64,000 bases of DNA, taken from Diplonema papillatum. Its lineage: Eukaryota; Euglenozoa; Diplonemea; Diplonemida; Diplonemidae. Position numbers and translations under genes: made by a program. The notes beneath the pieces were generated by a model. That model ran no database searches and was not told the origin of the DNA. It saw only the letters and a list, made by a program, of their open reading frames with translations. This document shows, piece by piece, positions 1-64,000 of the stretch (the first letter of the stretch is position 1; every line of letters starts with the position of its first letter). The stretch is from NCBI GenBank assembly GCA_030068145.1, contig JAPJBO010000484.1:1-64000 (forward strand), in the 5' to 3' direction.

Positions 1-155
1 CGGGAGCTCCGTTCGCGCTGCAGTTGATTTCGCGCCTGGCGAAGCACACGAACGACGCCGATCCGACCGTGGCCAACATGACGGTCAGGTACACGTCGGA
101 TCCGGTGGCGCTGGCGCGGGTTCTTCAGACCGGGGACGTGACAAGGTACCTCTGA
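1..155 (+). pseudogene. Tyrosine recombinase, C-terminal end (copy A)
   Basis: The stretch encodes the last residues of the recombinase: the helix LISRLAKHTN and then VRYTSDP, whose tyrosine is the expected nucleophile, followed by a TGA stop ending at 155. The rest of the gene lies to the left of the window. It matches 12830-12984 in copy B. Confidence 0.75.
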
Positions 156-339
156 GGAGGAGGAAGTCGGACAAGAAGCGGAGGCACCCCCCTATGTGCA
201 AGCACCCCGATCCGGACCCCGGCGGCTTGTCGTCCATCAACACCAGCGGTACTCCATCCTTCGGAGGGGGAAGCGGACCCGGCTTCCGGGGACAGAGGAA
301 GAGAAGAAGTCGCCGCTGCACGTCGACTCGGTACCATCA

Positions 340-1885
340 ATGGACGTTGCGGTTCTTCGCCGACGAATGAACGCGCCGACGAGGAAGAGGTTCGATGAGA
401 CTTGGTCCCGGACGTTTTACCCGCAGACGTTCCCTTCGAAGACGTCTTCACCTCCGGGTCGTTCCCGTTTCGAGGCGGCGCATGCGTTTGAGCTGGAAGA
501 GCACGGAATCGCGGAACGTGCCGCTGGTCCGGGTAGAGACATGAACGTGCCGTTCACAGTCGTCGAGGAGAAGGAACGCAAGCTCCGCCAGCGGTTCATC
601 CTGTGGACGTACGACGCGAACCGGGTGGTCGAAGCGGACGGATACGAGGCTCACGTCCCCCTTAGCCACGTGTCGAAGTATCTGCACGCGGTGAATCGAG
701 AGTGCGGCTCGACCCGGGACTTCAGGTGTGGGTTCTACGGGATGGAGATTCCAGCTGCGTCTCGCCGACTTTTCGCCTTTCAGCGACGGCGACGGCAACT
801 GGTGGCAATTGACGAGGCTACCGATTGGCCATTCGTGTGCACCCGAGCTGATGTACACATTGGCGTCGACGACCGCGGGGCACCCAGATTACGTCGACGG
901 CAAGCATGCAGTGTCATCGGAGGTGCTGGTTCACGTCTGGGTGGACAACATCAGATACGCGGGGCCACGCAATCTCGTGTTGAAGGCGACGTCGTATCCG
1001 GACGCCTTGGCTGCCGAGGCACGCATTACGTCGAAGGCTGCGGATACGAGGAACGCGGCATGCCGCTATGAGTTTCTTGGCGTCGACTGGAAGCATAGCG
1101 ACGGCACCGTGGGCGTCTCCGCCAAGATGCAATCGCGTTTGCAGCGCGCCGAGGAGAGTGTTCGAGCGGGTAAGATGTCAGCCGCCGAAATCAAATCCCT
1201 GGCTGGTCGTTTGCTGCACGCGTCGGCGATTGCCGGAGTCTACGTGGGCGAGTACTACTTCGCCCTGAAGTTCTTTCGACTGACGAACGCCCTCAATCGG
1301 GGCGAGAAGTGTCTTGACGAGAACGTGGTTCTGTCACACGGTCTGCAGCGCGCGCTCCCCTCGTGGATGCAGCGTGTTCAGCGTCGCCGAATTGTTCCAG
1401 TCGCTGCTCAATCGCCGAAGTTGGCAGTGTTCGTGGATGCCAGCCTTGATGGTTGGGGAGGTGTACTCGTCGACGTCGACACCAACGACATGGTAGTCGT
1501 CGGCTCTTGTTGGAATCGTGTGGAGAAGCGCCTCCACATAAACCAGCTTGAAGCTATGGCCTTCGAGAGATCCGTGAAGGCCATCTCGCCGGCGTACGCC
1601 GGGTCCACGGTAACGGTCATCGTGGACAACACCTCTGTGCAAGGGGTGGCCCGAAAGGGCGCGTGTTTACGATCGCATATCTTGAACGATGCGGTTGTTC
1701 GTGCTTTGTTGTGTTTGCAGCAACTGAAGGTTGCGCTGTCCGTTAGGTGGGACTGGAGCGCAGGGAATCCCGCTGATCTGCCATCGCGGGTGCCGTTGGC
1801 ATCTCTCACCGAACAAAACTTTTCGGATATGTCACTGGCGGTCAGGAGCTTTGTTCTGACTGGCGTCATGGGTCCGGCGGTGTGA
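340..1885 (+). pseudogene. Reverse transcriptase-RNase H of the YR retroelement (copy A), frameshifted
   Basis: The likely start is ATG at 340. The first part carries the RT N-terminal motifs and motif A (DFRCGFYGMEIP). Near 780-783 the frame must move by +1 to continue into LPIGHSCAPELM and the catalytic box VWVDNIRYAG. The RNase H domain follows with all expected acidic positions: VFVDASLDGWGG, INQLEAMAF, VIVDNTSVQG and NPADLPSR. The usual second aspartate of the RT box reads as Asn (VDN). The same reading and the same frame break occur in copies B and C. Confidence 0.75.
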
Positions 1886-2033
1886 CCTCCTGGGCTAGCC
1901 TGTTCTCTCACCAACCGTGGCTATCTCGGGGGGGTTACCCCAACGGAAGTGATTTCTCCCCTTTTCCCCTTTCTCCTGAGCTGGAAAGACAGAAGCATGT
2001 GCCCATGCCTGAGTGAGTAGCCGGCGGAGAATT

Positions 2034-2111
2034 CTTGCGATCCATCGTGGGAATTCCACAAAGGCAAACGAACGCTCTCCAGGAATATATCGGTTGGCCG
2101 GGTAGGAATTT
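2034..2111. repeat. Right inverted terminal repeat, copy A
   Basis: This 78-base segment is the near-perfect reverse complement of the left end of copy C (18283-18360); it contains the palindrome-flanking core AGGAATATATCGGTTGG. Copies B and C have the same right end at 14863-14940 and 22504-22581. Confidence 0.85.
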
Positions 2112-2289
2112 AGAAGGAGGGCTCACCGGGTTCCAGCAAAGTTTGCTGAGCCGGACGTCCAGTAGCTGTACCCCCTTCTGCAATACCTATGCCTCTTCTG
2201 TGGTGTCATCTGCCTCGCACGTGGGGGCCTCATAGCACCCACATGAACAAAAAACATTCTTCGCATCGTAAAACATACGTTTGTTGTGC

Positions 2290-2441
2290 ACGTCGACCTT
2301 GGCACCAGCTGCGATCAATTCCTTGACAACTTCTGAGTGACCTTTCGAGCTGGCACAATACAGAGCCGTGAAACCATCTGTGTCATTGAGTGAGCGGCTA
2401 AAATGTACAACGACACCAACACAATGTGTGGGTGGTAGCAA
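2290..2441 (-). pseudogene. Single ankyrin repeat coding fragment (unit A)
   Basis: The minus strand reads NDTDGFTALYCASSKGHSE and then VVKELIAAGAKVDV, the signature of one ankyrin repeat (TALHxAxxxGHxEVVKxLIxxGAxVD). No neighbouring repeats or start are evident, so this is a fragment or an exon. The matching segments in units B and C differ by small indels concentrated exactly here. Confidence 0.5.
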
Positions 2442-2700
2442 TCAGATGCAGACTGCATCACGGGCAGCCTGAAGCGGGAGGTGTTACTTTCAGATTCACG
2501 TCTCAGGGTCGAGACGCAGGCGACAGAGAATGGATGATCTTGGGCAAACACAAATCTTCCGTGTCATATGGTGACATGTGGCATCTTCTTGTCCGGAAAG
2601 TACATGTTGTGAGCCGCTCTCCACATTGGAATTCGGTGTTTTTCTTTGGTTCCATCTTTGTTTGATAAGGGAACAAGGGAAAACGACATTCACCGATCTG

Positions 2701-2889
2701 CTATGTATCATCCTGCTTCTTGCATGTCAAAACGTTGTGACCCGAATCACCACATCTGGTGCACTTTCGTTTCTTTGCTGCTGGCGGTGGGTCACTTGAC
2801 GTGCCGCGCTTGGAGCCCTTTCGTGGTTTGTTGATTACCCTCGGAGCATATTCGTTTGCAACAACCACATCGAAGGGGACGGACCTCAC
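2701..2889 (-). pseudogene. CCHC zinc-knuckle protein C-terminus (unit A)
   Basis: The minus strand encodes a basic linker (KPRKGSKRG, AAKKRK) followed by CTRCGDSGHNVLTC, a textbook C-x2-C-x4-H-x4-C knuckle, then KKQDDT and a stop. Such a terminal knuckle after a basic proline-rich linker is common in Mutator-like transposases and in Gag proteins. The upstream catalytic part is not present, so the family is inferred only. Confidence 0.5.
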
Positions 2890-2983
2890 CCTTGCTTTTC
2901 ATCCTTCGCTTTTTTCCCTGCCCCCCAAGAGCGGTACCGTCACGGGAGGAAGTATCATATTATACCCACGGTTGGCATGTAAT

Positions 2984-3095
2984 AAGTATTATTAGATTTG
3001 ATTAGATTTTATTAGATATTATTAGCCTGATTATTACGTATTATTAGATCTAATAATGGGTAATAACTAATAATTTCTAATAATTATTATTATTG
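2984..3095. repeat. AATAAT-rich array, type 1
   Basis: An AT-rich array built from ATTATTAGAT and TAATAATTTCTAATAAT motifs in both orientations. Further copies are at 15800-15910, 23440-23540 and 25783-25903. The spread of short degenerate motifs in both orientations resembles the subterminal arrays of large DNA transposons; no terminal repeat could be fixed. Confidence 0.6.
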
Positions 3096-3345
3096 GGAAA
3101 AATAAATTCCCTCTGGTGGAAATGGCTTGCGGAGCGTGACGATAAATTTCGTTTATTTTTTGACAGGATTCCGTTGTGTTTGCACAGGCCGGACAAATAA
3201 ACGAATTTATTTTTTCCGATCTCGGAATTTATTTTGCGCCGCCAGCTATTTTCAGTCGAAACAAATAAATGAAATTTATTGTCCCTAGGGAAATAAATTC
3301 GTTTATTTTTCCGACTGAAAACTGCTAGCTGGCGGCGCAGAATAA
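3083..3345. repeat. Foldback block rich in AAATAAACGAATTTATT
   Basis: The block holds several short palindromic motifs around AATAAACGAATTTATT and a longer inverted repeat: GCGCCGCCAGCTA near 3238 is repeated as its reverse complement near 3331-3345. A second copy at 25205-25449 stops before the closing arm. No coding potential was seen. Confidence 0.65.
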
Positions 3346-3655
3346 GGTCGTAGGCAGAAATCTGTAGGGGAGACCCCTCGCAAAAATTCTCCCTGTGTTG
3401 AGTGAAATCGCGTGTTTTGAGCTCGTTTTGAGTCTAATTCATCCTTTCTGATCCATATCAAGACCTCGCAGAAAGAAAACCGCAGCACTTGTCAGCAGCG
3501 CTCATCCAACAGTCCTACCCAGCACGACAGCACCTGTGCAGTCCTTCATGCAAGCGCCCATGCAAGCAGCATCGTATGTTGTGAACTACAACGTCAACCT
3601 GCCGGGACTCCCCCAGTTGCAGCAGAACAACCAGGCACATTGATCTGTGACCCGT
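3346..3655. other. No recognisable feature
   Basis: This stretch of unit A is not repeated elsewhere in the window. Short open frames exist on both strands, none with family motifs. Confidence 0.4.
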
Positions 3656-3845
3656 CACTTACAACAACTCCACTCCTACACAACGTTCTGCTACGCAATG
3701 TCTCAGACACACAACGTTCTGCTACGCAACGTTCTGCTAAACACCAACGTAACTGCAAAGCAATATGCTCAACGTCTTACACAACGTTCTGCCGTGCACA
3801 TTTGCTACGCAACGTTCTGCTAGACACCAACATAACTGCAAAGCA
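3656..3845. repeat. Tandem repeat around ACAACGTTCTGCTACGC
   Basis: The unit ACAACGTTCTGCTACGC recurs about six times with variable spacers, including two copies of a longer module that ends AACTGCAAAGCA. It occurs only in unit A. Confidence 0.65.
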
Positions 3846-3989
3846 GTGTGGTTTTCTTTCCATCCTCGGGAATTTATTTTTCCCAATAAAATCATTCCGC
3901 TCGTGGCTCGGGGTTGCAAACCCCCCCTCGGGCCTCCCTCGGGACTAAAACCGACACCTCGGCAAAATAAACGGAAATTATCTTGCCGA

Positions 3990-5097
3990 ATAAATGCTTA
4001 TTACCTGGTAATAATTTCTCATAATTTCTAACAAAGTCTAATAATTTCTAATAATCTAATAATCGCCTGCAGAGAGTCCCCAGGAAGTGGGAGGATCAGG
4101 GAAAGACTACTCAGTCGGGCTAGGGTCTTGGCAATGAAGCCGCGAAAATGGAGGGAACCCAGAAATCAAAGTAGCTACGGCCCAAATCTCAGATTTTGTA
4201 CTCAGTGAAAATATCCGATTTAGCTCTCGGTGAAAATCTCAGATTCAGCTTTCGGTGAAGATCTGCAGATTGTTCCTTCCATCTCACATTTTGCACTCAG
4301 CCCAAAACTCTCATGCGAGTTCAAAATCTGCGAGTTCGTGAGCGCAAACCCGGCGCCCGCCCAGAAAACATCACGGTCCCGGACGATGCTCAATGGCGAC
4401 AAACGCAAAGAAGAAGAGACACGAAAACAACACCAGAATCCATGCCAGGCAAGAGACTGGGTGGCCTGGCAGTGCAAGCCAAGCGGTGATGCCAAGGTGC
4501 TTTTAGGCAATGATATTGTATTAGTGTCGCCCCATAGTGCACTTAATCACCGCAAGTCCCAGCGCTTCATCAAAGCGGTTGTGGGCAAGCCGTGGTGAAA
4601 AGGCAGGACGTGACAATGGTGCTTGCAGAAGACAGCCCGAAGAACCGGCAGAAGATTCCAAGGAGGCCGTACATTCTGTGTGCAGATGAAAGTGAAATGA
4701 CACCGGGATCTTATTGTCTGCTTCGGTCGGGTTCCAGCGAATGCCGAAACGCACCACGCACATCATCAAAGACCACATGCAACGGACTGTATGCCCAGCG
4801 AGCGGGATTCGTGCTCAAAAGAAGGTTTCCCAGATGAAGTTAAACCCCCATTCTGCCCTAAGAATACGGGTTCTGGCGGGTAGAGGTCGCATACCCCACA
4901 TGCCACATCATCGTCCTCTGCCGGGATCTTGCCTCAAACCTCTCCTACCTCTTTTGGCATCCTTCCATTTCGACTTAGCAACTAACGGAATTGCGAACGG
5001 GATGAAAGGAACAGCTTGGACGCACCAACACCCACTGTGACGATCACCTTCCACTCCTAGGGGCACTTTTGCTGTGAGAATGCATGGGAAAGTCGGG
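3990..5097. repeat. Dispersed block with a 122-codon ORF (unit A copy)
   Basis: The block is repeated at 15905-16847 and 30285-31140. It opens with AATAATTTCTCATAATTT, then carries short internal repeats of the form AATCTCAGATT ... CTCGGTGAA (4170-4330) and the ORF at 4230-4598. The unit B copy lacks about 175 bases (4736-4911 here); the unit C copy lacks everything after the equivalent of 4842. The function is unknown. Confidence 0.6.
4230..4598 (+). CDS. Hypothetical protein, 122 aa, in the dispersed block
   Basis: The protein is basic and polar in its middle (KRKEEETRKQHQ) and ends with a more folded-looking segment (DWVAWQCKPSGDAKVLLGNDIVLV). I recognise no family. The predicted protein is the same in the copies at 16148-16516 and 30526-30894. 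That may reflect recent duplication rather than selection, because the flanking non-coding DNA is also nearly unchanged. Confidence 0.3.
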   Translation: MKISDSAFGEDLQIVPSISHFALSPKLSCEFKICEFVSANPAPAQKTSRSRTMLNGDKRKEEETRKQHQNPCQARDWVAWQCKPSGDAKVLLGNDIVLVSPHSALNHRKSQRFIKAVVGKPW

Positions 5098-5262
5098 TAA
5101 TAATGGATTATTACCTGGTAATAATATCTAACAATAGGTAATAATTTCCAATAATCAGGTAATAATATCTAATAATTTCAGGAACCAGGTAATAATATCT
5201 AATAATTTCTAATAAAATCTAATAATTTGGGGCGGATTTCGGAAATCTAATAATAGGTAATA
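5098..5262. repeat. AATAAT-rich array, type 3
   Basis: The array uses TAATAATATCTAATAATTTC and ACCTGGTAATAA motifs; a second copy lies at 16848-17012. It separates the 122-codon block from the GC-rich block in units A and B. The corresponding array is missing in unit C. Confidence 0.6.
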
Positions 5263-5369
5263 ATCGTGGCGGTTTTGGGGGGGGCGCCAGGTTTATTTCC
5301 GGCCAACATTTTTTCCAACCAACATTTTTTTGGTAAAAGCAAGTTGTACTTAGCAGATTTCATACTACA
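5263..5369. repeat. Short GC-rich block (CGTGGCGGTTTTGGGGGG), unit A copy
   Basis: A block of about 105 bases repeated at 17013-17116 and 31140-31245. In units B and C it runs without a break into the CCTAGTCAGG block. Here it is interrupted at 5369 by the inserted transposon, so B and C serve as empty-site references. Confidence 0.7.
5365..5369. other. Target-site duplication CTACA (left)
   Basis: CTACA occurs immediately before the left terminal repeat and again at 9599-9603 after the right one. The empty sites in units B and C carry it once. Confidence 0.9.
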
Positions 5370-5480
5370 TGAGCCAATTCACCTAGCCCCCCTGAAAATG
5401 ACTTTAGCTCGATTACGCGTCGATTACACTCGATTACACTCGATTACGCTCGATTACGCTCGATTACACTCGATCAACTT
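5370..5480. repeat. Left terminal inverted repeat and CGATTACACT subterminal array
   Basis: The terminal repeat covers about 23 bases and is mirrored at 9576-9598 with one mismatch. It is followed by seven or so 10-base repeats of CGATTACACT or CGATTACGCT. Such arrays are typical transposase binding sites, though that role is inferred here. Confidence 0.8.
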
Positions 5481-5648
5481 TTGGGTGAATTGGGGGGGTA
5501 CTGCAGTAATTGATTAACGGCGTAACACTCAGGCAATCTTGATTGGTCGGTTCAACGTACCCACTAACGCACCTTCTTCCGGGGCTAAAAAGGTGCTGAT
5601 GACAGGATATTGAAATCGGAATAAAAACAAGAATATTAGTCTGAAAAA

Positions 5649-7823
5649 ATGCCCGAGACAGGCCGTGCAGCTGGAGACCAGGAAGTTCGGGCTGACTTGC
5701 GGAAGCAGGTTGTCGAGTGCATACGGGCTCGGGTACCAGTATCTCGCATTAGCTCGCATATATTCAATTTAGCGCAGCTAGTACTTGGGCCTTTCGGCAT
5801 TCCGTGCGGGCCAGTTCCAGGCGATAGGGCTGTTCGCCGAGCGCTTGGTAGGCACCTTGTCCTCGGTGACATGGAGTTTCTGCTCCGGCTTGGGGGTGGT
5901 GACTTCGTCATTGCCGGGGATGCAGGAGAGCTTCCGGGGAGCAAGGATATCCTCTGCCTGACGTTCTCGTACCTGGACACGATGGAGCAGAGGTGGAGGA
6001 CGCGGCTTGTGCTTGCAGCACTTGTGCGGCAGAAGGATCCAGCAACGACGACGAAGTATCTCCAGTACGTGCTGGACTACTTTCAGAAGCTGCAAGAGTC
6101 GCTCCTTGCCTTGGGGTTCGATCTCCCTGGCGATGCACTGCTCCCAAGGATGAAGAAGGTTGTTACAGACAGAGGCCTCTTCACGACGGCTAGTGAGTTG
6201 TACGCCTGTGGGGCCGTCGACGAGGTCATCATGGAGCCCGTGCATCGCCTGCACCTTGCTGACAAAGCCGTCCAAAAATGTCTGGCGACCGACCTTCCTT
6301 TGCGATCACTCATTCCATTGGCGTATGATTTCATCGCAGGAAACGATGCCTTCCACCACTGGCTGGAAGAAAACGCTGGCGTGAGCCCAGCAGGCGTGTT
6401 TTGGGCACCAGTCAAAGCCGGTCGGTTTTCAACACTGACGGCCGGAGCTTACAGCCTTTCAGAAGAGATTCGGGGAAAACCTCTTGCCGAGTGGGCGCGG
6501 CTTTATCTTTCCACGCGGCAAGTCCTGCTGTACGCGTCCAGCCCAATAGCAAAGAAGCGTGTGCCAAACCGGTTCCTCAAGCTGTATGAGGCCCTCGTGG
6601 GCACGTCGTTCCTTCCGAAGCTCCGCGTCCTCCGCTTGCTGTTCACGTCGCTCTGCTATCCTCTGACGCACTTGCTTTGGCATCTTGACCAGCTCGGCAC
6701 CGTCAAGGAGGCGTGGTGCAGCATCCTGTGTTGCCTCTGCAAGAATGTGGGTGACCACGATCTTCAGAAATTGGTCGTGCAGGGCAAGAAGGACTGGTTC
6801 GGATGCGTCGTCCCGTTGCAGATCCGAGTGGTGGAAACCGCATCCAAGTCGAAGCTGAAGTTCGGTGTTGTGGAACTCGAAGATGTTTTCCTTGTCGAGG
6901 ACAAGCCTGGTGCAAAGCTATCTGGATACGCAGCAGCTTTAAAAGACGCCCTCGCTCCCCATCGACAGTCCGACATACCCCAAGAAATTGAGTGTACTGC
7001 AGTCTCCGAGGAAGCCGAAGTTCTGGTTGGGCACGTAATGAAATACGTGCGGCATTTCAAGCGCCTAGAATTCGACAAGTACATCAACATGTCGAATGCA
7101 GCCAACGCACCCCCGAACTGCAATCCGAATTTAACGGAAACCCCTGTAGGTGTGGTGAAGCAGACTGTTGAAGACTGCAAGAACCAGACTGTCACCGATG
7201 AGGTACTCAGGGGTATAGCTGTTATTCGAGGAGGAAACGAACCTGAGATCAGCGAGTGGCTGCTTCGGGACTGCGCCGTTTCGACTCTTTGTGATACGGT
7301 GTACCGTTCATGGGAAAACTGCATTGAAAGGTCCCACCGCCTGGCAGACGAGTTCGAAGCACACACCCAGCGAAAACAGAATCTTGCTGATGAAAGCCAG
7401 CGCAAGCGCGATGCAAGGGAAGAGATCGCGAAGACACGCTTGGAGGCAATCGAGCAGTTGACCCCGAAGGAGATTGCTGAAAACGGCACTCGCGCATGCG
7501 TATTGAGTCAAAGCATGAAGCGACGCCTTCCCAAAAAGGGCAAAATGAGCGACCTTCTCGAAGCCATCATCGCCTTCGACAAGTCCGACTTCAAGCTGCC
7601 GACTACCTACGGCAAGGTCGGGCGAAAGCGTCCGGAGAAGCCCGGGGGAAAGCACTCTGTGAAACGTCGGAAAAAGAACCCTACGGTTAAGGCTGGGAAA
7701 TCATCGAACAAGTCAGGCAGTAGTACCTCGTCCAATGGGTCCGACAATTCCGACGAGTCCGACAATTCTGACGAGTCCGACGAGTCCGACAGCGCCGACG
7801 ATTCGTCAAGCGCTGACTCCTGA
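5649..7823 (+). CDS. Transposase-like protein, 724 aa, probably hAT-related
   Basis: The start is the ATG at 5649, the first in the frame after the left terminal array. A plausible RNase H-fold core can be traced: FVIAGDAGEL near residue 88 (first Asp), KKVVTDRGLF near 170 (second Asp), and a PVHRLHLADKAV box near 200 that matches the hAT [C/D]xxHxLxLA signature; KLYEALVG near 305 may hold the third acid. The C-terminus has a coiled charged segment (580-620), a basic stretch (RKRPEKPGGKHSVKRRKKN) suited to nuclear import, and a Ser/Asp tail. No zinc finger is present in this protein. The family call rests on motifs only. Confidence 0.6.
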   Translation: MPETGRAAGDQEVRADLRKQVVECIRARVPVSRISSHIFNLAQLVLGPFGIPCGPVPGDRAVRRALGRHLVLGDMEFLLRLGGGDFVIAGDAGELPGSKDILCLTFSYLDTMEQRWRTRLVLAALVRQKDPATTTKYLQYVLDYFQKLQESLLALGFDLPGDALLPRMKKVVTDRGLFTTASELYACGAVDEVIMEPVHRLHLADKAVQKCLATDLPLRSLIPLAYDFIAGNDAFHHWLEENAGVSPAGVFWAPVKAGRFSTLTAGAYSLSEEIRGKPLAEWARLYLSTRQVLLYASSPIAKKRVPNRFLKLYEALVGTSFLPKLRVLRLLFTSLCYPLTHLLWHLDQLGTVKEAWCSILCCLCKNVGDHDLQKLVVQGKKDWFGCVVPLQIRVVETASKSKLKFGVVELEDVFLVEDKPGAKLSGYAAALKDALAPHRQSDIPQEIECTAVSEEAEVLVGHVMKYVRHFKRLEFDKYINMSNAANAPPNCNPNLTETPVGVVKQTVEDCKNQTVTDEVLRGIAVIRGGNEPEISEWLLRDCAVSTLCDTVYRSWENCIERSHRLADEFEAHTQRKQNLADESQRKRDAREEIAKTRLEAIEQLTPKEIAENGTRACVLSQSMKRRLPKKGKMSDLLEAIIAFDKSDFKLPTTYGKVGRKRPEKPGGKHSVKRRKKNPTVKAGKSSNKSGSSTSSNGSDNSDESDNSDESDESDSADDSSSADS

Positions 7824-8152
7824 TTAACCATGGGTCACTTTAGCTTCTCGTTCCTCTGCTCAAGTAATTTTGTTTGCGGTCAGCAGGCTCATTTTCATTC
7901 AGACGACGTCCTCATTCTTGCTGCTCTTACATAAACCATCTGGCCTGTACGGACTCTACGAAAACGCATGCCGTCATATGTTTGTCCCATCTCTCTTGCG
8001 TTCTTGTCGTTCTCTATCAGTGGCTGTCGTGCATTCGATGCCTTGTCTCGAATGTTGTGTGCGTTCAAGCGTGTGATCTGGTTGTGCTTCGCTTCGTGCT
8101 GCATTGATAATCTTTCATTGTGAACTTTATTGCAGGGGGTTTGAATTCTAAG

Positions 8153-9178
8153 ATGCCGCGCGAGAATGAGATCAGCTTCACCATGAAGGTGATTTGGGGG
8201 GAGCGCACAAAAAAGCTCCTTACCAAAAAGGACCGAACAGCGGCCGCAGAGGCCGTTTTGTACGTTGAGCAGGGGGGTGACGACCTTGCGCAGTACGTCA
8301 AAAAGGCACGAGACGCAGCGGTGCCGATCGCGCGAAGGGAGGGCTTTACTGTCTCCCTAGCCCCCACCGCCGTTCGGTACACGCTGCCGAAATCCGCCGC
8401 GCGCCTCGACGACGATGACACCGGCATCCGCGAGGTCGTTGGGCCGGCGGACTTGTTCGCAGCAGCCAGAGCGGACGCACGACAGCTTATTGTCGTGCTG
8501 GACGCAACCGAGAAGCGGGCGGCAGGCAAGCAAGCGAACACAGCGGCCCAGCTAGCCGCTAAGTTAACCGGCGCCGACCTGCAACCGGCCTTCAAGGTCG
8601 GTAAAGGCATCTCGCCCACCGTATCTTGCGTGGGATGCTCAAAGGTGGTGTTCGTCGCCAAGGAGGGGGACAAGGACAAGCTCAGGCTAGCCCCCTACGA
8701 AGCCCACATAAGCGGCTGTGAAAAGGGCGCCGCTCTGCTGGAGAAGACCGCGGTGGCTGCGGTCGAGAAGAAGCGAGGGTCTCATTTGCAAGACTCTCGA
8801 GTTGGGGCTCAAGCGCGACGAGAGGAAGAAAGGCGAGCCGCTGCCGCGAAAGAGGATCTGTCCAGCTACAGATCTCTTTTCGACATCTGGAAGAAGCCGA
8901 AGCCGACGAAGCCTGCAGGCACGAGCACAGCCGAAGACAGGGCCTCGGAGCTACCGGATGCTGACCCGCCGGGGGAGCTACCGGATGCTGACCCGCCGGT
9001 GGAGCTACCGGATGCTGACCCGCCGGTGGAGCAACCGGATGCTGACCAGCCGGTGGAGCTACCGGATGCTGACCAGCCGGTGGAGCTACCGGATGCTGAC
9101 CCGCCAGGGACTGTCCTGGTGAAGAGGAAGGCAGAGGAGTGCCAAGAGCCGAGGAAGAAGCTCGTCTTTCTGCTGTAG
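8153..9178 (+). CDS. BED-type zinc-finger protein, 341 aa, second gene of the transposon
   Basis: The first ATG in the frame is 8153. A finger CVGC followed about 25 residues later by HISGC fits the C-x2-C ... H-x3-C pattern of BED fingers, the DNA-binding domain usually fused to the N-terminus of hAT transposases. The middle is Ala/Lys/Glu-rich and probably helical. Residues from about 266 are six tandem copies of a 9-residue unit ELPDADPPV, and the C-terminus is basic. Its place next to the finger-less transposase suggests it supplies DNA binding in trans; this is inference. Confidence 0.5.
   Translation: MPRENEISFTMKVIWGERTKKLLTKKDRTAAAEAVLYVEQGGDDLAQYVKKARDAAVPIARREGFTVSLAPTAVRYTLPKSAARLDDDDTGIREVVGPADLFAAARADARQLIVVLDATEKRAAGKQANTAAQLAAKLTGADLQPAFKVGKGISPTVSCVGCSKVVFVAKEGDKDKLRLAPYEAHISGCEKGAALLEKTAVAAVEKKRGSHLQDSRVGAQARREEERRAAAAKEDLSSYRSLFDIWKKPKPTKPAGTSTAEDRASELPDADPPGELPDADPPVELPDADPPVEQPDADQPVELPDADQPVELPDADPPGTVLVKRKAEECQEPRKKLVFLL
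8948..9109 (+). repeat. 27-bp tandem repeat inside the BED-finger gene
   Basis: Six copies of a 27-base unit encode ELPDADPPV with Gln for Leu or Pro substitutions. All three forward frames and two reverse frames stay open across it, as expected for a repeat length divisible by three. Confidence 0.85.
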
Positions 9179-9484
9179 TGCTGCAACGCAAGGTGCGGAT
9201 TTCGTGTGCTTTCGAGCGGCCTAGCGCTTCTTCTTTTTTCATCATCGTTCATCATCCCGTCTTGCTAGGCTGCTCACAGTCGCTCGAAGATCTTTGTCCC
9301 TTTTCGCCACCAACTCGCCTGCAGTCCCCGAAAGCTTCCGGTCTCATATGCACATCGCCCACTTGCCTGCGGTTTCCGTCCCTCGTATGCTTATGCTTGG
9401 CACTTCTGGGGCCAGACAGTGGTCAACATGGTCGCCCATGGGCCAGTCAGGGGTCCACCAGTGGTCGAACCCAAAATACTAGTG

Positions 9485-9598
9485 TCAATCTCGATCACAC
9501 TCTACAACGCTCTACTACACTCTACTACACTCTATTACGCTCGATTACGCTCGATTACACTCGATTACACTCGATCAGGGGGTAGGTGAATTGGCTCA
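9485..9598. repeat. Right subterminal CGATTACACT array and terminal inverted repeat
   Basis: Degenerate 10-base repeats (CTCTACTACA grading into CGATTACGCT and CGATTACACT) run up to TCGATCAGGGGGTAGG. The terminal repeat closes the element at 9598, and CTACA follows at 9599-9603. Confidence 0.8.
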
Positions 9599-10671
9599 CT
9601 ACACCTAGTCAGGCAGGGCCTTCACCGGAAGCTGTTCTCCCGCGCTACAGGGATAGCGCAAGGGTTTGCTGGGATCGCCGACGGCTTAGATGTATCCACG
9701 GGCCGTCATGATCGCCATCACCGACGACTTCTTAGCCTCCCAGGGCCATCCCAAGCCACCCAAAAGCACGTCCAAGTGGAGCTTTGGTCTTGGAGAGTAA
9801 GAGCGGGAATCCGGTTGAGGAGCCACGTCGTTGCCGACTTACCGTGATGATGCTCATGGTCGACTCGAGTTTCGTCGGCTCTGCCGCCTTTTGCCACGGT
9901 GGAAGGACCCACCAGCGACTGTGCCCGGCCTCGCTCCCGCGAGCGATTGCGTTGATCGATCAGAAAATATTGCATGCCTAATACTCTCCAGGGAAAAGAC
10001 TTTCGAAAAGGGGTACTTTGGACCTACGGAAGTGGCCGGGAACACGGTATTTGGCCATCTGTGCTACTTTCCTTCACCACAAGACTGGTATCCTGCGACC
10101 CGCTGTTCCTCATTTCCTTCAGCTCCTGTATTCCAAGGATTCCTGCTCCCGAACTGTCGCTTTTCAGCCTACGGTTTTCAGGGCTACGGTTGGGTAACTT
10201 GAGGATGACCAGCCGCACGAAGAAGACCAAGAAGATTCACAACAGCATCGGCAAGGTAGGCAAGACGGGGGTCCGGTACACTTGAATGTCTACAAACCAG
10301 CACCTCATCACGACTTCAGGTCAAGCATATATATGGAGGCGGTGCCGCGACGACCACGTGCTGTGCACCTCGTTGAGAAGGGAGCGATTCTCAGCAGGAT
10401 ACTTGGTGCTTGCAGTGACTTCTTTGCACCGAGAGATGAGAGCAGGGAAATGTTACAGGGAAATGTTAACGAGGGTTTAGCACGAGATGGTTCCACGTGG
10501 GTTGCTGCCACCTCCAATCAAAGAAGTTCTGGACTTGGCTTCTGGGAGGAGCACCCCGGATCCAACAGCGGCTGTGCAGCACACTCAACATATCGAAGAG
10601 GAACTTCTTCCTTTGTCCTGCTCTCGCGTTCCCACCTACATGTTGCACAAGCGTACGCCATGCCCCAACTG
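9599..10671. repeat. CCTAGTCAGG block, unit A/B copy
   Basis: The block is repeated at 17112-17557 (truncated) and 31241-32235. The 31241 copy lacks 88 bases found here, between two AAGAC motifs. The copy here is cut at 10671 where retroelement copy B begins inside its left terminal repeat; the uncut continuation is visible after 32235. It contains the tiny ORF at 10205 and no other coding frame I can support. Confidence 0.7.
10205..10285 (+). CDS. 26-codon ORF with weak likeness to the N-terminus of ribosomal protein eL43
   Basis: ATG at 10205 opens a lysine-rich peptide with SRTKK and later GKVGKTGVRYT. This loosely recalls the eL43 start (xxRTKKVGIxGKYGTRYG). It is repeated unchanged at 31768-31848. 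It could be a captured exon or chance. Confidence 0.2.
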   Translation: MTSRTKKTKKIHNSIGKVGKTGVRYT

Positions 10672-10751
10672 GTAGCCTTTTGTGGAATTCCGACGATGGA
10701 GCGCAAGACGGGAGTAGAAGCCTCCGAGGCCTCCCGGACGATACGACCCTT

Positions 10752-10967
10752 CTGACACTGGAGAGGCTTCCGATGTGGGCACTTCCGGTGCGTGTGCCCA
10801 GTCCTGAGCTGTACCGCAGAGTACAGGACTTGGTGAGAGCGCGTGATCAGAGATCTCCTGCGCTGGGCAGTCCCGCAACCCCGGTTGAGAAGAGGTCAAC
10901 GTCTCAGCGGCGGGCGCTAAAGCGTGCCCTCGAGGACGTCCCCCTGATGCGGCCCGCCCTCGCATGA
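10752..10967 (+). CDS. Short leader ORF of the YR retroelement (copy B)
   Basis: The frame encodes LERLPMWALPVRVPSPELY followed by a basic C-terminal half (SQRRALKRALEDVP). Its TGA stop overlaps the ATG of the next ORF as ATGA at 10964-10967. No family is recognised. The copy C equivalent ends at 18621. Confidence 0.35.
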   Translation: MTLERLPMWALPVRVPSPELYRRVQDLVRARDQRSPALGSPATPVEKRSTSQRRALKRALEDVPLMRPALA

Positions 10968-11846
10968 GGAGCCTGTACACGACTGCAGGCACCAGGAGGG
11001 TCAACAACTCGAACACGGCCACGTACAGGGAGTGGCGTGCGAGCGAGGGCGTGCATCCATACCCGACGACGGTCCGGAGGCTTGAGAACTTCGGCGGATA
11101 CCTGTAGGCATGAAAGATCGGTCGAATCGACGTGCTCGAAATCATGTTTGCGGAGGTGGCAGGGTTCGATCTGCAGCACCTTCTGGCGGTGTTGCTCATG
11201 CTGGAGAGCAAGGATGCCTTGTCCGTAAACAAGGCCGTCGCGAAGGTGGTTCCGGGTTTCGTGGTGCCGCCACCAGGTCCGAGGCCGAAGGAGGATGCAT
11301 CGAGTAAGTCGTTTGGCGAGGCAACGACACAACAGCAGTTGCAGCAAATACTCATGCAACAACAGCGCCAGCAGGAAATGATGATGCAGAGGTTGCAACA
11401 GGTGCAGGCCGGCATTTGCTGGCTACACGGAGGACGCAACAGACGTCCGAGAGTGGGAAGGAGCCATGGCAACGGACGTTGCCGGGCTTGTACAAGACCT
11501 CCGTCTCAAGTACCTGAACGGTACGGCGCTGGCCGGCAGCTTCGGGCGCTTGCGCGACTGGGTTGAGGGAGTCGCGCACGGTGGTGGCTGGACGTACAAT
11601 TTGGAGATTGTACGTTCGGGCAACAACCTCCTGCAGGAGGTCAGGCTGCACCACTACTGGTGCACGAAACAACTGCCGCGCGCGGCGAGCTGGCTCAGAC
11701 GTCGGACGACCCGATGGAGAGGGCAGCTGCCAAGGTCGAGTGTGCGCGGGCCAAGAAGTGGGAGTGCACGTCCGCGATTCGGCGGCAAAGGTAGCAAGAA
11801 AGGATACGCCGCGGCTCAGGGAAACGTGAGACCCGGGGGAAAGTGA
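10964..11846 (+). pseudogene. Gag-like region of the YR retroelement (copy B), interrupted
   Basis: A 47-codon frame (MRSLYTTAGTRR ... ENFGGYL) ends at 11107 in TAG, soon followed in the same frame by TGA. The frame then continues as EIMFAEVAGFDLQHLLAVLL and a Gln/Met-rich coiled segment (QQQLQQILMQQQRQQEM). A deletion joins this to a second helical part (MATDVAGLVQDLRLKYLNG), and a further frame change leads to ELAQTSDDPMERAAAKVECARA. Position before the recombinase and the composition suggest a Gag-type protein; no zinc knuckle is visible. Confidence 0.4.
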
Positions 11847-12035
11847 CTGGCCCTCCCCCGGGCCCGGTGGGAGGCGACACTCCCGCGTCTGCCAGTGAGG
11901 AACGGTCGGCCGCGACAGCTCGCCGGTGCCCGACCGGTGAACGTAAGTTTACCCGGAAGCGCGAAAACCAGCTTCACGCGCTTTCGAGGTTCAACGCCCG
12001 TGCTCGGAAGTCGGCCAACAGCAATCGGACGGGCG

Positions 12036-12984
12036 ATGTTTGACCTGATCGCCAGCAGGGTTGGAACCACGGTGCCGCGTGGGGTGCAGGCGAAGCACCG
12101 GGAACGGCGGGTTTCGTCCGAGGAGGCGATGCAACGCCTGCGCCATTTTGTTGGCAAGGCATGGGCGGATTCGACAGTGCAGGACCGCCAGAATTTGTGG
12201 CACCGCTTCCAGGCATGGCCGGATATGCAGGGATTGCCGGCGGATCCGGATACAGCAACCCAATTTGTCGTGGCGACAGTGGTCGAGCCGCAGGGCATGC
12301 TGGCGTATACCCGCCTCCTTTCAGCGGTCTTTGGCCACCTTGGGGTGGATGCCCGGCCCCTCCTATCGTTGGCCACGGTCCTCCGTGGTTCAGGAGGCAA
12401 TATTCCCCTGGAGCAAGCCCTATCAGTGCCGAGGGAGGTGTTGTTAGCTTGGGCATTCCGACAGACTCCTCGCGTGCGTGCGGCAGTTTTGATCGCGTGG
12501 AAGACGGCTTCGCGGTGGGGCGACGTTCAAAATCTCTCCCGTGCGTGTTTTCCTCTCATCTCGAACACGGAGATTAGTGGTCGACTGGAACACGCTGCCG
12601 AAGGGCCGTCGGGGCAACCCGTTCTGCAGAAGCAAGGTAGTTGCGATCCGGGGACCGCTGACCCGGGAGATCGCGGAGTTGCTGCGGGGCCTCGGGAACT
12701 TTCAACAGTTGTGCCCCCTCTCGACGGATCAGTTCAGCAGACTGCTCGGAGCGGACAACGCGACGAAGCTGTACTCCGCGCACAGCGTGAAGAGGGGCGC
12801 CATCGACCACTTGATGAACATGAAGGCTGCGGGAGCTCCGTTCGCGCTGCAGTTGATTTCGCGCCTGGCGAAGCACACGAACGACGCCGATCCGACCGTG
12901 GCCAACATGACGGTCAGGTACACGTCGGATCCGGTGGCGCTGGCGCGGGTTCTTCAGACCGGGGACGTGACAAGGTACCTCTGA
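12036..12984 (+). pseudogene. Tyrosine recombinase of the YR retroelement (copy B), one +1 frame break
   Basis: From ATG 12036 the protein has a helical core-binding domain (EAMQRLRHFVGKAWADSTV ... YTRLLSAVFGHLG) and then the catalytic domain. Its first Arg lies in WKTASRWGDVQNL, HxxR-like residues are in HSVKRGAIDHL, then LISRLAKHTN and the tyrosine in VRYTSDP. Between NTEI and VVDWNTLPKG, at 12573-12577, the frame moves by +1. Copy C has the same break. The enzyme would join the element DNA into the genome without a target duplication. Confidence 0.75.
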
Positions 12985-13168
12985 GGAGGAGGAAGTCGGA
13001 CAAGAAGCGGAGGCACCCCCCTATGTGCAAGCACCCCGATCCGGACCCCGGCGGCTTGTCGTCCATCAACACCAGCGGTACTCCATCCTTCGGAGGGGGA
13101 AGCGGACCCGGCTTCCGGGGACAGAGGAAGAGAAGAAGTCGCCGCTGCACGTCGACTCGGTACCATCA

Positions 13169-14714
13169 ATGGACGTTGCGGTTCTTCGCCGACGAATGAA
13201 CGCGCCGACGAGGAAGAGGTTCGATGAGACTTGGTCCCGGACGTTTTACCCGCAGACGTTCCCTTCGAAGACGTCTTCACCTCCGGGTCGTTCCCGTTTC
13301 GAGGCGGCGCATGCGTTTGAGCTGGAAGAGCACGGAATCGCGGAACGTGCCGCTGGTCCGGGTAGAGACATGAACGTGCCGTTCACAGTCGTCGAGGAGA
13401 AGGAACGCAAGCTCCGCCAGCGGTTCATCCTGTGGACGTACGACGCGAACCGGGTGGTCGAAGCGGACGGATACGAGGCTCACGTCCCCCTTAGCCACGT
13501 GTCGAAGTATCTGCACGCGGTGAATCGAGAGTGCGGCTCGACCCGGGACTTCAGGTGTGGGTTCTACGGGATGGAGATTCCAGCTGCGTCTCGCCGACTT
13601 TTCGCCTTTCAGCGACGGCGACGGCAACTGGTGGCAATTGACGAGGCTACCGATTGGCCATTCGTGTGCACCCGAGCTGATGTACACATTGGCGTCGACG
13701 ACCGCGGGGCACCCAGATTACGTCGACGGCAAGCATGCAGTGTCATCGGAGGTGCTGGTTCACGTCTGGGTGGACAACATCAGATACGCGGGGCCACGCA
13801 ATCTCGTGTTGAAGGCGACGTCGTATCCGGACGCCTTGGCTGCCGAGGCACGCATTACGTCGAAGGCTGCGGATACGAGGAACGCGGCATGCCGCTATGA
13901 GTTTCTTGGCGTCGACTGGAAGCATAGCGACGGCACCGTGGGCGTCTCCGCCAAGATGCAATCGCGTTTGCAGCGCGCCGAGGAGAGTGTTCGAGCGGGT
14001 AAGATGTCAGCCGCCGAAATCAAATCCCTGGCTGGTCGTTTGCTGCACGCGTCGGCGATTGCCGGAGTCTACGTGGGCGAGTACTACTTCGCCCTGAAGT
14101 TCTTTCGACTGACGAACGCCCTCAATCGGGGCGAGAAGTGTCTTGACGAGAACGTGGTTCTGTCACACGGTCTGCAGCGCGCGCTCCCCTCGTGGATGCA
14201 GCGTGTTCAGCGTCGCCGAATTGTTCCAGTCGCTGCTCAATCGCCGAAGTTGGCAGTGTTCGTGGATGCCAGCCTTGATGGTTGGGGAGGTGTACTCGTC
14301 GACGTCGACACCAACGACATGGTAGTCGTCGGCTCTTGTTGGAATCGTGTGGAGAAGCGCCTCCACATAAACCAGCTTGAAGCTATGGCCTTCGAGAGAT
14401 CCGTGAAGGCCATCTCGCCGGCGTACGCCGGGTCCACGGTAACGGTCATCGTGGACAACACCTCTGTGCAAGGGGTGGCCCGAAAGGGCGCGTGTTTACG
14501 ATCGCATATCTTGAACGATGCGGTTGTTCGTGCTTTGTTGTGTTTGCAGCAACTGAAGGTTGCGCTGTCCGTTAGGTGGGACTGGAGCGCAGGGAATCCC
14601 GCTGATCTGCCATCGCGGGTGCCGTTGGCATCTCTCACCGAACAAAACTTTTCGGATATGTCACTGGCGGTCAGGAGCTTTGTTCTGACTGGCGTCATGG
14701 GTCCGGCGGTGTGA
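13169..14714 (+). pseudogene. Reverse transcriptase-RNase H (copy B), one +1 frame break
   Basis: The gene follows the recombinase stop by about 185 bases. Motif A (DFRCGFYGMEIP) is in the first frame and the rest from SDGDGNWWQLTRLPIG is in the next, with the break at 13609-13612. The second catalytic residue of the RT box is Asn (WVDN). The RNase H active site looks complete. The amino-acid reading equals copies A and C. Confidence 0.75.
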
Positions 14715-14862
14715 CCTCCTGGGCTAGCCTGTTCTCTCACCAACCGTGGCTATCTCGGGGGGGTTACCCCAACGGAAGTGATTTCTCCCCTTTTCCCCTT
14801 TCTCCTGAGCTGGAAAGACAGAAGCATGTGCCCATGCCTGAGTGAGTAGCCGGCGGAGAATT

Positions 14863-14940
14863 CTTGCGATCCATCGTGGGAATTCCACAAAGGCAAACGA
14901 ACGCTCTCCAGGAATATATCGGTTGGCCGGGTAGGAATTT
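14863..14940. repeat. Right inverted terminal repeat, copy B
   Basis: Same sequence as 2034-2111 and 22504-22581; reverse complement of the left end of copy C. Confidence 0.85.
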
Positions 14941-15800
14941 AGAAGGAGGGCTCACCGGGTTCCAGCAAAGTTTGCTGAGCCGGACGTCCAGTAGCTGTAC
15001 CCCCTTCTGCAATACCTATGCCTCTTCTGTGATGTCATCTGCCTCGCACGTGGGGGCCTCATAGCACCCACATGAACAAAAACATTCTTCGCATCGTAAA
15101 ACATACCCTCCTGCACGTCGACCTTGGCACCAGCTGCGATCAATTCCTTGACAACTTCGAGTGACTGGCTGGCAATATGCAGAGCCGTCCAACCATCTGT
15201 GTCATTGGGTGAGCGGCTAAAATGTACAACGACACGAACACAATGTGTGGGTGGTAGCAATCAGATGCAGACTGCATCACGGGCAGCCTGAAGCGGGAGG
15301 TGTTACTTTCAGATTCACGTCTCAGGGTCGAGACGCAGGCGACAGAGAATGGATGATCTTGGGCAAACACAAATCTTCCGTGTCATGTGGTGACATGTGG
15401 CATCTTCTTGTCCGGAAAGTACATGTTGTGAGCCGCTCTCCACATTGGAATTCGGTGTTTTTCTTGGGTTCCATCTTTGTTTGATAAGGGAACAAGGGAA
15501 AACGACATTCACCGATCTGCTATGTATCATCCTGCTTCTTGCATGTCAAAACGTTGTGACCCGAATCACCACATCTGGTGCACTTTCGTTTCTTTGCTGC
15601 TGGCGGTGGGTCACTTGACGTGCCGCGCTTGGAGCCCTTTCGTGGTTTGTTGATTACCCTCGGAGCATATTCGTTTGCAACAACCACATCGAAGGGGACG
15701 GACCTCACCCTTGCTTTTCATCCTTCGCTTTTTTCCCTGCCCCCCAAGAGCGGTACCGTCACGGGAGGAAGTATCATATTATACCCACGGTTGGCATGTA
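14941..15800 (-). repeat. Shared 3' flank (unit B) with ankyrin and zinc-knuckle fragments
   Basis: The minus strand reads NDTDGWTALHIASQSLEVVK then ELIAAGAKVDVQ (about 15110-15215) and the knuckle CTRCGDSGHNVLTC (15520-15708). Compared with unit A the ankyrin part has lost the GHSE tetrapeptide; the surrounding DNA is almost unchanged. Confidence 0.55.
15520..15708 (-). pseudogene. CCHC zinc-knuckle C-terminus (unit B)
   Basis: Identical in translation to 2701-2889: basic linker, C-x2-C-x4-H-x4-C knuckle, stop after KKQDDT. The rest of the source protein is absent. Confidence 0.5.
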
Positions 15801-15910
15801 ATAATTATTATTAGATTTGATTAGATTTTATTAGATATTATTAGCCTGATTATTACGTATTATTAGATCTAATAATGGGTAATAACTAATAATTTCTAAT
15901 AATTTCTAAT
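15800..15910. repeat. AATAAT-rich array, type 1 (unit B)
   Basis: Same motif set as 2984-3095. Here it runs directly into the 122-codon block, without the foldback block and ACAACGTTC repeats of unit A. Confidence 0.6.
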
Positions 15911-16847
15911 AATTATTATTACCTGGTAATAATTTCTCATAATTTCTAACAAAGTCTAATAATTTCTAATAATCTAATAATCGCCTGCAGAGAGTCCCCA
16001 GGAAGTGGGAGGATCAGGGAAAGACTACTCAGTCGGGCTAGGGTCTTGGCAATGAAGCCGCGAAAATGGAGGGAACCCAGAAATCAAAGTAGCTACGGCC
16101 CAAATCTCAGATTTTGTACTCAGTGAAAATATCCGATTTAGCTCTCGGTGAAAATCTCAGATTCAGCTTTCGGTGAAGATCTGCAGATTGTTCCTTCCAT
16201 CTCACATTTTGCACTCAGCCCAAAACTCTCATGCGAGTTCAAAATCTGCGAGTTCGTGAGCGCAAACCCGGCGCCCGCCCAGAAAACATCACGGTCCCGG
16301 ACGATGCTCAATGGCGACAAACGCAAAGAAGAAGAGACACGAAAACAACACCAGAATCCATGCCAGGCAAGAGACTGGGTGGCCTGGCAGTGCAAGCCAA
16401 GCGGTGATGCCAAGGTGCTTTTAGGCAATGATATTGTATTAGTGTCGCCCCATAGTGCACTTAATCACCGCAAGTCCCAGCGCTTCATCAAAGCGGTTGT
16501 GGGCAAGCCGTGGTGAAAAGGCAGGACGTGACAATGGTGCTTGCAGAAGACAGCCCGAAGAACTGGCAGAAGATTCCAAGGAGGCCGTACATTCTGTGTG
16601 CAGATGAAAGTGAAATGACACCGGGATCTTATTGTCTGCTTCGGTCGGGTTCCAGATCATCGTCCTCTGCCGGGATCTTGCCTCAAACCTCTCCTACCTC
16701 TTTTGGCATCCTTCCATTTCGACTTAGCAACTAACGGAATTGCGAACGGGATGAAAGGAACAGCTTGGACGCACCAACACCCACTGTGACGATCACCTTC
16801 CACTCCTAGGGGCACTTTTGCTGTGAGAATGCATGGGAAAGTCGGGT
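15905..16847. repeat. Dispersed block with the 122-codon ORF (unit B copy)
   Basis: The copy carries the same ORF at 16148-16516. It is missing the segment equivalent to 4736-4911 of unit A; the join follows GGTTCCAG at about 16653. Confidence 0.6.
16148..16516 (+). CDS. Hypothetical protein, 122 aa (unit B copy)
   Basis: Same reading as 4230-4598 and 30526-30894. No family is recognised. Confidence 0.3.
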   Translation: MKISDSAFGEDLQIVPSISHFALSPKLSCEFKICEFVSANPAPAQKTSRSRTMLNGDKRKEEETRKQHQNPCQARDWVAWQCKPSGDAKVLLGNDIVLVSPHSALNHRKSQRFIKAVVGKPW

Positions 16848-17012
16848 AATAATGGATTATTACCTGGTAATAATATCTAACAATAGGTGATAATTTCCAA
16901 TACTCAGGTAATAATATCTAATAATTTCAGGAACCAGGTAATAATATCTAATAATTTCTAATAAAATCTAATAATTTGGGGCGGATTTCGGAAATCTAAT
17001 AATAGGTAATAA
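16848..17012. repeat. AATAAT-rich array, type 3 (unit B)
   Basis: Copy of 5098-5262 with two or three substitutions. Confidence 0.6.
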
Positions 17013-17557
17013 TCGTGGCGGTTTTGGGGGGGCGCCAGGTTTATTTCCGGCCAACATTTTTTCCAACCAACATTTTTTTGGTAAAAGCAAGTTGTACTTA
17101 GCAGATTTCATACTACACCTAGTCAGGCAGGGCCTTCACCGGAAGCTGTTCTCCCGCGCTACAGGGATAGCGCAAGGGTTTGCTGGGATCGCCGACGGCT
17201 TAGATGTATCCACGGGCCGTCATGATCGCCATCACCGACGACTTCTTAGCCTCCCAGGGCCATCCCAAGCCACCCAAAAGCACGTCCAAGTGGAGCTTTG
17301 GTCTTGGAGAGTAAGAGCGGGAATCCGGTTGAGGAGCCACGTCGTTGCCGACTTACCGTGATGATGCTCATGGTCGACTCGAGTTTCGTCGGCTCTGCCG
17401 CCTTTTGCCACGGTGGAAGGACCCACCAGCGACTGTGCCCGGCCTCGCTCCCGCGAGCGATTGCGTTGATCGATCAAAAAATATTGCATGCCTAATACTC
17501 TCCAGGGAAAAGACTTTCGAAAAGGGGTACTTTGGACCTACGGAAGTGGCCGGGAAC
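17013..17557. repeat. GC-rich block joined to the CCTAGTCAGG block (unit B), uninterrupted
   Basis: This is the empty-site form of the hAT-like insertion of unit A: the block continues through CTACA (17112-17116) straight into CCTAGTCAGG. Homology with 9604 onward stops at 17557, after GTGGCCGGGAAC. Confidence 0.75.
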
Positions 17558-18282
17558 GGCTGCAGGATGCCCCGCTTCCCCGCGGTCCCGCGGAGGGCAT
17601 CCCTAAACGAGGCATGGACGGGAAACGGGCACAAGAGGCGTTCCCCCTTGGCCATGAGTTTCAGAAGGGAAAAGACCTCAACAGGGCAGTACAGAATTGA
17701 CTCTGGCACGCTGTCGGGTCCATCCGGCAGGAGCAAAGGGGGCAGGCAACAGGTTGATGCTTTCAAAGGTGAGGTATCTACTGCACGTCCCTTTTGCCTT
17801 GGACAGAGTCCATCCAACCCTCACGCCGCCCTCGCCGACGCGGACATCCTCCGTCAGGATCGACTGCATGGAGAGTGAAGTGCTCACCCAGCAGCTGCAG
17901 ATCCACGCCGAGGCGTACAAGGCGCCCCACAACATCATCAACGCCATCTTAGCCGAGGACACGGCGGATGGTTTGCTGACGACATCCGCAGGTTGATCAG
18001 AGCGTTGAAGAGAGCGGCGCCTGACCCTGAGAGCGACGAGCCCCGAGGCGCCGCACAGTCCCGTCAGATCTTCGGCTTCGTGCGGACCGTTGGCGAGTAC
18101 GACTTCGCAGCGACCGAAACGGGCGACGACGCAAAAACCTTCCATATCTCTTACCTTAAACTTACGTTTGTCAGCATAATCGTCCTCACCAAACCTCTTC
18201 TTCCAAGCTGCCCTTAGTGCCGCAGGGTATCTGCAATCCCAAACGTCCGACGTCGGAAGAGGCGATTGCGACATTTGAAAAG
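17558..18282. other. Unique segment before copy C, with broken coding-like frames
   Basis: No other copy exists in the window. Forward frames give MESEVLTQQLQIHAEAYKAP (from about 17868) and, after a frame change near 17970, DDIRRLIRALKRAAPDPES continuing to 18215. These read like pieces of a real but interrupted protein. The reverse strand at 18120-18215 gives AAWKKRFGEDDYADKRKFK over a GTAAGT motif. I cannot decide the coding strand. Confidence 0.3.
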
Positions 18283-18360
18283 AAATTCCTACCCGGCCAA
18301 CCGATATATTCCTGGAGAGCGTTCGGTTGCCTTTTGTGGAATTCCGACGATGGAGCGCAA
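18283..18360. repeat. Left inverted terminal repeat, copy C
   Basis: Begins AAATTCCTACCCGGCC and contains CCAACCGATATATTCC. It is matched in reverse complement by 22504-22581, 14863-14940 and 2034-2111. Copy B keeps only its inner third. Confidence 0.85.
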
Positions 18361-18617
18361 GACGGGAGTAGAAGCCTCCGAGGCCTCCCGGACGATACGA
18401 CCCTTCTGACACTGGAGAGGCTTCCGATGTGGGCACTTCCGGTGCGTGTGCCCAGTCCTGAGCTGTACCGCAGAGTACAGGACTTGGTGAGAGCGCGTGA
18501 TCAGAGCTCTCCTGCGCTGGGCAGTCCCGCAACACCGGTTGAGAAGAGGTCAACGTCTCAGCGGCGGGCGCTAAAGCGTGCCCTCGAGGACGTCCCCCTG
18601 ATGCGGCCCGCCCTCGC

Positions 18618-19649
18618 ATGAGGAGCCTGTACACGACTGCAGGCACCAGGAGGGTCAACAACTCGAACACGGCCACGTACAGGGAGTGGCGTGCGAGCGA
18701 GGGCGTGCATCCATACCCGACGACGGTCCGGAGGCTTGAGAACTTCGGCGGATACCTGTAGGCATGAAAGATCGGTCGAATCGACGTGCTCGAAATCATG
18801 TTTGCGGAGGTGGCAGGGTTCGATCTGCAGCACCTTCTGGCGGTGTTGCTCATGCTGGAGAGCAAGGATGCCTTGTCCGTAAACAAGGCCGTCGCGAAGG
18901 TGGTTCCGGGTTTCGTGGTGCCGCCACCAGGTCCGAGGCCGAAGGAGGATGCATCGAGTAAGTCGTTTGGCGAGGCAACGACACAACAGCAGTTGCAGCA
19001 AATACTCATGCAACAACAGCGCCAGCAGGAAATGATGATGCAGAGGTTGCAACAGGTGCAGCAGGAGTTGCAAACGGTGAAGGCGCAAGCAGCTGCATGG
19101 CCGCCCGCTCCGCAGCAGCACTGGCCGGAGGAAAAATGCCGACTCTTCTTGCGCTCCAGCGGGAGACGGGCTTCAGCCTCGCGGCCAGCCCGCGACTTCG
19201 AGTTCGACGAGGCCGGCATTTGCTGGCTACACGGAGGACGCAACAGACGTCCGAGAGTGGGAAGGAGCCATGGCAACGGACGTTGCCGGGCTTGTACAAG
19301 ACCTCCGTCTCAAGTACCTGAACGGTACGGCGCTGGCCGGCAGCTTCGGGCGCTTGCGCGACTGGGTTGAGGGAGTCGCGCACGGTGGTGGCTGGACGTA
19401 CAATTTGGAGATTGTACGTTTGGGCAACAACCTCCTGCAGGAGGTCAGGCTGCACCACTACTGGTGCACGAAACAACTGCCGCGCGCGGCGAGCTGGCTC
19501 AGACGTCGGACGACCCGATGGAGAGGGCAGCTGCCAAGGTCGAGTGTGCGCGGGCCAAGAAGTGGGAGTGCACGTCCGCGATTCGGCGGCAAAGGTAGCA
19601 AGAAAGGATACGCCGCGGCTCAGGGAAACGTGAGACCCGGGGGAAAGTG
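18618..19649 (+). pseudogene. Gag-like region (copy C), most complete version
   Basis: The same 47-codon start, TAG and TGA interruption as copy B is present. The Gln/Met-rich helix then continues into QQELQTVKAQAAAWPPAPQQ (19060-19120). At a GGAAAAATG run (19130-19138) the frame must move by one base to continue as NADSSCAPAGDGLQ and FAGYTEDATDVREWEG into the MATDVAGL part. A last frame change is needed near 19487 for ELAQTSDDPMERA. Gag identity is inferred from position and composition. Confidence 0.4.
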
Positions 19650-19839
19650 ACTGGCCCTCCCCCGGGCCCGGTGGGAGGCGACACTCCCGCGTCTGCCAGT
19701 GAGGAACGGTCGGCCGCGACAGCTCGCCGGTGCCCGACCGGTGAACGTAAGTTTACCCGGAAGCGCGAAAACCAGCTTCACGCGCTTTCGAGGTTCAACG
19801 CCCGTGCTCGGAAGTCGGCCAACAGCAATCGGACGGGCG

Positions 19840-20625
19840 ATGTTTGACCTGATCGCCAGCAGGGTTGGAACCACGGTGCCGCGTGGGGTGCAGGCGAAGC
19901 ACCGGGAACGGCGGCGAGGCATTTCGTCCGAGGATGGGCATGGGCGTATACCCGCCTCCTTTCAGCGGTCTTTGGCCACCTTGGGGTGGATGCCCGGCCC
20001 CTCCTATCGTTGGCCACGGTCCTCCGTGGTTCAGGAGGCAATATTCCCCTGGAGCAAGCCCTATCAGTGCCGAGGGAGGTGTTGTTAGCTTGGGCATTCC
20101 GACAGACTCCTCGCGTGCGTGCGGCAGTTTTGATCGCGTGGAAGACGGCTTCGCGGTGGGGCGACGTTCAAAATCTCTCCCGTGCGTGTTTTCCTCTCAT
20201 CTCGAACACGGAGATTAGTGGTCGACTGGAACACGCTGCCGAAGGGCCGTCGGGGCAACCCGTTCTGCAGAAGCAAGGTAGTTGCGATCCGGGGACCGCT
20301 GACCCGGGAGATCGCGGAGTTGCTGCGGGGCCTCGGGAACTTTCAACAGTTGTGCCCCCTCTCGACGGATCAGTTCAGCAGACTGCTCGGAGCGGACAAC
20401 GCGACGAAGCTGTACTCCGCGCACAGCGTGAAGAGGGGCGCCATCGACCACTTGATGAACATGAAGGCTGCGGGAGCTCCGTTCGCGCTGCAGTTGATTT
20501 CGCGCCTGGCGAAGCACACGAACGACGCCGATCCGACCGTGGCCAACATGACGGTCAGGTACACGTCGGATCCGGTGGCGCTGGCGCGGGTTCTTCAGAC
20601 CGGGGACGTGACAAGGTACCTCTGA
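19840..20625 (+). pseudogene. Tyrosine recombinase (copy C), internally deleted and frameshifted
   Basis: About 190 bases of the core-binding domain are absent at 19917-19945, compared with 12107-12310 of copy B. The catalytic part has the same +1 break at 20214-20218 and the same active-site residues (ASRWGDVQ, HSVKRGA, VRYTSDP). Confidence 0.7.
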
Positions 20626-20809
20626 GGAGGAGGAAGTCGGACAAGAAGCGGAGGCACCCCCCTATGTGCAAGCACCCCGATCCGGACCCCGGCGGCTTGT
20701 CGTCCATCAACACCAGCGGTACTCCATCCTTCGGAGGGGGAAGCGGACCCGGCTTCCGGGGACAGAGGAAGAGAAGAAGTCGCCGCTGCACGTCGACTCG
20801 GTACCATCA

Positions 20810-22355
20810 ATGGACGTTGCGGTTCTTCGCCGACGAATGAACGCGCCGACGAGGAAGAGGTTCGATGAGACTTGGTCCCGGACGTTTTACCCGCAGACGT
20901 TCCCTTCGAAGACGTCTTCACCTCCGGGTCGTTCCCGTTTCGAGGCGGCGCATGCGTTTGAGCTGGAAGAGCACGGAATCGCGGAACGTGCCGCTGGTCC
21001 GGGTAGAGACATGAACGTGCCGTTCACAGTCGTCGAGGAGAAGGAACGCAAGCTCCGCCAGCGGTTCATCCTGTGGACGTACGACGCGAACCGGGTGGTC
21101 GAAGCGGACGGATACGAGGCTCACGTCCCCCTTAGCCACGTGTCGAAGTATCTGCACGCGGTGAATCGAGAGTGCGGCTCGACCCGGGACTTCAGGTGTG
21201 GGTTCTACGGGATGGAGATTCCAGCTGCGTCTCGCCGACTTTTCGCCTTTCAGCGACGGCGACGGCAACTGGTGGCAATTGACGAGGCTACCGATTGGCC
21301 ATTCGTGTGCACCCGAGCTGATGTACACATTGGCGTCGACGACCGCGGGGCACCCAGATTACGTCGACGGCAAGCATGCAGTGTCATCGGAGGTGCTGGT
21401 TCACGTCTGGGTGGACAACATCAGATACGCGGGGCCACGCAATCTCGTGTTGAAGGCGACGTCGTATCCGGACGCCTTGGCTGCCGAGGCACGCATTACG
21501 TCGAAGGCTGCGGATACGAGGAACGCGGCATGCCGCTATGAGTTTCTTGGCGTCGACTGGAAGCATAGCGACGGCACCGTGGGCGTCTCCGCCAAGATGC
21601 AATCGCGTTTGCAGCGCGCCGAGGAGAGTGTTCGAGCGGGTAAGATGTCAGCCGCCGAAATCAAATCCCTGGCTGGTCGTTTGCTGCACGCGTCGGCGAT
21701 TGCCGGAGTCTACGTGGGCGAGTACTACTTCGCCCTGAAGTTCTTTCGACTGACGAACGCCCTCAATCGGGGCGAGAAGTGTCTTGACGAGAACGTGGTT
21801 CTGTCACACGGTCTGCAGCGCGCGCTCCCCTCGTGGATGCAGCGTGTTCAGCGTCGCCGAATTGTTCCAGTCGCTGCTCAATCGCCGAAGTTGGCAGTGT
21901 TCGTGGATGCCAGCCTTGATGGTTGGGGAGGTGTACTCGTCGACGTCGACACCAACGACATGGTAGTCGTCGGCTCTTGTTGGAATCGTGTGGAGAAGCG
22001 CCTCCACATAAACCAGCTTGAAGCTATGGCCTTCGAGAGATCCGTGAAGGCCATCTCGCCGGCGTACGCCGGGTCCACGGTAACGGTCATCGTGGACAAC
22101 ACCTCTGTGCAAGGGGTGGCCCGAAAGGGCGCGTGTTTACGATCGCATATCTTGAACGATGCGGTTGTTCGTGCTTTGTTGTGTTTGCAGCAACTGAAGG
22201 TTGCGCTGTCCGTTAGGTGGGACTGGAGCGCAGGGAATCCCGCTGATCTGCCATCGCGGGTGCCGTTGGCATCTCTCACCGAACAAAACTTTTCGGATAT
22301 GTCACTGGCGGTCAGGAGCTTTGTTCTGACTGGCGTCATGGGTCCGGCGGTGTGA
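20810..22355 (+). pseudogene. Reverse transcriptase-RNase H (copy C), one +1 frame break
   Basis: Same reading as copies A and B, with the frame break at 21250-21253, the WVDN box and a complete RNase H catalytic set. Start taken as the ATG equivalent to 13169. Confidence 0.75.
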
Positions 22356-22503
22356 CCTCCTGGGCTAGCCTGTTCTCTCACCAACCGTGGCTATCTCGGG
22401 GGGGTTACCCCAACGGAAGTGATTTCTCCCCTTTTCCCCTTTCTCCTGAGCTGGAAAGACAGAAGCATGTGCCCATGCCTGAGTGAGTAGCCGGCGGAGA
22501 ATT

Positions 22504-22581
22504 CTTGCGATCCATCGTGGGAATTCCACAAAGGCAAACGAACGCTCTCCAGGAATATATCGGTTGGCCGGGTAGGAATTT
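22504..22581. repeat. Right inverted terminal repeat, copy C
   Basis: Reverse complement of 18283-18360; see that entry. Confidence 0.85.
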
Positions 22582-23440
22582 AGAAGGAGGGCTCACCGGG
22601 TTCCAGCAAAGTTTGCTGAGCCGGACGTCCAGTAGCTGTACCCCCTTCTGCAATACCTATGCCTCTTCTGTGGTGTCATCTGCCTCGCACGTGGGGGCCT
22701 CATAGCACCCACATGAACAAAAACATTCTTCGCATCGTAAAACATACCATCTGTTCTGCACGTCGACCTTGGCACCAGCTGCGATCAATTCCTTGACAAC
22801 TTCTGAGTGACCTTTCTTGCTGGCAATATGCAGAGCCGTGACCATCTGTGTCATTGGGTGAGCGGCTAAAATGTACAACGACACGAACACAATGTGTGGG
22901 TGGTAGCAATCAGATGCAGACTGCATCACGGGCAGCCTGAAGCGGGAGGTGTTACTTTCAGATTCACGTCTCAGGGTCGAGACGCTGGCGACAGAGAATG
23001 GATGATCTTGGGCAAACACAAATCTTCCGTGTCATATGTTGACATGTGGCATCTTCTTGTCCGGAAAGTACACGTTGTGAGCCGCTCTCCACATTGGAAT
23101 TCGGTGTTTTTTTTTGGTTCCATCTTTGTTTGATAAGGGAACAAGGGAAAACGACATTCACCGATCTGCTATGTATCATCCTGCTTCTTGCATGTCAAAA
23201 CGTTGTGACCCGAATCACCACATCTGGTGCACTTTCGTTTCTTTGCTGCTGGCGGTGGGTCACTTGACGTGCCGCGCTTGGAGCCCTTTCGTGGTTTGTT
23301 GATTACCTCGGAGCATATTCGTTTGCAACAACCACATCAAAGGGGACGGACCTCACCCTTGCTTTTCATCCTTCGCTTTTTTCCCTGCCCCCCAAGAGCG
23401 GTACCGTCACGGGAGGAAGTATCATAATATACCCACGGTT
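22582..23440 (-). repeat. Shared 3' flank (unit C) with ankyrin and zinc-knuckle fragments
   Basis: The minus strand carries TALHIASKKGHSEVVKELIA (about 22755-22850), the most canonical of the three ankyrin versions, but its upstream join has shifted frame. The zinc-knuckle segment (about 23168-23355) is preserved, although one base is missing near 23308 compared with unit A, which breaks the linker frame. Confidence 0.5.
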
Positions 23441-23540
23441 GGCATGTAATAAGTATTATTAGATTTGATTAGATTTTATTAGATATTATTAGCCTGATTA
23501 TTACGTATTATTAGATCTAATAATGGGTAATAACTAATAA
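23440..23540. repeat. AATAAT-rich array, type 1 (unit C), split by the Harbinger-like element
   Basis: The array is cut at TAA 23540 and resumes at 25192; rejoined, it equals 2984-3095. Confidence 0.65.
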
Positions 23541-25191
23541 GGGTAGGCGGTTTTTTTTTTTTGGCCCATGTCCGTCGGCCCACAGAAATTTACGCGCGCG
23601 CGCAAAAAAAAAAAACTTTTCAGAAAAAAAAAACTTTTGCCACAAGACTTTCTGCTACTGGATGTCACACCATATGTACCGGCTATACTACTGGCCAGTC
23701 CGCTGTTGGCACTTTTGTGCCCGTTGTTGGTAGAATTTCTGGACGATGAGCTCAAAGGTGAGTGTGAAGATGAACTTGATGTGTCCGAGGGGTTGCGGTG
23801 GCAGTCTAGAGTTCAACAGTCCTGAACGCCGCGCGGGGTGCGTTTCGACAAAACCTTCCATAGTCGGAGGCTGCAGATGATAGACGATGCCACAGGAGAA
23901 AAAACACTCGGGTTTGAACTCGAGATCGCGGTTCGCTGGGTACGCTGCGAACAATAAAGCAGTGACCCAGAGGACTGTCGATTGCGCGGGTGTCCGTCAA
24001 TCTCTTATCTCTCTTCTGACATGCCCCATTGCGATGTCACGGTCCTACCGAACCACCGTGCGAGAGCCTACTGACGGCTGGTCGGTGGCATTTCCATCGG
24101 CGAGAATAAGCGCCAGCTACCCGCAGATAGTATGGTGAACTTCAACTTCTGCTTTCCTCCACCTTGTGCAAGGATGGTTGCTCTCGCGGCTTCTGCGGCG
24201 GTCTGCTGTTGAAACCCCCAAAGGCGGACGTCGACACCGTCACTTCGGGTGTAGTGGCTTTGTCAATATTACCCGAGTACACAAAGATGCCCTGCTTGGT
24301 GTAAACGGAGTTTGTCGGTACTCTGCCGACCCTCCTGTCAGCAAGCTTTAGCCAGTGGCCACCTTCTGATGCGTAGCAAACGGCGCCGGACTCACAAGAT
24401 GTACCTCACCCACATCGAAAGAGACCATTGATGTCTCGACATCCGCACGGAGGGCAGGTGCTTCTAGCACACGGCAATTGGTTAGACGCCGTGTGCAACG
24501 AAGGCAGTTATGCTCAGGGATGTGCGGTCTAGACTGTCAGGCGACGAGTGCCGTTTTCTTCGCAAATATACCGCGGCACAAGGCATTGCCGCCGGTCAAG
24601 TGCACTAAGTCGCAAGCACCGTGAACGCATCGCTTGCCCCGCGTCCTTTTCATGCCTCCTCAGTCGAGTCTCAGATACTAGTAGCTGCTTGAGGCGTCGG
24701 AAGGCATAGACGCGTGCACTGCCCCGGACTGGTTCTGTGTGATAATCGCACCACAGTGGCAAAACCTCCCGACATGCCTTGCCGGTAAAACCGCGCACAC
24801 TTTCGAGGCTGAGGCTGTGCTTGTATCCCGCGTGCTTCGACTGCGTCCAGCAGGAGCTACGCAAATAGATTGACACCAACGTCAAAGTAGCACGATATTG
24901 CTTGCCCAGCGCACCAACCCAGCACCGGGCATAGTCAGCTTCAAAGTCAATACACACTGAGGTAAACAAAGTCTACGCGATTTGCATCGCCGTGAAGTAT
25001 CGGTGTGATGAACAGGTTTTCGACTTTTCGCGAGCCGGACACGCTCGTGACTACGCCTGCAGTCGCTCTCACGACCGGTTCCAATGCACAGATCCCAAAA
25101 GTTTTTTTTTGGCAAAAGTTTTTTTTTTCCAGGGGTTCCCAAAAATTTACGCGCGCGCGGACATGGGCCAAAAAAAAAAAACCGCCTACCC
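23541..25191. mobile_element. PIF/Harbinger-like non-autonomous element, 1.65 kb
   Basis: The terminal inverted repeats start GGGTAGGCGG, run through a T12 tract into GGCCCATGTCCG and reach a (GC)n stretch; they extend for about 35 bases. The target duplication is TAA (23538-23540 and 25192-25194), and unit A shows the uninterrupted target. TAA or TTA duplications and G-rich ends are characteristic of PIF/Harbinger. No transposase frame is present, so it would need help in trans. Just inside the right repeat a second AAAGTTTTTTTTT-type pair mirrors the left end. Confidence 0.8.
24529..24969 (-). CDS. Open frame of 146 codons inside the Harbinger-like element
   Basis: The frame reads on the minus strand with Cys/Arg-rich composition and no domain I recognise. 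It may be a chance frame or captured sequence. Confidence 0.12.
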   Translation of the reverse strand: MFTSVCIDFEADYARCWVGALGKQYRATLTLVSIYLRSSCWTQSKHAGYKHSLSLESVRGFTGKACREVLPLWCDYHTEPVRGSARVYAFRRLKQLLVSETRLRRHEKDAGQAMRSRCLRLSALDRRQCLVPRYICEENGTRRLTV

Positions 25192-25204
25192 TAATTTCTA
25201 ATAA

Positions 25205-25449
25205 TTTCTAATAATTATTATTATTGGGAAAAATAAATTCCCTCTGGTGGAAATGGCTTGCGGAGCGTGACGATAAATTTCGTTTATTTTTTGACAGGAT
25301 TCCGTTGTGTTTGCACAGGCCGGACAAATAAACGAATTTATTTTTTCCGATCTCGGAATTTATTTTGCGCCGCCAGCTATTTTCAGTCGAAACAAATAAA
25401 TGAAATTTATTGTCCCTAGGGAAATAAATTCGTTTATTTTTCCGACTGT
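25205..25449. repeat. Foldback block, unit C copy (right arm missing)
   Basis: Copy of 3083-3330. It breaks off at TTTTTCCGACTG, where unit A continues into the closing arm of the inverted repeat. Confidence 0.65.
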
Positions 25450-25767
25450 CGAATGCACCTGGAGAGTGCTAGAGAACGCCGAAAACGTGTGTTTGGGCTG
25501 GGATCTTGCACAGAGAAGCGACCCAACATCAGGTTGCGTATGTGTCTTCTATGGTGGTTTACGGCCAGCAGGCGGGGGGACCCCCTAAAAACCCACAAAA
25601 TCGCAGTTGGGACATCATAGAAGGCTCTCCGGAGGCTTCTGAGGGCGTATTTGAACGCAGAATGATGTTTTAGGAAGGGTATGGGGCCTCAGTACCCGTC
25701 AGACCCTGGTGAACTATGCGGGGATTTTTCCGCCCAAACCCCCCCCCCCCCCCTTTTGGCATCGTAC
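25450..25767. other. Unique segment with a C14 tract, no gene seen
   Basis: This is the only sequence between the foldback block and a second AATAAT array. A run of about 14 C is at 25740-25753. No supported coding frame. Confidence 0.4.
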
Positions 25768-25899
25768 CATATTATACCCACGGTTGGCATGTAATAATTA
25801 TTGTTAGATTTGATTAGATTTTATTAGATATTATTAGCCTGATTATTACGTATTACTAGATCTAATAATGGGTAATAACTAATAATTTCTCATAATTTC
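25768..25899. repeat. AATAAT-rich array, type 1, second copy in unit C
   Basis: Begins with the ATACCCACGGTTGGCATG boundary seen at 2965 and 15783. It ends at the LINE insertion point, where TCATAATTTC (25890-25899) is the left target duplication. Confidence 0.65.
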
Positions 25900-25966
25900 G
25901 TCGTCTTGTTGCGTTAGTGGGGAGTCATTTGCAAGCAAATGAGTACCACACTATGCCAGCTTTTCG

Positions 25967-28900
25967 CTACGTGACTCCAGAAGGGTCACTTTTTCCGCGC
26001 TTTCGGCGCGGCGCAACTCTAGTCGGTTGCAACTGTTGTTGGCAGTTGCTCACGATCTCATAATCCGAAAAGGAATCGGAGTCTTCGCTTTCTCGTTTGC
26101 GCCGATAGGCACGCCGCGATGCGGAGGACGTGAGTAGCCGGGAAGAGCCGGCGGGAGGGCGCGATCGTTGCGTGACCCGTGGAGGGTCGGAACCAGAATC
26201 AGAAAAAGAGCCCGAGTCAGGGCCTGCCATCGAAGAGGGCCGGGCGGGGCCGGGTGGGCGCGGTGCGTTCGGGCCGGCGAGGCCAGTGCCGTCGTCGCCG
26301 AGATCGGCGCGTCGTCGTCGTGCGCGCAGCGCGGCTGCGGGAGAGGTCGTGGGGGTGCAAGGCGCGGGTCGCTTCCTGCCTGCTGGCGGGGGGGCGCGCT
26401 TCGGGGGCGATTTCGTCGTCCGCCTTCTCCGGCCACGGCTGGTAGGTGTCCCCGGTGGGGACGGCGCGCGCCGCTTCCGGCCTGTGAGGCCGTCGCTCTC
26501 GCCGCGACCGCCACCGCCGCCGCCGCCGCGACCGCCACCGCGTGCGCCGCCGCGTGCGCCGCCGCGTGCGCGGCCGCGACCAGTGCCGCGGCCGCCGCCA
26601 CCGTCTCCGCCACTGTTGTCTCCGCCGCCCCGGCCGCCGCGGCCGCGGCCACGGCCGCGGCCGCCATGACCACCGCCACCCCCGTCGCCACTGCTGCTGT
26701 CGCGGCCAGCACCACCCCTGTGATGCCCCCGTCCGCAGCACGCGTCGGCGTTCGGGCAGGTCCCGCATCGCGTCAGCTGATGCGCCCGGCAGCATTGAAT
26801 GCGCAGGCCGTCGTCCGGGCGGTGGTGCACCTGGCAGCACTGGTCAACTACAAGGCTGTAGTTTCTTCGCATGCCAGTGCACACCGCGCACTTCTGCTTT
26901 GCGCAGGCATCGCAGACCGACTGCGTGCGGAGCAGAGGGTCCGCCTGCGCAGCCGGTACAAGCACGGGAAGGCGCGGGCGTTGCGGCAGAGGGGTGGGCA
27001 CGTCCCAGCGCAGCGAACGCTGTGCCCGCCGCGCCGCGTCGTACTGCGGGAACACGTCCCCGCCCCAGTTCTTCCCGTCCCCGGCAGCTGCCCGCGGAAA
27101 GCTCGCCTCCAGCACCCCGTGCGTCTCCTCGCCCCCGGCGAAGCGTGGGCGAGGTGTCAATCCCCCCCACAGCATCGGCGCCCCCAGGGTCCTCATCGAG
27201 CCCACCCGGACCTTCCGCTCGGCAGGCAACGGCGACGGCAGCTGCAGGTCTCGGCACAGGCGGCACAATGTCGACAGCATCGTCCAGAGGGTCTTCCCCC
27301 TCTGGTTGGCGGCGAGCCTTCGTATTCCCGGGGGGGCAGGGACGTCGACCCCGGTGTGGACCTCGAAGTCCACTGCCAGCTCGACGCACGACACCTCGCC
27401 CGCGTCGGTCCACCTCAGTGCCGACAGCCAGCCCTTGAGCGCCCGCATCGCACGGCCGCCGTACGGCCATCTCGGCGGCTCATCCGGAAGGCGGTCGAAG
27501 TTGAACAGGTGTTGCACCGCCGGCAGCGGCGCAGCTGCGTGCCAGGGGTGCATCGGTTGCACCGCGGAGAGGCGGCGTCGCTCCGCCTCCACGCGTGCAG
27601 TGTACACCGCCGCCATGAGGCGGTGAAGGGCCGCGACCTCCACCCGCATTCCTTCGACAATTACCCCATGCACACGCGTGCAAGACGGCCACCTCGCCCG
27701 GTCCGCCCGCAGGAGTTCGGCGAAGCAAGGACGGCCGCGGATCTCGTCGTAGGCGGGGCACTCCCACCACAGGTGATCCGCTGTGTCCTGGACGCCTCGG
27801 TCGCAGTCCCTGCAGCCGCGGTCCAGCGGCGGACGCTGAGGTTCCGAAGAGGAGGATTCGGAGGCGTGCTCGTCAAAGCTGCCTGTCGTATCAGAGGCGG
27901 TCGACGACACGGACGCCGAGGAGCTCGGCGACCCGTCCGACCCGGCCGCCCCTCCGTTCGCACGCGCATTCCGTCCCCACCGCGCTGCGAGAAACACACC
28001 CCCGGACAGGATCACCGCCAGTGCACGTTTCTCGCCAGCGTCAGCCGTCGCCAGGCGCAGCTCGTTCGTACGCCTGCAGTCCACCCCTGCCTGCACGCCG
28101 TCGTAAGACGGTCGTTGCCTCGCAAGCTGCGTCCAGGTCGTCTGCCGTAGCCGCGCCCGGATGGCGTGGTGCCTCTCGCCCCTCTCCATGTCGAGAAGCC
28201 GGCGGCCCTCGAGCGCCGCGGTCGCAAAGTCGTGGCCTTCGAAATCGATGCCCGCGACCGTGAAACCGTCAGAGATGGCGATCCCGACAGGTCCTAGGCG
28301 CGCCTTCGGCAACAACACACCGTGCCGGCTGTAAAGTCGGGCGATGTTCAGCATGCGGGCGTACACGCGGGGGAGCCTCTCGCACGCGTCGAAAAGCGAG
28401 CACAGGATCTTGTATGGCCGTGCCATCAGTGGGTCCATACGGTGGGCTTTCGCCAGGATGGTCAGCACCGCCGTCACATTCCTCGACGGATGCTTCGTCC
28501 CGAAAGCACCCTTCACTACCCGCGACCGCAGCCCCCTCAGGCACGTCTGCGTGTACCCCTCGTACGAGCACCCCGCCAGCACGCTTGCGAGGACATTGGA
28601 GCTCGCCACCTCGCAGCGGACCTCGAATGGTAGGCGCGAGGTGCTCAGCCTGTCCAGCAATGCGTTTTGGGCCCTCAGACGCGCGTCGTTGGTACGTTCC
28701 GCCTGAACGCTCGCGACACACGTGCGCACACCGAGGATCTTCGCCGTCGTCGCTGTCGGTATCGTCTCGTCGCCGACTGCCAGCACGCTCGTATAGGGCC
28801 GCCGCCGACGCTGCCGCGCCGTGCCCGCGGGGATCCCCATCGCCAGTGTCTTCGTCATGTTCAGCCGCATCCCTGTCAGGGCGCAGAACTGTGCGATGAC

Positions 28901-30256
28901 GTCGACCGCCTGCTGCAGCTCGGACTCCACGGACGCGAAGAGCGTGGCATCATCCGCCAGCGACTCCGACGAAACCTCCGGTACGCGCACCGACACCGCT
29001 CGGAGCACAATCGACAGCAAGGCGTTGATGAGGATCACCGAAAGTGGGCACCCCTGCAAGATACCGTTGGTGACCTCAAACTCGGACCCTACGCCCAGCG
29101 GCAACTTAAACCGGCGCTTCATCCCACGGTACATGGCGCGCAGGGGGCGCAGGATGCGCGCGTCGAGGCCCATCTCTTCGGCGAGCCGGAGAACGATCCC
29201 CTGCGGTACCCGGTCGAAGCACTTCGCGAAATCGAGTGCGACCATGTACAGCGATTTCGTCTCGTCCAGCAGCGTCTCCTCGATCAGCGTCGTCAGCTCC
29301 ATGAGGACGTCGTCCGTCCGATGCCCTCTGCGGAAGCCGTGCTGCGACGGAAGAATCCAGCCGTCCTGCCACTCCATGACGTCTTGCAAACGCCTGCAGG
29401 CCCACAACCGATAGACGCAGCTCGTCACGGTGATTGGCCGCAGGTTCGTTGGCGAGGTGTCGTCGGTCTTTGGGATGAGCGACACCAACGACGTCAGCAT
29501 ACCCTTCGGCCACTCCCCTCGCTCCTCTACCAGATTGAAGAGCGTCGCGAACCCGTCCAGCAGCTCGTCGGGCAGGGCCTTCAGCTCGTCCAAGCGCCAG
29601 CCGTCCACCCCACACGCCGTAGTCCTCTTCTTCCGCTTGTTGAGCACATCCCGTAGCTCCCTCCCGGTCACATCCCGCAGGTCCATCTGGCGGCGGGGAA
29701 TAAAACCCTCGAAGGCCCTGCGGAACACCTCGTACTCGGGCTCTGGGCGTCCTTCCCCGTACATGCGCAGGATCGGGTCCCACGCCTCCTGCAGCACCTC
29801 GTCCATCTCCTCGACGTTGGCGGTGAGCCGCCCGTCCGCTGTCCGCACCGCATCGGCCGCCTGCCCCGGACCCCCCCGTAGCATCGTCACAAGAGCCCGG
29901 CGATCCGTCCCAAACATCGTCAGCTGCCTCTCGTGTTGCTGCCTCTTCCGTACCCTCGCCGCAGCCGCGTTGTATCTCGCACTGCGCAGTCGTACGTCGT
30001 GCAAGTAAACGCGGGCGACCTCTGCGCTCGGCGGGTCGGAGGGGGGCGGCTCGCCGACCCCGCCGCCACGGATCACGGCGAGACAGCGCAGCCAGCACAA
30101 GCGGAGTTCTTGGGGCACCTGGAATGGTCCGGACGCTTCTAGGCGAGCTCGCTGGTAGACGTAGTGCTCCAGACGCCGGATCGCATTCCCGTGCCTCAGC
30201 TCCGTCTCGCACGCCACGCCCCGGTCCGGCGTACTCCTCGCCGCAACGCGAGTCAT
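25967..30256 (-). CDS. LINE ORF2: reverse transcriptase with Cys/His-rich C-terminus, 1429 aa
   Basis: An uninterrupted frame from ATG 30256; an in-frame TGA lies just upstream at the truncation. The RT core shows ACGVDGWRLDELKALP, SLIPKTDDTSPTNLRPITV, SQHGFRRGH, VALDFAKCFDRVP, NGILQGCPLSVILINALL and the catalytic SLADDATL. A knuckle CRDCDRGVQDTADHLWWEC follows near residue 820. Near 1115-1180 two modules of the form C-x2-[CH]-x4-C-x2-C-x(5-13)-CC-x(2-3)-HH occur, then long Gly/Arg repeats and basic clusters. The endonuclease is missing. The same C-terminal modules occur in the lineage-2 LINE at 46722-47003. Confidence 0.85.
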   Translation of the reverse strand: MTRVAARSTPDRGVACETELRHGNAIRRLEHYVYQRARLEASGPFQVPQELRLCWLRCLAVIRGGGVGEPPPSDPPSAEVARVYLHDVRLRSARYNAAAARVRKRQQHERQLTMFGTDRRALVTMLRGGPGQAADAVRTADGRLTANVEEMDEVLQEAWDPILRMYGEGRPEPEYEVFRRAFEGFIPRRQMDLRDVTGRELRDVLNKRKKRTTACGVDGWRLDELKALPDELLDGFATLFNLVEERGEWPKGMLTSLVSLIPKTDDTSPTNLRPITVTSCVYRLWACRRLQDVMEWQDGWILPSQHGFRRGHRTDDVLMELTTLIEETLLDETKSLYMVALDFAKCFDRVPQGIVLRLAEEMGLDARILRPLRAMYRGMKRRFKLPLGVGSEFEVTNGILQGCPLSVILINALLSIVLRAVSVRVPEVSSESLADDATLFASVESELQQAVDVIAQFCALTGMRLNMTKTLAMGIPAGTARQRRRRPYTSVLAVGDETIPTATTAKILGVRTCVASVQAERTNDARLRAQNALLDRLSTSRLPFEVRCEVASSNVLASVLAGCSYEGYTQTCLRGLRSRVVKGAFGTKHPSRNVTAVLTILAKAHRMDPLMARPYKILCSLFDACERLPRVYARMLNIARLYSRHGVLLPKARLGPVGIAISDGFTVAGIDFEGHDFATAALEGRRLLDMERGERHHAIRARLRQTTWTQLARQRPSYDGVQAGVDCRRTNELRLATADAGEKRALAVILSGGVFLAARWGRNARANGGAAGSDGSPSSSASVSSTASDTTGSFDEHASESSSSEPQRPPLDRGCRDCDRGVQDTADHLWWECPAYDEIRGRPCFAELLRADRARWPSCTRVHGVIVEGMRVEVAALHRLMAAVYTARVEAERRRLSAVQPMHPWHAAAPLPAVQHLFNFDRLPDEPPRWPYGGRAMRALKGWLSALRWTDAGEVSCVELAVDFEVHTGVDVPAPPGIRRLAANQRGKTLWTMLSTLCRLCRDLQLPSPLPAERKVRVGSMRTLGAPMLWGGLTPRPRFAGGEETHGVLEASFPRAAAGDGKNWGGDVFPQYDAARRAQRSLRWDVPTPLPQRPRLPVLVPAAQADPLLRTQSVCDACAKQKCAVCTGMRRNYSLVVDQCCQVHHRPDDGLRIQCCRAHQLTRCGTCPNADACCGRGHHRGGAGRDSSSGDGGGGGHGGRGRGRGRGGRGGGDNSGGDGGGGRGTGRGRARGGARGGARGGGRGGGGGGGRGESDGLTGRKRRAPSPPGTPTSRGRRRRTTKSPPKRAPPPAGRKRPAPCTPTTSPAAALRARRRRADLGDDGTGLAGPNAPRPPGPARPSSMAGPDSGSFSDSGSDPPRVTQRSRPPAGSSRLLTSSASRRAYRRKRESEDSDSFSDYEIVSNCQQQLQPTRVAPRRKRGKSDPSGVT
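26455..26705 (-). repeat. GC-rich repeat encoding RGG/GGRG runs
   Basis: Imperfect CCGCCGCGA-type repeats encode the glycine-arginine region of the LINE protein. RGG stretches commonly bind RNA; here that is inference. Confidence 0.7.
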
Positions 30257-30284
30257 CTTCAGCTCCGAGTTTCATCATAATTTC

Positions 30285-31140
30285 TAATAACTATAATTAC
30301 CTGGTAATAATTTCTCATAATTTCTAACAAAGTCTAATAATTTCTAATAATCTAATAATCGCCTGCAGAGAGTCCCCAGGAAGTGGGAGGATCAGGGAAA
30401 GACTACTCAGTCGGGCTAGGGTCTTGGCAATGAAGCCGCGAAAATGGAGGGAACCCAGAAATCAAAGTAGCTACGGCCCAAATCTCAGATTTTGTACTCA
30501 GTGAAAATATCCGATTTAGCTCTCGGTGAAAATCTCAGATTCAGCTTTCGGTGAAGATCTGCAGATTGTTCCTTCCATCTCACATTTTGCACTCAGCCCA
30601 AAACTCTCATGCGAGTTCAAAATCTGCGAGTTCGTGAGCGCAAACCCGGCGCCCGCCCAGAAAACATCACGGTCCCGGACGATGCTCAATGGCGACAAAC
30701 GCAAAGAAGAAGAGACACGAAAACAACACCAGAATCCATGCCAGGCAAGAGACTGGGTGGCCTGGCAGTGCAAGCCAAGCGGTGATGCCAAGGTGCTTTT
30801 AGGCAATGATATTGTATTAGTGTCGCCCCATAGTGCACTTAATCACCGCAAGTCCCAGCGCTTCATCAAAGCGGTTGTGGGCAAGCCGTGGTGAAAAGGC
30901 AGGACGTGACAATGGTGCTTGCAGAAGACAGCCCGAAGAACCGGCAGAAGATTCCAAGGAGGCCGTACATTCTGTGTGCAGATGAAAGTGAAATGACACC
31001 GGGATCTTATTGTCTGCTTCGGTCGGGTTCCAGCGAATGCCGAAACGCACCACGCACATCATCAAAGACCACATGCAACGGACTGTATGCCCAGCGAGCG
31101 GGATTCGTGCTCAAAAGAAGGTTTCCCAGATGAAGTTAAA
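30285..31140. repeat. Dispersed block with the 122-codon ORF (unit C copy)
   Basis: The copy runs from the right side of the LINE insertion to GAAGTTAAAC near 31139, where it joins the GC-rich block directly. The 3' quarter and the type-3 array of unit A are missing. Confidence 0.6.
30526..30894 (+). CDS. Hypothetical protein, 122 aa (unit C copy)
   Basis: Same reading as 4230-4598 and 16148-16516. No family is recognised. Confidence 0.3.
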   Translation: MKISDSAFGEDLQIVPSISHFALSPKLSCEFKICEFVSANPAPAQKTSRSRTMLNGDKRKEEETRKQHQNPCQARDWVAWQCKPSGDAKVLLGNDIVLVSPHSALNHRKSQRFIKAVVGKPW

Positions 31141-32235
31141 CGTGGCGGTTTTGGGGGGGCGCCAGGTTTATTTCCGGCCAACATTTTTTCCAACCAACAT
31201 TTTTTTGGTAAAAGCAAGTTGTACTTAGCAGATTTCATACTACACCTAGTCAGGCAGGGCCTTCACCGGAAGCTGTTCTCCCGCGCTACAGGGATAGCGC
31301 AAGGGTTTGCTGGGATCGCCGACGGCTTAGATGTATCCACGGGCCGTCATGATCGCCATCACCGACGACTTCTTAGCCTCCCAGGGCCATCCCAAGCCAC
31401 CCAAAAGCACGTCCAAGTGGAGCTTTGGTCTTGGAGAGTAAGAGCGGGAATCCGGTTGAGGAGCCACGTCGTTGCCGACTTACCGTGATGATGCTCATGG
31501 TCGACTCGAGTTTCGTCGGCTCTGCCGCCTTTTGCCACGGTGGAAGGACCCACCAGCGACTGTGCCCGGCCTCGCTCCCGCGAGCGATTGCGTTGATCGA
31601 TCAAAAAAAATATTGCATGCCTAATACTCTCCAGGGAAAAGACCGGACTGGTATCCTGCGACCCGCTGTTCCTCATTTCCTTCAGCTCCTGTATTCCAAG
31701 GATTCCTGCTCCCGAACTGTCGCTTTTCAGCCTACGGTTTTCAGGGCTACGGTTGGGTAATTTGAGGATGACCAGCCGCACGAAGAAGACCAAGAAGATT
31801 CACAACAGCATCGGCAAGGTAGGCAAGACGGGGGTCCGGTACACTTGAATGTCTACAAACCAGCACCTCATCACGACTTCAGGTCAAGCATATATATGGA
31901 GGCGGTGCCGCGACGACCACGTGCTGTGCACCTCGTTGAGAAGGGAGCGATTCTCAGCAGGATACTTGGTGCTTGCAGTGACTTCTTTGCACCGAGAGAT
32001 GAGAGCAGGGAAATGTTACAGGGAAATGTTAACGAGGGTTTAGCACGAGATGGTTCCACGTGGGTTGCTGCCACCTCCAATCAAAGAAGTTCTGGACTTG
32101 GCTTCTGGGAGGAGCACCCCGGATCCAACAGCGGCTGTGCAGCACACTCAACATATCGAAGAGGAACTTCTTCCTTTGTCCTGCTCTCGCGTTCCCACCT
32201 ACATGTTGCACAAGCGTACGCCATGCCCCAACTGT
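31140..32235. repeat. GC-rich block plus CCTAGTCAGG block (unit C), not followed by a retroelement
   Basis: The block matches 5263-5369 plus 9604-10671 and runs on past the point where copy B begins. It therefore shows the sequence before that junction (CCCCAACTG then TGTTGTGCGCC). Relative to 9604 it lacks 88 bases between AAGAC motifs, at 31643. The 26-codon ORF is at 31768-31848. Confidence 0.7.
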
Positions 32236-32749
32236 GTTGTGCGCCGAGACAGCTGCGAACAGAGAAGGATGCATAGACCGGGACATGTCAGACGTTCATC
32301 AAAGACACGACTCCGCAAGCCTCATGTCCACCACCAGCTGGGTACCGAGTAGGGACGGACACAATTTTAAATGGAAGCTATGCAGGCATGTTTGTAAAAA
32401 GGGGAAACTTCATGGGCATGTTTGTAAAAAGTAAGAACTATCAAGGGGCATGTTTGTGAGAATTAGTAAATATAGTGGGCAACTTTGTAAAAAGTAGTAA
32501 AATATATGGGACTCCCGCAAAGGCTGGTTGAATGGGCGTGCGGACTTTTAACCTTATTTCGTCGCCTGTTCTCTTCGACCGTTGGGCTAGCTTTAGAGCC
32601 ACATCCATCACACTTGGGAAAACGTAGAGCTCTTTTGTGGAGCCCTCCGTTCTTCGGTGGCATGTCTCGCCGTCGACGTCGGGGACACGGGTTGCCTTCT
32701 TGTTCTTCACTTTCTGTACGAGAACTTCGAGTGGCTCGGTGTAAGCTTT
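32236..32749. other. End of the array; short GCATGTTTGTAAAAAG repeats
   Basis: Three or four copies of a 16-base motif GCATGTTTGTAAAAAG lie at 32383-32500. The remainder has minus-strand frames that probably continue the decayed recombinase region to the right, but no further motifs. Confidence 0.45.
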
Positions 32750-33106
32750 TTACGCCTCAACACACCCTGGGTCCCTTAGGACTTTCTCGTCGTAGTGGGT
32801 CTCCATGTCTCCTGATGCCCGATCACCCATCTTTTGAACCTGCATGGGGTCCATACCCGCTTTCAGAAGGGATGCAACAACCATCTATCCGCGAGGCCGG
32901 GAAACAACTGCCCCAGGCAGGGGTACAGCGAAGGGCTTGTTGCAGTCAGGATCCGAGCAGTAGAGAGGGTGCTCGAGGAAGAACGACACCCAAGCTGTGA
33001 CCTGTGACAAAGAGCGACTCAAGGAGGCTGCCCGTGTAACAACAAGATTCGCGGATGCCGCGGACTTGGGAATCGGGGCAGCGAAGCCTTCCTCCTGGTA
33101 AGCCAC
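32750..33106 (-). pseudogene. Decayed tyrosine recombinase C-terminus, unrelated copy
   Basis: On the minus strand one frame reads FFLEHPLYCSDPDCNKPFA ... SRPRG, an in-frame TAG (32885-32887), then MVVASLLKAGMDPMQVQKMG, DRASGDMETHYDEKVL and a stop. The spacing from an Arg-Gly pair through the helix AGMDPMQVQKMGDRASG to the tyrosine in THYD fits the last part of a tyrosine recombinase (HxxR ... GHxS ... Y), with Asp where His is usual. The sequence is not close to the recombinase of copies A-C. Confidence 0.4.
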
Positions 33107-33205
33107 ATGTGGAAGCTACGTGGAGGCGTTGAATGTGCAAGGCAAGAAGAGAGAGAGGCAGCAACCACATATGGAAGCTACGAGAAGGCGTTGAATGGCC
33201 CAAGG
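33095..33205. repeat. Direct repeat CCACAT(G/A)TGGAAGCTACG
   Basis: Two copies of a motif of about 36 bases (33101-33136 and 33166-33200), ending GGCGTTGAATG. No coding role is evident; 33205-33690 holds no feature I recognise. Confidence 0.55.
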
Positions 33206-33694
33206 CATTCGTGTTCCCCGACCTGGCAAGACAGGCTTGCAACATTCTCTTTCAAGGGGGGGTCGGGGGTTCCTTCATAGGATCAGACATGCCACGCTGA
33301 GTTGGAAGACTTTGATGGAAAGAGAGCAAGCGGCGATGTGCGTAGGTCTTCACCTCAACCCAGGACGACGCAGCTGTTCACGCCGCATCACCTCTGGGCA
33401 GCCGGTCCTGCGAACAGTTCCGGGCACAGCTGTGCTGAAGAAGACCGAGCGAACGACGGCCCCGACACTGCGGCCGCGCCCACCTCGACTAGATCCTCCA
33501 GGGCTACTACTACGGCAAGAGGACAAATTGGTACTGAGCAAACTCGCTTTTGAAGCCCCTGGGTCGGGTCGTCATGGGTACTTCGTTCTGAGATGCGGGG
33601 GTGGCAAATCTACAGTCTCGAGCGCAAAGGGCTCGAGCTCGATTGCCGCCGTCACCCCAGGTTGCAACACCGTCGAAGAGTGATGCTGAGCAAC

Positions 33695-34255
33695 AATCTG
33701 TAAAAGTGCTTTCCGTCTTCCGTATTCTAAAAGGAGGCGTGGGGAGGGATCCCGGCGGGTTGGCAGGACCTTGGGATACAAGGTTGGGTCTCCGGCTGGA
33801 TACCGACGGGGTATTACGTTCGGAGATTCTTCCGATCTGATTCGGAGGGAGTGCGGGGAGGATGGGGTGTGGATGTTCGATGAAGATGGGAACGAATCAA
33901 TCCTGCAGAGACCATGATGCGTAGTGTAGAGGAACCGATTGCAAGAGCTACAAGAGTTCCATTAGTACTGCAGCACTGATTATGAGTCGTACAACAAATT
34001 CATGTCAGAAGAGAGTGCATACAACAGTCGCGAGCCGTGTTGACACAGTTACGGTCGATGGAGATAGCTCTCCGGATGTCGTTAAGGTTTCCATTCTTGC
34101 ATGCTTCAAGATCAACTTCTTTGCGTCCATATTCTTCAAATAGTTCAAAAGGTCGGTAGGAGATTAGAATTTGAGGTGAGAACGTTCCTGCGAAAAGGTT
34201 GACAATCACGGCGAAAAACGTACGAAGCTGTTGGTGCACACCTACCATTTGCTCA
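33695..34255. repeat. Dispersed repeat block with ankyrin-like start (copy 1)
   Basis: The block is repeated at 38391-38900 with substitutions and small indels. It begins GTGCTTTCCGTCTTC and includes GAGATTCTTCCGATCTGATT. It also ends close to CACGG...AAAAACGTACGAAGCTG, a piece of which reappears at 39400-39460. Confidence 0.6.
34050..34248 (-). pseudogene. Ankyrin-type N-terminal fragment
   Basis: The minus strand encodes ELFEEYGRKEVDLEACKNGN and then LNDIRRAISIDRN. This resembles the first helix pair of an ankyrin repeat (DLxEACKNGNLxDIRRAI). The equivalent frame at 38720-38900 is degraded. Confidence 0.35.
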
Positions 34256-34629
34256 CGATTTCAGTTTATTAGGTCTGGTTCGTCAATGAAGCCCCGTTTT
34301 GAGCAGGCACATCATCGAAAACGCAGTTTCAGGGCTCCCTTGCGGGTTCTGCGTGCAGTGCCAGCCACCATGTAGGTGCTGACACTGCAAGTCCTGCCCT
34401 GCTGCCCAAGTGTAGCGCTGCCGTTACTGCACCTAGGCCCCACTCTCTCCTCAGGGGCCATCTTAGGGCGTAGGTCAGTGCTTGAAGCTCGTCGCTTCCA
34501 TTGTCAGGCTACGTTCCACAACACTAAACCCAGATTTACCTGTGTTTCGTGTGGGCTACAGCACATTACAACTACAAAGCAGGTGCTTATACAAAGTACG
34601 TGCGCTCGGCTAAGGCCGGCGCGTGGCGA
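34256..34629. other. No recognisable feature
   Basis: Short open frames only; no repeats to other parts of the window were noticed. Confidence 0.35.
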
Positions 34630-35135
34630 GACTGGAGGCAGCAGTTAAAGTTCGGGGAACAGCAAAGTTCGGGCGAAGCTAAGTTCGGGCAATGCTAAGT
34701 TCTGGTGAAGCAAAGTTCGGGTGAAGCTAAGTTCGGGCGAAACAAAGTTCGGGCGAAGCAAAGTTCGGGCGAAGCAAAGTTCGGGTGAGCAAAGTTCTGG
34801 TGAAGCAAAGTTCGGGCGAAGGTGAAGCTAAGTTCGGGCGAAACAAAGTCCGGGCGAAGCTAAGTTCTGGGTGAAGCAAAGTTCGGACGTTCTGGTGAAG
34901 CTAAGATCGGGCGAAACAAAGTTCGGCGAAGCTAAGTTCGGGTGAAGCAAAGTTCGGGCGAAGCTAAGTTCTGGTGAAGCTAAGTTCTGGCGAAGCTAAG
35001 TTCGGGCGAAACAAAGTTCGGGCGAAGCTAAGTTCGGGTGAAGCTAAGTTAGGTGAAGCAAAGTTCGGGCGAAGCAAAGCTCGGGTGAAGCTAAGTTCGG
35101 GCGAAACAAAGTCCGGGCGAAGCTAAGTTCGGGTG
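34630..35135. repeat. Minisatellite AAGTTCGGGCGAAGC
   Basis: About thirty copies of a 15-17 base unit AAGTTCGGGCGAAGCA with TGAAGC and CTGG variants. A shorter array of the same unit, on the other strand, is at 61290-61450. Confidence 0.85.
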
Positions 35136-35395
35136 TAAAGTTTGGCCTCGTACCCGGGGCCCAGCACGGGGGGGGGCCGCCCTGGGGCAGCCTTTTCCCG
35201 CCGCCCCCCCCCCCGGTATTTCTCCGGGGGGCTGAGAAACTCCGCAAAAAACGCAAATTTCGGGCACATCAGGCCCCGAAACGACAGCAAACCTCGAAAT
35301 AATCTTCGACCGGAAAAGTGTCATGGGCGGGGTTTGAACCCGGACACACCGGCCTGAAGGCCGACACCCGCTCACTCTGCCACCCATATACATTT
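35136..35395 (-). mobile_element. SINE-like repeat with tRNA-like head
   Basis: Next to the minisatellite, a body (AAACTCCGCAAAAAACGCAA, then GGGCACATCAGGCCCCGAAA) is shared in inverted orientation with 61085-61230. On the minus strand the segment 35392-35331 resembles a tRNA: a box A-like GTGGCAGAGTGAGCGG and a box B-like GGGTTCAAACCCC. The 61085 copy has no tRNA-like head. Confidence 0.4.
35331..35395 (-). tRNA. Degenerate tRNA-like sequence, not a functional tRNA
   Basis: Acceptor-like ends ATGGGTG and CGCCCAT can pair, and the T loop TTCAAAC is normal, but the D arm and the spacing between arms do not fit a standard cloverleaf. It most likely derives from a tRNA as the promoter head of a short interspersed element. 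Confidence 0.25.
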
Positions 35396-36059
35396 TCCCA
35401 GGGGGAGAAAAAGCCAGCTCCGCGCCATTATCTAGTTCAAAAAACAATACACTTTTTTAGTGTAGAGAAAAGTGGGGTTGGCTCGAATAGAGGCTATTCA
35501 CATTGCATGTTCATAGGACCTCCAGTCTCGAAAAAAGAGGTAGTCCCCTGCGTGAGCCGCGACAGCAAACATGCAGGTTCTCGAGGCGCAAATGTGTTTT
35601 CCGACGGGCGGAACGGAAGGTCTACATGTAGCGGAACAAATGCTCGAGACGTGAAACGCGAATCTATGCGCTTACGCCGAGTGACCCATGCCGATAGCGA
35701 CAGCGGGCGACTCTGAGCAGTACAAGAAAAAGGGGGAAGCAAAGCCAGCACAGCACAGAGCAGTGTCGATGCGACGCCCTTCTCGGCTGGCCAACAAGGA
35801 GCAAGGGGTTGGCACGAGCCAGGTAACTAAGCCGGTCCATTCTTTTCTGATAGACTGTCAGAGACATCCGAATCCAGCACCAGACGAAACTAAATCCAGC
35901 TGCAGGGGATAGGGATGGACCTGATTGCACTGTTTGCCTCCGCACGTCCAGAGTCTGACGAGCCCGAAAACCCACCGGAATGATTCCGCGCACTTCCTTT
36001 TCTCCCTCATGAGTTGTCCCCCGCGGTCTATTAGTAATTGTTGTCGAAATGGCACCTCG

Positions 36060-36240
36060 AACCAGCTCATTGACGCTGCTCTCTGGACGTCTCTGAGGAG
36101 TACGGCAGCTTGCGGGCTGCTGCCAGCCACGTGGCTCCGCCTCCGGGTTCAAGGCGGAGAGGATGAGGGAAGTCTGCTCCGTCTCCACCGCCTGCCACTC
36201 GTTCTTCTTCGCTTCGAACTCCAGCTCGGGTGCCGACGCT
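36060..36240 (-). pseudogene. Partial copy of the coiled-coil gene
   Basis: The minus strand reads PELEFEAKKNEWQAVETEQT and SLILSALNPEAEP, parallel to 36412-36610, then loses frame through a short deletion. No flanking exon was found. Confidence 0.55.
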
Positions 36241-36411
36241 TCCGACAAAAGAGAGCAGACGTTGCTGCTGATGGGCATGGGAGAGCCCGTGTCCGCTAAG
36301 GCATGACTCGAGGAGTCTCGTGCTGCGCGTTTCTTATTGATCATAACAAATGCACAATTGATGTCTCCCTCACTCCATCAACAGACAACAGCTGGCACGG
36401 TTTACCTCTAA

Positions 36412-37109
36412 TCAGCTCATGGACGCTGCCCTCTGGACGTCTCTGAGGAGTACGGCAGCTTGCGGGCTGGATGCTGCGTCTGCCAGCAACGTGGCTTCGC
36501 CTCCGGGTGTGTTCAAGGCGGAGAGGATGAGGGCGGCCTGCTCAGTCTCCGCCGCCTGCCACGCATTCTTCTTCGCTTCGAACTCCAGCTCGCGGGCCGA
36601 CTTCCGAAGTTCAGCCGACCGGCGCTCGAAGGATAGCAAGGCACGGGATCGCTGTGCTTCTGCTATCCGATCCCGGCTCTTTTGCAGCTTCGACGCCGCT
36701 TTTTCGCGGCTCAGCTCCGCCTCCAACCGCAGCTCTTCCTCGATGATTCTTCGGTTCCTCCGCATTTCCCTCTGGCACTCCCTTGCGGCTTGGTACTCTT
36801 CTTCTACGAGGGCCCGTTTGTACCCGTCACGGTTCCTCTGCCCCGCCAAGGCCCGCCTGCGGTCGCTCTCCGCCGCGGCCGCCTCCGCCTTCCGGGTCAG
36901 CTTCGCCTCCGCCCATGCCTGGTCTCGGCGCCTCTTCTGCTCCAACGCGGCCAGCCGGGCGTCGTGCGCCTTCTGATGGGCGGACAGCAGCGCCGTTTCT
37001 GCCTTCGCCTCGACCTCACGGTCCGTGCACCACTCGGCGTGGCTGGCCTGCCACTGTTTCTGACTGGCGATCACAGATCGGGACCATCTGCTCAGCTCGC
37101 TTTGGACGT
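36412..37109 (-). CDS. Coiled-coil protein, C-terminal exon
   Basis: The minus-strand frame is open from about 37109, where a CTAACACAG acceptor-like site precedes it, to the TGA at 36412. It encodes about 230 residues dominated by charged helix (REVEAKAETALLSAHQKAHD, EEELRLEAELSREKAASKLQ, RRSAELRKSARELEFEAKKN) and ends LLRDVQRAASMS. Such sequence is compatible with a long coiled coil. No catalytic domain is present. Partial copies at 36060 and 39460 show that it has been duplicated as fragments. Family unknown. Confidence 0.45.
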
Positions 37110-37955
37110 GGTTCCTGTGTTAGTTGTGCAAGTTCGCTTGAGACTCCGGGGTTTCAGCAGCATAGACGGGTTAGAATGTCTGCATTTTTAAGGTCTCCGG
37201 TTGGCTTTGAGTAGTTGTTCCTTTCTCTCATCATGTTTTCAGTTCGCGGACGAGGTGCTGCACGGCAGCACTCTGTGCACTTTGGAACTCCCGGAACTGG
37301 AACTGTGCCACACATATACGGCTACTTCTGAAACTATGTGACAGCCCTTGAGACTATGTCAGACACAAAAGACAGCTTTTGATACGTCGGAGATACTCTG
37401 AAACAACAAGTACGTAAGATCGGGTAAAGGCGTTGGGGCAACAGAGTTTGTTTGTGCTCCAACTGAACGTTAGCCCCGATCTAGTTTCCTGGCGCCGGCA
37501 CCTGCTCCGGTCAATACAAGACAAAAAGGTGTCGAGGTCTACGTAATCTAGATCTAGACTTCTCTGCGATTTGCAAAAGCCCCGCACATAGCTCCTGCAT
37601 GCGTCGATTGGTATGCGAATCCTCAGAGAGCGAGTTGCTGTCTCATGAAGTCGGCTACAGGACTAGAGTGGCAGTCGTGGGTGCGATAACCCGAATATTG
37701 GCTGAGGTTGCGCTTTCGACTTGAGCTGCTCACACTTCTCCTTCCTGGCGCACTCGAGCATGACCAGCGGTGGCGGGCGTAAGCGTTCAAGAAAGTTGAA
37801 GTATGGCTAAAGATAAAGTGGTGTCACCTGAGGGGGAGAAAAAAAGACCCTGTATTGTTTCTCATCCTCTAGCCTCCTTCTGGATATTATCATGTAGGAG
37901 AGCCTTCCTTACCACAGATAAATCCTATACATAAAAAGCGAGGCCGGCATACCTG
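37110..37955. other. No supported gene; possible myosin intron at the right end
   Basis: A segment at 37125-37210 (AAGTTCGCTTGAGA ... GGTCTCCGGTTGGC) recurs loosely at 60708, 61985 and 63790. On the minus strand a polypyrimidine tract ending CAG at about 37829 could be the acceptor of an intron that starts at 37956. Confidence 0.35.
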
Positions 37956-38395
37956 CGTAGTGCGAGATGTTGAACATGGCCGCTGCGGCGGCGGGCGATT
38001 TCGGCTTGCCGAAGTACGGGTTGAGGCGCTGGCCCATGGGCCCGGTGAACGCGGCGAAGAGCTTGTCCAGGAAGCCCGCGTCCGAGGTCTCGAGGGGCCC
38101 CCTGGCTGCCTCGTCCTCCAGGATGCCCAGGACCCCCTTCGGCCCGTCCAGCAGCCGCACGCAGCCCGCGTTGCCCTCGTGCCTGGGCGGTTCGAACGCC
38201 ACGTTCTCGCGCCGGCACTGGTCGGCGAGGGCCCCGAAGCGCTGCTGGTAGTGGAAGGCCTGCAGCCGCTCGTTGGCGTAGTTGACCAGCAGCTGCTCGA
38301 GGCGGTTCCGCGGGGCGAAGTCTTCGAACCCGAACAGGTCGACCAGGTCCACAGCCGGCCCCTCCGGCGCCCGCCCGCCGCCGTCGGCGTTAAAC
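37956..38395 (-). pseudogene. Myosin motor domain fragment (one exon)
   Basis: The minus strand encodes VDLVDLFGFEDFAPRNRLEQ, LLVNYANERLQAFHYQQRFG and, after a linker, GILEDEAARGPLETSDAGFLD and FNISHYAG. These correspond in order to myosin switch II and the relay helix (DIFGFExF...NYANEKLQ), the loop after it (GILDLLDEE ... F) and the conserved HYAG. The frame leaves homology at GCAG|GTATGC, a good splice donor. At 38391 the fragment abuts a dispersed repeat, so upstream exons are missing or far away. It is a host gene piece, either a broken gene or a captured exon. Confidence 0.7.
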
Positions 38396-38900
38396 TGCTT
38401 TCCGTCTTCGGTATTCTGAGAGGAGGCGTGGAGAGGAATCCCGGCGGGTTGGCAGGACCTTGGGATACAAGGTTGGGTCTCCGGCTGGATACCGACGGGG
38501 TATTACGTTCGGAGATTCTTCCGATCTGATTCGGAGGGAGTGCGGGGAGGATGGGGTGTGGATGTTCGATGAAGATGGGAACGAATCAATCCTGCAGAGA
38601 CCATGATGCGTAGAGAGGAACTGATTGCAAGAGTTACATGAGGTTCATGAAAACTGCAGCACTGATTTTGAGTCTTACAACAAATTCATGTCAGAAGAGA
38701 GTGCATACCTAAGCGGCGAGCCATGTTGACACAGTTACGGGCGATGGATAGCTCTCCGGATGTCGCTCAGGTTTCAATTCTTGCTTGCTTCCAACGCCAA
38801 CTTCTCTGCGTCCAAATTCTTCGAATACTTCAAAAGGTCGGTGGGAGAGGTGAGGTGAGAGCGCTCCTGCGAAAAAGAGTGACAATCACGGTCTTATTTC
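38391..38900. repeat. Dispersed repeat block (copy 2)
   Basis: Second copy of 33695-34255. It starts exactly where the myosin homology ends. Confidence 0.6.
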
Positions 38901-39455
38901 CCATCCCTTTGGTTTTTGCGCCGGCCTAGTACAATGAGACGTTGGAGGAAGACGTTCGAGAGGAGGAAGAAAAGACTACTCTTCGTTTGGGTTTTTATTA
39001 CGACGTAGCGAGCGTCGGGGTCCCGTGGAGAAACATAGGACCACCTTGCTCCCGTCCTTGCGAGGCTGCGAGGGGGGCCGGTCAATTGAATTCTTCCCGC
39101 TACGGAAAAAGAGGGCCCGTTGACTCGCAGGAGGAAACACTTCTGCGGGATACCCTCTTCCGTGTGCCAATCACGCGGAAGGAAATCCAACCGGAGGAGC
39201 AAGGGTTTTCAAATACGAAACTGTGCGAACTCCCCTTTCCAAGGGACGGGTGGGAGGGAATTTGAAGTTTTTTCCCTGACCTGCGGGTCAGTGGCGCCAA
39301 AAAACCGGAAAGGGAGAAGGTGTGTGTTTGGGTGTTCACCTATATTGTTGGAAGAATAAGACCAAGCGAAAAAAGTCTGCGTGTTTTTCCTCACCGACAA
39401 AAAACGTACGAAGCTGTTGGGTGTACACCTACCATTTGCCCAGGCCTTACTGCGT
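38901..39455. other. No supported gene
   Basis: Short frames on both strands, none with motifs. The end (39400-39455) repeats 34216-34255. Confidence 0.35.
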
Positions 39456-39459
39456 GCTG

Positions 39460-39625
39460 AAATCAGTACGGCCCATGCTTGGTCTCGGCAACTCCAACGC
39501 GGCCAGCCGAGCGTCGTGCGCCTTCTGATGGCGGACAGCAGCGCTGTCTCTGCCTTCGCTTCGGTTCGTGCACCACTCGGCGTGGCTGGCCTGCCAGTGT
39601 TTCTGACTGGCGATCACAGATCTGG
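39460..39625 (-). pseudogene. Fragment of the coiled-coil gene
   Basis: About 165 bases match 36914-37085, with a CGG for CGCC change and a small deletion; the frame is broken. Confidence 0.55.
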
Positions 39626-39761
39626 TGTCACTTACAAAAGACGCCTTCGTGCCGCTGTGATGAAGCGAAATGCTGTGGGTTAATCAACCAATTGGATTCC
39701 TCTTGTTCGTAACAGTTCCAAGCTGACACTTCATTGCGGGCACAACATGCAAGAAGGCCTG

Positions 39762-40155
39762 GAAGAAATCAGGAGCCGCGGGTAGCACCCGAGAGCGCCA
39801 CTCGCAGCACGTTCAATCTGAGCCCAGACCTAAACCCGCACTGACAATCCCGCATGTGTCCTCAGAGCCAATCCTTTTCTCGAAGTCTCGGATCGAGTTT
39901 GCCGACTTCCCTTACCTACATTGTTCTGTCGGCCAGAGGCTTGTAGGAGACCTATTGCCGTTCACGGTACGGCCCGATGCAAGAGAATGAGATCTCCCCT
40001 GCTTTTTTCCATGTCGAACTTGAGGGAAATGATCGCCTCGGCCACGTTGCACTCGACGACGCGGTACCCGTCGCCTGGAAGAAACCAGGAGCCGCGGGTA
40101 CCCCCCCGAGAGCGCCACTCACACTACCTTCAATCTGAACGCAGACCCAAACCCC
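39762..40155. repeat. Direct repeat of about 78 bases (AGGAGCCGCGGGTA)
   Basis: The copies lie at about 39762-39843 and 40076-40155 and include GAGAGCGCCACTC and ACGTTCAATCTGA with a few differences. No gene was seen in 39626-40520. Confidence 0.6.
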
Positions 40156-40750
40156 AGTGATGCACCCTTTCTTGTTAGGTGTCGCCAGGCAATACGGAGA
40201 GCACAAACTCCCCTAACAAGCACTGTTGTACCGTCCGGCTGGAGAGCAGAGTTTACCCCCCGTTTCTCGGAGGACTCGGTCCAAGCAATGCCACGAGACT
40301 CCTGGTTCGTTCGCAGTAGTATTCAATGCTCCGCTGAAGAAAGTGGAGAAGTGACAGCGTGTTGCCAATCAGGAAAAGAGATATCTGGTGATCAAGTGAA
40401 AATCAAACGGGTGGGGGATGTGTCCAGCTATGGGGCGAAGTAAAGGAAAAGTCAAGGGTGCTTGAGCTGTACATGCTGCCTCTGCTTCTTTTTTACTTGC
40501 TTTCACACTTGCAAAAGGGGGTGGGGGGCAAGGGTACCTGTAACTCCAGGGTCTCCAGGGCCCGGGCCCCGGGCCCCGGGCCCCGGGTTAGCGCTAGGGT
40601 CCAGATAGGGTCCAGGCCCACGGTGCTCACGCCATCCAAGGGTGGAATCTTCCGTATTGCAGATTCCCACAACAAGCGGAGAGAAAAACGAGAAGAAAAC
40701 ACGAAATAAACTTGATAAATCTTGATAAAAACGCACACAGTCAGGTGCTA

Positions 40751-43590
40751 TCAGCCAATTTTCCTTCGCTTGGGAATAGGCCCCGTCGGTTTGTCCTCTT
40801 CTTCCTCCTCTTCGTCTTCTTCGTCTTCTTCATCTTCTTCGTCATCTTCTTCTTCTTCTTCTTCTTCTTCTTCTTCTTCTTCTTCTTCGTCTTCGTCTTC
40901 GTCTTCCTCTTCCCCATTCTCATTCTCATCCGTATCACCTTCTTCCTCTTCCTCCTGGTCATCTGAATCTGCAACCTCTTTTGCTACCCCTCTGGCAGCT
41001 GTCATCTTCTTCTCCAGCACTTCGAACACGGACACACCTTTTTTGGTGCTTGTGTCTCGCTTCCTCAATAAGCGGCGGGTTTTGAGCGACAGCCAGATGG
41101 TGGAACAGAGGGTAATGAAACCCTCTGCGGCGTCCACCCTCGGGCCCATGTCCCGTATCATAAGTTCCGCTGAGAGGGTTTTCACGTCGACCTGCGTGCG
41201 CTTCAGGGTGGCGTAGCGCAGCCGGGCATACAGCCTTTCAGCCTTGTTGGAGCTACAAGAACTGAAAATGAGGGCGTACTCCAGTGCCTTGCGAACCCGG
41301 CCCTTCACCTTGTCCAGCACCACAAACCAACCGCCCCACCCCATCCCCAGCTTTCTCACCTCTGTCTTGGCGATTAGCCACTGTTCTTTCGTGAACTCTG
41401 CCGATTCCTTTTCAAGGCCCGCCTCCTGCATCCCCAGTGTTTCCATCACCACCTCGAGGTCATCGTCGGCGTATTCGGCGAGATCCTCGTCAGACAGGCA
41501 CGTTATCTTGTACACGTTCATCATGCGCAGGAGAGCTGTCTCCACAGCACCGTAGTGGCGAAGGTTTGCCAAGCACTCAATGGCCAGATCGGTAGCGCGG
41601 CGCCGCATGCTTCCCGGTACCTGCTTGTTTTGCAGCTCTTCTAGTTCGGTGATTGCTTCGCCCACCGAAAAGTCGAAATGCAACAAAATTGCATGTTCCC
41701 CCTGTGCGACGAGGCTCGGTTTCTGGGCAATTGAAAACAACTCGCCAAAGAACAAGAGGTCATCCCGGGGACGTCATCTGCTTGGACCAACTTTTTCAGC
41801 TTTTGACGGGTCTTAGGCACGGAGTCTTGCGTTGATTCGTTGCTGTCTACTGCCTTCTTGTCAGCACGCACCTTCTTCCACGAAGATCCTGTCTCGATAT
41901 GTGATTTCCACATCATCCACATCCTTGCAGCACGTACCAGCGACGTCCGCACCTTCGCCTGCCAGCGGATGCGATAAGAGAGGGAAGGGCGCAGCACAAG
42001 TTTCCTCTGTTTGCCGACGGTGGTGAACTTGGATTTGCTGTCTGTTTCAAGCTCGCGGAACAGCACTTTCGACTGCAGATAAACACGGTCGATGGAGCGA
42101 ATCCCCTGGATGAGGGTGGCCAGCGCGGGGATCTTACTAACCGGCTTCAGCGCGTTCTGCAAGCGGTGTGCTTGGTCGGGGAAGTGTGGCTGCAATGTGC
42201 GGGTCCTGAGATGCATTCTTCCGACAAGCCCACGAGTTTTGCCCGTGATCGTCCCGCAGCTGTCCGCGATGACCCCGCCAACACGCTCTTCAGGGAGATC
42301 GACAGTGAGGAGCATTGCTTTCATCTGCTCGTGCAGTGCATCACCGTCTGCCGACACCAACACATTGTCCGTCATCCTGACGAACCGTTCGACACAGCGG
42401 AGGGTGGCTTTGGGGGACGGGCGATGGAGGTACCGCAAGAGGAACACATTCACGTCTTGGTTGACATTCCTCAGGGAGGTTCCGTCTGTCACCATCCCGA
42501 TGGAACTCACGCTCTTGAGCTCCTTCTTCACGCGTTCTTGCAGAGCACCGGCCCACACGTGCACCATCTCTCCAACATGCCTGGCGCACGCATATTTCTT
42601 GGGTATGCTCCCGCGAAGTCCTGCTATCGTAGCTGCAACCGTCGTGTGTTCCGTCCCGTGCATGATACCTGCGTACATCACGCAATGCAGGCGCGAGAAG
42701 AGGTCGACCTTCTCTTTCGGTGGCGGGACGATCTTCGGAGGCGGAGTTGCGGCGTTGGAGGTGGCGGCGGCAACAGCAGCCTGGTGGAAACCCGAACTTG
42801 ACAGATGTTTGTTCTGGGCTCTGCGGATGTTGTTGTTGTCGGCAACACGGTACTCAATCCAGGTGTTTTTTGATGCTTGGGCGTGTTTGCGCTTCACACC
42901 TGTCGTCACTGCTTTCGCGCACGCCTTGCAGCCCCAACCTGTGGCCTTCTTCTCGAATAGCGCCTTCGGATCTTCAGGAGTGGCTTTCGGCTGAGGGGCG
43001 TTTACCTCACTACCCTGGCACGTAAACGTGATGCGCCCATCCTTTGCACCCAACATCACCATCTGTCGGCCATGCTCCGGATTGCGGATGACGATAATGC
43101 AGAAGAAGTGCCCCATCTTTTGCATGCCGATTGGGGGGAGAAAGACGATGTACACCCCTTCGCAGAGAGACGTGCGTTGGAACTCCGGCGGAGTAACCAA
43201 CCGAACGAGCGATGAGAGAGTGTCGCAGCAGAACCGGTTCACTTCGAGGTTGGTCAGCGGAGGGGGGCTCTCGGAACGACGAAGGCACATGTGGATGTTC
43301 AACCAGCGGTAGTCTTTCATTCCGAAGTTCTCGGCGTCGGTGGTAACCCAGAAGGCGGCGATGTCTTTAAGGGTAGGGCAAACCACCAGCCGCGCTTTCT
43401 CCCGAACCCACTTGGCAGCCACCATGAGGGATATGTACCCGCAGGTCGTCGCCATACCTTGCTCATCAGACACCACGTACCGCGTGTCGTCCTTCTTCGC
43501 GGTTCTGGAGGCATGTCTCTCACATGCCAGCTTCCTTGTTGTCAAGTACGACCAAGCAAAATCGAGCACGAAAAACGCAAACGCAGACAT
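40751..43590 (-). pseudogene. hAT transposase (copy 1), one frame break
   Basis: The start is ATG at 43590. The frame runs to about 41765, where two extra bases relative to copy 2 shift it, and then resumes to 40751. Recognisable hAT features: SIGMVTDGTSLRN (first Asp), GGVIADSCGTITGKTRGLVG (second Asp), and PHFPDQAHRLQNAL, the [C/D]xxH box. A CKAC ... H stretch upstream may bind zinc. The C-terminal part ends with a long Glu/Asp tail encoded by a TTC/TCC repeat on the plus strand and a KRRK nuclear signal. The long N-terminal region before the first Asp is not recognised. Confidence 0.7.
40795..40945. repeat. TTC/TCG trinucleotide repeat encoding the acidic tail
   Basis: The plus strand shows CTTCTTCTTC repeats with CGT and CAT variants; on the minus strand they encode Glu and Asp. 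The tail is missing from copy 2. Confidence 0.85.
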
Positions 43591-44136
43591 TGTTATTGGG
43601 ATTTACTTAAAATGTTTGTATACTCCTGCGGGTTTGGGACGTCTTTAACTGACGGTGTCCAATCCGTAATGGAACCGGCCGAAAGAGCCAGATTTGATTC
43701 GTTTTTGATTGTTCGTTTCCTCAGACAGCTGTTCTTCAGTAGTAGTAGTAGTAGTTTGAACTTTATATGCAGTAACAATCTGTGGTAATGAAGTGCACAA
43801 GCCGCTACCGACTACCTCTTGGCGCGTCGCGCCGTGCTTGGGTTGTTAAAAAAATAATCCAAGGACGTTTTTGAACGCTTTGGAATCCGTTGAGCTCAAG
43901 GACAGTCTGGGGCCCTGGAATGGAATAGTAAACGAATTGCATCTTGTACCAGAGAGTTTTTCCTTTGGTAATCGTTCAGGGCCAAAAAAACTGGAAAATT
44001 TCCAGGGCCCGGGCCCCGAGTTACAGGTACCCTTGGTGGGGGGGGACAAGACGAATAATTGTACTTGGCAATTTGGTAATACGGGCAACCAAAAGAAGGG
44101 ACAGAGAACAAAATAGGTCTTTTATTTTCAAGGGCA

Positions 44137-44311
44137 AATTATCTTATAGCCACCCGGTATTTTCAATATTCCCTTATAGCCACGAAAAAAGAGTTTTATT
44201 CCCTTATAGCCACGAACTGACTACAACCGTTTTTTTTTCCCTTATAGCCACCACGAAATAATTTTATTCCCTTATAGCCACGAAAAAAGAATTTTATTCC
44301 CTTATACCTCG
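44137..44311. repeat. Minisatellite TTATTCCCTTATAGCCACGA
   Basis: Several copies of a unit of about 30 bases: TTCCCTTATAGCCACGAAAA then AAGAATTTTA. Further copies lie at 45371-45455, and in inverted orientation at 45878-45925. The array stops abruptly at the pogo-like remnant. Confidence 0.75.
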
Positions 44312-44735
44312 CCTCCTTCACGACAGGAATGCTGTAGTGCGACTTGTACCCATCCACCATAACGAGAAGCCCATACTTCCCTGAGGGGAAGCTGGGTAAT
44401 GTACAGCTTTACTCGAGCATTACTTCGTAGTCGCACACCTTCTTTTTGGCACGTGAAGTGCACGTTGATGTCGTGCTTGTGCCTGTTCTGGTAAAACGTG
44501 GGGCGGCCCCGTCCTTCCGTGATAGTTTTTGGCCCCTGCCAAACAACAAGTGGGTCCATCCTCACCTTTTCCGACACAGAGATGTTTCTTTGGGTGTGCA
44601 CCCCCCAGCTCAGGATAGCTGTCATGTTCCGCTTCTCGTTTCCAGCGGTGCATGCTCTGACCCGGGGCTCCACACTCTTTACTGAGCACACCGTGGACTT
44701 CGCCAACGGGAGACAAATCTTCCATTGCGTGTATC
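44312..44735 (-). pseudogene. Pogo-type (DDE_1) transposase remnant
   Basis: On the minus strand VRACTAGNEKRNMTAILSWG then MDPLVVWQGPKTITEG match the DDE_1 stretch between the first and second catalytic Asp (GxxKERxTVLLAxSADGxxxPPLVIFxGK). After a frame change comes GLLVMVDGYKSHYS, carrying the second Asp (LLLDGHxSH). The first Asp region and the C-terminus are missing; the right-hand end is replaced by a minisatellite. Confidence 0.55.
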
Positions 44736-44819
44736 ACTTCGAATCTCTTCGAATAAACGACCGCATGGATCGCTTGGCGGGCAAGCGAAATAACCGAGTC
44801 TGTTCCTGAGAGCTGGAGA

Positions 44820-45370
44820 GTGGCATATGAGCCAATCCTCCTTGTTGTTATCTTGTGTGTTCGCCGGAAACGCGACCACCAAGTTTCTAGATTCTTTGGC
44901 GGGTCCAGGTGATGCCCTTCGTTCCCCTCATATTCGTGCTGCGACGAGAGGCTCTTCTCCGTGAGACGGGTGTGTCAACTTCAATGAACTCAATAGGACG
45001 GCCAGGATCAAATACCCCTTGATTCCCCTTTCTGCAGAGGTTTTGCATTCGGAAGACCAGCAGAAGGAAAAAAACCGCAACTTACCACGGGCAACCAAGG
45101 ATCTGTGTATCTCCCAACTTGGGGGGCCCAAGAGATATTTTCCCGCCAGAACCTCCCAGAGAAAAGTACCCCAAAAAAAAAAAATTTCCGCTGCGCGGGG
45201 CCAAAATCCCCCCCCACAGTAAAACACCCAAAAAAAAAAATTTCCCGCTGCGCGGGACCCCACCCCACTCCCCCCCCGTGTATAAGATCGCCCTCATTTC
45301 TCAAAAAAACCGATCTTATACACACGGACGGGGGGAGGGCGCGATCTTAAACACGGGGGGGGGTAGGTAG
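44820..45370. repeat. Low-complexity region with hairpin and A/G tracts
   Basis: Two imperfect copies of CCCAAAAAAAAAAATTTCC followed by CGCTGCGCGGG (45170-45255), then an inverted repeat GTGTATAAGATCG at 45278-45290 and 45311-45323 enclosing 20 bases. No gene was seen from 44820 to 45090. Confidence 0.5.
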
Positions 45371-45455
45371 CCACGAAAAAAGAATTTTATTCCCGCCACG
45401 AAAAAAGAATTTTATTCCCTTATAGCCACGGAAAAAGAATTTTATTCCTGGAGAG

Positions 45456-46005
45456 CCACCTTCTCCTGTTCGTGTTCATAGGGTGCCCACCCCTCGCAAG
45501 ATCAGTCTAAAACTATGTTCCTACCTCCACGAGAGTTCTGAGGAGGATACCCCTGTCGTCCCCATACATCGTGAGGCTTGCTGCCTGCTTTCCGATCATA
45601 AGATTGGTCCTTTGCATTTATCCGAGGGAGAGGGAGGGGATGCAAAATGCAGTTCAGACTGAAATAGAAGGAACACACACTTATCCGTTTCTTGACCTAC
45701 GATGCCGTGTTATGAAAACTGTTGAGGGGCCCCTTCACAGGGGAAAACCCCCCTTGAAACCACGACTCAGAGGACCCTTGCCGTTGATACCTTAAAGCCA
45801 GGACTTAGTGTCTGGTGCAACCAGGACTGGTTGACTTGTCTGGTTGGGTGGTTCAGGCTGTCCAGGCTGGTCAGGGAATAAAGTTCTTTTCCCGTGGCTA
45901 TAAGGGAATAAAATTCTTTTTTGTATTTTATTGTATTTTTATTGTACAGATTTTCGTATATTATTGTATACAATACTGTATAATAATACAATAATTTACA
46001 ATAAT
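45456..46005. other. No supported gene; AT-rich at the right end
   Basis: The sequence 45930-46003 is rich in TATTGTATA and ACAATAATTTACAATAAT motifs. Nothing else was recognised. Confidence 0.35.
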
Positions 46006-46063
46006 TGAGCCAATTCACCTAGCCCCCCTGAAAGTGACTTTAGCTCGATTACGCGTCGATTAC
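46006..46063 (+). mobile_element. Left end of a second hAT-like element of the TGAGCCAATT family
   Basis: The terminal repeat TGAGCCAATTCACCTAG and the following bases match 5370-5425. Homology stops in the CGATTACACT array, where LINE sequence begins. No right end is present in the window. Confidence 0.75.
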
Positions 46064-46172
46064 ACTTCACGTGCGAAGAGATAACCGCGCCGTCGGCGAT
46101 GCAGATTATCGCCACAGATTCTTTGCATTCTAACCCAAACTAACCCAAACGATTACACTCGATTACACTGCA
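46064..46172 (+). mobile_element. LINE lineage 2, copy 1: only the 3' tail
   Basis: The 75 bases from TTCACGTGCGAAGAGATAAC to CATTCTAACCCAAAC match the 3' untranslated end of the next copy (47414-47487). They are followed by CGATTACACTCGATTACACT. This is a very short 5'-truncated insertion. Confidence 0.7.
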
Positions 46173-47520
46173 GTATTGGCTGGATGGGATGTGCTGGTCG
46201 GTGGCGGGTGACGTGTCGACGGCAGAGCTCGCCATCGACTTTTATACACCGGATTGGACCTTCCAGGCAATGTCGTAGCAACGACGGACGGGACACCGTT
46301 GAGCATGCGTGCGAGGGTACTCGCAAGGCTTTTGAAGACCGTCGGGGACGCGCTGGAGCGGAACGGCGACGAACCGCCTCTGCCGGGAAGGAAATTGGAG
46401 AAGATAGGGTCGTTGAGAACGGTGGGAGCCCCGCCGTGCCTCACGGGGTACGAGATGAGGCCAATCTTCCGTGGTGGTACGGAGACGATGGAAGTGCTCG
46501 AGACACAACTGACGACGGCTCGGCACGGATTCAACGGCGAGGCGTGGGGGATGGATCTTTTCCCGACGTACGGAGGTGGAAGAGCGGAGCGTGCGGCGAG
46601 ATGGGCGGTGTTCAACGACGCTACGGAGAAGAAGAAAGGCAAGAAGACGGCAGTCGTCGGAGGGGATCCGTGGTACGTGCCGGAAGGGGCTCCCCGACAC
46701 GAAAAGTGGGGTGAGCGGGTGTGCCACGAGCACCAAAAGGTGAAATGCGACGGGTGCAAGCGCCAGGGCAAGTCGGTGGCGTGGTGCTGTAAGGCCCACC
46801 ACAAGGAAGACGACGGCCTTGCGGTGAAGTTCTGCGCGCAGCACCGCCTGACGCAATGCGCGACGTGCAAGACGATCGCGGAGTGCTGCCGCAACGGACA
46901 CCACCGGTGCCTTGATCATGGCATGCCGACGTGTGCGCACTGCAGCCGGCTCGCGGACTTGCGGAGTCGAAGGCCCAAACTGTGCTGTCGGAAGGGGCAC
47001 CACCGGGCGGCCGTGGCGAGAGGAGAAGAAGCAGCATCGAAGAAGAGGAAGGCGGAGCCGGAGGGCGCCGCGACAGCGCCGAGACAGGCGAGACGTGAGA
47101 ACGTGGTGTTCATTCTGCGGGAAGCAGCGGAAGGCGAGCGAGAGCCCGCAACATCAACGCCGACATCAGCAGCGAAGGTCGGGAAGACGGCACCAACGCC
47201 AGCGAAGAAGCGGCAATCGGACTCCGCGGCGGAGCCGGTACCGAAAAGACGCAAAGGACGCGTCGATGTGCCACGACCATCGCCCAGGCGCCGAGAAAAA
47301 GCAGAAATCGACGCGCAACCGATGAACCTCGACGAGCAATCGAAGAAGAAGCGAAGCACCAAACGCGCGCCTGAGCGCGACGATCAAGACGAGCTAAAGA
47401 GGCGAAAGCATGACACTTCACGTGCGAAGAGATAACCGCGCCGTCGGCGATGCAGATTATCGCCACAGATTCTTTGCATTCTAATCCAAACGATTACACT
47501 CGATTACGCTCGATTACGCT
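46173..47520 (+). mobile_element. LINE lineage 2, copy 2: C-terminal part of ORF2 and 3' end
   Basis: The 5' junction is directly after CGATTACACT at 46172 and the 3' end again consists of CGATTACACT/CGATTACGCT units (47492-47520). The first 70 bases match 50979-51050 of copy 3 and then the frame is broken by a small deletion near 46240. Confidence 0.75.
46254..47435 (+). CDS. LINE ORF2 C-terminus with three Cys/His modules, 393 aa
   Basis: From 46722 to 47003 (residues about 157-250) three modules fit C-x2-H-x4-C-x2-C-x(5-13)-CC-x(2-3)-HH: CHEHQKVKCDGC ... CCKAHH, CAQHRLTQCATC ... CCRNGHH, and CLDHGMPTCAHC ... CCRKGHH. Eight ligands per module suggest two zinc ions each; this is inference. 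The tail is highly basic. Upstream, SLRTVGAPP and FRGGTETMEVLE match the lineage-1 protein (SMRTLGAPM ... FAGGEETHGVLE). The reverse transcriptase is absent from this copy. Confidence 0.7.
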   Translation: MDLPGNVVATTDGTPLSMRARVLARLLKTVGDALERNGDEPPLPGRKLEKIGSLRTVGAPPCLTGYEMRPIFRGGTETMEVLETQLTTARHGFNGEAWGMDLFPTYGGGRAERAARWAVFNDATEKKKGKKTAVVGGDPWYVPEGAPRHEKWGERVCHEHQKVKCDGCKRQGKSVAWCCKAHHKEDDGLAVKFCAQHRLTQCATCKTIAECCRNGHHRCLDHGMPTCAHCSRLADLRSRRPKLCCRKGHHRAAVARGEEAASKKRKAEPEGAATAPRQARRENVVFILREAAEGEREPATSTPTSAAKVGKTAPTPAKKRQSDSAAEPVPKRRKGRVDVPRPSPRRREKAEIDAQPMNLDEQSKKKRSTKRAPERDDQDELKRRKHDTSRAKR

Positions 47521-50500
47521 GACCGGCAGGGCAAAGCATCACCGTGGGTAGCGGAAGCCGGCGGAGCGGGTGTTGCAGTTTTTGCGAAGAAACCGGCGCC
47601 GGCCTTCGTGGTCGGGAAGCCATCACTGAGCCGGAGATGGGTGTACGTGGCCGTCGGACTGGGAAAGGGAAGCCAATTCTTGCATGTATTCACTCTATAT
47701 GCGAATTCTGGGGACAAGGCTGCGTCGGAGAGGGAGAGGATCATTGCGGAGGTGCACCGGGAAGCATCAAGTCTCGGACGGGTGCCAGTGATTGTGGCCG
47801 GGGATTTCAATGCAGAACCCTCGTCGTCGGCGGCGATGTCGAGCATGCTGCGGTCGGGATGGTACGACGCCGCGGAAATCTGCTCCGCTGGCGGTGCCCC
47901 GAAGACGTACGAGAAGACAGGCACGCGAGGCACACGCATCGACCACATCTTGTTGAACGACGTCGCGATGCAGGCACTCGTAGCGAGCGAGACCACCGTC
48001 GTCGTGGACGGGGAGGGGCAGCGGGTGCCCAGTCACAAGATGGTAACGGTGGAGTTGGACATCGCCGCGTTCGCAGACACGTGTGAGAGGTATCGAATGC
48101 CGAGGTCACTGCGGCAAATAAGCAAGGTGGACGAGGGGCGGACAGCGGCAAGGGCGGAAGAGTTGTTGGTGAAGAATCGCTTCGGCGATGCGGCACCAGG
48201 GAACGTGGAAGCACTCTGGCTGTCGGCGACGAAGGCGTGCGAGCAGTTTCTGATCGAGCTGGCAGAGGAACAGGGGCTGCTCGACGGGCCCGTTGCCGCC
48301 TATCGAGGAAGAGGTGAGACGAGGGTGCCCAAAAGGGTGCGAATTGCATCTGCGACGGACACCGGGACGGGCGCAGACACATATGCCTCGAGCAGAGTCC
48401 GGAAGGCGATGAACGGCCTCGACGCGTATATCCGAGGGTTGCAAGCTCTGAATGGGGAAGGACCTGGGTGCATGCCGAGGTCGCTGGAGAAGACGTGGCA
48501 GAACGTGGTGTCTGGTCTGGATTCTATGGCCGGACAATTACCGAAGGTGCGCAATTTGCCGCGGCGTCCACCGGACTTGAGCGTCGCCCAGACCGTCAGG
48601 CAGAAGCTGGAAGCGAGAAGCCGTTCACTGACGGCACAAGCGCGTAAAGGGAGGATTGCACAGCTGGAGAACAAGATGCAAAACCTCCACTGCGCGAACA
48701 AAGCGCAGTTGCTACCGTGGTGCAGGAAGAAGAGGGCGGATGGCTTGGTGGCGCTGAAGGTGGAGGGGCAGTACACGGCGAATGCGCGGCAGATCGATGC
48801 GGCGTTGCAGAAGGAGTGGGCGCCGGTTAACCAGATGTACGAGTGCAAACAGGAGCCAAGCTATGAAGCGTTCCGGACGGAGTATGCGGAGTACATCGAA
48901 CATCGTCCGATGGAATGCCGAGATTTGACGGGCGAGGATCTGAGAAGCATTCTTGGAAAGAAGAGGGATGGCGGTGTCCCAGGTGTGGACGGATGGAACA
49001 CAGCGGAGCTGAAGAAGCTGCCATTGCCGCTACTGAACGCCCTGGCAGAGGTGTTCAACGCGATAGAAGCGACCGGGACGTGGCCAGACGCGTTGTTGGA
49101 AGCCGCGGTCACGCTGATCCCGAAGGACGAAACTCTTGACCCGCTGGCGTTGCGGCCGATCACCGTCACAAGTGCGATCTATCGCTTGTGGGCGAGTACG
49201 CGGCTCAGGGACGTCGTCCAGTGGCAGGAGAAATGGATAGCGGATAGCCAGCACGGATTCAGGCCCAAACACGGGACCGTGGACGTGGTATTCGAAATCG
49301 CCTCGCAGATCGAAGAAGCGCTCTTGACGGGTAAGGAGCTATACGGCGTGGCCTTAGACTTTGCCAAGTGTTTTGACAAGGTGCCGCGAGACATCGTGTT
49401 GAAGCTGGTGGGGGAGCTGGGCCTCCATGAGAGAATCCTCGGGCCGCTGCGCGACATTTACGCGCGATTACGGAGGCGGTACAAGCTGCACATGGGAGTG
49501 GGAGGTGTCTTCTTCACCACCAATGGGATACTGCAGGGCTGCCCCCTGAGCGTGATCCTCATCAACGCGCTGCTGTCCATCGTGGTGCGCAGAGTGGACG
49601 ACGTGGGGGAGGTGACGAGCGAATCCTTCGCGGACGACCTCACCCTCCTGTCGCGTCTCAGGGAAGCCTGCTTGCAGGACGCCTTGGTGGAAGTCGACAG
49701 ATTTTGTTCGAACACCGGCATGTCGATCGGGATACCGAAGACGTTTGCTTTTGGGACGCCGAAGGGGTATGAAGCGAAGTTGAGGGTAGGCGGCGCACTT
49801 ATCGCGACGAAGGAGGAGCTCACCATCGTTGGGTGTCTAGTCGGCACGAAGCGAACACGCAGGACAACGGACCTGCGCTACGACCAGCGTGCAGAGGAGG
49901 CCGAACGGTTGGGAGCTCTGCCGATCTCGATGACGCAGAGGTCGGGACTAGCGGCGATGGCAGTTTTACCGGCGGCGACATACGGCTCGGAGTTCGCGCT
50001 TCCGACGGTGCGGGGGCTGGGGAAGTTCACCGCAGCATTACTCAGAGGCGTCTGGGACCCGGTGAGGCTGCATCGGGCACAGGAGGCCGTGTTGGGCATT
50101 CTAAACAAGGCCCACTTGCTCGACCCCTACACAGTGCTGCCATATCGGTCGCTCGGCATGATCGCAGAAGTGTGCCGAAAGAGGCCGGTATGGAGGGCCC
50201 GCGTCGCAACAGTTCGAAGGGCGTATGGCAGCAGAATCCGCGCATGGGGACCGATCGGTATTGCGGCCGAGCATGCAAAGAAGCTCGGTATACGATGGAC
50301 AGAAGATCTCGACGACGCCGAGGACGAGGCAGGGAATGTGCTGAGGCTGGTGCGACAGAGTAAGGGGGAGCGAGGGCACACCCTGAGAAAGGCGATTCAC
50401 GGCTGGCGACTAGGGGAGCTCGAGAAGAGGCGCACAAACTTCGGAGGGGTACGGGCGGGTGTCGACTACACCGCGACGAATGCCTACGGGCTGAAGGCGT

Positions 50501-51130
50501 CGACAACGCTGACGGCCGCGCGGGACGTTGCCGAGGTCGTAGCAGGGTCGGTGATGACGGAATCACATGCTGCCAAGCTGTGGGGAGGTGACGGGCTGTG
50601 CAGACGCTGTGACGAGGCGACGGAAGAAACTCTGGGCCACATTTGGTGGCAGTGCCGGGCGTATGAACGAATCCGAATGCAACAGCAGTATGCCGAAATT
50701 GTTGACGCAGATCGCTCGACTTGGCCTCCGTGCCTGCAAGAACACGGGATTCTGCCGAAGGGAAGTCGAATCAACATCGAAGTGCTGCACACATTCATGG
50801 CGGAAGTCATGCAAGAGAGACGACGGCTGGAGAGAGAAGGAAGAGACCGGGCAGTCGGCCATCCCTGGAGACAACTGCACCCTGACGACTGCCCCCCGCG
50901 CCGGCTGAATTTCGAAGCGATCGCTGGACCGGGGACCTTCACGGCGGTAGCAGGAGAGAGGTGGTTCCGGGCGCTGCAGTATTGGCTGGATGGGATGTGC
51001 TGGTCGGTAGCGGGTGACGTCTCGACGGCAGAGCTCGCAGTAGACTTCGAAGTGTACACCGGGCTCGATCTACCGGGCAGTTTTGTGGCGACGACAGGTG
51101 GGACGCCGCTGTGTATCCGTGCGAGAATGT
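47521..51130 (+). mobile_element. LINE lineage 2, copy 3: endonuclease to ORF2 C-terminus, 3' end missing
   Basis: The copy begins within the endonuclease, directly after a CGATTACGCT unit, and loses homology with copy 2 at about 51130, where a CTG-rich stretch begins. No 3' tail is present. Together, copies 1-3 form a head-to-tail series. Confidence 0.85.
47521..51130 (+). CDS. LINE ORF2: APE-type endonuclease plus reverse transcriptase, truncated at both ends
   Basis: The frame is open from the junction and continues without a stop to 51504. The endonuclease part shows VIVAGDFNAEP, GTRIDHILLND and SHKMVTVEL, the middle and end of the AP-endonuclease fold; the N-terminal motif is missing. 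The RT has VPGVDGWNTAELKKLP, LIPKDETLDPLALRPITV, SQHGFRPKHG, VALDFAKCFDKVP, NGILQGCPLSVILINALL and catalytic SFADDLTL. A knuckle CRRCDEATEETLGHIWWQC follows. After 51130 the frame reads CTG-repeat sequence and is not LINE. Confidence 0.85.
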
Positions 51131-51295
51131 TGCTCCTGCTGCCTTGCTGCTGCTGCCTTGCCGCGGCTATCGTGCTGCTGCCGCCTTGCAGCTGTTGTCT
51201 TGCTGGTGGCTTGCTTCTGCTGCTGCCTTGCTGTTGCTGCCTTGCCGCGGCTGCCTTGGTGCTGCTGCCTTGCTGCTGCTGCTTTCTTGACGACC
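51131..51295. repeat. CTGCTGCCTTG-rich imperfect tandem repeat
   Basis: Variants of CTGCTGCCTTGCTG and TTGCCGCGGCT alternate. The sequence caps the broken end of LINE copy 3. Confidence 0.7.
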
Positions 51296-51504
51296 TTTTT
51301 ACGCCTGGGAAGAGTAGTTGCGCAGCTCGGAGGCCAGATACGAAGTTAGGGGCTTTCCAGGGGACACCGCGAGGAGGTGGCAAGTCAGATTTTGTCCCCC
51401 AACCCCGAGACCACCCATTGAGAATTCCGGGGCCTTTGATGGCCAGCTTCTTGGACTTCACGACCTCTCAGGACCACTTTGCTGAAGGAACGCCGAAAAC
51501 GTGA

Positions 51505-54500
51505 TAGTCAACTGTTGCATGTCGAACTGGGGGGGGCACGTTCTCCCGAAGTTGCGACCCTTGAAAGAACGTTGTCTCTTGTGAATTTCTTTTCTTCTTC
51601 TAGTTCCTGTTTGCGTTGTGTGTGCTGAATCCTGTTTTCTTTCGAGTCGGCCTCTTCACACAAGAGGCCGAACCTGGACAAGAAGGCCCACATCAAAGCG
51701 CTGAGAATCCATCAAATGCACGAGGGGGCCCGCAGGGCCACCGAGTGCGGGTTTGCGGGCGGGGGTTTGGGGGTTTAGAAACCTTGGGTGGTCCTAAAAT
51801 GCTCGGGAAATCCAGAATAACTGGTCGGATGCTTGTTTAGGCTGAAAAAATGGCTGCAGAATGCAAAAAAAAACAAGACAGAATCACCTCCCACAAGACA
51901 ATTCCTTAAGGAAAATCATCAGAAACCCAAACGGGGTGTCACCAGAAATCCAAAACTTGAAACCTACCACTCAGGCCAGATACTCCAAGAAAGTGCAATG
52001 ACTTCAAGGCCACTAAAAGCCGGTCGCAGGCCTCTAAAGGCCTCCCTTTTTCTAAAGAACTAGAGCTCACCCCTTGACTCGACTAGCATTCCCATTCGCA
52101 TGCTTTGTAGCAAAAAAGGAAGCAAACAATGAACCAATGACAACCATCCACGCTTTCAGTCCTGTTGAGATAAATTGAAGGGTGAAATGGCTTGATGCTT
52201 GGTCTGTGAATGCTGTCTTAATCTGTTCATGGTTCGGTCCATTTTTTCATGGACCATTGAACCCAACAATTGAAGAACCACAGCGATAAGTACATTGAGA
52301 GATGTGAACTGAATCTCTGCACAAGATATGCCTGTGAAATGTGATATGTCTGGGTGATTCATGTGTGTGATGCTCGTGGTACATGGGTGAAGGTGTGTGG
52401 CACGGTTTCTTGTCCCCTGCCCTCTGGGCCAGGGATGCATAGAGGGTTACCCTCGGAAACCCTGCTTGAACCCTGGTCACGTGTTGGTCAGCACCGTTGG
52501 TGGGCTTCGTAACTAGGTAAGGGGTGCACAGTTGTTGAGCCAGCAGCACACACTTGTTGAGCTGGCTTTCGCTTTCCGTGTAGAACGCAGCTGCTTCTCA
52601 GCCGCTTTTGGAAGCTCATATAAACAGCTGTACCAATAATCCCCGCTGGCCGAGTTTTTCAATTTCTCTTTGAGATTTTGGCCGACCCTGTTTTCTTCGG
52701 CGTCGTATCAAAACTTGGTCAGCTAACCAAGTTCACTATGTGTATAATACTACATAGACCTGTGAGGCTGGACACACAGGTTGCAATTTTTCACATGACA
52801 TGCCTCAGCACCCTGTTGCTGGGTTTCGCACTGTGATGACAATGTCTAATCAAGTCGTGTGGTGCAGCAAGGTAGCTAATCCTTTCTTCTGTTCTTTGTT
52901 TCCAGCATTTTCCCGGTAGGGCAAGGCCTTCACTTTTTGAAGAGGACCTTGGGATTAACTTCCACTTATTTCGCATGCATGTGTTATGAGACAATTTTCT
53001 AAGTGCATGATAGTGATCGATGGAGAGCACCAACAGGTGGTCCTTGAACTCAATAGATCCTGAAGTGGGCATGAAGTGTGATGGACAACCTACCACTACT
53101 GTGTTTAGAAGGATGCATATGAGGTAGAGCACCAAAACAAACATATTTGGATCATGTGAAACGGTGCTTTTTTGACGACCATACAGCATGTGTGTGTTTT
53201 GAGATGAGTGGGGGGGGTGAGCCAAAAAAAGAATAATGAGGTGGGAGTCTCAGAACACATTCTCCCAGCTGCAGGATGAACACCCACCACCAACCACCAT
53301 CACTACTGTGTTTAGAAGGGTGCATATGAGGTAGAGCACCAAAAAGGATTCCTACTGTGCTGGAGGGAAATCTTAGCTCAGTGTTCAGGCAGAATCTTGG
53401 TCTCATGTATGTTTGATGTACTGGGGCCGGGGTGGGAAGAAGGTAATTGTACATTGTGTGGGGTCTCCCTTTGCACTCGAAACTAGAAGGTGGGGGAATC
53501 CGGAGCAGTCTTTAAGTTTCATGAGCCGTTCAACCCAGGACAAAGCTGTAAGGTGAGTGTTTCCTGACGGACCAGGCTTACCATTCATTCCTTTTCTAAT
53601 CGTCGCTCCTCCCTAGGAGAAGTGTGTGGGAGGAGTTGCAGAGTGTCTCAGCTGAAAAAAGGCTTTCGAGGAAGTCACCAACATCTTGGGTGTTTTGCAT
53701 GCTCAATTGGGTTTCCCCTTCGCCCTCCTGTGCTTTGTGACCATCTTCTTCGTTGCCTGTGGATCGATCCCAAAAACGTTACTTTTGTATGAGTCCTCGT
53801 CCTCACAGAACCGAAACTGCAGTGATCCGGTTGAAAGGCTTACCCCCCTGGAGAGATGGGGAATGCAGGTGGGTTCTGATCTCTGACACAGCTGCATCAA
53901 GGCAGCAGCAGGCCACTTTTGAAGAAACGCATAGTTTTGTTGAAAATGCGCACGACCATGATGGCTCTTCCATACAACAGCTGAGAAAGATATGAGAGCT
54001 CGCTAGGGGAGATGGCGCTACTCACCTGCCAGTCTCGCAACTGGTGCTGCCCCGCACTGTTCTAAATGAATCTAGAGTCTTGCGCCCGTTGGTATCTAAG
54101 GGTCGCAATGAAAGAAGACCAGGAAAAAAAGAGCAAAAAAGGACAACGAAGTTCTATGGGTTCTTTGTTATGTTGAGACTGTTGGAGAAGGAGGAAATGT
54201 GCTCCCACACGAAACTCAGGTCAATCTGGGTGTGTGTGTGTCCAGCATTTGTGATTGCATTGGGGTCCTCACGTCTAGCGGTACTCCCACAGGCAGAACC
54301 TCCGAGTGCTTCTGACAGCCACCGGATGTCGGCCATACAAGGAGCACAGCGCGCCATCATCATCAGCATTGGATGCTTGATAACCTAAAACTGCACTGCA
54401 CCATCGTCCTCCTTCGCGTTGAACGCCATACGGGAAAGGCCTGTTTGTGCGAACACAAGTCGACTTGTTTGCAAGCACGAGAATTCCCCTGTCGCTGTGG

Positions 54501-55260
54501 TTGTCCACAGTAAACGGCTGACTAGATAGCGAAAAAGCAAGAAGTACACGACAGGTAAACTTGTTTGTGATGCAAATTTCTAGTGCAAATGGTACACACC
54601 GACAGTCGGTCTTCGATGCAGGCACGAGAAAGAGCAAAGGCCTCGGTGGCTGTGCATACACAGCCGGGGTCTGATATCAAATGGCAGGAGCAAGGGAAGC
54701 CTCTATCTTGATGAGGGGGTTGCATTCCTTTACCTGCGCCTGTCATGGTCATGACCGGCCACACAGCCCAGTCAAGTATCTTTAAGCGGTGCCGGGGAAA
54801 TCATTTTTTAGATGTTTGAAGAGGGCTTAACTCCTGTGCAGCTGGCGGATGCAGAAGTCTTGAGCTGAGTGGGGGGTGGTGATCCTGACAGCTCCCCCCG
54901 CTCTATCTAACCCAAGAGGACACCGATCTTTGACCCAGCGCAGTGTCGGCAACCAGAAATGGGGGTTGCTTCAATTCAGACGAACCCCGCTACATAGCCA
55001 TGAACTGAAAACACACAAATGTCGAGCACTGCGTGTTGAGACTGTGTTAAGACAGATGTGAGATCTGATGTGCTGATGAACACATGCAATGGTGTGCGCT
55101 TTGGCTATCTTCTTTTTAGTGTATACCTACCCAGGTATTATTTGTATACGTTCTTCAGCTTTCGGGTGAAGGCCTGGAAAGATCGGAACTACCCCGAAGT
55201 GTAGTGTAGATCAATTCCGGTATACATATTTTACATACACGTAGTGCTACGGCTGTCGTT
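51505..55260. other. 3.7 kb with no gene I can support
   Basis: Many short frames exist on both strands without motifs or consistent length. A 43-base direct repeat (CTACTGTGTTTAGAAGG ... AGAGCACCAAAA) lies at 53095-53137 and 53303-53345. No similarity to the transposons of this window was noticed. Confidence 0.4.
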
Positions 55261-55264
55261 GTGC

Positions 55265-55771
55265 TCATTTCTTCTTGCGGAGCCTCCTGGGCTTCTCCGA
55301 TGTCGCGGAATCCTCAGCATCGCTCTCGTCTGAAGACGAAGCTTTGCGCGCCCGCTTTTTCCTACCTGGCTTCGCAGACTTGGGGACAATCTTCTTCTCG
55401 ATGCTGATGCCTTTGACAGTCTCAGTCAGGTCCTTCCAGTGTTCGGGTGTTACTGTGATTGATTCAGTCGGTGCATGTACGATGGGAGTGGTGTTCGGAG
55501 TGTTGTTGGTGTTGACCGGTGCCAAAGGAGGGCGAGCCTTGGCGTGTTTGCCGGCGGCAGCCGATGCGGGCAGGTTGCAGACAGCATCGACGATGTTGGT
55601 GTTCTCGAAGAACGTCTTCAGCTGCGGAGAGACCGTGCGGTTGGTGTGCAACACGGGGAGGGGACGGCTGGTGCTGCTCCTCCGGGTCGACTTGTTCGCG
55701 ATGTCGTACTGCCTCCGCCAGAAACGAGCGAGCTCGTGAAGCGCGATTGCACTCAATGCGGACACCAGCAA
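55265..55771 (-). CDS. Hypothetical nuclear-type protein, up to 168 aa
   Basis: The minus-strand frame has a helical start (LSAIALHELARFWRRQYDIA), a Pro/Thr-rich middle, a short folded-looking patch (TVTPEHWKDLTETVKGISIE) and a C-terminus of basic clusters around an acidic Ser stretch (KPGRKKRARK, SSSDESDAEDS, RRLRKKK). The composition resembles the C-terminal tail of a nuclear or transposon protein. The start is uncertain and no family is recognised. Confidence 0.3.
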   Translation of the reverse strand: MLVSALSAIALHELARFWRRQYDIANKSTRRSSTSRPLPVLHTNRTVSPQLKTFFENTNIVDAVCNLPASAAAGKHAKARPPLAPVNTNNTPNTTPIVHAPTESITVTPEHWKDLTETVKGISIEKKIVPKSAKPGRKKRARKASSSDESDAEDSATSEKPRRLRKKK

Positions 55772-55920
55772 CGACAGTGCATCGCTGTGTGTCTGCGCAG
55801 TGCCCTTCGTGTTCTCAGCGCTGTATGATGATGGCAGATAATGCTAGGGCTACCGCACTACTGTGCGGTGATGGGAACGAGTTGTGATATGACTATGATG
55901 TGGCTGCAATATATGTGAGC

Positions 55921-56058
55921 GTCTTTTTATTACCTGATAATTTAGGCTTTTTTCAGAATATGACGAGCTGGTCCAGACTGGGGGCAGAACGGGGCCAAGG
56001 CATCCCAGAAACTGTACTATTTTCAAAAAAAGCCTAAATTATCAGGTAATAAAAAGAC
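55921..56058. mobile_element. Foldback/MITE-like element, 138 bp
   Basis: The ends GTCTTTTTATTACCTGATAA and onward are mirrored over about 30 bases up to AGGCTTTTTT, separated by about 70 bases of unrelated sequence. Such long perfect arms with a short spacer are typical of foldback MITEs. No clear target duplication could be assigned. Confidence 0.65.
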
Positions 56059-56059
56059 T

Positions 56060-56235
56060 CGCACATATCACTCATTCCACGAAAAAGTGTCATAAAAAAC
56101 GACCTTTTTTGGCTTTCTGCCGATTTTTGCCATCTGTAGGTGCGAAAATGGTCGGTTTCAAGATTTTGAGGACACGATTGAATCTGCCAAGGACAGGGCT
56201 TTCCGAATATCTGGTCGGATAAAAATTTTGACCGA
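56060..56235. repeat. Repeat related to 59640-59830 (inverted)
   Basis: CACTCATTCCACGAAAAAGTGTCAT at its left end is the reverse complement, with one change, of 59800-59824; both sit at the edge of the SINE-like modules near the hAT copy. Confidence 0.45.
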
Positions 56236-56243
56236 CCCCCCCC

Positions 56244-59024
56244 CAAGGGTACCTGTAACTCGGGGCCCGGGCCCTGGAAATTTTCCAGTTTTTTTGGCCC
56301 TGAACGATTACCAAAGGAAAAGCTCTTTGGTACAAGATGCAATTCGTTTACTATTCCATTCCAGGGCCCCAGACTGTCCTTGAGCTCAACGGATTCCAAA
56401 GCGTTCAAAAACGTCCTTGGATTATTTTTTTTAACGACCCAAGCACGGCGCGACGCGCCAAGAGGTAGTCGGTAGCGGCTTGTGCACTTCATCACCACAG
56501 ATTGTTACTGCATATAAAGTTCAAACTACTACTACTACTGGAGAACAGCTGTCTGAGGAAACGAACAATCAAAAACGAATCAAATCTGGCTCTTTCGGCC
56601 GGTTCCATTACGGATTGGACACCGTCAGGATAAAGACGTCCCAAACCCGCAGGAGTATACAAACATTTTAAGTAAATCCCAGTGTCTGCGTTTGCGTTCT
56701 TCGTGCTCGATTTTGCTTGGTTGTACTTGACAACAAGGAAGCTGGCATGTGAGAGACATGCCTCCAGAACCGCGAAGAAGGACGACACGCGGTACGTGGT
56801 GTCTGATGAGCAAGGTATGGCGACGACCTGCGGGTACATATCCCTCATGGTGGCTGCCAAGTGGGTTCGGGAGAAAGCGCGGCTGGTGGTTTGCCCTACC
56901 CTTAAAGACATCGCCGCCTTCTGGGGTACCACCGACGCCGAGAACTTCGGAATGAAAGACTACCGCTGGTTGAACATCCACATGTGCCTTCGTCGTTCCG
57001 AGAGCCATGGTGATGTTGGGTGCAAAGGATGGGCGCATCACGTTTACGTGCCAGGGTAGTGAGGTAAACGCCCCTCAGCCGAAAGCCACTCCTGAAGAAC
57101 CGAAGGCGCTATTCGAGAAGAAGGCCACAGGTTGGGGCTGCAAGGCGTGCGCGAAAGCAGTGACGACAGGTGTGAAGCGCAAACACGCCCAAGCATCAAA
57201 AAACACCTGGATTGAGTACCGTGTTGCCGACAACAACAACATCCGCAGAGCCCAGAACAAACATCCGTCAAGTTCGGGTTTCCACCAGGCTCCTGTTGCC
57301 GCCGCCACCTCCAACGCCACAACTCCGCCTCCGAAGATCGTCCCGCCACCGAAAGAGAAGGTCGACCTCTTCTCGCGCCTGCATTGCGTGATGTACGCAG
57401 GTATCATGCACGGGACGGAACACACGACGGTTGCAGCTACGATAGCAGGACTTCGCGGGAGCATACCCAAGAAATATGCGTGCGCCAGGCATGTTGGAGA
57501 GATGGTGCACGTGTGGGCCGGTGCTCTGCAAGAACGCGTGAAGAAGGAGCTCAAGAGCGTGAGTTCCATCGGGATGGTGACAGACGGAACCTCCCTGAGG
57601 AATGTCAACCAAGACGTGAATGTGTTCCTCTTGCGGTACCTCCATCGCCCGTCCCCCAAAGCCACCCTCCGCTGTGTCGAACGGTTCGTCAGGATGACGG
57701 ACAATGTGTTGGTGTCGGCAGACGGTGATGCACTGCACGAGCAGATGAAAGCAATGCTCCTCACTGTCGATCTCCCTGAAGAGCGTGTTGGCGGGGTCAT
57801 CGCGGACAGCTGCGGGACGATCACGGGCAAAACTCGTGGGCTTGTCGGAAGAATGCATCTCAGGACCCGCACATTGCAGCCACACTTCCCCGACCAAGCA
57901 CACCGCTTGCAGAACGCGCTGAAGCCGGTTAGTAAGATCCCCGCGCTGGCCACCGACCGTGTTTATCTGCAGTCGAAAGTGCTGTTCCGCGAGCTTGAAA
58001 CAGACAGCAAATCCAAGTTCACCACCGTCGGCAAACAGAGGAAACTTGTGCTGCGCCCTTCCCTCTCTTACCGCATCCGCTGGCAGGCGAAGGTGCGGAC
58101 GTCGCTGGTACGTGCTGCAAGGATGTGGATGATGTGGAAATCACATATCGAGACAGGATCTTCGTGGAAGAAGGTGCGTGCTGACAAGAAGGCAGTAGAC
58201 AGCAACGAATCAACGCAAGACTCCGTGCCTAAGACCCGTCAAAAGCTGAAAAAGTTGGTCCAAGCAGATGACGTCCCCGGAGACCTCTTGTTCTTTGGCG
58301 AGTTGTTTTCAATTGCCCAGAAACCGAGCCTCGTAGGGGGAACATGCAATTTTGTTGCATTTCATTGCTTCACCGAACTGGAAGAGCTGCAAAACAAGCA
58401 GGTACCGGGAAGCATGCGGCGCCGCGCTACCGATCTGGCCATTGAGTGCTTGGCAAACCTTCGCCACTACGGTGCTGTGGAGACAGCTCTCCTGCGCATG
58501 ATGAACGTGTACAAGATAACGTGCCTGTCTGACGAGGATCTCGCCGAATACGCCGACGATGACCTCGAGGTGGTGATGGAAACACTGGGGATGCAGGAGG
58601 CGGGCCTTGAAAAAGAATCGGCAGAGTTCACGAAAGAACAGTGGCTAATCGCCAAGACAGAGGTGAGAAAGCTGGGGATGGGGTGGGGCGGTTGGTGTGT
58701 TGGTTTGTGGTGCTGGACAAGGTGAAGGGCCGGGTTCGCAAGGCACTGGAGTACGCCCTCATTTTCAGTTCTTGTAGCTCCAACAAGGCTGAAAGGCTGT
58801 ATGGGGGAAAATTGGCTGATAGCACCTGACTGTGTGCGTTTTTATCAAGATGTATCAAGTTTATTTCGTGTTTTCTTCTCGTTTTTCTCTCCGCTTGTTG
58901 TGGGAATCTGCAATACGGAAGATTCCACCCTTGGATGGCGTGAGCACCGTGGGCCTGGACCCTATCTGGACCCTAGCGCTAACCCGGGGCCCGGGGCCCG
59001 ACCCTGGAGTTACAGGTACCCTTG
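56244..59024 (+). mobile_element. hAT transposon, copy 2 (2.8 kb, internally deleted)
   Basis: Terminal repeats CAAGGGTACCTGTAACTC are flanked by C8 on both sides (56236-56243 and 59025-59032), the likely 8-base target duplication in a homopolymer. It is an inverted copy of 40529-44035, shorter by about 700 bases through several deletions. Confidence 0.85.
56682..58830 (+). pseudogene. hAT transposase (copy 2), start lost and internally deleted
   Basis: Relative to copy 1, six bases including the ATG are deleted just before 56688, about 240 bases are missing at 57003-57007 (between the N-terminal region and VMLGAKDGRITF), about ten codons are lost near 57953, and the acidic tail is gone. The catalytic region is otherwise in frame from 57007 to 58725, including the place where copy 1 has its 2-base insertion. 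Confidence 0.7.
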
Positions 59025-59039
59025 CCCCCCCCCCATAAA

Positions 59040-59340
59040 TGGAGGCCGGGTCTCAAAAAATGGGGTCTGAAAATCGACTTTTTTTTCTCGGCATGCAGGC
59101 AACAAGTCAGATTTGACTCGCCACAGAAATCTACGAGGGTGCCGATACGGTTCCGTGTCAGAACTACGCGATTCCCCAAAAATTTGGCGGAAAATCCCGA
59201 AAATGTGCTTCCACATGGCGGATCACTCCATTTTTTTTTTTTGAGAAAAAAAAAACACCCACCGGCGGGACTCGAACCGGCGACCAAAAGAGTCATGGTT
59301 GAGTGCACTGACGGCTATGCTATTTGTGCCAAAAATCCGA
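59040..59340 (-). mobile_element. SINE-like module 1 with tRNA-like sequence
   Basis: A body with GTCAGATTTGACTCG, GGTGCCGATACGG and ACATGGCGGATC is related to that at 59660-59790. A tRNA-like stretch at 59262-59337 on the minus strand has a box A-like TAGCATAGCCGTCAGTGCA and a good box B (GGTTCGAGTCC); its acceptor stem does not pair, so it is not a working tRNA. Confidence 0.4.
59262..59337 (-). tRNA. tRNA-derived sequence, degenerate
   Basis: The T arm (GCCGG-TTCGAGT-CCCGC) has four of five pairs and box B is canonical. The anticodon arm ACCA ... TGGT would leave a nine-base loop and the acceptor stem is absent. Probably a SINE head. Confidence 0.25.
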
Positions 59341-59544
59341 AAATATTTTTCTCTTCATTTCGTACGAACCAACAAAATGGTCACTGGTTCGGTTCCTCGC
59401 TGCGTCGAGTGTTTGCGAGCTGAGTAGTACTGGTGCTGCAGTGGTGGTGTATCAGCAGATTTCCACAGATTTCCTGGCGGGTCACGCGAACTTCCGGAAG
59501 GATCGTTCAAATACAAAAAATGAAATCGCCCGCATTTTTTCGCC

Positions 59545-59830
59545 TGTGGTCTAACGGGTAGCACACCCACTTGTGGTTCTGGGGGTACTTGGTTCGATTC
59601 CTCCGAACAGTGTTTTTTTGGGGGCCCGAAAATCGGCCGGAAAACGTCTAAAGTGCCATCTGGGGGTCAGATTTTTGGCTATATCGAGTTCCAAAAAGGT
59701 GCCGATACACGCCGAGGATAGCTCTTTCCATCCCAAAAAAGAATTCCGAATTTTGCTCAAAATTTGGCCTAAACATGGCGGATCGCACGAAGCAAAATCT
59801 ATGACACGTTTTCGTGGAATGAGTCATATA
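59545..59830 (+). mobile_element. SINE-like module 2 with tRNA-like head
   Basis: The head at 59548-59604 has box A (TGGTCTAACGG) and box B (GGTTCGATTCC), both close to the RNA polymerase III consensus, with TTGTGGT where an anticodon loop (GTG, histidine-like) would lie. The body 59620-59830 shares GTCAGATTT, GGTGCCGATAC and ACATGGCGGATC with module 1. Confidence 0.45.
59548..59604 (+). tRNA. tRNA-like promoter head, degenerate (His-like anticodon loop)
   Basis: Boxes A and B are good, but the T stem keeps only two pairs and the acceptor stem is lost. A functional tRNA is unlikely. Confidence 0.25.
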
Positions 59831-59884
59831 TAACATGTGCCTGTATGACACGAAGGCTGCATCATGTGAGCCTTCTGGACTGAG

Positions 59885-60229
59885 AGAAGTGGACTTCCTG
59901 TGTGACAACAAGAAAGCATACGACTCGGTCTGCTTCTTTTTCTTCCCGTTCCCACCTGGTCCCTCTTGCCCCCGCTTTCTCTTCGAACTGCTCGCGGGTG
60001 TGGCGGCGACGGTGAGCCTATGCTGGATGTCTTCAACCTGGAGAGCCAGGTAATCCTCGATGAAGTCGACGCATTGCGCCACCTCGGAGTCTCGCTTGAA
60101 CTGCAGCGAGGCCAAGGCTTCGGCCAAATACCTCGGGAAGTGCAGCTGTGCGGGCTCGCAGAGGGCCATCTGCGCCCTCCAGGCTTTAACTTTTTCGGCC
60201 CCTGTGGCGGTGTTTGAAACTCGGATCAA
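59885..60229 (-). CDS. Hypothetical protein fragment with bipartite basic signal
   Basis: The minus-strand frame reads LHFPRYLAEALASLQFKRDS, VAQCVDFIEDYLALQVEDIQ and SSKRKRGQEGPGGNGKKKKQ before running into the SINE-like module. The first half looks helical and acidic, the second basic. The 5' limit is not clear and no family is recognised. Confidence 0.3.
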
Positions 60230-60374
60230 GAATTAAAGATTCTAAACAAAAGTTCTCTAAGAGTGGGACGAGGCATGGAGTACTTGCTGTGCTGCAGGTA
60301 CTGTTTGAGAAGTGCTACATGCATCTGCAATGCAATGCACGGTATTTGTTACGGTAATTTTCGTCTGTTCAGGT

Positions 60375-60630
60375 CTTGCACATTTCTGGTATACACTTCC
60401 AAGTGTATCAGAGTTTGCCCAACTCCTTCCCGGTTTTGGACCAGCTTTGTCACGTTCGGCTCAGTCTTTGGGACAAGCGACCTAAGGAAGATTTTGAAGA
60501 TTTTGTCCGTGCTCTCTTTCGAGTTTACAATGCATTGTTACTGCGAAAACAACAGATGTGGCTGCATAGCCAGCCTTTTCGTGCAGAAAACGCAGAACAC
60601 AGAACTCGTTGTGACAACGGTCACCTCTGA
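60375..60630 (+). CDS. Possible short exon
   Basis: After an acceptor-like TTTTCGTCTGTTCAG at 60372 a forward frame reads PNSFPVLDQLCHVRLSLWDK, RPKEDFEDFVRALFRVYNAL and ends at 60630. Composition is protein-like, but the other two frames are also open for part of it. Confidence 0.2.
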
Positions 60631-60719
60631 TGCAACTTTGACAAGGTTGAATATTCTTCTTCCGGTCATGCTTTGGACAGGCAAGGAGGTGCAGCCCTTC
60701 CTTATTTGAGTTAAAGTTC

Positions 60720-61080
60720 GCTTGAGATTCCGGGTTTTAGGGTCTCCGTGTGACCGTTCATGAGTGGGTTCTCTTAGAGCAAGAAAGGGCTGGGTTGTAT
60801 ATTTGGTGCACGCTTTCGTTATGGGTTATGGCTAACCATGTCCGGGACTGTTTGTGACCGACACCAAGTACATTCCTTCGCGGAGTGTAGTCTTGGGCCC
60901 CCCACGTTCTACAAGTTGAGCATTGAGTTCTTTAAGGTGCAAGTGCCATCAAGGCAGGCGAGCACTGGTAGTTGAGCAGGGGTTGCCTTGTAGCCCGTAC
61001 CGGTCTGTCCGCGTTTTTACGTATTTTCTCGTAGAGCAGTGCTTGGGTTTCGTGACACTTGCGGCACTTCACGTGGTGCG
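60720..61080. other. No supported gene
   Basis: Contains another copy of the loose motif AAGTTCGCTTGAGATTCCGG (60713) and nothing else I can identify. Confidence 0.35.
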
Positions 61081-61084
61081 GGTT

Positions 61085-61480
61085 GTTTCCGCCTTAATCC
61101 CCGCCCATCACACTTTTTCGGTCGAAGATTGTTTTCGAGGTTTGTTGCGTTTCGGGGTCTAATGTGCCCGAAATTTGCGTTTTTCGCGGAGTTTCTCAGT
61201 ATCTCGCGTTGGGCACCACGTAAAACGGAGTCGGGGGAGTCTCCCCCCCCGGGTACTGGCGCTAAACTGGTTGCTACCACACGCCGAACTCAGCATCACC
61301 AGAACCCGAACTTTGCTTCGCCCGCACTTTGCTTTGCTTCACCAGAACTTAGCTTCGCCCGAACTCAGCTGCGCCCGAACTTTGCTTCGCCCGACCAGAA
61401 ATTTGCATCACCAACTTAGCATCGCCCGAACTTAGCTGTTCCCGAACTTTAACAGCTGCCTCCAGTCTCGCCCCGCGCCG
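61085..61480 (+). repeat. Inverted partner of the 34640-35330 minisatellite and SINE-like body
   Basis: The segment 61100-61240 is the reverse complement (about 85 percent by eye) of 35215-35330, and 61290-61450 is the same 15-17 base minisatellite on the other strand (CGAACTTTGCTTCGCC). CGCCGGCCTTTAGCCGAGCG near 61480 matches 34607-34625 in reverse. Confidence 0.7.
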
Positions 61481-61599
61481 GCCTTTAGCCGAGCGCACGT
61501 ACTTTTTGGTTACCGGTATATATTATTGTGCGCTTGTGGTGGTATGATCCTGTACAGCTAATTCCAGAAAGTTGAAGGCTTCACAACGCTGCCCTCTCC

Positions 61600-61974
61600 T
61601 CAGTTTGAGAAAAGAGCCTGACCTGTGAGCTGGCGCAAGCACTGTTGCACAAACGTGACGGTGCCCTTTGAGCCCTTCCCGGCGATGCTGTCGAAGGGCG
61701 CGCTGAGGACCGACTGCAACTTCTGGTTCATGCCTCGAGCGGAGCTGGGGGAGAGGCCCAGTGTGCCGACTTGGTACAGAAACCCGCGAAGCAGCCCTAC
61801 TGCAGATTGGGCGACGATGGCGGTGGTGTCCTTGGCCGAAAACTTGTGCAGCAGGGCCGCCGCGCTGGCACGCAGGCCGTTCGGTGTAGGATCTGCCGCG
61901 GAGCCGACGACGTACTCAATAGAAAGCATCGGGATCGCGAGGTTCTGCTTGTAGCAGATCTCGACCAGTTCCAT
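61600..61974 (-). CDS. Hypothetical protein, C-terminal 124 aa
   Basis: The minus-strand frame ends at 61600 and reads MELVEICYKQNLAIPMLSIE, LRASAAALLHKFSAKDTTA, IVAQSAVGLLRGFLYQVGTL and FDSIAGKGSKGTVTFVQQC. It is an alanine/leucine-rich helical sequence with a clean stop, more protein-like than its surroundings. The start is unknown (the frame may be an exon); no family is recognised. Confidence 0.35.
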   Translation of the reverse strand: MELVEICYKQNLAIPMLSIEYVVGSAADPTPNGLRASAAALLHKFSAKDTTAIVAQSAVGLLRGFLYQVGTLGLSPSSARGMNQKLQSVLSAPFDSIAGKGSKGTVTFVQQCLRQLTGQALFSN

Positions 61975-61999
61975 CGCTGTTTTAGCATTTATTGTGGTT

Positions 62000-62510
62000 T
62001 AAAGGTTCGGTGTTTTACGATCTCCGGTTGACCATTGAGGCTGGGTGTCGGGAAGCGAAAGGGATGTAGACATATTTTCCCCATGTTAACTACCACTAGC
62101 CAAGTTTGTGACAGTGTGACCGACACCAAAAACAAATACGCTGTGAATAGTCTTGGGCTTAGGTACTTCGAAATGCGGGAGCGGTTGTGGACACACTCTG
62201 CAGAACACATATGGTGGTGGCAGAAACGCATCGGAGATGCTCTTGAAGAACACCGGGGCCGGTGCACACTCGAGGATACATGCTTTGCACTGCCAACATT
62301 TAGTCGCACGGCAAGCCTGGCTTGGCACGATGTGTCACGATAGCATAGCAAACAGTGTGTCAGTGTGTGTTCACGATGCTGGAAACTTGAATGAAGGCAC
62401 GCATTTCTGAGTACATGTGATAAGCCCACGAAAAGTGAACAGGATCTGGCACAAATACAACACAGGAGAGAGCAACGGGCCCCTCGAGATCAAGGACAAC
62501 AACAACCCTT
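62000..62510. other. No supported gene
   Basis: Overlapping open frames on both strands, none with motifs. It begins with a GTTTAAAGGTTCGG motif that recurs loosely at 63772. Confidence 0.3.
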
Positions 62511-62514
62511 CCGA

Positions 62515-62795
62515 GCCCCAGTGCACACTGCTCGTCCAGCTCTGGGTCATCTAGCATGATTTTTGGTGAACTACTCCTGTCCTGCAGCAGGGGTTGTACT
62601 TTTTTCCCCGGAAACAAAGCACCATTTTTCGGACTTTCCTGAAGGCAACCTGCAGGCAACGAATGTCCAAAAGTGACAGCACCCACAAAAATCTGTTGAC
62701 AGAGCGCCATAGCAAGAGCTTCTCATCCAGTTCTGTATCATCAAGCATGAGTCGTGGTGAAAAGGAACGCGCCCGCCCTGCAGTAGCAGAGAGCG
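62515..62795. repeat. Direct repeat of about 65 bases
   Basis: TCCAGCTCTGGGTCATCTAGCATGA (62538) and TCCAGTTCTGTATCATCAAGCATGA (62732) start two related modules. On the minus strand each can read MLDD(P/T)ELDE(Q/K). Confidence 0.45.
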
Positions 62796-62939
62796 AGTGC
62801 ACAGCACTTGTAGTCATGGTGTGTGCGTGTATGTGGGTGTGTATGTGTGCCCATAGACATTCACATCCCCACATTTGTCGTTATTTTCCTGCACACATGC
62901 TTAGATCTGGTGACATTTCTTCTTTCTTGCTTTGCGCTG

Positions 62940-63050
62940 TGGTCCGGTAAAAAAATACGTTTTACCGGATTATCTGCCATTTTGTCCTGCGTGCAAAAAC
63001 CGCCCTCGGGACAAAATGACGGATATTTTGGTCCGGTAAAAAATAGTCAT
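62940..63050. repeat. Foldback repeat GGTCCGGTAAAA
   Basis: TCCGGTAAAA (62943) is mirrored as TTTTACCGGA (62961) and repeated directly at 63032. CATTTTGTCC (62978) is mirrored by GGGACAAAATG (63018). It is a compact nested hairpin. Confidence 0.55.
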
Positions 63051-64000
63051 TTTTCGCCACAGAAATTCCATCTAAGGAAGCCACAACCTGCCGACACTCC
63101 TAACACCATGCAAAAAGATCGGTCGAGAGAAAGAATTTGACCTCTTTTTGTGAACCGTCAAAATTTTTAGCCAACCAATTTCATTTTGTTGGCTAAGCGG
63201 AAAACCACAGTTTGCGGCCCTCAAAAAAGTGCAATTTCGCAGGGGGTAGGAGTCATACCGACGGTACGTACGCGGTAGTTTCCATCCCCGAGACACTGGA
63301 GGATCGTCGACAAGTACTTCTGCATCAAGGTGCTTCCGATGCCACTGTCCTGGTTGACTACCTCTTGCGAAGAATCTTGAGATTCGGAGCGCCCAAGTGC
63401 GGCTTTTTCAATGCGTCCTGTGGGTAACTTTTTGATTCAAACACTGACGATCAACAAACGATTTTGTGTTTGTAACGATCCCGACGGCAAGTGGGTGTAT
63501 TTTCGCGCTCCAAACATGTGAGATTCAGCTCGTGAAAAGAGGCTCTCTTGAGAAGGTCGTCCCTGCAAATTAAGCTCACACGGAGGTTCTGCTCTGACGG
63601 AGGTTCTGCTCAGCGCAAGGTCCGATGAGAACTGCCTTGAGAAAGGGAGAAGTAAGAACACGTCTTTGTAACTGATACCACTAGCGCAAGGGAATGTTGA
63701 GCTACTGCCTTAACCCGGGGAAACGAGCTTGGCGGTACAACATGCTTGCCCGGTTTGTATCGTTTATTGTGGTTTAAACATTGTAGAGTTCGCTTTTTCC
63801 GAGTTAAAGTTCGCTTGAAGCGTTTTTAAGTGCCTTTTACTTGAGTCATGTTGCCAAATGACCCCCTCGGTAAATTTGTGGTGGGGTCGTTGTTATTGGT
63901 GCTGGTTTTGAGGGGATAAATGGAAAGTAAGAAATCTTTTTGCGGTGGTCTCCGCTGGCCCCGGTAGTTTGTGCTACCGCCAACTTACACTCATTCCCTT
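63051..64000. other. No supported gene
   Basis: Short frames only. TTTATTGTGGTTTAAA (63763) and AAGTTCGCTTGAAG (63805) recall dispersed motifs at 61985, 60713 and 37128. Confidence 0.35.

Follow-up and report, generated by a model that had tools for sequence, protein, structure and literature searches.

The stretch of Diplonema papillatum DNA analyzed here (contig JAPJBO010000484.1, positions 1 to 64,000; hereafter "the window", 64,000 nucleotides in length) carries copies of two lineages of LINE whose proteins bear tandem Cys/His modules near the C-terminus. These copies adjoin arrays of 10-bp repeats, and one array belongs to the end of a DNA transposon. The features are as follows.

5370-9598 (+): DNA transposon bounded by terminal inverted repeats, with CGATTACRCT arrays towards each end and CTACA as its 5-bp duplication (by eye)
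25879-25898 (-): 10-bp units AAATTATGAG AAATTATTAG adjoining the 3' end of the lineage-1 copy
25899-30271 (-): lineage-1 LINE copy, 5'-truncated (frame 25967-30271)
26720-26791 (-): Cys/His module 2, lineage 1 (regular-expression scan, strict match)
26822-26914 (-): Cys/His module 1, lineage 1, with Cys at ligand 2 (scan)
27758-27814 (-): ordinary CCHC knuckle C-x2-C-x9-H-x4-C of the lineage-1 protein (read from the translation)
30272-30360 (-): array of TTATTAGAAA-like 10-bp units adjoining the 5' end of the lineage-1 copy (by eye)
46006-46066 (+): left-hand DNA transposon end (TGAGCCAATTCACC...), containing decamers, directly before a short LINE piece
46067-46149 (+): short fragment from the 3' end of a lineage-2 LINE, inserted in the array
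46150-46169 (+): two units of CGATTACACT between LINE pieces
46170-47490 (+): lineage-2 LINE copy with three modules, 5'-truncated (frame 46212-47435, shifted near 46242)
46722-46802 (+): Cys/His module 1, lineage 2 (regular-expression scan; aligned)
46833-46904 (+): Cys/His module 2, lineage 2 (regular-expression scan; basis of the AlphaFold model)
46908-47003 (+): Cys/His module 3, lineage 2 (regular-expression scan)
47491-47520 (+): three CGATTACRCT units between two LINE copies
47521-51130, end approximate (+): second lineage-2 (2b-like) LINE copy with APE and RT matches, ending in low-complexity sequence before the modules
50599-50655 (+): ordinary CCHC knuckle C-x2-C-x9-H-x4-C of the lineage-2 protein (read from the translation)

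In both lineages the protein has the ORF2-type order of N-terminal part, APE domain, RT, ordinary CCHC knuckle, linker domain, modules and basic tail; the linker domain is common to both, and the tail is RG-rich in lineage 1 (by eye). The lineage-2 modules of the window reside in a dead fragment, as the 5' truncation and the frameshift show. Elsewhere in the 271-Mb genome, other copies keep long open frames; the three that we read measure, from stop to stop, 1,851 codons (L067, lineage 2), 1,834 codons (L066, sub-lineage 2b) and 1,881 codons (L068, lineage 1). In long-frame copies of both lineages, Pfam families Exo_endo_phos (E values 7e-13 and 3.8e-13) and RVT_1 (1.6e-20 and 2.3e-23) are matched, and the best PDB chains for the lineage-2 copy of the window are L1 ORF2p and then R2. 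The APE domain precedes the RT, and the elements have constant 3' ends with 5'-truncated copies, as is characteristic of APE-type LINEs. The two lineages are quite diverged: their identity is about 36% in the region that contains the RT and 32% in the C-terminal region.

The module was first described from the letters of the window as C-x2-H-x4-C-x2-C-x(5-13)-CC-x(2-3)-HH. A six-frame scan for this strict pattern returned four matches in the whole window and none further, and 200 rounds of residue shuffling over all frames gave none. Three of the matches are the tandem modules at 46722-47003 (+), as the sequence-only reading had stated. Its claim of two further modules in the lineage-1 LINE (26720-26914, -) holds strictly for one of them; the other (26822-26914) reads C-x2-C-x4-C-x2-C-x13-CC-x2-HH, with Cys replacing His at the second position. 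The spacers preceding CC measure 9, 5 and 13 residues in lineage-2 modules 1 to 3, and 13 and 5 residues in lineage-1 modules 1 and 2. Modules 1 and 2 are separated by a linker of ten residues in both lineages, and the third module of lineage 2 begins one residue past the HH of module 2. Conservation supports a reading in which the eight Cys/His positions of each module are putative metal ligands.

This module is not the knuckle known from LINE ORF2, which is one motif with four ligands, C-x2-C-x(about 9)-H-x4-C. Each module conserves eight positions, in an order that differs from that of the knuckle, and the knuckle itself is also present upstream. Nor did comparison of the five modules with Pfam and with the sequences of the PDB, a check that had been proposed together with the pattern, place them in a catalogued zinc-finger family. 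None of the five matches Pfam at E values up to 10, and the C-terminal stretches match no Pfam zinc-finger family (one TPR match at E 0.11 was taken as chance). In searches of PDB sequences with phmmer and a profile, the only matches were two disulfide isomerases at E about 1, also taken as chance. B-box, WRKY19-type, NF-X1, classical C2H2 and MYM fingers were considered as identities and rejected, as there was no Pfam match; their spacings also differ from that of the module. In known fingers, adjacent CC and HH residues are rarely all metal-binding, a point against a zinc-binding role for the full set. An AlphaFold model of module 2, with the five modules as the alignment, has a mean pLDDT of 78.3 (87-88 over the core) and suggests a fold of two short strands, which flank C-x2-H, followed by C-x2-C, a helix bearing CC, and HH. 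A Foldseek search of the PDB with this model found no match, a result that says little for a model of 38 residues. The model of the 257-residue C-terminal region was unusable (pLDDT 34.5).

Both lineages are abundant in the genome; the best 150 of 5,009 and the best 150 of 2,631 candidates were scored, and all matched. Absence of the modules from other copies of both lineages had been named as one of two observations that would speak against them. With an exact upstream anchor, three modules are present in 32 of 33 lineage-2 stretches (30 loci) and two modules in all 14 lineage-1 stretches (12 loci), in a sample of loci that are the best matches to the window's own sequence and hence biased towards similarity. 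The only further module-bearing lineage among the loci examined is sub-lineage 2b, which carries little weight as a negative result because the genome searches are dominated by near-identical copies, and no relatives of the module were confirmed in viral contigs.

As controls we used 15 stretches fetched downstream of the best RT matches of the same genome. The module is found in none of the 15, and a single C-x2-C-x(9-10)-H-x4-C knuckle is found in all 14 readable C-termini (the fifteenth, L044, is disrupted); the control families are mutually related and were chosen by RT score, and therefore do not amount to fourteen independent controls. RNase H was matched in five of the six control families tested (four above the Pfam cut-off), and none was matched in L049.

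The modules have been kept between the two diverged lineages, as the sequence-only reading proposed. Across modules 1 and 2, lineages 1 and 2 are identical at 15 of 16 ligand positions and at 12 of 47 other aligned residues (Fisher p 1.7e-6). Between the long frames of L067 and L066, the modules have a dN/dS of 0.094 (dS 1.373, dN 0.129), the lowest of eight regions, the other seven ranging from 0.113 to 0.37. None of 24 ligand residues has changed between these two frames, compared with 20 of 72 others (p 0.0026), and eight of the 24 ligand codons differ silently. These comparisons support strong purifying selection on the modules. Synonymous divergence between L066 and L067 is uneven, with dS of 0.585 and 1.373 over residues 1450-1703 of L067 and of 0.156 and 0.125 in neighbouring parts. 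This hints that the C-terminus was exchanged between sub-lineages, in which case the dN/dS of the modules reflects an older split than that of the RT.

Lineage 2 favours one kind of insertion site. Its 3' ends read ...TTTGCATTCTAAYCCAAA; of the 37 that were readable (30 loci; one extra end was lost at a contig end, and two loci gave none), 35 pass into CGATTACRCT decamers, and the two ends outside arrays are duplicates of each other. Among 20 distinct 3' flanks, identity is 0.71 at lag 10 and 0.12-0.34 at other lags, values given without a significance test. A DNA transposon whose inverted repeats are TGAGCCAATTCACC...GGTGAATTGGCTCA bears the decamer arrays close to each of its ends. Within 200 bases of the 37 LINE ends we find its right inverted repeat in 22 cases, its left arm in four and neither in 11. 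The copy of this transposon at 5370-9598 has its arrays without a LINE. Its two frames (window 5640-7823 and 8111-9178) match no Pfam family at E values up to 1.

An occupied site was read in contig C57, which holds a lineage-2 copy with both frames. Its 5' flank is the right arm of the transposon (195 of 206 bases like window 9366-9571) and ends ...CGATTACACT ATATTACACT, and its 3' flank starts ATATTACACT CGATTACGCT and finishes with the inverted repeat. Because ATATTACACT stands on both sides, the LINE made a target duplication of one decamer. The host transposon starts further 5' with TGAGCC and is flanked on both sides by GCAAA, its own 5-bp duplication. Two other lineage-2 5' ends reach about 30 bases further upstream, and so the C57 copy may lack the very 5' end. 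For lineage 2 there is both an occupied and an empty site, as for a target-specific LINE; the empty site was found for lineage 2 only. The letters of the C57 3' junction are common to 14 lineage-2 ends with 13 different outer flanks, and these ends are probably not independent insertions. The simplest reading, with 5' ends read for few copies, is that the transposon carried the LINE along; C19, the one other copy checked at its 5' end, fits simple carrying along poorly.

Lineage 1 uses other 10-bp arrays, on the evidence of 3' flanks and two 5' flanks. Beyond its 3' end, ...AACGCAACAAGACGACG, the sequence runs into AAAAGTTGTG or a close variant in 11 of 15 cases and into other 10-bp units (AAATTATGAG, AAAAAGCGTG, AAATCTTGGG and ATTCTTCTTG) in the remaining four (by eye). 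In the ten distinct flanks among these 15, identity is 0.56 at lag 10 and 0.20-0.34 at other lags, again without a significance test. The copy in the window has a AAATTATTAG-like array on both sides. Some lineage-1 copies lie in a second transposon, as its inverted repeat TAGGTGGATCRCCCC is reached by the 3' flank in 5 of 12 loci and the counterpart of TAGGTGGATCRCCCC stands before the copy in C970. At about 10 of 37 lineage-2 ends and 7 of 15 lineage-1 ends (by eye), another LINE piece follows in head-to-tail arrangement, separated by one or a few decamers. Both lineages prefer 10-bp arrays.

In the control families, an A-run is present in 11 of 14 tails, and the 11 flanks after it have no peak at lag 10 (0.35, or 0.30 without T-runs). 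A T-run follows the A-run in six of these 11 flanks, and several families adjoin each other's 3' ends. For example, the tails of L045, L047, L048, L050 and L051, which are RNase-H-type LINE families, adjoin each other's 3' ends, often with a T-run after the A-run, and such families may have a target preference of their own.

We propose that the modules serve as units for binding zinc and nucleic acid near the C-terminus of the ORF2-type protein, in APE-type LINEs whose preferred insertion sites are 10-bp tandem arrays, many of them near DNA transposon ends, and we regard this proposal as evenly balanced. Binding of zinc and nucleic acid is the most likely role to be read from the conserved Cys/His set, and the nucleic acid is perhaps target DNA. 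The suggestion in the sequence-only reading that the modules serve RNA or target binding gains weight because both lineages prefer 10-bp arrays. Each module would fold round one or two zinc ions, with C-x2-[H/C] and C-x2-C acting together with the CC and HH pairs. The APE domain would nick the array, and the RT would start target-primed reverse transcription, copying the element RNA from the nick. During nicking and priming, the array of modules may hold the target DNA beside the cut site. An account of human L1 ORF2p locates the CCHC of the C-terminal domain on a possible path of the target DNA, which this domain may bind (PMC10830420); modules that lie C-terminal to such a knuckle could therefore also be near the target. 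A more specific version would seat each module on a single 10-bp unit, roughly one turn of the helix, and thereby align two or three modules along one face of the decamer array. We judge this version unlikely, since it draws solely on the match between a repeated domain and a repeated target with a unit of that length. If it were true, a LINE could recognize periodic arrays, including those of different letters as in lineage 1, and ride inside DNA transposons.

Module presence, target type and phylogeny are confounded: the two lineages, being related, do not provide independent tests. It is possible, though less likely than not, that the modules bind the element's own RNA, either at its 3' end or in a nucleocapsid-like function, and that the APE domain chooses the target. 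The basic tails that follow the modules, RG-rich in lineage 1 (by eye), are consistent with this role. So is work on SART1 and TRAS1 in which a swap of the endonuclease domain is described as having moved target specificity (PMC7265360), and the APE domain alone may likewise explain array targeting here. Against it, the zinc finger and Myb domains of R2 are described as binding target DNA (PMC10499050), although they are N-terminal, and the present data fit RNA and DNA equally.

We consider it improbable that the modules are protein-protein units that dock to the transposase of the host transposon or to chromatin on decamer arrays. Both lineages occupy arrays, in many cases close to the ends of transposons, which transposases can bind (the BED domains of Hermes provide one described example; PMC10368747), but lineage 1 resides in 10-bp arrays of different letters, which is hard to reconcile with one transposase. 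That the Cys/His pattern is a relic without function, compositional or hitchhiking, is largely refuted and scarcely credible: high copy number and the dead state of the copy in the window speak for it, but the dN/dS of the modules is 0.094, the ligands are unchanged despite silent codon changes, and shuffling produces no match.

The proposed zinc- and nucleic-acid-binding role can be set beside several characterized elements. Tx1L of Xenopus is an APE-type LINE inserted in repeats inside the DNA transposon Tx1D, and in this respect resembles the LINEs reported here; in our case, the repeat is a 10-bp array near both transposon ends, and two lineages use different arrays. We know of no C-terminal module like this one in Tx1L. 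Specificity for short tandem repeats is shared with the telomere-repeat LINEs SART1 and TRAS1, as they are described (PMC7265360), although their repeat is of 5 bp, compared with 10 bp here, and their specificity is assigned to the endonuclease domain. R2, too, is described as holding target DNA with zinc finger and Myb domains of its own, but it combines an N-terminal C2H2 finger and Myb domain with a restriction-like endonuclease, in place of C-terminal modules with APE (PMC10499050). The CCHC knuckle of ORF2 is likewise a Cys/His motif C-terminal to the RT; it has four ligands and occurs once, whereas here two or three eight-ligand modules are additional (PMC10830420). Dictyostelium TRE elements are target-specific and have the ORF2 order of APE, RT and zinc-finger domain, a likeness at the level of domain order, and they target tRNA genes (PMC5006619).

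LINEs that target other transposable elements are already known as a kind, and Kojima (2022) names "other TEs" among LINE targets (PMC8869645). In the titles and abstract openings of open-access literature on the targets of LINEs, on their occurrence in DNA transposons and on zinc fingers at their C-terminus, we found neither the module nor the decamer arrays. New here, as far as that literature goes, are an undescribed Cys/His module in LINE proteins and two array-targeting LINE lineages, many copies of which lie inside DNA transposons. If the modules read arrays, they would bind DNA one repeat at a time next to a reverse transcriptase that is target-primed, and target choice by an APE LINE would be directly testable by module swap or mutation.

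Several additional characteristics of these elements were observed. In L066, L067 and L068, TGA closes the upstream frame and CTG comes next; the long frame then carries on in phase with the upstream one, as would be expected from readthrough or reinitiation. The upstream frame of L068 ends with a zinc-like motif, C-x2-C-x12-C-x2-C-x4-C-x2-C, and the matching end in L067 is without Cys (by eye). Near the N-terminus of its long frame (residues 22 and 106), L068 has two 2A-like motifs, GDVHPNPGP; 2A-like sequences are described from APE LINEs (PMC4981915). The first 180 long-frame residues of L067 and L066, before the APE domain, include an OTU-like cysteine-protease region with the motif GDGACQF, for which the Pfam OTU match in L067 (E 0.041) is below the cut-off.

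Elsewhere in the window, three stretches (142-1920, 12971-14749 and 20612-22390) have frames of 309, 396 and 170 codons that look identical, and by eye they appear to represent a DIRS-like element with RNase H. A transposase-like frame occurs twice, at 41641-43602 (-) and 56974-58725 (+), and resembles hAT or DUF4371 proteins (by eye).
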